Below, in pieces: positions 1-37,852 of a stretch of DNA of 37,852 nucleotides (positions are counted from its first letter, which is position 1; the number at the start of each line of letters is the position of its first letter). A model generated the notes under the pieces. It saw nothing but the letters and a program-made list of their open reading frames with translations, did not search any database and had not been told where the DNA came from. Position numbers and translations under genes: made by a program. Source of the DNA: Comamonadaceae bacterium (GTDB taxonomy: Bacteria; Pseudomonadota; Gammaproteobacteria; Burkholderiales; Burkholderiaceae_C); assembly GCA_947455935.1 (NCBI GenBank), contig CANGPV010000011.1, positions 1 through 37,852 of the forward strand. Direction: 5' to 3'.

Positions 1-1
1 C

Positions 2-343
2 GCCATCCAAGACGAGGCCTATAACCGCACCCGTTTTGCCATCATCACCTTGCCGCAAACCTTGGCCACACCCCCTGCCTCGGGCAAAGACTGCACCTCG
101 GTGGTGGTGTCGGTGCCCAACAAACCGGGCGCGGTGCATGACCTGTTGATGCCGCTCAAAGACAACGGCGTGTCCATGACCCGCTTTGAATCCCGTCCCG
201 CCAAATCGGGGCAATGGGAATACTATTTCTACATCGACCTTGATGGCCATATCAGCCAACCCCACGTGGCCAAAGCGCTGCAAGCGTTACAAGGTCTGTG
301 CGCCTTTTACAAAGTGATTGGCTCCTACCCGGTTGGCGCATGA
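2..343 (+). CDS. pheA: Prephenate dehydratase / chorismate mutase, 3' end only
   Basis: This is the C-terminal part of the P-protein, which turns chorismate to prephenate and then to phenylpyruvate in cytosolic phenylalanine synthesis. The gene starts before the window; the open frame begins at base 2. The first visible residues contain NRTRF, the conserved TRF signature of the prephenate dehydratase domain. A regulatory ACT domain follows, with PNKPGAVHDLL and the ESRP motif that normally take part in phenylalanine feedback binding. The stop overlaps the start of tyrA as ATGA, so the two are probably translationally coupled. The mutase domain cannot be seen here, so whether the protein is bifunctional is inferred from the family. 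Confidence 0.92.
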   Translation, partial: AIQDEAYNRTRFAIITLPQTLATPPASGKDCTSVVVSVPNKPGAVHDLLMPLKDNGVSMTRFESRPAKSGQWEYYFYIDLDGHISQPHVAKALQALQGLCAFYKVIGSYPVGA

Positions 344-1218
344 AGTTCAAGCAACTCGGCTTGGTCGGCTGCGGCCTCATGGGCGCTTCGTTTTCACTGG
401 CACTGCAATCGCAACAACTGGTGGACAAGGTGGTGGGCTTCAGTCCATCGCAAGCCACCCGTGACAAAGCACTTCAAGGCGGCGTGGTTCACCATGCTGT
501 CAACTCGCTGGCCGAAGCCGTACAAGGTGCAGACGTGGTGCTGTTGGCTGTACCGGTCAGCCAAACCGCCGCTTGTTTCCAAGCCATGGCAGCACATTTA
601 GACCAGCACTGTTTGCTGATGGATGTGGGTTCCACCAAGTGCGATGTGGTGGCCGCCGCCCAAGCCCATTTGGGCCAACGCTTGAACTGTTTTTTACCTG
701 CCCACCCAATTGCCGGCAAAGCCCAAGCTGGTGTAGACCATGCCGAAGCCTCGCTTTACCAAGATCGCGCCCTCATCTTGACGCCTCTGCCCAGCAATAC
801 GCCTGCCCAAATTGAACAAGCCACTGCGCTGTGGCAAGCGCTGGGCAGCCGGGTTCACCAGATGACGCCTGAAGCCCACGACCAAACCTTTGCTGCGGTC
901 AGCCATCTGCCACATTTGCTGGCGTTTGCCGCGGTCAATGCCCTGACTGCCCAACCCGAAGGCGAGGCTTTTTTGAAATTGGCTGGGCCGGGTTTCAGGG
1001 ATTTTTCCCGCATTGCCGCCAGCGACCCTGCCGTGTGGCGAGACATCTTGAGCGCCAACCGCACCGAGGTATTGGCCCAGTTGAGTCACTTCCAAGCCGC
1101 CCTCAATGAATTTGAAAAATCCATTGAAAACAATGCGTTGCAAGCATTACAGCAGCTGATCGCCAGCGCCAGCCAAGTCCGTGCGGGGTGGGATATGCAA
1201 GCCGGCGACGAGAATTGA
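340..1218 (+). CDS. tyrA: Prephenate dehydrogenase
   Basis: The 292-residue protein should oxidatively decarboxylate prephenate to 4-hydroxyphenylpyruvate with NAD(P)+ for tyrosine synthesis. A Rossmann motif GCGLMGAS lies at about residues 9-16. The family signatures HPIAGK and SHLPH, which carry the substrate-binding and catalytic histidines, follow in order. The ATG at 340 was chosen because it overlaps the pheA stop (ATGA) and puts the Rossmann fold right at the N-terminus; an upstream in-frame start at 298 would lie inside pheA. There is no fused mutase or ACT domain, so this is the monofunctional form. It sits 11 bases before aroA-cmk, in an aromatic amino acid operon. Confidence 0.94.
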
Positions 1219-1229
1219 AAGTTAAATGC

Positions 1230-3218
1230 ATGTTCGCCACCGCCTTCCTCGACATCCCCGCCCTGCAAAGCGCCCAAGGCAAAGTCACCCTGCCCGGCTC
1301 GAAAAGCATCTCCAACCGCGTGTTGTTGCTCGCGGCTTTGTGCCAAGGCACCACCACTTTGCATGACCTGCTGGACTCGGACGACACCCGCGTGATGCTC
1401 AATGCTTTGCGCCAAATGGGCTGCAAGGTGGTAGAGGCTGGCAGCACGGTCAGCATCACCGGCTTGGGCGGGCAAGCTCCCTCATCAGAACTCGATTTGT
1501 TCATGGGCAATGCAGGCACTGCCATGCGCCCCCTCACCGCCGCCTTGGCGCTGATGGGCGCGAAAGCGCGTTTGCATGGCGTGGCGCGTATGCACGAGCG
1601 CCCGATTGGCGACTTGGTCGATGCGCTGCGCCAGCTGGGTTGTGACATCACCTACCAAGGGCAAGACGGTTACCCGCCTCTGCACCTGCAAGGCCACGGC
1701 GGTTTGCAGTTGGACCAACCCATCCAAGTGCGCGGCGATGTGTCCAGCCAGTTCCTCACCGCCTTGTTGTTGGCGCTGCCGCTGGTGGCCAAAACAAATG
1801 TGGTCATCGAGGTGGTGGGCGAACTCATCAGCAAGCCCTATATCGACATCACCCTCAACCTGTTGCAGCGCTTTGGCGTCACTGTGCAGCGCGAAGGCTG
1901 GCAGCGTTTCACCATTCCTGCGGGCAGCCGCTACACCTCCCCTGGCACTTTGCATGTGGAGGCCGATGCCTCATCGGCCAGCTATTTCATTGCGCTGGGC
2001 GCTTTGGCGTCCGAACAAGGCGTGCGCATTCAAGGCGTTGGCGCAGACTCCATCCAAGGCGACATCCGTTTCATGGACGCAGCAAAGCAAATGGGCGCGG
2101 TGGTTGAAAGCGGTCCCAACTGGGTGCAAACCCGACGAGGCGCTTGGCCGCTGAAAGCCATCGATTTGGACTGCAACCAAATCCCCGACGCCGCCATGAC
2201 CTTGGCCGTGATGGCGCTGTATGCCGACGGCCCCAGCACCTTGCGCAACATCGCTAGCTGGCGGGTGAAGGAAACCGACCGCATTGCCGCCATGGCCACC
2301 GAGGCGCGCAAACTCGGCGCGCATGTGGAAGAAGGCCCTGACTGGATTCACGTCCACCCTGTTCAACAGTGGCAAGCCGCCAGCATCCACACCTATGACG
2401 ACCACCGCATCGCCATGTGTTTTTCGCTGGCCGCCTTCAACGCCGCTGGTTTGCCGGTTCGCATCGAAGACCCTAAATGTGTGGCCAAAACCTTCCCCGA
2501 TTATTTCGAGGCCTTGTTCAGCCTGTCCCATGCCGAAAAGGTTCCTGTGATTTGCATTGACGGCCCCACCGCCTCGGGCAAAGGCACCTTGGCGGCGCTG
2601 GTGGCCCAGCGTTTGGGTTATCACTATTTGGACAGCGGCGCGCTGTACCGCGTCACCGCCTTTGCCGCTTTGCAAGCGGGCTTGGCGCTGGACACCGCCC
2701 ATGAAGCGGCCATCGCCGACTTGGCCCGCCACCTTCCTGTGAGCTTTGAAGGTGAGCAAGTGCTTCTGTCAGGCATCAATGTTTCTGAGGAAATTCGCAC
2801 CGAAGAAGCGGGCATGAACGCCTCCAAAGTATCGGTTTTGCCAGCGGTTCGCCAAGCTTTGGTGGACTTACAGCACCATTTTGCCCGTCTGCCCGGCCTG
2901 TTGGCCGATGGGCGCGACATGGGCACGGTCATCTTCCCCGAGGCCGCTTTGAAGGTGTTTTTGACCGCCAGCGCAGAAAAAAGAGCAGAACGGCGGCACA
3001 AGCAACTGATTTCAAAGGGTTTTTCCACTACAATCTCGGCTCTTCGCGCAGACTTGGAAGCGCGCGACGCTCGCGACACACAGCGCAGCGTTGCACCTCT
3101 CAAGCCCGCGCCAGACGCAATGCACTTGGACAACTCCTCGCTCTCCATCGACGATTCGGTGGCGCAAGTGTTGAACTGGTGGCAAAGCAAACAGGTGTTT
3201 GGCTCCGGTCGCACCTGA
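1230..3218 (+). CDS. aroA-cmk: Fused EPSP synthase / cytidylate kinase
   Basis: One 662-residue frame joins two enzymes. Residues 1 to about 435 are 5-enolpyruvylshikimate-3-phosphate synthase (shikimate pathway): [10 protein letters not shown] near the start and [10 protein letters not shown], the glyphosate-sensitive class I form of that loop. From about residue 438 a cytidylate kinase follows, with the P-loop GPTASGKG at 445-452 and DSGALYR, the family's NMP-binding signature; it phosphorylates CMP/dCMP. No stop or restart is seen between them. The ATG at 1230 was chosen because it lies just after the tyrA stop and gives a normal AroA N-terminus. In E. coli aroA and cmk are separate but cmk also precedes rpsA, so the order is ancestral. 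Fused versions are annotated in related Burkholderiales, so this is lineage-typical. Confidence 0.95.
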
Positions 3219-3240
3219 ATTGGTTCCTCCGCATTCCTTT

Positions 3241-3351
3241 CGCGCTGCTTGGCGCTTGATGCTGAGGTTGTTTCACCCCAACTGCGGTTTAGCCGCGACA
3301 ACAGTCGATCAAGTTGTTATCTGCCCCTTGCTTGGGGTAGGCCGCTTGGCC
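3241..3351 (+). promoter_or_regulatory. Hairpin-rich rpsA leader (possible S1 autoregulatory site)
   Basis: The 152 bases before rpsA hold four short inverted repeats: GCGC/GCGC at 3242-3255, GCGG/CCGC at 3284-3296, CCCC/GGGG at 3324-3337 and GGCC/GGCC at 3340-3351. Three of them carry the same GCTTGG string at the loop/3' arm. The shine-Dalgarno AGGA is at 3361-3364, six bases before the start. E. coli S1 is known to repress its own translation through a multi-hairpin leader; a similar role here is inference. The stems are only four base pairs each, so some may be chance. Confidence 0.4.
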
Positions 3352-3370
3352 GACGAAATTAGGAAATTGA

Positions 3371-5056
3371 ATGTCTGAATCTTTTGCAGCCCTGTTTGAA
3401 GAATCCCTGAAACGCTCAGAGATGCGCACCGGTGAAGTCATCACCGCTGAAGTCATCCGCGTCGAGCACAACCACGTGGTGGTCAATGCGGGGCTGAAAT
3501 CAGAGGCCTATGTGCCTATCGAAGAATTTAAAAACGACTTGGGCGAAATCGAAGTCCAAGCCGGCGACTTTGTGTCGGTGGCCATCAGCTCGGTCGAAAA
3601 CGGCTACGGCGACACCATCCTCAGCCGCGACACCGCCAAACGCTTGGCCTCTTGGATGAGCTTGGAAAAAGCCCTAGAGTCCGGCGAATTCGTCACCGGC
3701 ACCACCAGCGGCAAAGTCAAAGGTGGCCTGACCGTGTTGGTCAACGGCATCCGCGCTTTCTTACCCGGCTCACTCATCGACACCCGCCCCATCAAAGACT
3801 TGTCTCCCTTTGAGAACAAGACCATGGAATTCAAGGTCATCAAGCTCGACCGCAAGCGCAACAACGTGGTGTTGTCTCGCCGCGCTGTGATCGAAGCCTC
3901 CATGGGCGAAGAGCGCGCCAAGATGATGGAAAACCTCAAAGAAGGCTCCATCGTTCATGGCGTGGTGAAAAACATCACCGAGTACGGCGCGTTTGTCGAC
4001 TTGGGTGGCATCGACGGTTTGTTGCACATCACCGACATGGCTTGGCGCCGTGTGCGTCACCCCTCCGAGGTGGTGGTCGCTGGTCAAGAAATCACCGCCA
4101 AGATCCTCAAGTTCGACACCGACAAAAACCGTGTTTCCTTGGGCTTGAAGCAAATGGGCGACGACCCTTGGATGGGCGTGAACCGCCGCTATCCCCAAGG
4201 CACCCGTATGCACGGCAAGGTCACCAACATCGCCGATTACGGCGCGTTTGTGGAACTCGAACCCGGCATCGAAGGTTTGGTGCACGTCTCTGAAATGGAC
4301 TGGACCAACAAAAACGTGGCCCCTTCCAAAATCGTCGCCTTGGGCGACGAAGTCGAAGTCATGGTCTTGGAAATCGACGAAGACAAGCGCCGCATCTCTT
4401 TAGGTATGAAGCAGTGCAAAGCCAACCCTTGGCAAGAATTTGCAGCTGCCACCAAACGTGGCGACCGCGTCAAAGGTCCGATCAAATCCATCACCGACTT
4501 TGGCGTGTTTGTGGGCTTGGCCGCTGGCATCGACGGCTTGGTGCATTTGTCTGACCTGTCTTGGAACGAAACCGGCGAAGCCGCTGTGCGCAACTTCAAG
4601 AAAGGTCAAGAAGTTGAAGCCTTGGTGTTGGCCGTGGATGTTGAGCGTGAACGCATTTCTTTGGGTATCAAACAACTCGACTCCGACCCCTTCACCAACT
4701 TTGTGTCGGTCAATGACAAGGGTCAAATCGTCACGGGCAAGGTGAAAACCGTGGACGCCAAAGGCGCTGAAATCGACTTGGGCGAAGACATCATTGGCTA
4801 CTTGCGTGTATCTGAAATCTCCCGCGACCGCATCGAAGACGCCAGCCAGGTGCTCAAAGTCGGTGATGAAGTCACGGCTGTCGTGGTGAACGTGGACCGC
4901 AAAACCCGCAACATCCAGTTGTCGGTCAAGGCCAAAGACGCTGCCGACCAAGACGAAGCTATGCAGCAACTCAGCCAACAGTCCTCGCGTGAAAACGCAG
5001 GCACCACCAGCTTGGGCGCTTTGTTGCGTGCCAAACTCGATACCAGCGAAAAATAA
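3371..5056 (+). CDS. rpsA: 30S ribosomal protein S1
   Basis: S1 binds mRNA on the small ribosomal subunit and is needed for initiation on most structured messages. The 561-residue product matches the usual length of six-domain S1. Repeated S1/OB folds can be followed along the chain, for example [32 protein letters not shown] and [16 protein letters not shown], each followed by an L(L/V)H(I/V/L)(T/S) strand; the first two and the last are more divergent, as in the family. The start at 3371 has AGGA six bases upstream. Position between cmk and ihfB is the classic proteobacterial order. Codon choice looks like that of a strongly expressed gene. Confidence 0.97.
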
Positions 5057-5071
5057 TTCGTTGTCAGCCGT

Positions 5072-5100
5072 TGACCACCTGCTTTTCCCGCAGGTGGTCA
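5072..5100 (+). terminator. Perfect 11-bp hairpin between rpsA and ihfB
   Basis: TGACCACCTGC at 5072-5082 pairs perfectly with GCAGGTGGTCA at 5090-5100 around a seven-base loop, 16 bases after the rpsA stop. A T-run does not follow directly (only TGTATGTTTC), so it may be a weak terminator, an attenuator or an mRNA 3'-end stabiliser that lowers ihfB expression relative to rpsA. Confidence 0.5.
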
Positions 5101-5134
5101 TGTATGTTTCAAGGTCGATGAGAGAGCAGTACCC

Positions 5135-5446
5135 ATGACCCGAAGTGATTTGGTTGAAGAACTGGCAGCGCGGTTCCCGCAACTGGCGCACCGCGACGCA
5201 GAATTTGCCGTCAAAGCTTTGCTGGACGCCATGAGCGAGGCCATGGTGAAAGGCCACCGCATCGAGTTGCGCGGCTTTGGCAGTTTTTCCGTCAACCGCC
5301 GCCCTCCCCGCATGGGCCGCAACCCACGCTCAGGCGAGGCTGTGGCTATCCCTGAAAAACGGGTGCCGCATTTCAAGCCTGGCAAAGCGCTGCGCGAAGC
5401 GGTTGATGTGCGTACCCAGCAACTCCTTAAAGGCAACACACCTTAA
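5135..5446 (+). CDS. ihfB: Integration host factor subunit beta
   Basis: IHF beta pairs with IHF alpha to bend DNA sharply at specific sites in transcription, replication and recombination. The 103-residue protein shows the whole HU/IHF fold: [11 protein letters not shown] at the start, [11 protein letters not shown] in the middle and the DNA-intercalating arm [13 protein letters not shown], whose proline is the bending wedge, then [12 protein letters not shown] at the end. The start residue and length match the family (E. coli IHF beta is 94 residues; this has a slightly longer tail). It follows rpsA across a 78-base gap with a strong hairpin. Confidence 0.96.
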
Positions 5447-5479
5447 AGCCTAGAATGGCTTGATTCACAGGGGATCGTC

Positions 5480-5794
5480 TTGAAACAATTCTTATGGCTG
5501 CTGCAGTGGACACTGAAAGCGGCCATTTTTTTGATGCTGTTTGCGTTCGCCTTGAACAACCAAGACGATGTGCAGGTGCGTTTTCTGTTTGGTCTGCAAT
5601 GGCGCTCTCCCTTGGTGCTGGTGTTGTTGGCGTTTTTTGCTGCCGGTGTGGTGGTCGGCGTCTTGGGCATGGTGCCGCGCTGGTGGCGCCAACGCCGATT
5701 GGCGCAAAAAGCCGTGCAAGCGGCCCCCATCACCCACACACCTGTGACACCAACCGCCCCAGCCTCTGCGTCTGATATTCCTTACGGCCCCTGA
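5480..5794 (+). CDS. lapA: LapA domain membrane protein (DUF1049)
   Basis: This 104-residue inner-membrane protein belongs to the LapA/YciS family that works with LapB in controlling lipopolysaccharide assembly. Two hydrophobic segments are visible, at about residues 9-25 and 42-62, separated by the short NNQDDVQVRFLFG stretch typical of LapA; a basic, then Ala/Pro-rich cytoplasmic tail follows. The start is a TTG at 5480: it has a good AGGGGA shine-Dalgarno at 5469-5474 and no ATG upstream in frame. It lies 5 bases before lapB, and the pair is known to be co-transcribed after ihfB in many beta- and gammaproteobacteria. Confidence 0.88.
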   Translation: MKQFLWLLQWTLKAAIFLMLFAFALNNQDDVQVRFLFGLQWRSPLVLVLLAFFAAGVVVGVLGMVPRWWRQRRLAQKAVQAAPITHTPVTPTAPASASDIPYGP

Positions 5795-5799
5795 CAGCT

Positions 5800-6939
5800 A
5801 TGGATTTAGACATCAGTTGGATTTTTCTAGGGCTTCCAGCAGCGTTTTTGCTGGGTTGGGTGGCCTCTCGCTTTGATTTACGTCAACTGCGCATGGAGAA
5901 TCGCAGCAACCCCAAAGCGTATTTCAAAGGTTTGAACCATTTGCTCAATGAGCAGCAAGACCAAGCCATAGACGCTTTCATTGAAGCGGTGCAGCGCGAC
6001 CCCGATACCTCCGAATTGCACTTCGCCTTGGGCAATTTGTTTCGCCGACGTGGCGAGTACGAACGTGCTGTGCGCGTTCACCAACATTTGCTTTCGCGGG
6101 GTGACATCAGCGAGGCGGATCGCCAACGAGCGCAATACGACCTCGCCATGGACTACGTCAAAGCGGGCATCTTGGACCGTGCTGAAACCGCGCTGCGGGC
6201 TTTGCAAGGCACCCCATTGGCCGCACAGGCTTTGTTGGCGCTCTTGAGCATTTACGAGCGTGCCCGTGACTGGCGACAAGCGGCCGAGGTGTCGCGTCAA
6301 CTTGATCAAGCAGGTCAAGGCCAATTTGACACCCGACGCTCACACTACCTGTGTGAATTGGCTGCACTGAGCAAAGACAGCGAAGAGGTGCATGCTTTGC
6401 TAGAAGAGGCCATGACCTGCGCCCCACAGCACGCCAGACCGCGCATTGCTTTGGCGCACTGGCTGCGTGATCATCAACACACCCTGCAAGCCTGTGAGCA
6501 ACTGCAACAACTGGCCCACGACATCCCTTATGCCCTGCCTTTGATTGCTGCTGATTTGGCACAACTTGCCCCGCAGGTGCAACGCGAGGTGGCGGTGTTG
6601 ACACTGCTTCAAGAGGGCTATGCCCAGTTGCAAAGCTTGGATGTACTCGATGCTTGGGTGTCGCTGGAGCAACACATGGGCAAGTCGCATTCACGAGAAC
6701 ATTACGCGGCGCATTTGCACAAACACCCTTCACTCATCGCCGCCAGCCAATGGCTGGCCGGTGCGGGACTGGACCCTGCGCAACAACCGCAAGTGCAACG
6801 CGCCTTGGACCATGCGGTTAAACCTCTTCGCCGCTACCGCTGCGCTGCGTGTGGCTTTGAGGCCTTGCACCATTTTTGGCAATGCCCGGGCTGCCAAGCT
6901 TGGGACAGCTACCCTGCCCGACGAATTGAAGAACTCTGA
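5800..6939 (+). CDS. lapB: Lipopolysaccharide assembly protein LapB
   Basis: LapB (YciM) is an inner-membrane anchored TPR protein that regulates LpxC turnover and couples LPS synthesis to transport. The 379-residue product has one N-terminal membrane anchor (about residues 6-22), a series of TPR units beginning near residue 45 (KAYFKGLNHLLNEQQDQAID), and a C-terminal rubredoxin-like metal site, YRCAACGF followed by CPGCQAWD, giving the expected two CxxC pairs. Length is close to the E. coli protein (389). The stop overlaps the next start as TGATG, tying LapB to the heptose genes that follow. Confidence 0.94.
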   Translation: MDLDISWIFLGLPAAFLLGWVASRFDLRQLRMENRSNPKAYFKGLNHLLNEQQDQAIDAFIEAVQRDPDTSELHFALGNLFRRRGEYERAVRVHQHLLSRGDISEADRQRAQYDLAMDYVKAGILDRAETALRALQGTPLAAQALLALLSIYERARDWRQAAEVSRQLDQAGQGQFDTRRSHYLCELAALSKDSEEVHALLEEAMTCAPQHARPRIALAHWLRDHQHTLQACEQLQQLAHDIPYALPLIAADLAQLAPQVQREVAVLTLLQEGYAQLQSLDVLDAWVSLEQHMGKSHSREHYAAHLHKHPSLIAASQWLAGAGLDPAQQPQVQRALDHAVKPLRRYRCAACGFEALHHFWQCPGCQAWDSYPARRIEEL

Positions 6940-7871
6940 TGACGCTGTGCTCTCCCACCCAACTCCTTCAAGCCCAGGTGCTGGTCGTCGGCGATGTCAT
7001 GCTCGACCGCTATTGGTACGGCGCGGTCGATCGCATCAGCCCCGAGGCCCCCGTTCCCGTGGTGCGTGTCACCCGTGAAGAAGAGCGCTTGGGCGGCTGC
7101 GGCAATGTGGCGCTGAATGTGGTGATGTTGGGCGCCCAAGCCTCCTTGCTGAGCGTGGTGGGTGAAGACGACAACGGACGGCGTTTGCTGTCCCTGTTGC
7201 AAGCCAGCGGTATTCACACCCATTTGGGCAACGACCCGCAATTACAGACCACGGTCAAGCTGCGCATCATCGGGCGTCAGCAACAGCTCATCCGCGCAGA
7301 TTTTGAGAGCGAGCCGCAGTCCGAGGTATTGGCCTCTCAAACCCGACAATTCCATAGTCTGCTGCCCCAGCACCAAGCGGTGCTGTTCTCCGACTACGGC
7401 AAAGGTGGCTTGACCCATATCGCCGAGATGATTGCGGCGGCTCGGGCAGCCAAACTTCCGGTACTGATTGACCCCAAAGGCAGCGACTATTCGCGCTACG
7501 CCGGTGCCAGCGTCATCACCCCCAACCGCGCCGAGTTGCAACAGGTTATTGGCAAATGGCGGGATGAGGCGCATTTGCAAACCCTGGCCCACAACTTAAG
7601 GCAAGCACTGAAGTTAGACGCCTTGCTGCTGACCCGCAGCGAAGAAGGCATGAGTTTGTTTGATGCCCAAGGTGTGCTGCACGTGCCCGCTGTGGCCCGC
7701 GAAGTATTTGATGTCACCGGCGCTGGCGACACGGTGATTGCCACTTTGGCGTCCCTCATGGCGGCGGGCATGTCGCTGCGCGACGCCCTGCCATGGGCCA
7801 ACAAAGCCGGTGGCATTGTGGTGGGCAAATTCGGTACCGCCGGTGTGACTTACCAGGAGTTGTCTGCATGA
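6939..7871 (+). CDS. rfaE1: D-glycero-beta-D-manno-heptose-7-phosphate kinase
   Basis: The 310-residue PfkB-family kinase should phosphorylate D-glycero-D-manno-heptose 7-phosphate at O-1 in ADP-heptose synthesis for the LPS inner core. It begins with [15 protein letters not shown], the signature start of the RfaE/HldE kinase domain, and ends with [11 protein letters not shown], whose Asp is the catalytic base. The E. coli HldE protein carries a second, adenylyltransferase domain; it is absent here, so this is the split form, and rfaE2 (hldC) must lie elsewhere. The start overlaps the lapB stop and the stop overlaps the rfaD start (ATGA). Confidence 0.92.
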
Positions 7872-8872
7872 AAATCGTTGTCACCGGCGCGGCTGGTTTT
7901 ATTGGCAGCAATATCGTCAAAGGTTTGAACCAACGCGGCATCACCGATATTTTGGCGGTAGATGATTTACGCGATGGCGACAAGTTTCGCAACCTCGCTG
8001 ATTTACACATTGCCGACTACATCGACCACAGCGTGTTCTATGACGCCTTTGCCAAACGCGAATACGGCAAGGTCGAGGCTGTGTTTCACGAAGGCGCTTG
8101 CAGCGACACCATGCAAACCGATGGCCGCTACATGATGGATAACAACTACGGCGTGTCCTGCCATGTGTGGTCTGCTTGTCAGGCACAAGGTGTGCGTTTG
8201 CTGTATGCGTCTTCAGCGGCCACCTATGGCGGCTCCAGCAGCTTTGTGGAAAGCCCTGCCTATGAAAAACCGCTGAATGTCTACGGCTACTCCAAGCTGC
8301 TGTTTGACCAACGTATGCGCCGCGAAATGGGCAGCGACTTTGCCAAGAACACCGCGCAGGTGGTGGGATTTCGCTACTTCAATGTGTATGGCCCCCGCGA
8401 GCAACACAAAGGCCGTATGGCCAGCGTGGCGTTTCACCAGTTTCACCAATTGCGCCAAGAAGGCCATGTCAAGCTTTTTGCCGACTACGGTGGCTACGCT
8501 GCGGGTGAACAAGAGCGTGACTTTGTGTACATCGACGATGTGGTGGCGGTGAACCTGTGGTTCTTTGACCATCCCACCCAAAACGGCTTGTTCAATTTGG
8601 GCACGGGTCGTGCCCAGCCTTTCAACGATGTGGCGCTGGCGGTGGTCAATGCAGCCCGTTCTGAAGAACAAGCGCCGACCATGGACTTGGCGCAAGCTGT
8701 CGATGCGAAAAGCATCCGCTATATTGATTTTCCTGACGCATTGCGCGGCAAATACCAATGCTTCACCCAAGCCGACCTGGGTGCACTTCGCGCCAGCGGC
8801 TGCGACCATGTGTTTGCCGATGTGCAAACCGGTGTGAGCCGCTATATGCAGTGGCTAGCGCAAACGGCCTGA
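7868..8872 (+). CDS. rfaD: ADP-glyceromanno-heptose 6-epimerase
   Basis: RfaD (HldD/GmhD) epimerises ADP-D-glycero-D-manno-heptose to the L-glycero form used for inner-core LPS. The 334-residue protein is an extended short-chain dehydrogenase: an N-terminal NADP-binding GAAGFIGSN loop, SSAATYG with the catalytic Ser/Thr, YGYSK with the catalytic Tyr and Lys, and [10 protein letters not shown] as the usual substrate-side motif. The ATG at 7868 gives the Rossmann strand at once and overlaps the kinase stop. Length agrees with the family (about 310-335). Confidence 0.95.
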
Positions 8873-8882
8873 CGCGGTCTGG

Positions 8883-8908
8883 GGTTGTGCTGCGTTATTT
8901 GCGCAACC
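8883..8908 (+). terminator. Possible terminator hairpin after rfaD
   Basis: GGTTGTGC at 8883-8890 pairs with GCGCAACC at 8901-8908 (eight pairs, one G-U) around a ten-base loop, just after the rfaD stop. A pyrimidine-rich stretch CCCTTTTCTTTT follows about nine bases later rather than immediately, so termination is possible but not certain. Confidence 0.35.
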
Positions 8909-8967
8909 GCGCGTCATCCCTTTTCTTTTGTGCCAAGGTTTAATTGCTTTTTCCGAGGAGAAAGCGA

Positions 8968-9258
8968 TTGAACAAGTGGATCTGTGGCGGTGTGTGGCTG
9001 TTGTGTAGCCCTCTGTGGGCACTGGACATCAACCATGCCAGCGAAGCTGAGCTTGATGGCTTGCGCGGCGTGGGACCGGCCTTCACCCGCCGCATCTTGT
9101 CCCAGCGTTCCTTGCGCCCTTTTACCGACTGGCACGACTTGATGCGCCGCGTCGCAGGCATGGGGCGCGTCACCGCGCAAAGGCTGTCTGAACAAGGCTT
9201 GACAGTGAATTTACAGGTTTACACGACCGAAAAAAACACCACTCAGCTCACGCCATGA
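8968..9258 (+). CDS. comEA: ComEA-like helix-hairpin-helix DNA-binding protein
   Basis: The 96-residue product has a signal peptide (about residues 1-18, ending SPLWA) and then one helix-hairpin-helix module: LDINHASEAELDGLRGVGPAFTRRIL and the second hairpin MRRVAGMGRVTAQRL. ComEA proteins bind double-stranded DNA in the periplasm during transformation uptake; in proteobacteria this minimal exported form is common. The TTG at 8968 was chosen because GAGGAG sits at 8955-8960 with seven-base spacing; a second in-frame TTG at 8944 has no such site and would spoil the signal peptide. It stands alone between the heptose genes and recC. A role in competence is inferred from the family. Confidence 0.75.
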   Translation: MNKWICGGVWLLCSPLWALDINHASEAELDGLRGVGPAFTRRILSQRSLRPFTDWHDLMRRVAGMGRVTAQRLSEQGLTVNLQVYTTEKNTTQLTP

Positions 9259-9306
9259 GCCTTGCCCTGCCTTAAGCTCTGCGCCTTGCCCCTTTGCACC
9301 CCACAC

Positions 9307-12300
9307 ATGACCGCCTCCTCGTCCTCTGGTTTCATGGTTTTTCACAGCAACCGCATGGAAGGTCTGCGCGACTTGCTGGTGCAGTTTGTGAAAGACCGTC
9401 CCTTGCCGCCCTTGGCCAGCGAAACCATTTTGGTGCAGAGCAATGGCATGAAACATTGGCTGACCCTGTCGTTGGCAGACGCCTCGGCTTTAGGTATTTG
9501 TGCGGCCACCCGCCTCGAACTTCCCTCTTCCGCTTTGTGGCAGATCTACCGTACGGTGTTGGGCGCTGACCAACTTCCCGCACACATGCCTTTGGACAAA
9601 GCGCCCTTGGTGTGGCGCATCCTGCGTCGTTTGCCTGTGTGGCTGGGCGACCCACGCTTTGCACCGCTGGCGCATTACCTGCAAGACGACACCCAAGGCT
9701 TACGCGCCTTAGGCTTGGCGCAGCAACTGGCCGATGTGCTGGACGGCTACCAAAACTACCGCGTCGATTGGCTGCACCTGTGGGCCAAAGGCAAAGACCA
9801 GTTGCATGCCCACATGCCATTGCCCGCATCGCAAGCGTGGCAAGCCGCCATGTGGCGCGATCTGTTGGACGATGTGGCCAACCATCTGCCAGAACAACAC
9901 AGTGGCTTTGTCTCTCGCTCGGATGTGCACCAAGCCTTTGTGCAACAACTGCAAACGCTGTCCCAGGGTCAGGCCATCGCCGGTTTGCCGCCACGTTTGA
10001 TGGTGTTTGGCATCACCGCCTTGCCCATGCAAACCTTGGAGGCGCTGGCCGCTTTGGGTCGTTTCATGCCGGTGCTGATGTTTGTGCACAACCCCAGCCA
10101 AGCGCATTGGGGTCACCTCACCGACAGCTTGGTGCCGCAAGGCCATCCGCTGCTGGCCTCTTGGGGCAAACATGGCCGCGATTATTTGCACGCCGTGAAT
10201 GAACTGGAAGACAAGGATGCACTTGGCGCTCCCTTGCATCGGCAAGATGTCTTCATCGATCCGGTCCAAGAAGTGCAGGACAACCACCAAGCTGCCCAAG
10301 CCTTGCAACAACTCCAATCGGCCATTCTTCACTTGGCCGAGCCGCCTAGCAAACCTATGGCCTTGGCCCACGGCGACGACAGCATCAGCTTTGCCCAAGC
10401 ACACTCGGCGCAACGCGAGGTCGAGGTGCTGCATGACCGGCTCTTGGCTTGGTTGGACGCGGATGAGCGCTTGCAACCCTCGGACATCATGGTCATGGTG
10501 CCGGACATGGCCAAGTTTGCGCCCCATATCCACGCGGTGTTTGGCCGCTTCGCCTCAGCCCATGCCGGTGAGCAGGCAGCCTCACGCCATCTGCCTTATT
10601 CGGTGGCCGACACCACCACCCATGCCGACCCCTTGGTACAAGCCCTGCAAACTTTGTTGCAACTGCCCCAACTGCGCATCAGTTTGAACGACTGGCTGGC
10701 GCTGTTCCAAGTGCAAGCGCTGCGTGAGCGTTTTGGTCTGAGCGAAAGCGATGTGGCGCGGGTGCAAGACTGGCTGGACCAAGCCGGTGTGCGTTGGGGC
10801 TTGGATGCCCCACATCGCCAAGCCTGGGGCATGGACAGCGCCATGGCTGATGCCGAACTCAACACCTGGGCCTTTGGTTTGCAGCGCCTGCTGCTGGGCT
10901 ATGCCCAAGGCGAACCCTTGGCTTGGCACAAGCAACTCGGGCAAACGGGCATCAACGGTTTGGATGCGCCCTTGGTGGCAAGTTTGCTGCGTTGGTTGCA
11001 AGCCATGGACCACAGCTTGCAGGTCTTGTCCGCCATGCACACCCCCACAGCGTGGGTGCAACAGTTGCAAGCTTTGGTAGAACGTTTTTTCAAAGCGACT
11101 GATGACGCTACCCAACGCTTGCTCGAACGCGTCTTGGCTCCGCTGGAGGAATGGCTCAGCGACTGCCAGCTTGCACAGTTTGACGCACCGGTGTCGCTGT
11201 CGGTGGTGCGCTCGCACTGGTTGGCACACATGGACGCCATCGGCTTGCAGCACCGCTTCATGGGTGGAGGCGTTCAGTTCGCCACCCTCATGCCCATGCG
11301 GGCTATTCCCTTTCAAGTGGTGTGTCTCTTGGGCATGAACGACGGCGATTACCCTCGCTCACCTGCACCGCGTGATTTCGATTTGATGAGCCACCCCGGT
11401 TGGGGCCGTGCAGGTGACCGCGCCCGACGTGAAGACGACCGTTATTTATTCTTGGAAGCTGTGCTGTCTGCGCGCCAGCGTTTGTACATCTCGTGGCAAG
11501 GGCGTCGTGCCAGCGACCACGCCCCATTACCCCCTTCAGTGCTGGTGGGGCAACTCATGGACCACCTCAACCTCTGCCATTGTTTGCCTGACGGCTCCAA
11601 GCCTGCCTTTCGTGCCCCTTTGCAACCCTTACAAGCTTTTTCGGCCAAGTATTTCGATGCCAGTTCAGGGTTTGTCACCTATGCCCAAGACTGGGCTGCG
11701 TCACGCCAAGCGGCCAGCCAGCAACTGACGCAGCCCACGGATGCGCCCAGCTCACAGGCATCCGCCGTGATGGCGCCCACCAGCGTGGACAACACCGCCT
11801 TGGCTTTGCTGCTGCGTCATCCGCAAGAGGTGTATTTCCGCCACCATCTGCAAACCCGTTTAGACCAACCCAAGGAACCACAAAACGCCGACGAACCCTT
11901 TGCCCTGGATGGCTTGACGCAATTCATCTTGTTGCAAGAGTTGCTGCACAGCAATGAACCTTCCACCACCTTAAGCCACTGGAAGATGCAAGGTCGCTTG
12001 GCGCTGAGCGACTTGGGTGTTTTGCAACAAACTCAGATGCTCCAACTGCGGCAAACCCTGCTAGAACGCCTCACACCTTGGTTGCAGCACTGCCAGCCCA
12101 TCACCGATGTGCATAGCCTGCATTTGCAAGGCGATGACATCTCGCTGGAGCTGCAATGGGGAGGGCAAGCCCAGAGCTGGTTTCGACGCCCTGACGGTAG
12201 CGTGTTGCATATCGCTTTGCGGCCCAGCAAGCTCTTGGATGGCAAACATCCTCGTTTGCATACCCTCACCGATGTTTGGCTGGCCCACCTCTGCGCCAAC

Positions 12301-12759
12301 GCAGCGGGCGAGTCCACCACCAGCGTGCAGTGCGGCCATGATGCGCTGCTGTCCTTGTCGCCTGTGCCTGCTGACACAGCGCAACAACTGCTGATGGACT
12401 TGGCAGAGGTGTATCAGCAAGCGTGGGCTCAGCCTTTGCCGCTGGCTTGCAAAACTGCTTGCGCTTGGTTGAGCGCACTGGCTAACCCCAACCCCAAACA
12501 CTCCGCTGAAGCATCCGCCAAGCAAGCCTTGGCCAAAGCACGGTCCGCATTGGAAGGTGGCTTTGCCATGGGCGAGGTGCAACAGTCGCCCAGCTTGCAC
12601 AGAGCCTTCCCCCAGTTCGACGACCTCTGGCCCGCCATGCAAGATTGGGCGAAGCGTGTGTATGGCCCCATGGCAAAGGCCACCACCGTGGTGTCACCCA
12701 CCGTCGGCGGTTCAGCCAGCAGCACAGCCAGTGACACGGCCGAGGAGCAAGCCACATGA
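9307..12759 (+). CDS. recC: Exodeoxyribonuclease V subunit gamma
   Basis: RecC is the scaffold and Chi-scanning subunit of the RecBCD helicase-nuclease that processes double-strand breaks. The 1150-residue protein starts with the family opening FMVFHSNRMEGL and carries FQVVCLLGMNDGDYPR in its second helicase-like domain, both diagnostic for RecC. As usual the Walker motifs of an active helicase are absent. The ATG at 9307 is preferred over the TTG at 9262, which would add 15 residues of no family character; the ATG at 9334 is also possible. Length is near E. coli RecC (1122). The stop overlaps recB as ATGA. Confidence 0.94.
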   Translation: MTASSSSGFMVFHSNRMEGLRDLLVQFVKDRPLPPLASETILVQSNGMKHWLTLSLADASALGICAATRLELPSSALWQIYRTVLGADQLPAHMPLDKAPLVWRILRRLPVWLGDPRFAPLAHYLQDDTQGLRALGLAQQLADVLDGYQNYRVDWLHLWAKGKDQLHAHMPLPASQAWQAAMWRDLLDDVANHLPEQHSGFVSRSDVHQAFVQQLQTLSQGQAIAGLPPRLMVFGITALPMQTLEALAALGRFMPVLMFVHNPSQAHWGHLTDSLVPQGHPLLASWGKHGRDYLHAVNELEDKDALGAPLHRQDVFIDPVQEVQDNHQAAQALQQLQSAILHLAEPPSKPMALAHGDDSISFAQAHSAQREVEVLHDRLLAWLDADERLQPSDIMVMVPDMAKFAPHIHAVFGRFASAHAGEQAASRHLPYSVADTTTHADPLVQALQTLLQLPQLRISLNDWLALFQVQALRERFGLSESDVARVQDWLDQAGVRWGLDAPHRQAWGMDSAMADAELNTWAFGLQRLLLGYAQGEPLAWHKQLGQTGINGLDAPLVASLLRWLQAMDHSLQVLSAMHTPTAWVQQLQALVERFFKATDDATQRLLERVLAPLEEWLSDCQLAQFDAPVSLSVVRSHWLAHMDAIGLQHRFMGGGVQFATLMPMRAIPFQVVCLLGMNDGDYPRSPAPRDFDLMSHPGWGRAGDRARREDDRYLFLEAVLSARQRLYISWQGRRASDHAPLPPSVLVGQLMDHLNLCHCLPDGSKPAFRAPLQPLQAFSAKYFDASSGFVTYAQDWAASRQAASQQLTQPTDAPSSQASAVMAPTSVDNTALALLLRHPQEVYFRHHLQTRLDQPKEPQNADEPFALDGLTQFILLQELLHSNEPSTTLSHWKMQGRLALSDLGVLQQTQMLQLRQTLLERLTPWLQHCQPITDVHSLHLQGDDISLELQWGGQAQSWFRRPDGSVLHIALRPSKLLDGKHPRLHTLTDVWLAHLCANAAGESTTSVQCGHDALLSLSPVPADTAQQLLMDLAEVYQQAWAQPLPLACKTACAWLSALANPNPKHSAEASAKQALAKARSALEGGFAMGEVQQSPSLHRAFPQFDDLWPAMQDWAKRVYGPMAKATTVVSPTVGGSASSTASDTAEEQAT

Positions 12760-15700
12760 ACCAGCTGGATGTGCTGACCATGCCCTTGTGCGGCCGACAA
12801 GTCATCGAGGCGAGTGCGGGCACAGGCAAAACCTGGACCTTGTCGGCGCTGTACCTGCGTTTGATCATCGGCCACGGCCGCCCCGCATCGCAGGGCCTGA
12901 AGCCTTCGCAAATTTTGGTGATGACCTTCACCGAGGCCGCTACCGCCGAGCTACGCGAGCGCATACGTCTGCGCTTAGGACAAGCCGCTGCCTACTTGGA
13001 CGCTTTGTTGGCCAAGCAAGCTCCAGAAGAAGACACTTTTTTGCACGACTTAGGTCTTGCACTCACGCCTGACACATGGCGCCAGTCAGCCGCCTTGCTG
13101 CACGCTGCTGCCCACAACATGGACGACGCGGCCATCTTCACCATCCACGGTTGGAGCCGCCGCATGCTCAGCAGTTTTGCGCTGCAAAGCCGCGACTTGT
13201 TTGAGCAAAGCCATTTGGACAATCCCCAAGCTTTGCTGCACGACCTGATCAACGATTACTGGCGACGCTTTTACACACCACTGCCACTGGCAGCCCAAGA
13301 AGTGTTGCAAAGCCTCTGGAAGGCTGACCCGCAAAAGCTTCTGAAAGACCTGCAGCAAGTCTGGCGTATCCAAGAGCGGCAGCCACAACCCAAGAGGGAA
13401 ACACCCCCTGCTACACCCGCTGAAGTGTTAGCACCGTTGTTGGCATGGCAAGTTCAGCACCAAGCCTGCGTGGCTAAGGTGCGGCAGGCATGGTCTGGGG
13501 AGGTGGCAGCAGCCTTGGTGGCGGCGCAAGCAGCTAAGCGCATCAAAGGTTCACGCGCCGATTACTTTGCCGACTGGGTGAGCGCCCTGCAAGCGTGGGC
13601 TGAACAGGGTCAAGCCATTAAACCTGACATCTTGGAGCGCTTTGGCTTGCAAGCACTGCAAAGCAAAGGCTGGCAAGCAGCCGATGCTTTTGCCGTGTTT
13701 GCGCTGATCGATGAACTGCTGACACTGCAAGAAGCCAAACCGCAGACAGCAGAGGGTTTGACCAACCATGCCGCGTGGCAGGTACATGCGCAATACCAAC
13801 AAGCCAAACTGCAGCAATCGGTGTTTGATTTCCAAGACCTGCTGCAACGCTTGCACACCGCTTTGCATGCAGACCAAGGCGAGATGGCCGCGGCTATTCG
13901 CAGCCAGTATCCGGTGGCCATGGTCGATGAATTTCAAGACACCGATCCGTGGCAATACCAAAGCTTGGACCGCATTTACGCCCGACATGCGGTGGACCCC
14001 GATCAACATGCTTTGGTGATGATTGGCGACCCCAAGCAGGCTATTTACAGTTTTCGCGGCGCCGATCTGCACACCTACATCCAAGCTCGTCACGAAGCGA
14101 CCTCACATGACCCCTCGGCGCTGCACAGTCTGAGCAGCAACTTTCGCTCTACCGCGGGTTTGGTGAGAGCTTTGAACCATGTCTTTGGACAAGTTCCCGA
14201 TGCCTTCAACACAGCGGCAGGTGATATTCCTTTTGCGCCTGTGCAAAGCCGCAGTGCCGCGCAAGCCCTCAAGAGCGCCCAAGATGACGATCTGCGGCCT
14301 GTGCAGGTCATGCATCTGCCACTGCCCGAAGACGGCGAGCAAAAACAGTGGGCTGCCAACGACCATCTGCACCACATGGCCCAAGGTTTTGCCAGCACCA
14401 TGGTCCAGCTGTTGACGCAACACCCCGATGTGAAGCCAGGAGATATGGCGGTGCTGGTTCGCAGCCATGCCCATGCCAAAGCCATGCAAACGGCTTTGCG
14501 CCAGCGCCACTTGCCCAGCGTGTTTTTGTCAGATAACGCCAATGTGTTTCAAAGCGAAGAAGCGCTGGACCTGTGGCGGGTGCTGCGCGCCATTGCTTCA
14601 CCACGGCAAACCGCTTGGATGCGCAGCGCCTTGGCGTCTGGGTTGTGGGGCTTGTCGCTGTCGCAATTGCCTGCCATGCTGCACGACGAGGCCCACGCGG
14701 ATGCACTGGCTGAATCCTGCCAACGTTGGTTGCAGCAATGGCAGCACAGCGGCATCTTGCCCATGTTGCACAGCTGGATGCACGAGCAGCACATTGCGGC
14801 TCGTTTACTCGCCCAGCCCTGGGGCGAGCGGCGTCTCACCAACTTGCTGCATTTGGGCGAGTTGCTGCAAAACGCCAGCCAACAGGTGCAAGGCCCCTTG
14901 GCGCTGTTGCAATACCTTGCCGACAACATGGCGCACAGCAGCGACAACCCCGAAGCGCAAAAAATGCGCTTGGAAACCGATGCCCAGTGTGTACAAATCA
15001 TCACCTTTCACAAAAGCAAGGGCTTGGAATATCCGCTGGTGTTCGTGCCCTTCTTGGGTAGCTTGTCCGCGGTAGATAGAAACGATGGTGCCCAGCCCAG
15101 CGACGACGATGAAGCGCCCGACCCCACCGAGACCAGTGTGGACGAGGACATGCGTCTGCTGTATGTGGCGCTCACCCGCGCCCAACGAGGTGTGTGGCTG
15201 GGCTTGGCGTCCACCGCCAAGTCGGTGGTGGGTAAAGACGACAAACTCAAACTCAGCGCCATCTCACGCTTGTTGCAACGCAAGCGCAAAGACGATCTGT
15301 GGGAACGCCTGCAAGCCGCTTGGGGCAACTGCGACGACATCGCTTTACAGGACATGCCCCCAAGCAACCGCAAGGTTTTTGCAGGTTTGCCCTCAACTGC
15401 CACCACCCAAGATGCACGCACACCCCAACGGTTGGCACACAAACTGTGGTGGACCGCCAGTTTCAGCAGTCTCACACGGGGCTTGGAAGCGGGTACCTCA
15501 CGTGAAGAGGATTACACCGAGCTAACAACACCTTGGCAAAGCTTTCCTGCCGGTGCTCGCTACGGCACCCTGCTCCATGATCTGTTGCAATACCAAGCGC
15601 AAAACAACTGGCCCATCGCTTACCCCTCCACAGCGCCAACACCTGCTTGGCAAGCCCTGCTCCAGCGCAAAACCGATTGGCTGCAACTCCCGCCTGCTGC

Positions 15701-16289
15701 GCAAGACCAGTTGCCGCCTTGGTTGCACACCATCGTCACCACCCCCCTGCCCTTGGCAAGCGCAGAAGCACCTGCACAAACCTTGGCCTCACATTTGGTG
15801 TTGCAGCGTCTTGCCCCCACAGACCTCTGGGCAGAAATGGAGTTCAGCCTACCGGTGGGGCAACTGAGCAGCAAGGCGATGGATGCGCTGATTCAGCAGC
15901 ATGTCTTGCCAGGCCTTGAACGCCCTGCGCTGCAAGCCAAACTCATGCAAGGCATGCTCAGCGGCTTCATGGACCTGGTGTTGCAGCACGATGGTCGCTA
16001 CTGGGTGGTGGACTACAAATCCAACCTCTTGCCCACCTATGAACTGCCCCAACTGACCTCGGCCGTATTGGCCAAGCGCTACGAGGTGCAATATGTGCTG
16101 TACACCCTTGCCTTGCACCGTTTACTGACATCGCGTCTGCCCCACTACCACTACGAAACCCATATGGGCGGGGCCATTTATGTCTTTTTGCGTGGCATAA
16201 ACACACCCAGCGCGGGTGTTCACGCACTTCGTCCCTCTTGGGCCTTGATCGAGCAACTCGATCATTTGTTTGCCAAGGTGGTCGCATGA
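12756..16289 (+). CDS. recB: Exodeoxyribonuclease V subunit beta
   Basis: RecB is the 3'-5' helicase and nuclease of RecBCD. The 1177-residue protein matches E. coli RecB (1180). Superfamily 1 helicase motifs are intact in order: Walker A EASAGTGKTWTLSA near residue 18, motif II VDEFQDTDPWQYQ, motif III IGDPKQAIYSFRGAD, motif V ITFHKSKGLEYPLVF and motif VI LLYVALTRAQ. The C-terminal nuclease domain shows GFMDLV and VVDYKSN near residues 1070-1090, the Asp and Asp-x-Lys metal-site residues. Translational coupling on both sides (ATGA) keeps subunits in balance. Confidence 0.96.
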   Translation: MNQLDVLTMPLCGRQVIEASAGTGKTWTLSALYLRLIIGHGRPASQGLKPSQILVMTFTEAATAELRERIRLRLGQAAAYLDALLAKQAPEEDTFLHDLGLALTPDTWRQSAALLHAAAHNMDDAAIFTIHGWSRRMLSSFALQSRDLFEQSHLDNPQALLHDLINDYWRRFYTPLPLAAQEVLQSLWKADPQKLLKDLQQVWRIQERQPQPKRETPPATPAEVLAPLLAWQVQHQACVAKVRQAWSGEVAAALVAAQAAKRIKGSRADYFADWVSALQAWAEQGQAIKPDILERFGLQALQSKGWQAADAFAVFALIDELLTLQEAKPQTAEGLTNHAAWQVHAQYQQAKLQQSVFDFQDLLQRLHTALHADQGEMAAAIRSQYPVAMVDEFQDTDPWQYQSLDRIYARHAVDPDQHALVMIGDPKQAIYSFRGADLHTYIQARHEATSHDPSALHSLSSNFRSTAGLVRALNHVFGQVPDAFNTAAGDIPFAPVQSRSAAQALKSAQDDDLRPVQVMHLPLPEDGEQKQWAANDHLHHMAQGFASTMVQLLTQHPDVKPGDMAVLVRSHAHAKAMQTALRQRHLPSVFLSDNANVFQSEEALDLWRVLRAIASPRQTAWMRSALASGLWGLSLSQLPAMLHDEAHADALAESCQRWLQQWQHSGILPMLHSWMHEQHIAARLLAQPWGERRLTNLLHLGELLQNASQQVQGPLALLQYLADNMAHSSDNPEAQKMRLETDAQCVQIITFHKSKGLEYPLVFVPFLGSLSAVDRNDGAQPSDDDEAPDPTETSVDEDMRLLYVALTRAQRGVWLGLASTAKSVVGKDDKLKLSAISRLLQRKRKDDLWERLQAAWGNCDDIALQDMPPSNRKVFAGLPSTATTQDARTPQRLAHKLWWTASFSSLTRGLEAGTSREEDYTELTTPWQSFPAGARYGTLLHDLLQYQAQNNWPIAYPSTAPTPAWQALLQRKTDWLQLPPAAQDQLPPWLHTIVTTPLPLASAEAPAQTLASHLVLQRLAPTDLWAEMEFSLPVGQLSSKAMDALIQQHVLPGLERPALQAKLMQGMLSGFMDLVLQHDGRYWVVDYKSNLLPTYELPQLTSAVLAKRYEVQYVLYTLALHRLLTSRLPHYHYETHMGGAIYVFLRGINTPSAGVHALRPSWALIEQLDHLFAKVVA

Positions 16290-18025
16290 CATTGGCTGAG
16301 CTGATCCACACCGGCTGGCGTGGTACGTCGCTGACGCCTTTGAACGAGGTGGACATGGCTTTGGCCCATGCCCTGAACCAACAGCAAGCCAGCGCGGATG
16401 TGCGCCACCTGTGGTTAGTGGCCTTGGTCAGTCACCAATGGGGGCGCGGTCATGCTTGCCTTGACCTTCAGGCATGGCCAACGACGGCCCACGACCTGCT
16501 GGGCTGGAATGACGCAGCTTTGGCGGCCATCCCTGCTGACCTTCGTGAAGCCATAGCCAGCTTGCCTTGGGCTAAGGGCGAAGGCTCGCCCTTGGTGGTG
16601 ACTGGCGAACGTGTGTATTTGCGCCGTGCTTGGCTGGCGGAGCAGCGCATTCGACAGCAGCTGATGGCCTTGCAACAGGTCCGCCAACCGCCACAGGATG
16701 TAGCGCAACAGTTGCAGCGCTTGTTTGGCAACAACCCCGATGACCAGCAACGTCTGGCTTGCGCACATGCTGCAGCGAATGCCTTGACACTCATCACCGG
16801 TGGCCCCGGCACAGGCAAAACCACCACGGTGGTCAAACTGTTGCGCCTCTTGCAAGCGGGCAGCGCCACACCTTTGCGCACCCTGCTGGCAGCACCCACG
16901 GGCAAAGCCGCCGCCCGTTTGATGCAAACCATGGCTCAGGCCCGCACCCAACTCAGCCCCGACGAAGCCGCTTGTCTGCCCACCCGCGCCCACACTTTGC
17001 ACAAACTGCTGTTTGCACCCCATGGCGGTTCTGTCCGATTGCAAGCTGATGTCATCGTTGTGGATGAAGCCTCCATGATCGATGTGGAACTGATGGCCAA
17101 GCTGCTGCTGGCCGTACCTGCCCAGTCGCGCTTGGTGTTGCTGGGCGACAAAGACCAACTCGCCTCGGTGGAAGCCGGTGCCGTCATGGCGCAACTGTGC
17201 CAAGCGCCTTGGTTACAAAGCCACACCATCGCATTGACGCACAGCCACCGTTTTGATCCCCAGCAAGGCATAGGCGCATGGGCGCGTGCTTGCCTGCAGG
17301 GCGACCGCTCAAACTTGCAACAGCTTTGGCACGATGCGCCTGTGGGATTAGGTGTCTCTCCTGATGGCGTGAGCAAACTCACGGCGCTGCACAGCCATTC
17401 ACCGCCCACCTTGCAAGCCATCGCCCAAGCGTGGTCGCCTTGGCAAGCCTTGCTAGCACCCCATCAACAAGGCGTGACCTGTGACGATGCGCAAGCTCTG
17501 GCTCTGCTCAACAGCTTTGCCCGCGTGGGCGTCTTGTGTGCCTTGCGTGAAGGGCCTTGGGGTGTCAAGCAGATCAACACCCAGCTGCAACAAGCGCTGG
17601 GCTTTGCCAACACCGACTGGTTTGTGGGTCGCCCTGTCATGGCCCGCCGCAACGACTATGCCTTAGGCCTGATGAACGGCGATATGGGCATGTGTTTGCC
17701 CACGTGGGTGGACGGTCAAGTGCGGTTGCGTGTGGCGTTTCCCGATGGCCAAGGCGGTGTGCGTTGGCTGGTCACCAGCCGCTTAGAGGACGTAGACACG
17801 GTGTTTGCCATGACAGTCCACCAGTCGCAAGGCTCGGAGTTCGAGCAGGTGCTGCTGATCTTGCCTGACCTTGCCACCCCAGTGCTCAGCCGTGAGTTGG
17901 TCTACACCGGCATCACCCGCGCTCGACAACAGTTGTGCGTATGGGCACCCCAGCCCGCTTTGCTGATGAGCGCCATCCAAGCCCAGCTGCTGCGCAGCGG
18001 TGGCTTGGCCGATGACCTCCCCTAG
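16286..18025 (+). CDS. recD: Exodeoxyribonuclease V subunit alpha
   Basis: RecD is the 5'-3' helicase of RecBCD. The 579-residue protein has Walker A LITGGPGTGKTTTV near residue 169, motif II VVDEASMIDVELM, LVLLGDKDQLASVEAGAV as motif III and VHQSQGSEFEQV plus YTGITRARQQL as motifs V and VI. The ATG at 16286 overlaps the recB stop; an in-frame start at 16238 would lie inside recB. Length is close to E. coli RecD (608). Together with recC and recB this is a complete RecBCD operon, in the order C-B-D without the intervening ptrA seen in E. coli. Confidence 0.95.
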   Translation: MTLAELIHTGWRGTSLTPLNEVDMALAHALNQQQASADVRHLWLVALVSHQWGRGHACLDLQAWPTTAHDLLGWNDAALAAIPADLREAIASLPWAKGEGSPLVVTGERVYLRRAWLAEQRIRQQLMALQQVRQPPQDVAQQLQRLFGNNPDDQQRLACAHAAANALTLITGGPGTGKTTTVVKLLRLLQAGSATPLRTLLAAPTGKAAARLMQTMAQARTQLSPDEAACLPTRAHTLHKLLFAPHGGSVRLQADVIVVDEASMIDVELMAKLLLAVPAQSRLVLLGDKDQLASVEAGAVMAQLCQAPWLQSHTIALTHSHRFDPQQGIGAWARACLQGDRSNLQQLWHDAPVGLGVSPDGVSKLTALHSHSPPTLQAIAQAWSPWQALLAPHQQGVTCDDAQALALLNSFARVGVLCALREGPWGVKQINTQLQQALGFANTDWFVGRPVMARRNDYALGLMNGDMGMCLPTWVDGQVRLRVAFPDGQGGVRWLVTSRLEDVDTVFAMTVHQSQGSEFEQVLLILPDLATPVLSRELVYTGITRARQQLCVWAPQPALLMSAIQAQLLRSGGLADDLP

Positions 18026-18082
18026 CCTTGCGGGGTATCGGTGGCAAAATCGCACTTTGTTGTTGTGCCCAAAGGAAGTGTT

Positions 18083-18568
18083 ATGCGGGTTGTGAAAGTC
18101 ATGCTGTTGCTCTGGTTGGCCTGCCAGCCTTGGTTGGCAATGGCCGAGTGGGAAGCCGTGGATGAAAACTTTTTGGCCGTGGTCTACATCGATCCTGACA
18201 AAGTTCGCGCCAGCAGCGTCTATCCCCAAGCTTGGCACCTGATTGATTTGCGCGAACGCTCTAAGACCGGCGCCATGTCGCGCTTGGCCCTGATGGAATA
18301 CGACTGCCACGATATGCGCCGCCGTACCTTGGCTTTTTCCTCCAAAGCCGAGGCCATGGGCGAAGGCAAAACCTTGTTCACCAGTGCGGTGTCCACACCT
18401 TGGAAATCGGTGTCGGGTGACACTGTGGCGCAAAAAGTCATGCTTATGCTGTGCGGCCACAACGCAGGCAAAGGCGCCAAAGCGGCCAAAGGCAAAGAGG
18501 CTCCCGCTGCTTCCGCACCCGCCAAAAGTGATGGCCATGGCGATGCCCACGGTGACGCTCACCACTGA
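18083..18568 (+). CDS. Exported protein, surface-adhesin E-like, His-rich tail
   Basis: The 161-residue protein has a clear signal peptide (residues 1-21, ending WLAMA) and a compact domain that opens with EWEAV, then VYIDPDKV, AWHLIDL, MEYDCHDMRRR and a final Cys (LMLCGHN). That pattern of Trp, a D-x-x-K/V strand, W-x-L and two distant cysteines is like the surface-adhesin protein E family. The second cysteine could pair with the first as a disulphide. The C-terminus is Ala/Lys-rich and ends in a His/Asp/Gly tail (DGHGDAHGDAHH) that could bind metal. Start chosen for AAGGAAG at 18072-18078. A related gene lies at 21791. Function unknown; an adhesin role is not shown. Confidence 0.7.
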   Translation: MRVVKVMLLLWLACQPWLAMAEWEAVDENFLAVVYIDPDKVRASSVYPQAWHLIDLRERSKTGAMSRLALMEYDCHDMRRRTLAFSSKAEAMGEGKTLFTSAVSTPWKSVSGDTVAQKVMLMLCGHNAGKGAKAAKGKEAPAASAPAKSDGHGDAHGDAHH

Positions 18569-18590
18569 ACTCCCCATTCCGAAAGCACGT

Positions 18591-18929
18591 ATGCAAGTCA
18601 CCCAACACAACGATCACTTCTCCACCGCGCCGCAACTCGCGCCTGAACACATGGCAGCCATTGCGTCCCACGGCTACCGCACCGTCATCAACAACCGCCC
18701 CGACATGGAAGGTGGCCCCGATCAACCTACCTCCACGCAAATGCAAGCCGCGGCTGAGGCAGCAGGCCTGAGCTACCACTACCTGCCCGTCATCAGTGGC
18801 AGCATCACCCCCGAGCAAGTGCAGCGCATGGCCGAGCTGGTGAAGTCTGCCCCCAGCCCCGTGCTGGCGTTTTGCCGCAGCGGTGCGCGTTCCACCCAGT
18901 TGTGGATGATGGGCGCGGCCAACGACTGA
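18591..18929 (+). CDS. TIGR01244/DUF442 phosphatase-like protein
   Basis: The 112-residue product matches the small DUF442 (TIGR01244) family, a dual-specificity-phosphatase-like fold sometimes annotated as sulfur transferase and found fused to sulfide-oxidising or beta-lactamase-like hydrolases such as Blh. The N-terminus QHNDHFSTAPQL and VINNRPDMEG are typical, and the C-terminus has FCRSGARS, a Cys-x5-Arg active-site loop. The ATG at 18591 gives the family's normal start; an in-frame ATG at 18543 would overlap the previous gene. It lies 22 bases after the adhesin E-like gene and 15 before the sensor kinase. Substrate unknown. Confidence 0.8.
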   Translation: MQVTQHNDHFSTAPQLAPEHMAAIASHGYRTVINNRPDMEGGPDQPTSTQMQAAAEAAGLSYHYLPVISGSITPEQVQRMAELVKSAPSPVLAFCRSGARSTQLWMMGAAND

Positions 18930-18944
18930 AAGGGCTCCCCACTC

Positions 18945-20303
18945 ATGGGACTGCGCCTGCAAATCAACCTGATCATGGGCGTGTTACTCGCCGCGTTTGC
19001 TTCATTGCTGATTTATTTGCAGCTCGACAACACCCGCCAAAGCGTGCGTGAAGAAATGGAAGGTGGCAGCGTGGTCGCCACCCAATTGTTGTCGCGCTTG
19101 CAAGCCAATTCACGCGCCACCTCGCTGGACGACATGGGGCAGTTTTTGACCACGGTGGGACGTATACGTGCCAATGAAATCGAGCTTCGCAATGCGCAGG
19201 ATGCGGTGATTTACCACTCGCCACCACCGGTCTACAAAGCGGGTCGTGATGCGCCCGATTGGTACTCGAACATCGTCTCACCCGCCTTGCGAACCCACGA
19301 GATTGCTGTGGCCGATGGGCGCTTGCTGCTGCGTGCCGACCCCTCACGCGCTATCTTGGACGGTTGGGACGATTTCCAGCCCATGCTGCTGACGGTATTG
19401 ACGGGTTTTATCTTGGGTAATGCACTGGTGTTTGTGTTGGTCGGTCGGGCTATGCAACCTTTGCAAAAAGTGGTGCAAGGCTTGCAAGCCATGGAGAGCG
19501 GCAGCTACGACACCCGACTGCCCGCCATGCAAGGCAAGGAAGCGCAGGTCATGGGCGAGGCTTTCAACGCCATGGCGCAGTCAGTCCAAGAGGGTATTGC
19601 GGCGCAAAGCCGAGAGCGAGAAGCCACCTTGGCCTTGGCGCAAAACCGCGAACTCACCCAAGTCATTCAAACCCGCATCGAAGAGGTGCGCGGCCAAATT
19701 GCCCGTGAATTGCATGACGAGTTGGGTCAGCAAGTCACCGCCATCAAAAGCTTGGGCCAAGCCATGGCGCTGCGAGCCAAGGGTGTGGATGCGCATACCG
19801 AGCAAGCCGCTCGCATGGTGATCAGCAGCGCGGACGCAATTTACGAAGAGGTACATCAACTGGTGAGCAAGCTGCGCCCCTTGGCCTTGGACCGGTTTGG
19901 TTTACAAGATGCGCTGCAAGACTTGGTGGAGGATGCGCGCAGCCGCCACAGCGCCATTCGCATTCATCTGCACATCGACACCACATTGCAAGACATCGAA
20001 CCCAGTTTGGCTACCGCCACCTACCGCATCGTGCAAGAGTCTTTGACCAATGCCTTGCGCCATGCCCAAGCCAGCGACATCCGCATTCATCTGTCACAAC
20101 ACGACCAGCAACTGCACATCGATGTGCGTGACAACGGTGTAGGCGCAGCCCCCGATTGGCAGGATTCGGCGCAGTATGGCGTTATTGGTATGCGTGAACG
20201 AGCCCAAGGCTTGGGCGGCTCATTCAGTTTCAGCGCTTTGCAGCCTTCAGGCGTGCAGGTGTTGGCGGTACTACCACTGGGTCACAATCTCATTCATGGC
20301 TAA
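18945..20303 (+). CDS. Sensor histidine kinase, LapD/MoxY-type input, NarL class
   Basis: The 452-residue membrane kinase has a transmembrane helix at about residues 8-25, a periplasmic region of about 115 residues, a second helix at about 146-165, a HAMP segment and a coiled coil. The periplasmic part (RQSVREEMEGG start, RIRANEIELRN, DWYSNIVSP, ADPSRAILDGWDDF end) resembles the LapD_MoxY_N input domain. The HisKA_3 box RELHDELGQQ gives phospho-acceptor His257, and DNGVGA belongs to the HATPase. The stop lies inside the start of the regulator gene (ATGGCTAA), so the pair is coupled. Signal sensed is unknown. Confidence 0.9.
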   Translation: MGLRLQINLIMGVLLAAFASLLIYLQLDNTRQSVREEMEGGSVVATQLLSRLQANSRATSLDDMGQFLTTVGRIRANEIELRNAQDAVIYHSPPPVYKAGRDAPDWYSNIVSPALRTHEIAVADGRLLLRADPSRAILDGWDDFQPMLLTVLTGFILGNALVFVLVGRAMQPLQKVVQGLQAMESGSYDTRLPAMQGKEAQVMGEAFNAMAQSVQEGIAAQSREREATLALAQNRELTQVIQTRIEEVRGQIARELHDELGQQVTAIKSLGQAMALRAKGVDAHTEQAARMVISSADAIYEEVHQLVSKLRPLALDRFGLQDALQDLVEDARSRHSAIRIHLHIDTTLQDIEPSLATATYRIVQESLTNALRHAQASDIRIHLSQHDQQLHIDVRDNGVGAAPDWQDSAQYGVIGMRERAQGLGGSFSFSALQPSGVQVLAVLPLGHNLIHG

Positions 20304-20943
20304 ATTGACACTTCTTTTGGTAGACGACCACGCGGTGGTGCGCAGCGGCTTCAAAGTGCTGCTGCAAACCTGGGACGATGTGGACGTGGTCGCCGAAGCT
20401 AACAGTGGCGAAGAAGCCTTGCCGCTGTATACCCAGCACCGCCCCGATGTGGTGGTGATGGACATCGCCATGGCTGGCATGGGTGGTATTGAAGCCAGCA
20501 AACGTTTGTTAGCCCTTGACCCCAAGGTGCGCATCTTGGCTTTGTCGGCACATGAAGACAGCAGCTACGCCAAACGCGCCTTGCAAGCGGGTGCCTTGGG
20601 CTATTTGTCCAAACGCACCGCTCCAGAGGTCTTGATTGATGCGTTGCGCTTGGTGGCAAGGCATCAGCGTTTTATCGATCCCCTGATTGCCCAACGCATG
20701 GCCAACCAGCCCTATGACAGCGATGCACAGCAAATTGACAAACTCTCGCCGCGCGAATTCGAGGTGTTTTTGCTCTTGGCCAAAGGGCGTTCGGTGTTGG
20801 ACATCTCCCAAGCTTTGGGGCTGTCGTCGTCCACGGTCGGTACGCATTTGTACAAAGTGAAACAAAAACTGCAACTCAGCAACCAATCCGAAATGACCCT
20901 GCTGGCCATGCGTCACGGCTTGCTCGACGAGACCCCTACATGA
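20296..20943 (+). CDS. NarL/LuxR-family response regulator
   Basis: The 215-residue regulator is the partner of the preceding kinase. The receiver domain has the acidic pair in LLLVDDHAVVRSGF, phospho-acceptor Asp56 in VVVMDIAMAG and the Lys in YLSKRTAP. A LuxR-type helix-turn-helix follows (LSPREFEVFLLLAKG, DISQALGLSSSTVGTHLYKVKQKL). The ATG at 20296 overlaps the kinase stop by eight bases. The stop overlaps the next gene (ATGA), so the dehydrogenase behind it is probably expressed from the same message. Target genes cannot be read from the sequence. Confidence 0.93.
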   Translation: MAKLTLLLVDDHAVVRSGFKVLLQTWDDVDVVAEANSGEEALPLYTQHRPDVVVMDIAMAGMGGIEASKRLLALDPKVRILALSAHEDSSYAKRALQAGALGYLSKRTAPEVLIDALRLVARHQRFIDPLIAQRMANQPYDSDAQQIDKLSPREFEVFLLLAKGRSVLDISQALGLSSSTVGTHLYKVKQKLQLSNQSEMTLLAMRHGLLDETPT

Positions 20944-21794
20944 ACACCTCTGCCACACCCCGTATTGCCCTCATCACGGGCGCCAATATTGGCATTGGCC
21001 GCGTCACCGCTGTGCGTTTGGCCCAGCAAGGCTACACCGTGTTTTTGGCGGGACGCTCGGCACAGCGTACCCAAGCTGTGATCGATGACATTCATGCATT
21101 GACTGGCAGCCCCCACAGTGCCTTTTTTCTTCCGCTACAACTTGATGACTTGAGCTCGGTGCGCGAATGCGCGGCGCTTTTCTTGGCGCGGCAACTGCCC
21201 TTGCATTTGCTGATCAACAACGCGGGTTTGGCTGGCCTCAAAGGTCAAACTCGCCAAGGCTTTGAGATGGCGTTTGGCGTGAATCACTTGGGGCATTTTT
21301 TGCTCACCCAGTTGTTGTTGCCCACCTTGAAAGCCAGCGCACCCGCCAGAGTGGTGACGGTCGCCAGCCGTGCGCACCTGATGGCCTACCAAGGCCTCGA
21401 TTGGGCTGCGCTGCAACAACCTACCCGCAGCCTCACAGGCACCGCTGAATACGGCGTATCCAAACTCGCGAATATTTTGTTCAGCGCCCATTTGGCCAAG
21501 GTGTTGGCAGGTACCGGCGTCTCCACCTATGCGCTGCACCCAGGCGTGGTCGATACCGAGGTGTGGCGAGAAGTTCCGCGTTGGCTACGACCTGTGCTGC
21601 GCTTGCGCGGTTTGCTGACGCCCGAAGAGGGCGCTCAAACCAGCTTGTACTGTGCCTTACAAGCCCCCGCCGATGAAAGCGGTTTGTATTACGACAAATC
21701 ACGTGTGAAAACCCCCTCCCGCATCGCCCAAGACAGCCAACTGGCCGAACAACTCTGGAAGCAATCCCTGCAATGGGTAGAGGCAACATCATGA
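20940..21794 (+). CDS. SDR-family oxidoreductase
   Basis: The 284-residue protein is a classical short-chain dehydrogenase, likely NAD(P)(H)-dependent. TGANIGIGR near residue 15 is the cofactor loop, LLINNAGLAG the structural NNAG motif and YGVSKLAN the catalytic Tyr-x-x-x-Lys; the HPGVVDTEVWRE stretch recalls retinol dehydrogenase/WW-oxidoreductase-like SDRs that act on hydrophobic alcohols or aldehydes. Substrate is not predictable. It overlaps the response regulator upstream and the small exported gene downstream, both as ATGA. Confidence 0.85.
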   Translation: MNTSATPRIALITGANIGIGRVTAVRLAQQGYTVFLAGRSAQRTQAVIDDIHALTGSPHSAFFLPLQLDDLSSVRECAALFLARQLPLHLLINNAGLAGLKGQTRQGFEMAFGVNHLGHFLLTQLLLPTLKASAPARVVTVASRAHLMAYQGLDWAALQQPTRSLTGTAEYGVSKLANILFSAHLAKVLAGTGVSTYALHPGVVDTEVWREVPRWLRPVLRLRGLLTPEEGAQTSLYCALQAPADESGLYYDKSRVKTPSRIAQDSQLAEQLWKQSLQWVEATS

Positions 21795-22162
21795 AACACA
21801 TCATCTGCCTGCTGGCACTGTGCCTCAGCAGCGGGGCCCAAGCCGAATGGCAGGCACTGGCCAGCGCCGAGGACGGCGCTTGGTACAGCGAAGCGCCCGT
21901 GACGCAGCCCAACCGCACGGTTCGGGTGTGGACCTTGTTTGACCACAACAATCCGGTAGGTGCATTTGGTGTGCTGTCGGTGAAAACTTTGCATGAGTTC
22001 GACTGCGCCCAAGGGCGTATGCGCGACGTCAACATCGTGGTCTTCAACGACCACATGGCACGTGGCTCCATTCTTCGCAACACCTACCCCGGCACGCAAC
22101 TGATTCACCCGCCACCGGGCAGCGTGTTTGAACGCATGATGGGAGACATCTGCAAACCATGA
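21791..22162 (+). CDS. Exported protein, surface-adhesin E-like, short paralogue
   Basis: The 123-residue product has a signal peptide of 18 residues (ending SGAQA) and a mature part starting EWQAL. It shares with the gene at 18083 the Glu-Trp opening, a W-x-L-x-D strand (VWTLFDHNN), the S-x-K-x-L-x-E-(F)-D-C segment with a basic stretch after it and a final cysteine (GDICKP), so the two look like diverged members of one adhesin E-like family. It lacks the His-rich tail. Overlaps on both sides (ATGA) put it in one transcript with the SDR and pirin genes. Function unknown. Confidence 0.7.
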   Translation: MKHIICLLALCLSSGAQAEWQALASAEDGAWYSEAPVTQPNRTVRVWTLFDHNNPVGAFGVLSVKTLHEFDCAQGRMRDVNIVVFNDHMARGSILRNTYPGTQLIHPPPGSVFERMMGDICKP

Positions 22163-23178
22163 GCGCCTCAGCCATTCTTCGCATCCAAGCCCTGGGCTTT
22201 CCTTGGCAAACCATCGATCCGTTTTTGTTTTGTGTCCACCACTTGGACCATTACCCTCAGGGCAATGCCGCCATGGGACCCGCTGCTTCACTGGCGGGTC
22301 GCCAAATGGGACAAGACTTTGGCGGCAAAGACGGCTGGAGCATGTACCACGGTATGACTGTTCCGGGTTTTCCGGCGCATCCCCATCGTGGCTTCGAGAC
22401 GGTGACCATCGTGCGCCAAGGTCATATTGACCACTCCGATTCATTGGGGGCCACCGCCCGTTTTGGCCCAGGCGATGTGCAGTGGTTGACCGCTGGCCAA
22501 GGCATTGTTCATTGCGAAATGTTTCCACTTCGTCATACCGACCAAGCCAATAGCGTCGAACTGTTTCAAATTTGGCTCAACCTGCCCGCCAGCCACAAAA
22601 TGGTCAAGCCCCACTTCACCATGCTCTGGGGCGAACAGATTCAAGATGTTCACCATGTGGATGGCCAAGGTTTGACCACCGACATCCGTGTGGTGGCGGG
22701 CAGCTTGGAGTCAGCCCAAGGCTTGCCGCCGCCGCCCGACTCCTGGGCCAGCCAAGCCAATGCCGATGTGGCCATCTTCACTGTGCGCATGGCCGCAGGT
22801 GCTCGCTGGACACCGCCGCCCACAACGCAGCTGGGCACACGCCGCCAGTGGTATGTGTTCCAAGGCCAAGGCTTGCAGATGAATGGCCAAAGTATCCCCG
22901 TCAAAAGCGCAGTGGAGGTGAGAGCCCAAGAAGCGGTTGAATTCATCAATGGTGACAGCCCCAGCGAGCTGTTGATGCTGCAAGGCCGCCCGATTGCCGA
23001 GCCAGTGGCGCAATACGGACCGTTTGTGATGAACACCCGCGCTGAAATAGAACAAGCGTTTGAAGATTACCGTCGCACTGAATTTGGCGGCTGGCCTTGG
23101 ACAGGCCCAGACCCTGTGCACCCCCGCGACAAGGGGCGTTTTGCCTTGCACGCTGACGGTCGCTTAGAAGAGCGCTAG
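22159..23178 (+). CDS. Pirin family protein
   Basis: The 339-residue bicupin protein matches pirin. The N-terminal cupin shows FPAHPHRGFETVTIV and the following GQGIVHCEM, which supply the His/His/His/Glu iron ligands; FGPGDVQWLTAG is the typical turn between them. Pirins bind Fe and some have quercetin dioxygenase activity, but function differs between members. The C-terminal part is longer than the minimal family (about 290), ending in FEDYRRTEFGGWPW, which is common in bacterial pirins. The stop codon shares its bases with the stop of the opposite-strand gene. Confidence 0.9.
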   Translation: MSASAILRIQALGFPWQTIDPFLFCVHHLDHYPQGNAAMGPAASLAGRQMGQDFGGKDGWSMYHGMTVPGFPAHPHRGFETVTIVRQGHIDHSDSLGATARFGPGDVQWLTAGQGIVHCEMFPLRHTDQANSVELFQIWLNLPASHKMVKPHFTMLWGEQIQDVHHVDGQGLTTDIRVVAGSLESAQGLPPPPDSWASQANADVAIFTVRMAAGARWTPPPTTQLGTRRQWYVFQGQGLQMNGQSIPVKSAVEVRAQEAVEFINGDSPSELLMLQGRPIAEPVAQYGPFVMNTRAEIEQAFEDYRRTEFGGWPWTGPDPVHPRDKGRFALHADGRLEER

Positions 23179-23597
23179 GGCTGAGCGCCGGGCTTGGCCG
23201 GTGAGATCTCTGTCAGCGTGACTTCTTCCAAGACTTCCAGCTCTTTTTGCGCCTGCAAAGCAGCCTTGCGACGCGCCAAGATGTCTTCACGTGCTGCGGT
23301 TTGGAAGAGCAGCCAATCGGTGCGGTCTTTGGCGCGGGGAAGCCCCAGAAACAGCAGCAATACCAGCAGGTAACTCAGCCCGTAGCTGACAGCCAAGCCT
23401 CCTGCCTGCAAGCCCATCGCCCATGTGTTGTCGTCTTGCCAAACTTCGGGCAAAGGCAGCACAAACCATTGGTCAATCCAGGCTTCTTGCCACAAATAAG
23501 TGCACCAGGCGGCAAACAAGCCCCAGGCCATGGTGTGAAACAGCCGTTTTTCCACCCGACCCAGCACCTGACACCAATCTGGCTCGTGAAATTCCAT
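23175..23597 (-). CDS. Small membrane protein of unknown function
   Basis: The 140-residue protein is not recognised. Two hydrophobic segments, at about residues 23-39 and 67-86 (the second LSYLLVLLLFLGLP), suggest an inner-membrane protein with a Trp-rich loop between them and a charged, helical C-terminus (ARRKAALQAQKELEVLEEV). It resembles the length and layout of uncharacterised membrane proteins in Comamonadaceae, but no family is claimed. The ATG at 23597 was chosen over a TTG three bases upstream because GGAG lies six bases before it. It is divergent from the TPR operon and convergent with pirin. Confidence 0.7.
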   Translation of the reverse strand: MEFHEPDWCQVLGRVEKRLFHTMAWGLFAAWCTYLWQEAWIDQWFVLPLPEVWQDDNTWAMGLQAGGLAVSYGLSYLLVLLLFLGLPRAKDRTDWLLFQTAAREDILARRKAALQAQKELEVLEEVTLTEISPAKPGAQP

Positions 23598-23628
23598 CAA
23601 CTACTCCGATTCTCAATTTGCTTATCTT

Positions 23629-23646
23629 AGCCTTGCCGACAAGGCT
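23629..23646. promoter_or_regulatory. Perfect inverted repeat in the divergent intergenic region
   Basis: AGCCTTG-CCGA-CAAGGCT, a perfect seven-base dyad with a four-base spacer, lies between the minus-strand membrane gene and the TPR operon. No T-run follows on either strand, so it looks more like an operator or an mRNA hairpin in the leader of the minus-strand gene than a terminator. No regulator is identified. Confidence 0.35.
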
Positions 23647-23732
23647 CAGGATTCATCAAATCTGAACCTTTAACAAAGTATCACGCAAAACTCACAAAAT
23701 CTCATGTTTTATCGAATTTTTTGTCAATTTTC

Positions 23733-23762
23733 TTGGAACTGTCATGCGTTGGCCCTTATATT
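23733..23762 (+). promoter_or_regulatory. Candidate sigma-70 promoter of the TPR operon
   Basis: TTGGAA at 23733-23738 and TATATT at 23757-23762 are separated by 18 bases and match the -35 and -10 consensus in four and five of six positions. The predicted start of transcription is about 38 bases before the ATG at 23807, and the region upstream is AT-rich for about 100 bases. It is the only clear promoter candidate before nine co-directional genes. Confidence 0.55.
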
Positions 23763-23806
23763 CCTCCTTGATTTATTGATGTCCATCCTAAAAAAGAGGA
23801 AAACCC

Positions 23807-26371
23807 ATGAAGTTAGTACGTACAACCCTGGTTGCCGCACTGTTGGCAGTTGGTTCCATCAGTTTCGCTGCAGAACCTACCCCCTACGAGAAAACTGCCA
23901 TTGTGAAAGACGCTTGGAGTGCTTACTTCAAGGGTGACTACGAAGGCGCTTTGAAAGCCTTTGACGCTAAAGCGGCTGACGCCAAATCCAAAAAGAACGC
24001 TGCTGCTGCCGATGGCCGTGGCTGGACTTTGCTGGCGCTGGGTAAGACCTCTGAAGCGCGTAACGCCTTCAAAGAGGCTTTGGCCATCGATCCTAATTTC
24101 TCTTACTCCTACAGCGGTTTGTACTACGCAGAAGGCCAATTGTTGGTGCCTTACCAAAAAGCCTGGGGCTTGGTGAATTTGGGCCGCTTTGACGAAGCCA
24201 CCAGCTATTTCAATGATGCCAAAAAAATGGCGCCTGAAGATCTGCATTGGTTGATCGACGATGGTTTTGGCTGGATGGCCTATTACAAAGGCGATACTGC
24301 AGGCGCCGAGAAGATTTTCAAAGATGTGGTTGCCAAAAACCCCAAGGCTTATTTGTCTTTAACAGGCTTGGGCACAGTTGCCATGAAGAAAAAGGACTAC
24401 GCAGCCGCTGCCTCTAACCTGAGCCAATCCTTCAAACTCAACCCTTACCAAGCACTGGCCTCTTACCTGTCCAACGCTGACGCCTTGATCAACGCCGGTC
24501 AATTCAAAGAAGCCAAAGAGATGTTGTTGATGGGCGAATACGCCTACCCCTACTCTGCTGACCTGTACTACCTGATTGCCCGCGCCAGCGATGGCTTGAA
24601 AGACGAAAAAATCGCTCTCTCCAGCTTGAGCTATGCCGCCAGCTTGGCACCTTTCTACATCGACCCCGTGTTTGACAAGATCAAACTGACAGGCAAAGCC
24701 AAGCAAACTGCTTTGTTGTCCATGGGTTGGTCCTTGTACTACGGCGGCTCTGCCGCAGCAGCTATCAAGCGTTTTGACCAATACGCCCAAGCCGGTGGTA
24801 CCGAGGTCAGTGGCTATTTGGGTACCGGTTGGTCACAACTGGCCCTGAAAAAATACCCCGAAGCCATCAAAGCTTTTGAAGAAGCCAACAAGGCGGGCGA
24901 TAACGCTGACGCGTTGGCAGGCTTGGGTTGGGTGGCTTACGCCAAAAACGACTTGGCAGGCGCTGAGAAATTCTTCAACGCCTCCATCAAAAAAGTACCT
25001 TTCTATGCCTCAGCCACTTCGGGTTTGGCCACCCTCCAGTACGGCAAAACCGCTTTGGTCAAAGCTGGCTGGGAAGCCTATTTCAAGGGTGACTTGAAAG
25101 GCGCTTTGGCGGCTTTCAAAGCCAAAGAAGCGGATGCAGCCTCTGCCAACAACCCCGCCGCTTTGGACGGCATGGGCTGGACGCAGTTAGCCATGGGTGA
25201 ACCCAAAGCAGCCAACGCTTCCTTCGCAGCCGCTTTGAAAATTGACGCTAACTACTACTCGTCACAAAGCGGTGTGATTGCTGCCAAGCGTGCCGACTTG
25301 GTGATCTACAACACCGCATGGGCCAAGCTCGAAGCCGGTCAGTTTGACGAAGCCAAGGCCAAGTTTGAGCAAGCCCGAGGCGAGATGCCTGCTGATATCA
25401 AATGGTTGATCGAGGACGGCCTAGCATGGATGGCCTTCTACAAGAAAGACTATGCAGGTGCACAAAAAGCGTTTGCCGCTATTGTTGCCGCCAACCCTAA
25501 AGCCTATTTGTCACACAAAGGCTTGGGCTATGCGCTGACCGAACTCAAGCAATACGAAGCTGCCAGCAAATCACTGGTGACCGCTTACAACTTGGCACCT
25601 TACCAAGGCGTGGCCGCTTTCACCGCCCCCACAGTGAAGATGATCGATGCCGGCGCGTTTGTGGATGCGCGCGAAGTTTTGAAACTCGGCGAGTTGATTT
25701 ACCCCTACTCGGCTGACATTCAGTTCTTGTTGGCCCGCGCCTACAACGGTTTGAACAACCAAGCCGACGCAGACAAGAAAGCCTTGGCTGCCGTGTCTTT
25801 GGCTCCTGCCTACATTGATCCTGTGTTGGGCAAGCTAAAAATCTCTGCCAACATGATGCCCATCGTGCTCTCAACTTTGGGCTGGGGCAACTACTATGTG
25901 GGTAATTTTGAAAACGCCATCAAGCGTTTTGAAGAGTCCAACAAAGCGGGCTCCAAAGACCCCAACAACGGCCGCGGTATGGGCTTCACCTACTACCGCA
26001 TGGGCAAATACAAAGAAGCTGTGCCTTACCTCGAAGCGGCCATGGCGCTGGAACCCAAAACCTTGTTGCCCATTGGTCGTAACAAACCTGTTCCCGGCTA
26101 TCCCTATTCCTACTGGTATGTCGAGTACACCGCAGGCTCGATCTTGGGCTGGGTGAACTACCGCATGGGTAACGGCGAAAAAGCTGAAAAACTGTTTGCT
26201 GCTGAAGTCAGCCGTAATCCTTTCAGTTTGGACGCATTGACAGGCTTGGGCTACGCCAAAACCTTGCAAAAGGACAAAGCCGGTGCTACAAAGTACTTTC
26301 AAGAAGCTTTGAAAGTGAACTACACCTATGGTGACGCTTTGTTCGGTCTGGAAGAGTTGAAGAAGCTTTGA
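23807..26371 (+). CDS. Exported tetratricopeptide-repeat protein with internal duplication
   Basis: The 854-residue protein has a signal peptide (about residues 1-21, ending SISFA) and then TPR-like helical pairs to the end, so it is probably periplasmic or outer-surface. No other domain is seen. Residues 29-413 and 414 onward are two copies of the same array: both open with KTA(I/L)VK and a YFKGD turn, and both later contain a W-L-I-(D/E)-D-G segment, a NPKAYLS turn and YPYSAD. Copy two runs into an extra C-terminal part with VPGYPYSYWYVEYTAG. Shine-Dalgarno GAGGA is at 23796-23800. Codon choice resembles strongly expressed genes. Its stop overlaps the PqqD-like start. It may be a scaffold for the operon; the ligand is unknown. 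Confidence 0.85.
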   Translation: MKLVRTTLVAALLAVGSISFAAEPTPYEKTAIVKDAWSAYFKGDYEGALKAFDAKAADAKSKKNAAAADGRGWTLLALGKTSEARNAFKEALAIDPNFSYSYSGLYYAEGQLLVPYQKAWGLVNLGRFDEATSYFNDAKKMAPEDLHWLIDDGFGWMAYYKGDTAGAEKIFKDVVAKNPKAYLSLTGLGTVAMKKKDYAAAASNLSQSFKLNPYQALASYLSNADALINAGQFKEAKEMLLMGEYAYPYSADLYYLIARASDGLKDEKIALSSLSYAASLAPFYIDPVFDKIKLTGKAKQTALLSMGWSLYYGGSAAAAIKRFDQYAQAGGTEVSGYLGTGWSQLALKKYPEAIKAFEEANKAGDNADALAGLGWVAYAKNDLAGAEKFFNASIKKVPFYASATSGLATLQYGKTALVKAGWEAYFKGDLKGALAAFKAKEADAASANNPAALDGMGWTQLAMGEPKAANASFAAALKIDANYYSSQSGVIAAKRADLVIYNTAWAKLEAGQFDEAKAKFEQARGEMPADIKWLIEDGLAWMAFYKKDYAGAQKAFAAIVAANPKAYLSHKGLGYALTELKQYEAASKSLVTAYNLAPYQGVAAFTAPTVKMIDAGAFVDAREVLKLGELIYPYSADIQFLLARAYNGLNNQADADKKALAAVSLAPAYIDPVLGKLKISANMMPIVLSTLGWGNYYVGNFENAIKRFEESNKAGSKDPNNGRGMGFTYYRMGKYKEAVPYLEAAMALEPKTLLPIGRNKPVPGYPYSYWYVEYTAGSILGWVNYRMGNGEKAEKLFAAEVSRNPFSLDALTGLGYAKTLQKDKAGATKYFQEALKVNYTYGDALFGLEELKKL
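23891..26059 (+). repeat. Diverged two-copy internal duplication in the TPR gene
   Basis: Bases 23891-25045 and about 25046-26059 encode two homologous blocks of roughly 385 and 340 residues in the same order of motifs (KTA-VK, YFKGD, W-L-I-D/E-D-G, NPKAYLS, YPYSAD, AIKRF-E). DNA identity has decayed, so the duplication is old and not an assembly artefact. Confidence 0.75.
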
Positions 26372-26646
26372 AACCAGCCGTCAGCCTAAAACTGCGCAGC
26401 CGCATCAACCTGGAGCCTGATACCGAAGGCGAATGCGGCATGCTGTTTGATACCCAGACCGCGGTAATTTGCGCTTGCAACTCATCCGGCTGGGTGCTGG
26501 TCGAGGCGATGAAAAAGGGCTCGGATGTGGCCCGATTGACCGACCTCTTGACCCATCAATTTGATATCGACGAAGACATTGCACGCAAAGACGTTTTGTC
26601 CTTGGTGAAAGAACTGCGAACGCTGGACATGCTAGAGGCTAAATGA
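26368..26646 (+). CDS. PqqD family protein (peptide-recognition / RRE-like)
   Basis: The 92-residue product has the length and pattern of PqqD: a beta-rich start (SRINLEPDTEGECGMLFDTQTAVICACNSSG has the usual G-x-x-L-x-N-x-(T/S)-(G/A) strand-turn run), then the helix-rich winged part with VLVEAMKKG, LTDLLTHQFDI and DVLSLVKELRTLDMLE. PqqD chaperones the PqqA precursor peptide, and the same fold serves as the RiPP recognition element of many peptide-modifying systems. No pqqA, pqqC or pqqE lies nearby, so pyrroloquinoline quinone synthesis is unlikely. The start is TTG, overlapping the TPR stop (TTGA); the stop overlaps the ATP-grasp start (ATGA). Confidence 0.8.
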   Translation: MKPAVSLKLRSRINLEPDTEGECGMLFDTQTAVICACNSSGWVLVEAMKKGSDVARLTDLLTHQFDIDEDIARKDVLSLVKELRTLDMLEAK

Positions 26647-28817
26647 AATCGAAACCACTTAGGGTGGCGTTGACAGGTTGGGGTGGTTTGGATAATCCGG
26701 AGCCGGGTCTGGCAGTGGCAAGAGCCTTGCGAGACCAATGGAATGGCCCCTTGGAGATTCTGGGACTGGTCTATGACACATGGACCACCGGCGCTTGGAC
26801 CCCAGGCGTTGCCAACTCTGTCCATATCATCCCCCCCATCGCCAATGGCGACTACGCGGCGCTCATGCGCATTTTGCACATTCACAAAGAGCATCCGATC
26901 GATGTGCTTTTGCCCTGCCTCGACTTGGAAGTGCCGGTTTACGCCCGCTTGGCCAAGCGTTTGCTGCGCGAAGGTATTCGTACCCTGTTGCCCGACCCCG
27001 ACGACAGTTTCAAAATCACCAAGCCTCAGCTGTATTGGTTTTGTTACTCCAACCAGATCGTCACCCCCAAAACCACCCATGTGGTCGACATTGCCTCTGT
27101 GGCTTTGCATGCTGATTTGTTTGGCTATCCCCTATGGGTCAAAGGCACAGTAGCCGGCGCCAAACGGGTCTATAACGCGGGTCAAGCGGCCTACGAAGCC
27201 AGCTTGTTGGCCGCCAAATGGGGTGGCGGCGTGCTGCTTCAAGAAGCCATTGAAGGCTCCGAGCATGTGGTGTCTATGGTGGCTCGTGAAGATGGCTCGT
27301 GTTTGGCCATGACCATGATGCGCAAGATCGGTTTGAACGCCCGCGGCAAAGGCATGGTGGGTTCAGTGGTTGAAGACCCCAGTTTGCGCAAACTGGCTTT
27401 GCATATCTTGTCCAAGCTGAACTGGCGTGGCCCCTTGGAACTTGAATTTGTGCGTTCGCAAAGCAATGGACAGTTTTATTTGCTTGAGGTGAACTGCCGC
27501 TTTCCTTCATGGATTTACCTCACCGCCTTGGCTGGTGCCAACCAGCCCATGGCCTTGGTGAAAGAAATCTTAGACCCCGGTAGCCGCGCCCCCAAGCAAG
27601 CGCAAATTGGCGCCATGTATGCACGTGACGTGCAAGAGATGGTGGTTCCTGCCGCCGCCATTGTGAAATTGGCACGTACCGGATCGGCCGATGTACCCGC
27701 CCCTGCGGTCATCAAATCTAAACGCGGCGATGTGTCGGTGGCGGTCACAGGTATTTCTGCTTTGGAATTAACCCAACCTGGCTTGGGTGTGGGTCGCAGC
27801 TTACGCTCGGCCCCCGAGGTGGCACAGGTGATTGGTTTGGGCTATGCCTCCACCGACACGGGTTTGTTTCGCAAAGAAATTTTCGATGTATGTGCCCGCA
27901 TGCCCATCGACGAGAGCGAAGATCAACCCGAGCGCTGCGACGAAGCCACCTTGAACCGCTTGCTGGCCATTCAAAAAGCACATGGTTTGGACATGGTGAT
28001 TCCCAATTTGGATGTGGAAATCGCCCGTTACCAACGCCTGTCGGGTGAGTTGCGTTCGCACGGCATACATACTTTGCTGCCCACGCCTCAAGCCACTGAC
28101 AAGCTGAGCAAACAAGGCCTGATCAAATTGGCACAACGCAGCGGCGAAGTCGATTTCGATTTCCCGCCCACGGTGGTGGTGAGCAGCAAAAAAGATTTGC
28201 AAGCCGCGTGGAAACGTTTTGGTTCGCCCATGATGATCAAGGGCTTGGATTCCTTGGCCACCAAGGTGTTCAGCTTGGAACAAGCCGAGTTGGCTTTTTC
28301 TCGCTACAAAGAATTTGGCGAGAACAAAATCATTGTGCAAGCCGTGGTGTTTGGCGAGGAGTTCAGCATCGCCGTGGTGTGTGACCGACAAAGCCAGATG
28401 TTTGATGCGGTGCCCTTGAAGAAAACCGTCATGTGCGAACGCGGTAAAACCTGGTCGGGCATCAAAGTGGATATGCCCGATGTGATGCAACGCTTGGCCA
28501 GTTTGCTTAAAAAAGTGGGTTGGCAAGGACCGGCGGATGTGGAATTGATCCGCGACATCACCACCGACCGCATGATCTTGATTGAGGTCAATCCTCGACT
28601 GCCTGCATGGATTGGCTACGGCCAATTGGTAGGCGTCAATTTGCCGCGTCAACTCATGCTCAAAGCCTTGGGACGAGAAGCCCTTTCGACTCCCCAAGCT
28701 GCCGCTTTAGACCAAGATCTGGTATTTTTACGTACCGCCCAAGAAATTTCTGCCAGCGCCAGCGCCATGGCCATGTTTATCAACCGAGGTGAGATTCGTC
28801 ATGCTAGTAGCCGTTAA
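26643..28817 (+). CDS. Protein with two tandem ATP-grasp domains
   Basis: The 724-residue protein is a duplicated carbamoyl-phosphate-synthase-like ATP-grasp ligase. Copy one spans about residues 5-362 and copy two 363-724; both begin with a V-A-(L/V)-T-G strand and PGLxVxRxLR. Each copy has the nucleotide-binding Lys strand (YPLWVKG and SPMMIKG) and the metal-binding E-x-N-x-R motif: Glu282/Asn284/Arg286 and Glu648/Asn650/Arg652, 366 residues apart. Both sites therefore look competent. ATP-grasp enzymes join a carboxylate to an amine or thiol through an acyl phosphate. The order PqqD-ATP-grasp-decarboxylase suggests peptide or carrier-bound amino acid work; substrate unknown. It overlaps the next gene by 17 bases. 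Confidence 0.85.
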   Translation: MKSKPLRVALTGWGGLDNPEPGLAVARALRDQWNGPLEILGLVYDTWTTGAWTPGVANSVHIIPPIANGDYAALMRILHIHKEHPIDVLLPCLDLEVPVYARLAKRLLREGIRTLLPDPDDSFKITKPQLYWFCYSNQIVTPKTTHVVDIASVALHADLFGYPLWVKGTVAGAKRVYNAGQAAYEASLLAAKWGGGVLLQEAIEGSEHVVSMVAREDGSCLAMTMMRKIGLNARGKGMVGSVVEDPSLRKLALHILSKLNWRGPLELEFVRSQSNGQFYLLEVNCRFPSWIYLTALAGANQPMALVKEILDPGSRAPKQAQIGAMYARDVQEMVVPAAAIVKLARTGSADVPAPAVIKSKRGDVSVAVTGISALELTQPGLGVGRSLRSAPEVAQVIGLGYASTDTGLFRKEIFDVCARMPIDESEDQPERCDEATLNRLLAIQKAHGLDMVIPNLDVEIARYQRLSGELRSHGIHTLLPTPQATDKLSKQGLIKLAQRSGEVDFDFPPTVVVSSKKDLQAAWKRFGSPMMIKGLDSLATKVFSLEQAELAFSRYKEFGENKIIVQAVVFGEEFSIAVVCDRQSQMFDAVPLKKTVMCERGKTWSGIKVDMPDVMQRLASLLKKVGWQGPADVELIRDITTDRMILIEVNPRLPAWIGYGQLVGVNLPRQLMLKALGREALSTPQAAALDQDLVFLRTAQEISASASAMAMFINRGEIRHASSR

Positions 28818-30198
28818 AAAGAAATATGAAACCCCTCGCTTGGAGCAGTTGGCTACCCAGCAAGGCATGCAAAAACACCGCGTGCATGAAATCAAATCGG
28901 AGGACGGTGAATTTGACGAGATGGGGGACGTCAACGAACTCTTGGCTGAGTTTGGTTCACCGCTGTACATCGTCTCTGAAAAAGCGGTGCGCACCCTGTA
29001 CCGCTCGTTTCGTGATGCGTTCACGGCCCCCGGCATAGACACCATCATTGGTTACTCTTACAAAACCAACTACCTGCCTGCTGTGTGCGCCATCTTCCAA
29101 CAAGAAGGCGCATGGGCGGAGGTGGTCTCTGGCATGGAATACGACTTGGCCCGTTCACTCAATGTGCCCGGCCACCAAATCATCTTCAACGGTCCCTATA
29201 AAAAACCCGATGAAATCATCCGCGCTATCAGCGAAGGGGCTTTGATCAACGTCGACAGCTTTGATGAGCTGGACGCCGTGGTCAAAATTGCCAAACAACT
29301 GAAGAAAACTGCACGCATTGGTCTGCGTATCAACTTCCAGCATGGCGAACAGTCGTGGACCAAATTTGGTTTCAACCACGACAACGGCGATGCGGTTGAA
29401 GCGCTCAAGCGGGTGAAAAAAGCAGGCAGTTGCGTGAGTTTGGAAGCCTTGCACAACCACTCAGGCACTTACCAAGTCAACCCTGATATTTACGCGCGTA
29501 CCGCGCAGGTCCTCACGGCTGTGGCCAAGAAAGTCATTGAACTGGGTTTGCCAGCGGTGCGTATCGCTGACTTTGGCGGTGGCTATCCCTCCAGTAACCG
29601 ACTCAAGCCCGCTTTCGAATCGTTGGAGCTGGGTGGCGGTGCGGGTCGTCACTTGCAACCGTTTGCCGACGCCATCATCGGCGGCCTGACCAAAGCGGGC
29701 AAAGCCTTTGGCGAGCGTCCTACCTTGGTGCTAGAACCCGGTCGCGCAGTGATTGATTCCGCCATGAAAATGGCCTGTACCGTGGTGTCACGCAAATCCA
29801 TTCCCGGTCGTGGTGATGCCGTCATCGTTGACGCAGGTGTGAACCTCTTGCCCACAGCCTATTGGTATGACCATGGTGTGGAAGCGTCTTCATTTGACGA
29901 TGAAGCTGCTGTGATGGGTTCGCAACCCGTGTCGGTGTTCGGCCCTTTGTGTATGCAAATTGATGTGCTGCGTGAACGTGCCATGTTGCCCCCCATGTCT
30001 TTGGGCTCTTCTTTGGTGGTCTCCAATGTGGGCGCTTATTGCTTGACCCAATCCATGCAATTCATTCAACCCCGCCCTGCGGTGGTGTTGCTGGGCAAAA
30101 ACGGGGCTGAAGTTATCCGTCGTCGTGAAACACGCGAAGATATTTTTGCGCTCGACTCGGTGCCCAAGCACTTGAAGAACAAAGCTCCCAAGGCTTAA
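28801..30198 (+). CDS. Type III PLP-dependent decarboxylase (LysA/ornithine-decarboxylase fold)
   Basis: The 465-residue enzyme has the alanine-racemase-like barrel and C-terminal beta domain of diaminopimelate/ornithine/arginine decarboxylases. PLP Lys88 is in GYSYKTNYLP; HNHSGTY stands for the HxGS motif, FGGGYP and Glu312-Pro-Gly-Arg bind phosphate, and Gly-Pro-Leu-Cys384 with a later Asp matches the catalytic Cys loop contributed by the second subunit. It is probably a decarboxylase of an unknown basic amino acid; it is not called lysA because that gene usually lacks this context. Residues 1-45 form an extra N-terminal extension with Y9ETPRLEQL. The ATG at 28801 was chosen for GAGGTGAG seven bases upstream; GTG at 28789 is the alternative. 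Confidence 0.85.
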   Translation: MLVAVKKKYETPRLEQLATQQGMQKHRVHEIKSEDGEFDEMGDVNELLAEFGSPLYIVSEKAVRTLYRSFRDAFTAPGIDTIIGYSYKTNYLPAVCAIFQQEGAWAEVVSGMEYDLARSLNVPGHQIIFNGPYKKPDEIIRAISEGALINVDSFDELDAVVKIAKQLKKTARIGLRINFQHGEQSWTKFGFNHDNGDAVEALKRVKKAGSCVSLEALHNHSGTYQVNPDIYARTAQVLTAVAKKVIELGLPAVRIADFGGGYPSSNRLKPAFESLELGGGAGRHLQPFADAIIGGLTKAGKAFGERPTLVLEPGRAVIDSAMKMACTVVSRKSIPGRGDAVIVDAGVNLLPTAYWYDHGVEASSFDDEAAVMGSQPVSVFGPLCMQIDVLRERAMLPPMSLGSSLVVSNVGAYCLTQSMQFIQPRPAVVLLGKNGAEVIRRRETREDIFALDSVPKHLKNKAPKA

Positions 30199-30204
30199 TT
30201 TTTT

Positions 30205-31833
30205 ATGCTGGCGGACACCCCAACGCCTTGGCAAACCTACGCTAAAGCTTGGCTCAGTGCCCAAGCCCAGGTGGTGTTTCTCAGCACCCCTTTGCAAGGT
30301 TTTTTATTTCTGCTGAGCTTGTCCTTGTTCTCCCCGTGGAGCGCGGTGGGCATGGCGCTGGGCGCATTGATGGCACTGTTCATCTGTGCCTTTGTGCTGC
30401 GCCAACACCCCTTGGAATGGGTCAACGGCTTTAACCTGTTTGACGGCGCAGTCATCGGTTTGCTGTGGGCGGGCTTGCTATCGCGCGACATGGAATCTTC
30501 ACTGTTGTTAGCCATCGCCATTGCCGGTTGCTATGCCATGCGCTTCAAGTTGGTGAGCGCTGCTTACAGCCAAGGTTTCCCTTCGCTGGGTGTAGCCTCG
30601 TTGTTCACCCTGTGGGTGGCCATTTATGTGGTCACTTATTTCGGTGGTGACTTTTGGTCTATGCGCTTGCGCACCGAACCCGGTGCCTTGTCCCTCAGTT
30701 TGGCGGGTTTGAGTTTGCTGGGTGCCATGTTGTTGCACGATGTCAAAGCGGCTGTATTTGCCCTGATAGGTTCGTGCTTGGCAGCTTGTGTCTTCTTTTA
30801 TGTTCAAGACTACCCACCTTCTATGGGTAGCACGGTGGTGCTGGGTTTCACCCTCTTTCTGGTCTTGTTTTCGCTGCCTGGCACCTTGCTGCCTGGGCAT
30901 GCCAAGGCCTATCCCTTGGCCGTGTTGTCGGGTGTGGTGACTTTGGGCTTAGAACTGGCTTGGCCACATTTGAATGGTTTCGCCTCCATTCCCTCGCTCA
31001 TGGCACCCATGTTCATCGGCATATGGATGGCATTTGCGCTGATGTCACGCGAACATCGCTTGATCTTTCTGGACCCGGGCGTGCAAGCCTTGGCCAAGCA
31101 GTTGAAAGCAGCATCGCATAACGGGGGCACCGTGGTGTTGACGGGTGCAGGCATCAGCACGGCCTCTGGCATACCTGACTACACACGTGGCGATTGGTTG
31201 GAAGCCGGTGTGCCTTTGGCTACTTATAACTTCGCCGGTTTTGTCCACAACCGCTATTCCCGCTTGATGTACTGGAATTCGTGTTTTCGTTTTTTTAAAA
31301 CTGCTTCGCAAGCTCGTCCCAATCCTGCTCACACCACCTTGACGGCATTGCAACACGCGGGATTTGTCAGCACGGTGATCACACAAAATGTCGATGGATT
31401 ACACCAACACGCTGGCACGCAACACACTGTCGAGCTTCACGGCACGATTGACCACGTACATTGCCTGCTATGCGGAGCATCACAAGCATGGCCTGAACCT
31501 GCGCGCTGGCAACATGCTGATGCCATGTGCGAATGCGGTGGTTTTCTCAAGCCTGCGGTGATTGCCTTTGGAGAAGACATTTCATTGGCTACTTGGCAAC
31601 AAGCGCAACAAGCGGTCAGCACCTGCAGCCTGATGCTGGTGATTGGCACCCAAGTGGCTGTCACATCGGCCTTGGCCTTGATTGAGCAAGCTCGCCAGCG
31701 GCAAGTGCCCTGCTTTTTCATCATGCCCGGCTACCCCGCATGTGTATTGACCGTCCATGACCGTGTGCTGTTTTACAAGGCCGAGACCTTGTTGCCCGCG
31801 TTGGCGGCTTATATGGGATTACCCCTGGTTTGA
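30205..31833 (+). CDS. Urea-transporter-like membrane domain fused to a Sir2 sirtuin
   Basis: One 542-residue frame. Residues 1 to about 290 are very hydrophobic, with roughly ten membrane spans in two halves; GFLFLLSLSLFSPW, NGFNLFDGAVIGL and a FPSLGVASLFTLW turn recall the UT/SLC14 urea-transporter fold, though this family call is moderate. Residues about 300-542 are an intact class of NAD-dependent sirtuin: GAGISTASGIPDY at 314, ITQNVDGLHQHAG at 392, catalytic His412 in ELHG and zinc cysteines 420, 423, 442 and 444. By hydropathy the sirtuin probably faces the cytosol, but this is not certain. Sirtuins remove acyl groups from lysines, or ADP-ribosylate. It starts six bases after the decarboxylase stop with a weak shine-Dalgarno. 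Confidence 0.85.
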   Translation: MLADTPTPWQTYAKAWLSAQAQVVFLSTPLQGFLFLLSLSLFSPWSAVGMALGALMALFICAFVLRQHPLEWVNGFNLFDGAVIGLLWAGLLSRDMESSLLLAIAIAGCYAMRFKLVSAAYSQGFPSLGVASLFTLWVAIYVVTYFGGDFWSMRLRTEPGALSLSLAGLSLLGAMLLHDVKAAVFALIGSCLAACVFFYVQDYPPSMGSTVVLGFTLFLVLFSLPGTLLPGHAKAYPLAVLSGVVTLGLELAWPHLNGFASIPSLMAPMFIGIWMAFALMSREHRLIFLDPGVQALAKQLKAASHNGGTVVLTGAGISTASGIPDYTRGDWLEAGVPLATYNFAGFVHNRYSRLMYWNSCFRFFKTASQARPNPAHTTLTALQHAGFVSTVITQNVDGLHQHAGTQHTVELHGTIDHVHCLLCGASQAWPEPARWQHADAMCECGGFLKPAVIAFGEDISLATWQQAQQAVSTCSLMLVIGTQVAVTSALALIEQARQRQVPCFFIMPGYPACVLTVHDRVLFYKAETLLPALAAYMGLPLV

Positions 31834-31835
31834 AG

Positions 31836-32621
31836 ATGCGCCGAATAGCCTGCCATCTGTGCTGGTTGTTGCTGTCATTTGCTTGCTCTTGTGTTTATGC
31901 GCATCTGTTGTCTGCAGGTATAGGTGCCATTAATTTGCAAAAAGACAGTGCCTATGTGATTTTGGCTATTCCGCTTAATGACCTACCCGTATTTGTGCCG
32001 CCCAAGTCTGGCCCCATCAAAATAGAGACGATTCAAGCTCAGCGTGCCGAGTTATTGAGACAACTGCGTCTTAGCGTGACGCTTACTGCAGGCAAAAACA
32101 CAGGACGACTGGTGTTTGAAGATCTCGTGGTGTCAACACACAAACATCACTCCAATGAATCGATTGAACAAATTGAGTGGGTTGCGCGTTACCAGTGGGA
32201 TGAGCCGCCTTCACCCGATGCCGCTTTGGTAATTTCTCTGAATTTCTTGCATCACCTACATAGCCAACATTCAGCCTACAACCTGGTCTTGACAGACGGC
32301 GCACAAAAAACACATGCACGCTTGGACGCCGAGCATCCCGTTCATGTATTTGTCAGAGGCAAAGCAACTGAAGGCGAGACGCAAGCTATAGAAAAATACA
32401 TAGACATACCTCCCAGCCCTGTGTCAATTCCATGGCTAACCCTATTACATTCCTTGCTTTTAACCCTAGCGACAAGTGTTGTGGCATGGAGCTGCATTTC
32501 CTGCTACTTTGCACCAACGCCTTGGCTGTCCTGGCGCAAGCAACTGGTTGCGCTAGCATGTCTTTTCATCGTGTTTGCACAAACAGGCATTCCGCTTATC
32601 TCATTGAATGTTCAGAGGTGA
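31836..32621 (+). CDS. Exported, membrane-anchored protein, HupE/UreJ-like ectodomain
   Basis: The 261-residue protein has a signal peptide (residues 1-22, ending SCVYA) whose mature part begins HLLSAG, a beta-rich periplasmic domain of about 175 residues, and two C-terminal membrane segments (about 195-215 and 230-250). The A-H-L-L-S start and strand pattern resemble the ectodomain of HupE/UreJ_2 proteins, but the usual multi-span bundle is missing, so it may be a truncated relative; the family call is weak. A TTG at 31830 overlapping the previous stop is the alternative start. The gene looks more AT-rich than its neighbours, which could mean later acquisition. Function unknown. Confidence 0.6.
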   Translation: MRRIACHLCWLLLSFACSCVYAHLLSAGIGAINLQKDSAYVILAIPLNDLPVFVPPKSGPIKIETIQAQRAELLRQLRLSVTLTAGKNTGRLVFEDLVVSTHKHHSNESIEQIEWVARYQWDEPPSPDAALVISLNFLHHLHSQHSAYNLVLTDGAQKTHARLDAEHPVHVFVRGKATEGETQAIEKYIDIPPSPVSIPWLTLLHSLLLTLATSVVAWSCISCYFAPTPWLSWRKQLVALACLFIVFAQTGIPLISLNVQR

Positions 32622-32624
32622 TCT

Positions 32625-33740
32625 ATGTCCAACCACACCCTTAAACCCTCGCTAGCTCCGCACCATCGCTTCATCTGGTTTATGTTGCTATGCCTAGCAC
32701 TATGGTCTAGCCTGTTGATAGCACGCAAAGTTACAGCCCAAGCCTCCGGGGCAAACGCTTTGGTCAATACCGCCGCAGTTGATTGCAACGTACAGAGTGA
32801 ACAAACCAGTCCCAGTTTGCCGGGTCTGCCGAGCAAGGTCAAAATGCTTTGTGACAAGCAAGAACGCACCCTGCAAGCCAATGGCATCCCTGACCACTTG
32901 GTAGGTCGCTTTCCTAACGCGGGCAACCCCAACCGCATATCTGAGCAAAGCGTGCGCTTTTCTATGCCTTTGACGCCCAAGCTCCATAACCCTAAGGGGT
33001 TGAAGGTGCACGTGCCAGGTTTTGCACGCAATGGCGTGATGTTAGAACCCGAAACAGCCGAAGTCTTTAACTGGGCCAACGATGGCTGGCGTTATGAAGC
33101 GATTCAGACTGTTTATAACTTGGGCTTAGACATGAACTTAGCCCATGTCCAACCGCAAGGTGCTTACCACTATCACGGGATTCCAGACGAATATCTCAAC
33201 GCCCTCAATAAGGGTGAGGCCATGACGTTGGTGGCGTGGGCGTCGGATGGATTTCCCATCTATGCAAGGTACGGCTATCAAGATCCTATGGATGCGAACA
33301 GCGGCATCAAAAGTGTTAAACCCAAGTACCGTTTAAAAACGCCTGCAGAACTTTCTGCCACGGTGGTCAATGGTCAGCCTCGGCCAGGCTTCACGGATGG
33401 CGAATTGCGTCGTCGAACGCAGGTGCTGAGTCTGCCGCAAGGTGTTTTCGTTCAAGATTGGGTTTTTGACATGAACCTTGTCGGCGATCTTGATGAATGC
33501 AACGGTCGCTTTGGCGTCACACCTGAATTCCCTAAAGGGATCTACCACTACTACCTCACCGATGATTACCCTTATATGCAACGCTGCATCAAAGGCGATG
33601 GTAAGGATGCACGACCCATTCCAACAGGTGCTATGCGGGGCGGACCTGGTGGTCCTGGTGGTCCTGGTGGTCCTCCAGGCCCAGGGGGACCTGGCGGACC
33701 TGGCGGACCTGGCAGACCACCGCCTAGAGATCAGTTCTGA
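32625..33740 (+). CDS. YHYH-domain protein with collagen-like tail
   Basis: The 371-residue product has an N-terminal signal/anchor (about residues 15-37), then a YHYH domain: GAYHYHGIP at 179-187 and a second GIYHYYLTDDYPY near 305-317, with conserved single cysteines (CDKQE, DLDECNG, MQRC) that may form disulphides in the periplasm. YHYH domains are found in secreted bacterial proteins and their biochemical role is not known; the histidines suggest metal binding. The last 30 or so residues are a Gly-Gly-Pro repeat. Shine-Dalgarno AGAGGTGA overlaps the previous stop three bases before the ATG, so it is coupled to the anchored protein upstream. Confidence 0.82.
   Translation: MSNHTLKPSLAPHHRFIWFMLLCLALWSSLLIARKVTAQASGANALVNTAAVDCNVQSEQTSPSLPGLPSKVKMLCDKQERTLQANGIPDHLVGRFPNAGNPNRISEQSVRFSMPLTPKLHNPKGLKVHVPGFARNGVMLEPETAEVFNWANDGWRYEAIQTVYNLGLDMNLAHVQPQGAYHYHGIPDEYLNALNKGEAMTLVAWASDGFPIYARYGYQDPMDANSGIKSVKPKYRLKTPAELSATVVNGQPRPGFTDGELRRRTQVLSLPQGVFVQDWVFDMNLVGDLDECNGRFGVTPEFPKGIYHYYLTDDYPYMQRCIKGDGKDARPIPTGAMRGGPGGPGGPGGPPGPGGPGGPGGPGRPPPRDQF
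33637..33717 (+). repeat. Tandem 9-base GGA/GGT-CCT repeat coding Gly-Gly-Pro
   Basis: Near-identical nonamers of the type GGTGGTCCT and GGCGGACCT repeat about eight times in frame, giving a Gly-Gly-Pro/Gly-Pro tail to the YHYH protein. Two synonymous versions alternate in blocks, as expected from repeat expansion by slippage. Copy number may vary between strains. Confidence 0.8.
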
Positions 33741-33745
33741 GCTCG

Positions 33746-34585
33746 ATGCCTATGACCTCTGTCCATGATTTGCAAGCCGCTGCTGAGGTCATACAAGCCG
33801 CTGATGGGCTGTTGATCACTGCAGGGGCTGGTATGGGTGTGGACTCCGGTCTGCCCGACTTTCGCGGCAGCGATGGATTTTGGAAAGCCTACCCAGCGCT
33901 CAAAGACAGCGGTCTGCAATTTCAAGACATGGCGAACCCCCAAGCTTTTGAACGTGACGCCAGACAAGCGTGGGGGTTTTATGGCCACCGCCTTTCGCTC
34001 TACCGCGATACACATCCTCATGCAGGATTTCATGTGCTCAAGCGCTGGTCGGACGCCAAGCCCCAGGGAGGTTTTGTATTCACCAGCAATGTGGATGGTC
34101 AGTTCCAACGTGCAGGCTTTGCCTCGAAGCAGGTTTATGAATGCCACGGCAGTATCCACCGCTTGCAGTGCACCACCCCTTGTCAACCCAGCACATGGTC
34201 TGCTGATGCCTTGCAACCCGACATCGATATCCAACGTTGTCGTTGGCTGAATGACCTGCCTGGGTGTCCTGACTGCCATGCGCTGGCCAGACCCAACATC
34301 TTGATGTTTGCCGACTGGAATTGGGTGGATAGCCATCGCCATCACAACGACAGCGCATTGGAAGTTTTTTTAGCTGCGTGTAGGCAGATGGTGGTGATTG
34401 AACTGGGTGCAGGCACCGAGGTGGCCACAGTGCGACATTTTTCCGAGCGTATAGCCCGCGACTACCAAGCGCCTTTGGTACGTATCAATCCCAGAGAAGC
34501 GCATAGCGACGTAGGCGACAGCTTCAGCATTGCCATGGGCGCACAAGAGGCTTTGCATGCGATGGATGAACTTCTTCACTCTTAA
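33746..34585 (+). CDS. Sir2-family NAD-dependent protein, second type
   Basis: The 279-residue sirtuin differs from the fused one. Its cofactor loop is GAGMGVDSGLPDFRG near residue 27, the N-D pair sits in FTSNVDGQFQRAG (Ser in place of the usual Gln), the catalytic His134 is in ECHGS, and cysteine pairs CTTPC and CPDC could bind zinc. ARPNILMFADWNW is typical of a widespread uncharacterised bacterial group, which may be deacylases or ADP-ribosyl transferases. The ATG at 33746 lies five bases after the YHYH stop; ATG 33752 is a possible alternative. Two dissimilar sirtuins in one operon is unusual. Confidence 0.88.
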   Translation: MPMTSVHDLQAAAEVIQAADGLLITAGAGMGVDSGLPDFRGSDGFWKAYPALKDSGLQFQDMANPQAFERDARQAWGFYGHRLSLYRDTHPHAGFHVLKRWSDAKPQGGFVFTSNVDGQFQRAGFASKQVYECHGSIHRLQCTTPCQPSTWSADALQPDIDIQRCRWLNDLPGCPDCHALARPNILMFADWNWVDSHRHHNDSALEVFLAACRQMVVIELGAGTEVATVRHFSERIARDYQAPLVRINPREAHSDVGDSFSIAMGAQEALHAMDELLHS

Positions 34586-34597
34586 GGCTTGAACGAT

Positions 34598-35653
34598 ATG
34601 AAGCACCTTGAACTCTTGCCACCCGAGGGATCGTTACGAGCCATGGACAACGATTTCTATGGCATGGTGGGCGGTGGTGCGCGCTTGCGCTTGCTGGAGG
34701 TATTCATCGATTTGCAAATTCCTGAACTCTTGGGTTACCGCGGCCCATTGCCAGCCCAACAAATTTGCGCCTTGTTGGGCTTGAACCTGCACCGTGGTTG
34801 GAAGTTTTTGCATTTACTGGCTTTATCAGGCTTGCTGGAGGAAAGCAACGGTGTGTACAGCGGCGATGAAACCTTGTTTGGTCTGTCGGCTAACGCAACT
34901 TACTATTTCGGCCCTACAGGTACCGAAGGTTTTTTCTACCGCGATTTGGTGGCATTTTGGAAAAAAGTCGCCAACTTGTCACTGATCGATGTGCTGCGTG
35001 GCGCACCCGTTCCAGAGGGTATTCATTGGCCTTATGCCACCCCCGATTCGGTTGCCCATTTCGAGTATTACTGGATGCGCTTAACCGCTGCAGGCAGCAT
35101 TGATACCCTGTTGCAATCGCAAGCAGTGGTGAATGCGCACCAGTTGCTTGATATTGGCGGGGGAGACGGCACTGTGGGCTGCGCTTTGTGCAGTGCATAC
35201 CCAGATTTACAAGTGACGGTATTCAACTTACCTGTATCGGCTGAATTAGCCCGAACACATATTGCAGAACGACACATGATTGACCGAGTGCAGGTACACG
35301 AAGGCGATTTTTTCAAAGATGAATTTCCTACGGGCTTTGACCATGTGCTGTTTAACCGTACCTTGGCCGACTGGCAACCGACTGTTTGCAAAATGCTGTT
35401 TGACAAAGTTCGACGCTCTATGGCGCCTGGAGGAAAGTTGGTCATCAACGAAGCCATGTTGGAAGGCAACACCGACTTCACCCTCGCTTGGGAGTTTCGC
35501 TATATCTTTTATGACGCGTATGGAAGAGCGCTTTTTAAGCCCTTATCTGTCTACAAGCAATTATTAGAAGATGCAGGCTTTCGCATCACCAAAGTCACCC
35601 CTATGCGTCACGAGGCTTTTTACTCCGTGATTGAAGCAGAGGCTGTGCATTAA
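34598..35653 (+). CDS. SAM-dependent O-methyltransferase (Methyltransf_2 type)
   Basis: The 351-residue protein has the plant/HIOMT-like layout: an N-terminal winged-helix dimerisation domain (ARLRLLEVFIDLQIPELL) and a C-terminal Rossmann methyltransferase with the SAM loop LLDIGGGDGT near residue 184, VTVFNLP as the acidic strand region and a HEGDFF segment. The family usually methylates hydroxyl groups of small aromatic or polyketide-like molecules; a His general base is not obvious here, the NRTLADW loop replacing the usual LH-x-W-x-D. It is the last gene of the operon, 12 bases after the sirtuin. The ATG at 34598 is preferred over the TTG at 34589. Stop overlaps that of the opposite gene. 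Confidence 0.85.
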   Translation: MKHLELLPPEGSLRAMDNDFYGMVGGGARLRLLEVFIDLQIPELLGYRGPLPAQQICALLGLNLHRGWKFLHLLALSGLLEESNGVYSGDETLFGLSANATYYFGPTGTEGFFYRDLVAFWKKVANLSLIDVLRGAPVPEGIHWPYATPDSVAHFEYYWMRLTAAGSIDTLLQSQAVVNAHQLLDIGGGDGTVGCALCSAYPDLQVTVFNLPVSAELARTHIAERHMIDRVQVHEGDFFKDEFPTGFDHVLFNRTLADWQPTVCKMLFDKVRRSMAPGGKLVINEAMLEGNTDFTLAWEFRYIFYDAYGRALFKPLSVYKQLLEDAGFRITKVTPMRHEAFYSVIEAEAVH

Positions 35654-36453
35654 GCCACCATCAAGGCATCGTCAAATATCGCTACCGCACGGGTCCATCC
35701 CGCTGAAGCACCACGTATCTTGTGGGGAAAACAGCTGATGTAAAACCCGCTGGCGGGCAGTACTTCTAAGTTGTGCAATTTCTCTAAGTGGCAATAGCCA
35801 ATATCTCGACCCGCCTTATGGCCTTCCCATATCAGCGAGGCATTGCCTGTCTCGGCGTATTTTTGCGCAGTGTGTACAAACGGCGCATCCCAACTCCAAG
35901 CGTCGGTACCGGTTAAGCGCACACCCCGCTCGAGCAAATACATGGTTGCCTCGTAGCCCATGCCGCAACCTGTCGCCACGTAATCGGGTTGACCGTAACG
36001 CTTACCCGCGGCAGTGTTGACCACCACAATTTCCAGAGGACTGAGTGTGTGCTGAATCCGTTGAAGCTCGGCTTCTACTTCCTTGGCCGTCACCACATGG
36101 CCATTGGGCAAATGACGAAAGTCAAGCTTGACACCGGGCTGGAAGCACCACTCCAAGGGCACCTCGTCAATGGTGATGGCAGGTTGGGCTTCTCCGCTGG
36201 CCTTGTCCATGGTGGAGTGGTAGTGGTAAGGCGCATCCAAGTGCGTACCGTTGTGGGTACACAGTTTGACGAACTCCACCGCCCATCCCTCACCATCGGG
36301 CAGGTCTTCTTTTTTCAAGCCGGGAAAAAACGGCTCGATTTGTGACACCGTGTTTTGGTGTGTGAGGTATTCAATCTGCGGCGCATACGCAGGAGGGTCG
36401 CTGACCACATCGTTTTCAAGGTAAATGGAGATATCAACAAAACGACGTGGCAT
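35650..36453 (-). CDS. Cyclase family protein (kynurenine formamidase-like metal hydrolase)
   Basis: The 267-residue protein belongs to the PF04199 cyclase/KynB superfamily, Mn/Zn-dependent hydrolases of amides or lactones. The diagnostic metal site HNGTHLDAPYHYH is at about residue 67, and later GTDAWSWD and CFPHKI fit the family. KynB itself is shorter (about 210 residues), so another substrate, such as an isatin-like lactam or a catabolic cyclic amide, is likely. AAGGGG is six bases before the ATG. It follows the thiolase across 31 bases and so is probably in its transcript, hinting at a breakdown pathway. Confidence 0.85.
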   Translation of the reverse strand: MPRRFVDISIYLENDVVSDPPAYAPQIEYLTHQNTVSQIEPFFPGLKKEDLPDGEGWAVEFVKLCTHNGTHLDAPYHYHSTMDKASGEAQPAITIDEVPLEWCFQPGVKLDFRHLPNGHVVTAKEVEAELQRIQHTLSPLEIVVVNTAAGKRYGQPDYVATGCGMGYEATMYLLERGVRLTGTDAWSWDAPFVHTAQKYAETGNASLIWEGHKAGRDIGYCHLEKLHNLEVLPASGFYISCFPHKIRGASAGWTRAVAIFDDALMVA

Positions 36454-36484
36454 GGCAAACCCCTTTATTCAAATGTTGGCGACT

Positions 36485-37669
36485 TCAAGCAACCTCAAAC
36501 AAACCTGCCGCACCCATGCCGCCGCCTACACACATGGTCACGACCACATATTTGACGCCACGGCGTTTGCCTTCAATCAAAGCGTGACCTACCAAACGTG
36601 CGCCCGTCATGCCATAGGGATGACCGATGGAGATGCTGCCACCGTTGACGTTGTAGATGTCGGGGTTGATACCCAATTGATCGCGGCAGTAAATGGCTTG
36701 GCAGGCAAACGCTTCGTTCAATTCCCACAAACCAATATCGTCAATCTTCAAACCATGCTGCTTGAGCAATTTGGGCACGGCGTAAATGGGACCTATGCCC
36801 ATTTCTTCGGGGGCACAACCGGCCACAGTCATGCCGCGGTAAATACCCAAAGCTTGCAAGCCACGGCGTTGTGCCAAACCCGCATCCATCACCACGCAAG
36901 CACTGGCGCCATCGGACAACTGGCTGGCGTTGCCAGCAGTGACCACGCCCCCTTCAATGACGGGCTTGAGCGAAGTCAAACCTTCCAGCACTGTGTCAGG
37001 ACGGTTGCTCTCGTCTTTGTTCAGCACCACGTCTTTGTAACTGATGACGCCGGTGGCTTTGTCGGCCACGGCCATCTGGGTTGAAAATGACACAATCTCT
37101 TGGTCAAACCGACCCGCTTGTTGTGCTGCCGCTGTGCGCTGTTGCGACTGCAAGGCATACAGGTCTTGTGCTTCACGGCTGATGCTGTACTTGCGAGAAA
37201 CAAACTCAGCGGTTTGCAGCATGGGCATGTACACATGGGGAACGCGTTGTTCAAGTGCTGCGTCTTTTCCTGCCATGGCGCTTTCGAAATAGGCCTTTTG
37301 CTCAGCGGTGATGTTTTCTTGACCACCGGCCACCACCACCTGCATGCCATCGACCATCACTTGTTTGGCAGCCGTGGCAATCGCCATCAAACCGGACGCA
37401 CATTGGCGGTCCATGGTTTGACCTGGCGCCGTCACCGGCAAGCCTGCAGCCAAAGCGGCGTTTCTTGCCAAATTCATGCCTGCCGTACCGGAGGTGAGCA
37501 CGGTGCCCATGACCACGTCTTCCACTTCCGAGCCTTCAATGCCAGCACGTTGCACAGCTTGGGCAATGACGTGGCCCAACAGACTGGGCGACTTGGTGTG
37601 GTTCAAAGAGCCTTTGAAGGCTCGGCCAATGCCGGTGCGGGCGGTAGACACGATGACAGCTTCTCTCAT
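36485..37669 (-). CDS. Acetyl-CoA C-acyltransferase (thiolase)
   Basis: Thiolases cleave 3-ketoacyl-CoA with CoA or condense two acyl-CoA units. The 394-residue protein has nucleophile Cys90 in [17 protein letters not shown], the catalytic His in [10 protein letters not shown] and the second Cys in [13 protein letters not shown], so all catalytic parts are present. Length is standard (390-400). ATG at 37669 starts [12 protein letters not shown] as in the family; the TTG at 37687 adds six residues without a good ribosome site. Whether it is biosynthetic (phaA/atoB) or beta-oxidative (fadA-like) cannot be told. It lies 37 bases after livG. Confidence 0.93.
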
Positions 37670-37706
37670 GGGTAGGTATCCGATCAAAAAATAAAAAAAA
37701 GAAGAA

Positions 37707-37852
37707 TCAGTGCTCAGCGCCTAAATAGGCGGCGATCACAGCGGGGTCGTTTTGGACTTGTTGGGGGGGGCCTTCGGCAATTTTTCGACCGAAGTCCAGC
37801 ACCACGATCTTGTCGGACAAATCCATCACCACAGGAATGTCATGCTCGACGA
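37707..37852 (-). CDS. livG: Branched-chain amino acid ABC transporter ATP-binding protein, 3' end only
   Basis: The last 47 residues of an ABC ATPase are present, the gene beginning beyond the window. [21 protein letters not shown] with IAEG and the end [10 protein letters not shown] is the switch-His and C-terminal signature of LivG, the ATPase of the LIV amino-acid importer. A transporter next to a thiolase and cyclase suggests the adjoining genes handle an imported organic or amino acid. A run of eight Cs lies inside the coding strand. Confidence 0.85.
37763..37770. repeat. Eight-base G/C homopolymer inside livG
   Basis: Eight consecutive G bases (C on the coding strand) fall in the Gly-Pro-Pro codons near the end of livG. 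Such a run is prone to slippage, which would change the last 25 or so residues. It could also be a sequencing artefact point; the frame is intact here. Confidence 0.6.

Follow-up and report, generated by a model that had tools for sequence, protein, structure and literature searches.

Gene content and organization of the locus

The window, by which we mean the whole stretch of DNA analyzed (37,852 nucleotides; positions 1-37,852, forward strand, of contig CANGPV010000011.1, assembly GCA_947455935.1, from a Comamonadaceae bacterium), had been described in an earlier note as holding an operon of nine same-strand genes. All nine open reading frames are present on the + strand at 23807-35653, and their packing proved to be tighter than the gaps of up to about 12 bases that had been claimed: the largest gap is 6 bases, the first four genes overlap, and the distances between consecutive genes are, in order, -4, -4, -29, +6, -4, +3, +5 and +3 bases. 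The decarboxylase gene starts with GTG at 28789 or, alternatively, with an in-frame ATG at 28801, in which case its overlap with the ligase gene is 17 bases and not 29. Searches of Pfam and NCBIfam assigned the products to the families TPR, PqqD, tandem ATP-grasp, Orn/DAP/Arg decarboxylase, Sir2, YHYH, Sir2 and Methyltransf_2, and returned no family match for the protein encoded at 31830-32621. The features of the locus are as follows.

23807..26371, +, TPR protein with an internal duplication (halves 43% identical); N-terminus resembling a signal peptide (by eye)
26368..26646, +, PqqD-like RiPP recognition element (RRE), most similar to B1 proteins of lasso peptides (family and profile matches)
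26643..28817, +, tandem ATP-grasp ligase; conserved K, E, E, N and R in both halves
28789..30198, +, PLP decarboxylase of the alanine-racemase fold; start possibly ATG 28801
28825..28842, +, YETPRL, a leader-like recognition motif, within the N-terminal tail of the decarboxylase
28873..28875, +, tail lysine K29, nearly invariant, situated where model confidence is low
29950..29955, +, FigC-like pair Cys388-Met389 of the decarboxylase; Cys388 catalytic by homology
30205..31104, +, complete urea-transporter (UT) domain
31114..31809, +, Sir2 deacylase domain, joined to UT; most relatives have an M23 peptidase domain in its place
31830..32621, +, hypothetical protein without family match; missing in three congeners, non-core
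32625..33740, +, YHYH protein with a Gly/Pro-rich C-terminus; missing in three congeners, non-core
33746..34585, +, second Sir2 protein; retained in three congeners
34589..35653, +, O-methyltransferase (Methyltransf_2); retained in three congeners; adjoins the cassette in L016 and L088 too

Two sirtuins had been proposed, and both proteins do carry Sir2, but the first (30205-31833) is a fusion in which a full UT domain forms the N-terminal part. The suggested upstream promoter is represented by TTGGAA-18-TATATT at 23733-23762 (a 9/12 match), but sites of this kind are not enriched over shuffled sequences, with five found against a shuffle mean of 7.9.

The core cassette and its distribution

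That all nine genes constitute one system was not borne out. In three congeners (L097, L098 and L099, which belong to one genus with the window) the order is TPR–PqqD–ATP-grasp–decarboxylase–UT::Sir2–Sir2–methyltransferase; neither the hypothetical gene nor the YHYH gene is there, so that neither counts as core. GC at codon position 3 is 0.47 in the 31830 gene and 0.53 in the YHYH gene versus 0.61-0.65 in the first five genes, and it is also lower in the last two (0.56 and 0.55). A plasmid search with one query at E 1e-60 gave no match.

The operon represents one form of a cassette present in bacteria of many phyla; its carriers include a cultured environmental species, Pedobacter paludis (L035). 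Its core, PqqD–ATP-grasp–PLP decarboxylase–UT fusion, recurs under 17 phylum labels among the nearest relatives of the decarboxylase. Since the locus set, composed mostly of MAGs, was drawn from the best 80 of 565 confirmed decarboxylase relatives, its rates hold for the nearest relatives of the window's enzyme: PqqD lies upstream in 69/70 and ATP-grasp in 70/70 of the loci with enough upstream DNA, and UT lies downstream in 70 of 71 loci, the exceptions being L022, without PqqD, and L071, without UT. The homologues are thus not usually apart, and the peptide-recognition protein, amide-forming ligase and amino-acid decarboxylase that the earlier note had grouped together form a conserved unit. 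Because the core recurs in the same order in distant bacteria, the association is far beyond chance. Among the Sir2-type loci for which upstream DNA is available, all but L012 have a TPR gene upstream.

Elsewhere in the neighborhoods, AraC-type regulators with an HMA-like part (our own reading) make up a cluster across eight Bacteroidota loci, and a Metal_resist protein is encoded upstream in L059. These neighbors are too sparse to support a metallophore role.

The ligase and the decarboxylase active site

The residues K, E, E, N and R are conserved in both ATP-grasp halves of 10/10 tandem proteins. Possession of two modules goes with the Sir2 type in the window's clade; one Sir2 locus scored a single module and one M23 locus scored two, and these are most likely L015, where the second module was matched in two short pieces, and L063, where the ligase is spread over two frames. 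The ligase also shows a weak match to a PylC-like N-domain (E 9e-4, below the cut-off); PylC acylates a lysine.

The nearest solved relative of the decarboxylase is N-citrylornithine decarboxylase (6e-51), and LysA (3e-43) and BtrK (E 4e-24) are also homologous. The scores reached the cut-off neither of the FslC model NF041039 (204.7 bits versus 500) nor of the LysA model TIGR01048 (196.5 bits versus 297.9). A Cys-Met pair occupies the active site in 87/87 decarboxylase rows. In FigC, according to excerpts of its description, a Met next to the catalytic Cys stands in place of the Asp responsible for binding the amine of the side chain, and the enzyme takes an N-acylated substrate (PMC7857480). 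This Met, a feature of FigC within the FigC/SbnH group of N-acyl-amino-acid decarboxylases, is present here.

The N-terminal tail of the decarboxylase

Profile comparison revealed a tail about 30 residues longer than that of LysA or FslC, the match to the LysA model beginning at model position 12 versus residue 44 and that to FslC at position 18 versus residue 47. Within it, the motif [YFW]xxPx[ILVMF] occurs in 87/87 rows, a count obtained once starts fewer than 40 codons ahead of the GSP motif had been disallowed and F admitted at the last position (86/87 with [ILVM] alone). The initial count with [ILVM] had been 66/87; in 20 of the 21 misses a Met within or after the tail had been chosen as the start, and the remaining one, L042, has Phe at the final position. 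A stricter form, with K/R before, G/N/Q after and ATG starts only, is found in 73/87. The background was 270/4350 in shuffled tails and 48/815 in other ORFs, the latter from a crude gene call with spurious frames included, and canonical decarboxylases (30 loci) carried the motif in 5 of the 27 parsed, four of the five at an in-domain GTP motif. Eleven further loci, taken from 10 genomes that had played no part in deriving the motif, all contain it whichever start is chosen, although the L130 tail among them is identical to that of L068.

Across 64 rows the motif Pro is invariant, as are the PLP-site residues. The predicted structure has pLDDT mostly below 50 for tail residues 21-38. A Lys column is kept in 83/87 rows, being absent in four and also in L139, one of the 11 further loci; in 69/87 the motif is followed in the same row by [NQG]K[FHY]. 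YxxP is the lasso recognition sequence (PMC12710340). As judged from these alignments, the decarboxylase tail carries a lasso-leader recognition motif, which is a new observation.

The PqqD-like protein and the search for a precursor

The PqqD protein matches PF05402 at 36.4 bits (cut-off 23.4). When a profile of the cassette RRE was compared with the PDB, the best matches were TfuB1 (8e-14) and TbiB1 (4e-13), the PqqD of PQQ biosynthesis being much weaker (4e-4); by profile, the cassette protein is nearest to lasso-peptide recognition proteins.

No recurrent motif-bearing small ORF was found within 8 kb on either strand of 86 loci and the window; the 78 other ORFs from this search were scattered, and several lay in internal frames or formed part of the ATP-grasp gene. 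Inspection by eye of 19 loci likewise gave no recurrent precursor ORF upstream of PqqD. A dedicated precursor with the motif near the cassette was rejected, as no motif-bearing ORF recurs at the loci examined; this result does not bear on a precursor encoded elsewhere or carrying a different motif. Secreted-looking Gly/Pro-repeat ORFs lie upstream in L007 and a Gly-rich EF-hand-like ORF upstream in L060, and neither was seen to recur. The nine window proteins include no asparagine-synthetase-like lasso cyclase and no transglutaminase-like B2 protease; the neighbors of the relatives were sampled only.

The UT fusion protein

The UT domain of the 30205-31833 protein matches PF03253 over the Pfam cut-off (E 2e-11), and the UT profile matches solved urea transporters (dvUT over 310 positions, 8e-55), so that the assignment is one made by sequence profiles; Foldseek on the UT::Sir2 protein gave only Sir2 chains among the 50 matches listed. 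The window's UT has a degraded LPxLSLPF motif. Among the nearest relatives, UT is fused to M23 or Sir2 in 69/71 loci, its partner being M23 in 58 and Sir2 in 12 (4 of these 12 from one genus), with both in none; in the tree, the Sir2 type occupies one side of a branch with support 100/96. The GAG, QNxD, catalytic His and four Cys of Sir2 are conserved in 6/6 aligned UT-Sir2 proteins, and the M23 His and Asp columns are invariant (25/25). The usual M23 spacing is HxxxD; here it is wider, which makes the metal-site reading unsure.

Residues after the last UT helix are Lys/Arg-rich in the M23 and Sir2 groups alike, which suggests that both partner domains probably face the cytoplasm. At UT residues 98-122 the two groups are unlike in their charge profiles (Lys+Arg 3.0 versus 0.6). 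A TPR region follows M23 within the same protein in L088, and this arrangement, together with the signal-peptide-like starts of the stand-alone TPR partners, would argue for a periplasmic C-terminus.

Discussion

We favor, with a probability of about 0.45, a reading in which the core would be an RRE-scaffolded small-molecule assembly system without a separate ribosomal precursor, running from docking through amide formation and decarboxylation to release and export. The PqqD-like RRE would bind the YxxPxL tail of the decarboxylase and so bring ligase and decarboxylase together; the ligase would form an amide involving an amino acid via its side chain, and the decarboxylase would then remove the free alpha-carboxyl. 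At the membrane the amide would be cleaved by the hydrolase fused to the urea-channel-like protein, which is mostly M23 and, in the window's clade, NAD-dependent Sir2, and a small amine or amide would leave through the UT channel. In that clade the two ATP-grasp modules accompany Sir2, as if a further acylation step called for an extra release enzyme; the second Sir2 and the methyltransferase may tailor the product. Conserved gene order, tail motif, RRE type, catalytic residues, UT family and the mutual exclusivity of M23 and Sir2 give support at the level of sequence, from which we infer the docking; the order of the chemistry, the release and the export are also what we infer.

An alternative that we hold to be unlikely, yet worth weighing, is that the tail is itself modified, so that the enzyme is fused to its own precursor: the tail of a widespread system would be docking site and covalent carrier at once, loaded by ATP-grasp (e.g. 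on Lys), with decarboxylation in cis and release by the channel-mounted hydrolase or sirtuin. The Lys column after the leader motif, in a region of low model confidence, is consistent with this, as are the established lysine deacylation by Sir2 enzymes and the sub-cut-off PylC-like match, but the Lys is missing in 4/87 rows and 1/11 further loci, and we know of no carrier of this kind on a decarboxylase. We find it improbable that an ordinary RiPP pathway operates with a precursor elsewhere in the genome, the tail competing with or mimicking its leader. RREs normally bind precursor leaders, and graspetides are RiPPs made by ATP-grasp enzymes, as stated in excerpts of PMC8939145; yet every decarboxylase row has the motif while no small ORF beside the cassette recurrently does, and the decarboxylase is of the small-molecule type. 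Salvage of cell-wall material or diaminopimelate, in which a LysA-like decarboxylase, the ligase and M23 would act on peptidoglycan fragments, draws on the LysA homology and on the peptidoglycan hydrolysis common among M23 domains, but is made distinctly improbable by the FigC-like Met in all 87 rows, by Sir2 in place of M23 in one clade and by UT charges that suggest a cytoplasmic M23. Glutamate loading on an acyl carrier followed by decarboxylation there, as in butirosin, is very improbable, given that Pfam places no acyl carrier domain in the nine genes and that the cassette's small protein is an RRE, homology to BtrK notwithstanding.

The RRE-scaffolded assembly that we prefer has partial precedents. 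Pearlins involve amino acid modification borne on a scaffold peptide, and the proposal shares with them the building of a small molecule that stays tethered meanwhile to a scaffold of ribosomal origin, but here no separate scaffold peptide recurs and the ligase is an ATP-grasp enzyme. BtrJ is the ATP-grasp ligase of butirosin. That pathway, invoked by the earlier note, likewise pairs ATP-grasp with a type III PLP decarboxylase, BtrK, which in excerpts of PMC7857480 decarboxylates a tethered amino acid; the homology stands, but N-citrylornithine decarboxylase is closer and the acyl carrier has no counterpart here. In rhizoferrin synthesis (FslA/FigA–FslC/FigC) a ligase makes an N-acyl diamino acid on which an alanine-racemase-fold decarboxylase then acts, and FslC/FigC is the nearest solved or curated family, with the same Met next to Cys in FigC; FslA/FigA, however, is a NIS synthetase where the cassette has ATP-grasp, and the excerpts of PMC7857480 mention no RRE, tail motif or UT fusion for FigC. 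Lasso systems share the RRE type (TfuB1/TbiB1) and the ligand motif YxxPxL but differ in that the motif here is on an enzyme, without a cyclase or B2 protease encoded by the nine genes and without a recurring precursor at the loci examined. The UT domain is full-length as in dvUT, UT-A and UT-B, from which the cassette protein differs by its fusion to M23/Sir2 and, in the window, by its degraded motif. As the earlier note had supposed, we found no described pathway with this combination among the matches listed from the 5.39 million papers of the open PMC literature, subscription papers being outside that scope.

The keeping of the cassette order in such distant bacteria implies that the product must be useful. 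Should the RRE indeed bind the tail of the decarboxylase, the presence of an RRE would not in every case point to a RiPP, a matter of consequence for genome mining that relies on RREs; and the pairing of a urea-type channel with interchangeable amide-cutting enzymes would, if true, be a new coupling of release with export.

Gene content and setting of the operon

The nine same-strand ORFs described in the earlier note are present in the window, with spacings of -29 to +6 bases, and the family names that it gave to the operon genes agree with Pfam and NCBIfam matches. Its set of two sirtuins stands as far as the Sir2 matches go, but one of the two proteins is not a sirtuin alone:

30205–31833, +, fusion of a urea transporter (UT) domain with Sir2, UT::Sir2 (family match and profile)

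Four of 37 genomes in the genus, the window's among them, carry the ligase, and all three ligase-bearing congeners share the order TPR, PqqD, ATP-grasp, decarboxylase, UT::Sir2, Sir2, methyltransferase. Between UT::Sir2 and the second Sir2, the window has two genes (31830–33740) that are absent from the loci of these three congeners: one without a family match and a YHYH gene whose product ends in a Gly/Pro-rich run. Both have a GC3 below that of the operon's first five genes. Convergent to the operon (35650–37687, -) are genes for a putative cyclase (PF04199) and for a thiolase-like protein, neither found in the congeners' stretches (one of 20 kb, two of 10–11 kb); upstream, RecC-, RecB- and RecD-like genes occupy 9262–18025. 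The setting is an ordinary chromosomal context.

Distribution of the cassette

Order-wide, ligase or decarboxylase was found in 4/300 genomes under strict cut-offs, and class-wide in 11/274, the window's genome included in both. A scan of GTDB species genomes gave at least 565 confirmed decarboxylase relatives, and the best 80 plus seven added (the window, L006–L008 and the congeners L097–L099) form 87 rows bearing 17 phylum labels, individual ones of which may be wrong, as many loci are MAGs. Among the best 80 of at least 565 and the added loci, profiles detected PqqD in 69/70 and ATP-grasp in 70/70 loci with more than 3.2 kb upstream, and UT in 70/71 with more than 2.6 kb downstream; in these 71 the UT partner is an M23 peptidase in 58, Sir2 in 12 and both in none, with UT and partner fused in 69. 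Sir2 and UT are separate genes in locus L019, which like L015 and L017 has two ATP-grasp genes, and UT was not seen in the sole Gemmatimonadota locus before its contig ended. In the tree of the 87 rows (best 80 of at least 565 plus seven), the Sir2 loci and L014, which has a tandem ligase but ends early, lie on one side of a branch with support 100/96.

In 41 of the 57 loci with room, UT::M23 is followed by an ORF of 280–550 residues and then one of 195–260; across the scanned loci, TPR occurs in the shorter ORF and sometimes also in the longer one, the other part of which appears beta-barrel-like by eye. The methyltransferase is scarce in the order (1/250 genomes, the window's own). Homologs stand directly 3' of the decarboxylase in one locus, from Dehalococcoidia (38% identity to the window's), and 3' of UT::M23 in another, from Planctomycetota (L088, 57% identity), where UT, M23 and TPR are combined in a single 1085-residue protein (3165–6422).

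Eight Bacteroidota loci have an AraC-type regulator upstream of the cassette (L082:7805–8404 and seven others), and these regulators form one cluster; N-terminally they resemble, on inspection, a heavy-metal-associated domain, Pfam having matched the HTH only. Secreted-looking ORFs with Gly/Pro or Gly repeats adjoin PqqD in L007:9860–10559 (-) and, upstream of it, in L060. In an Accumulibacter record (L063:8901–9957), the ATP-grasp matches are split over two frames, and the gene may be disrupted.

Decarboxylase tail and PqqD

The decarboxylase has a conserved N-terminal tail of 43–60 residues (51 in the window) from the chosen start to the GSP motif at the fold onset. The NCBIfam LysA and FslC models first match at residues 44 (model position 12) and 47 (model position 18), respectively, and this late onset indicates that some 30 N-terminal residues are an addition. 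Among the 87 rows (best 80 of at least 565 plus seven), the motif [YFW]xxPx[ILVMF] occurs in every tail with its Pro invariant, and a Lys thirteen columns after that Pro is kept in 83; the motif background was 270/4350 in shuffled tails and 48/815 in other ORFs of the loci. Later-found loci had the motif in 11/11, surrounded by PqqD, ATP-grasp, UT and M23 matches. YxxP is the sequence by which lasso-peptide leaders are recognised (PMC12710340). The cassette PqqD profile matched the lasso-peptide B1 proteins TfuB1 (8e-14) and TbiB1 (4e-13), and PqqD of PQQ biosynthesis at 4e-4. The tail is predicted to be free of helix and nearly free of strand, with pLDDT mostly under 50 over residues 21–38, as expected for a docking peptide. 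No recurrent second ORF with the motif was found within 8 kb in 86 loci and the window. These data suggest, with a probability of about 0.7, that PqqD docks on the decarboxylase itself.

Chemistry of the decarboxylase and ligase

The closest solved structure to the decarboxylase is N-citrylornithine decarboxylase (6e-51). In ODC-type enzymes the side-chain amine is bound by an Asp adjoining the catalytic Cys; FigC, an N-citrylornithine decarboxylase, has Met in its place (PMC7857480). The cassette enzyme has this Met in 87/87 rows (best 80 of at least 565 plus seven); by analogy with FigC, a free side-chain amine is unlikely to be the handle, and the substrate likely carries an amide-linked side chain. 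The ligase is nearest to ATP-grasp proteins that are carbamoyl-phosphate-synthase-like (2pn1, 1e-20). Each half of ten tandem ligases retains the residues invariant across 72 single-module proteins, which in the first half of the window ligase are K167, E268, E282, N284 and R286.

The UT fusion and a proposed route

A UT profile built from 31 fusion proteins (25 M23-type, 6 Sir2-type) matched solved urea transporters across 310 positions (dvUT, 8e-55), and the predicted model of the window UT::Sir2 is confident (mean pLDDT 87). The M23 columns H, D, H and HxH are kept in 25/25, with a first His-Asp spacing wider than usual, and the Sir2 catalytic residues in 6/6. Lys/Arg are distributed alike along the UT region in both groups, with a surplus past the last helix; within residues 98–122 their charge differs between the groups. 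The termini of UT-B are cytosolic. Together with the Lys/Arg pattern, this would put M23 and Sir2 in the cytoplasm, where NAD would be available to Sir2; the TPR region behind M23 in L088 argues the other way. An NAD-synthase-like gene lies 3' of UT::Sir2 in four loci (L006 9053–9955; L009 13024–13932, with PF02540; L010; L011), consistent with an NAD-consuming Sir2 step.

It is improbable that the tail acts as a covalent carrier. In the route that we tentatively propose, which as a whole has somewhat below even odds, ligation would come first and decarboxylation second, the product would then be released by M23 or Sir2, and it would exit through UT.
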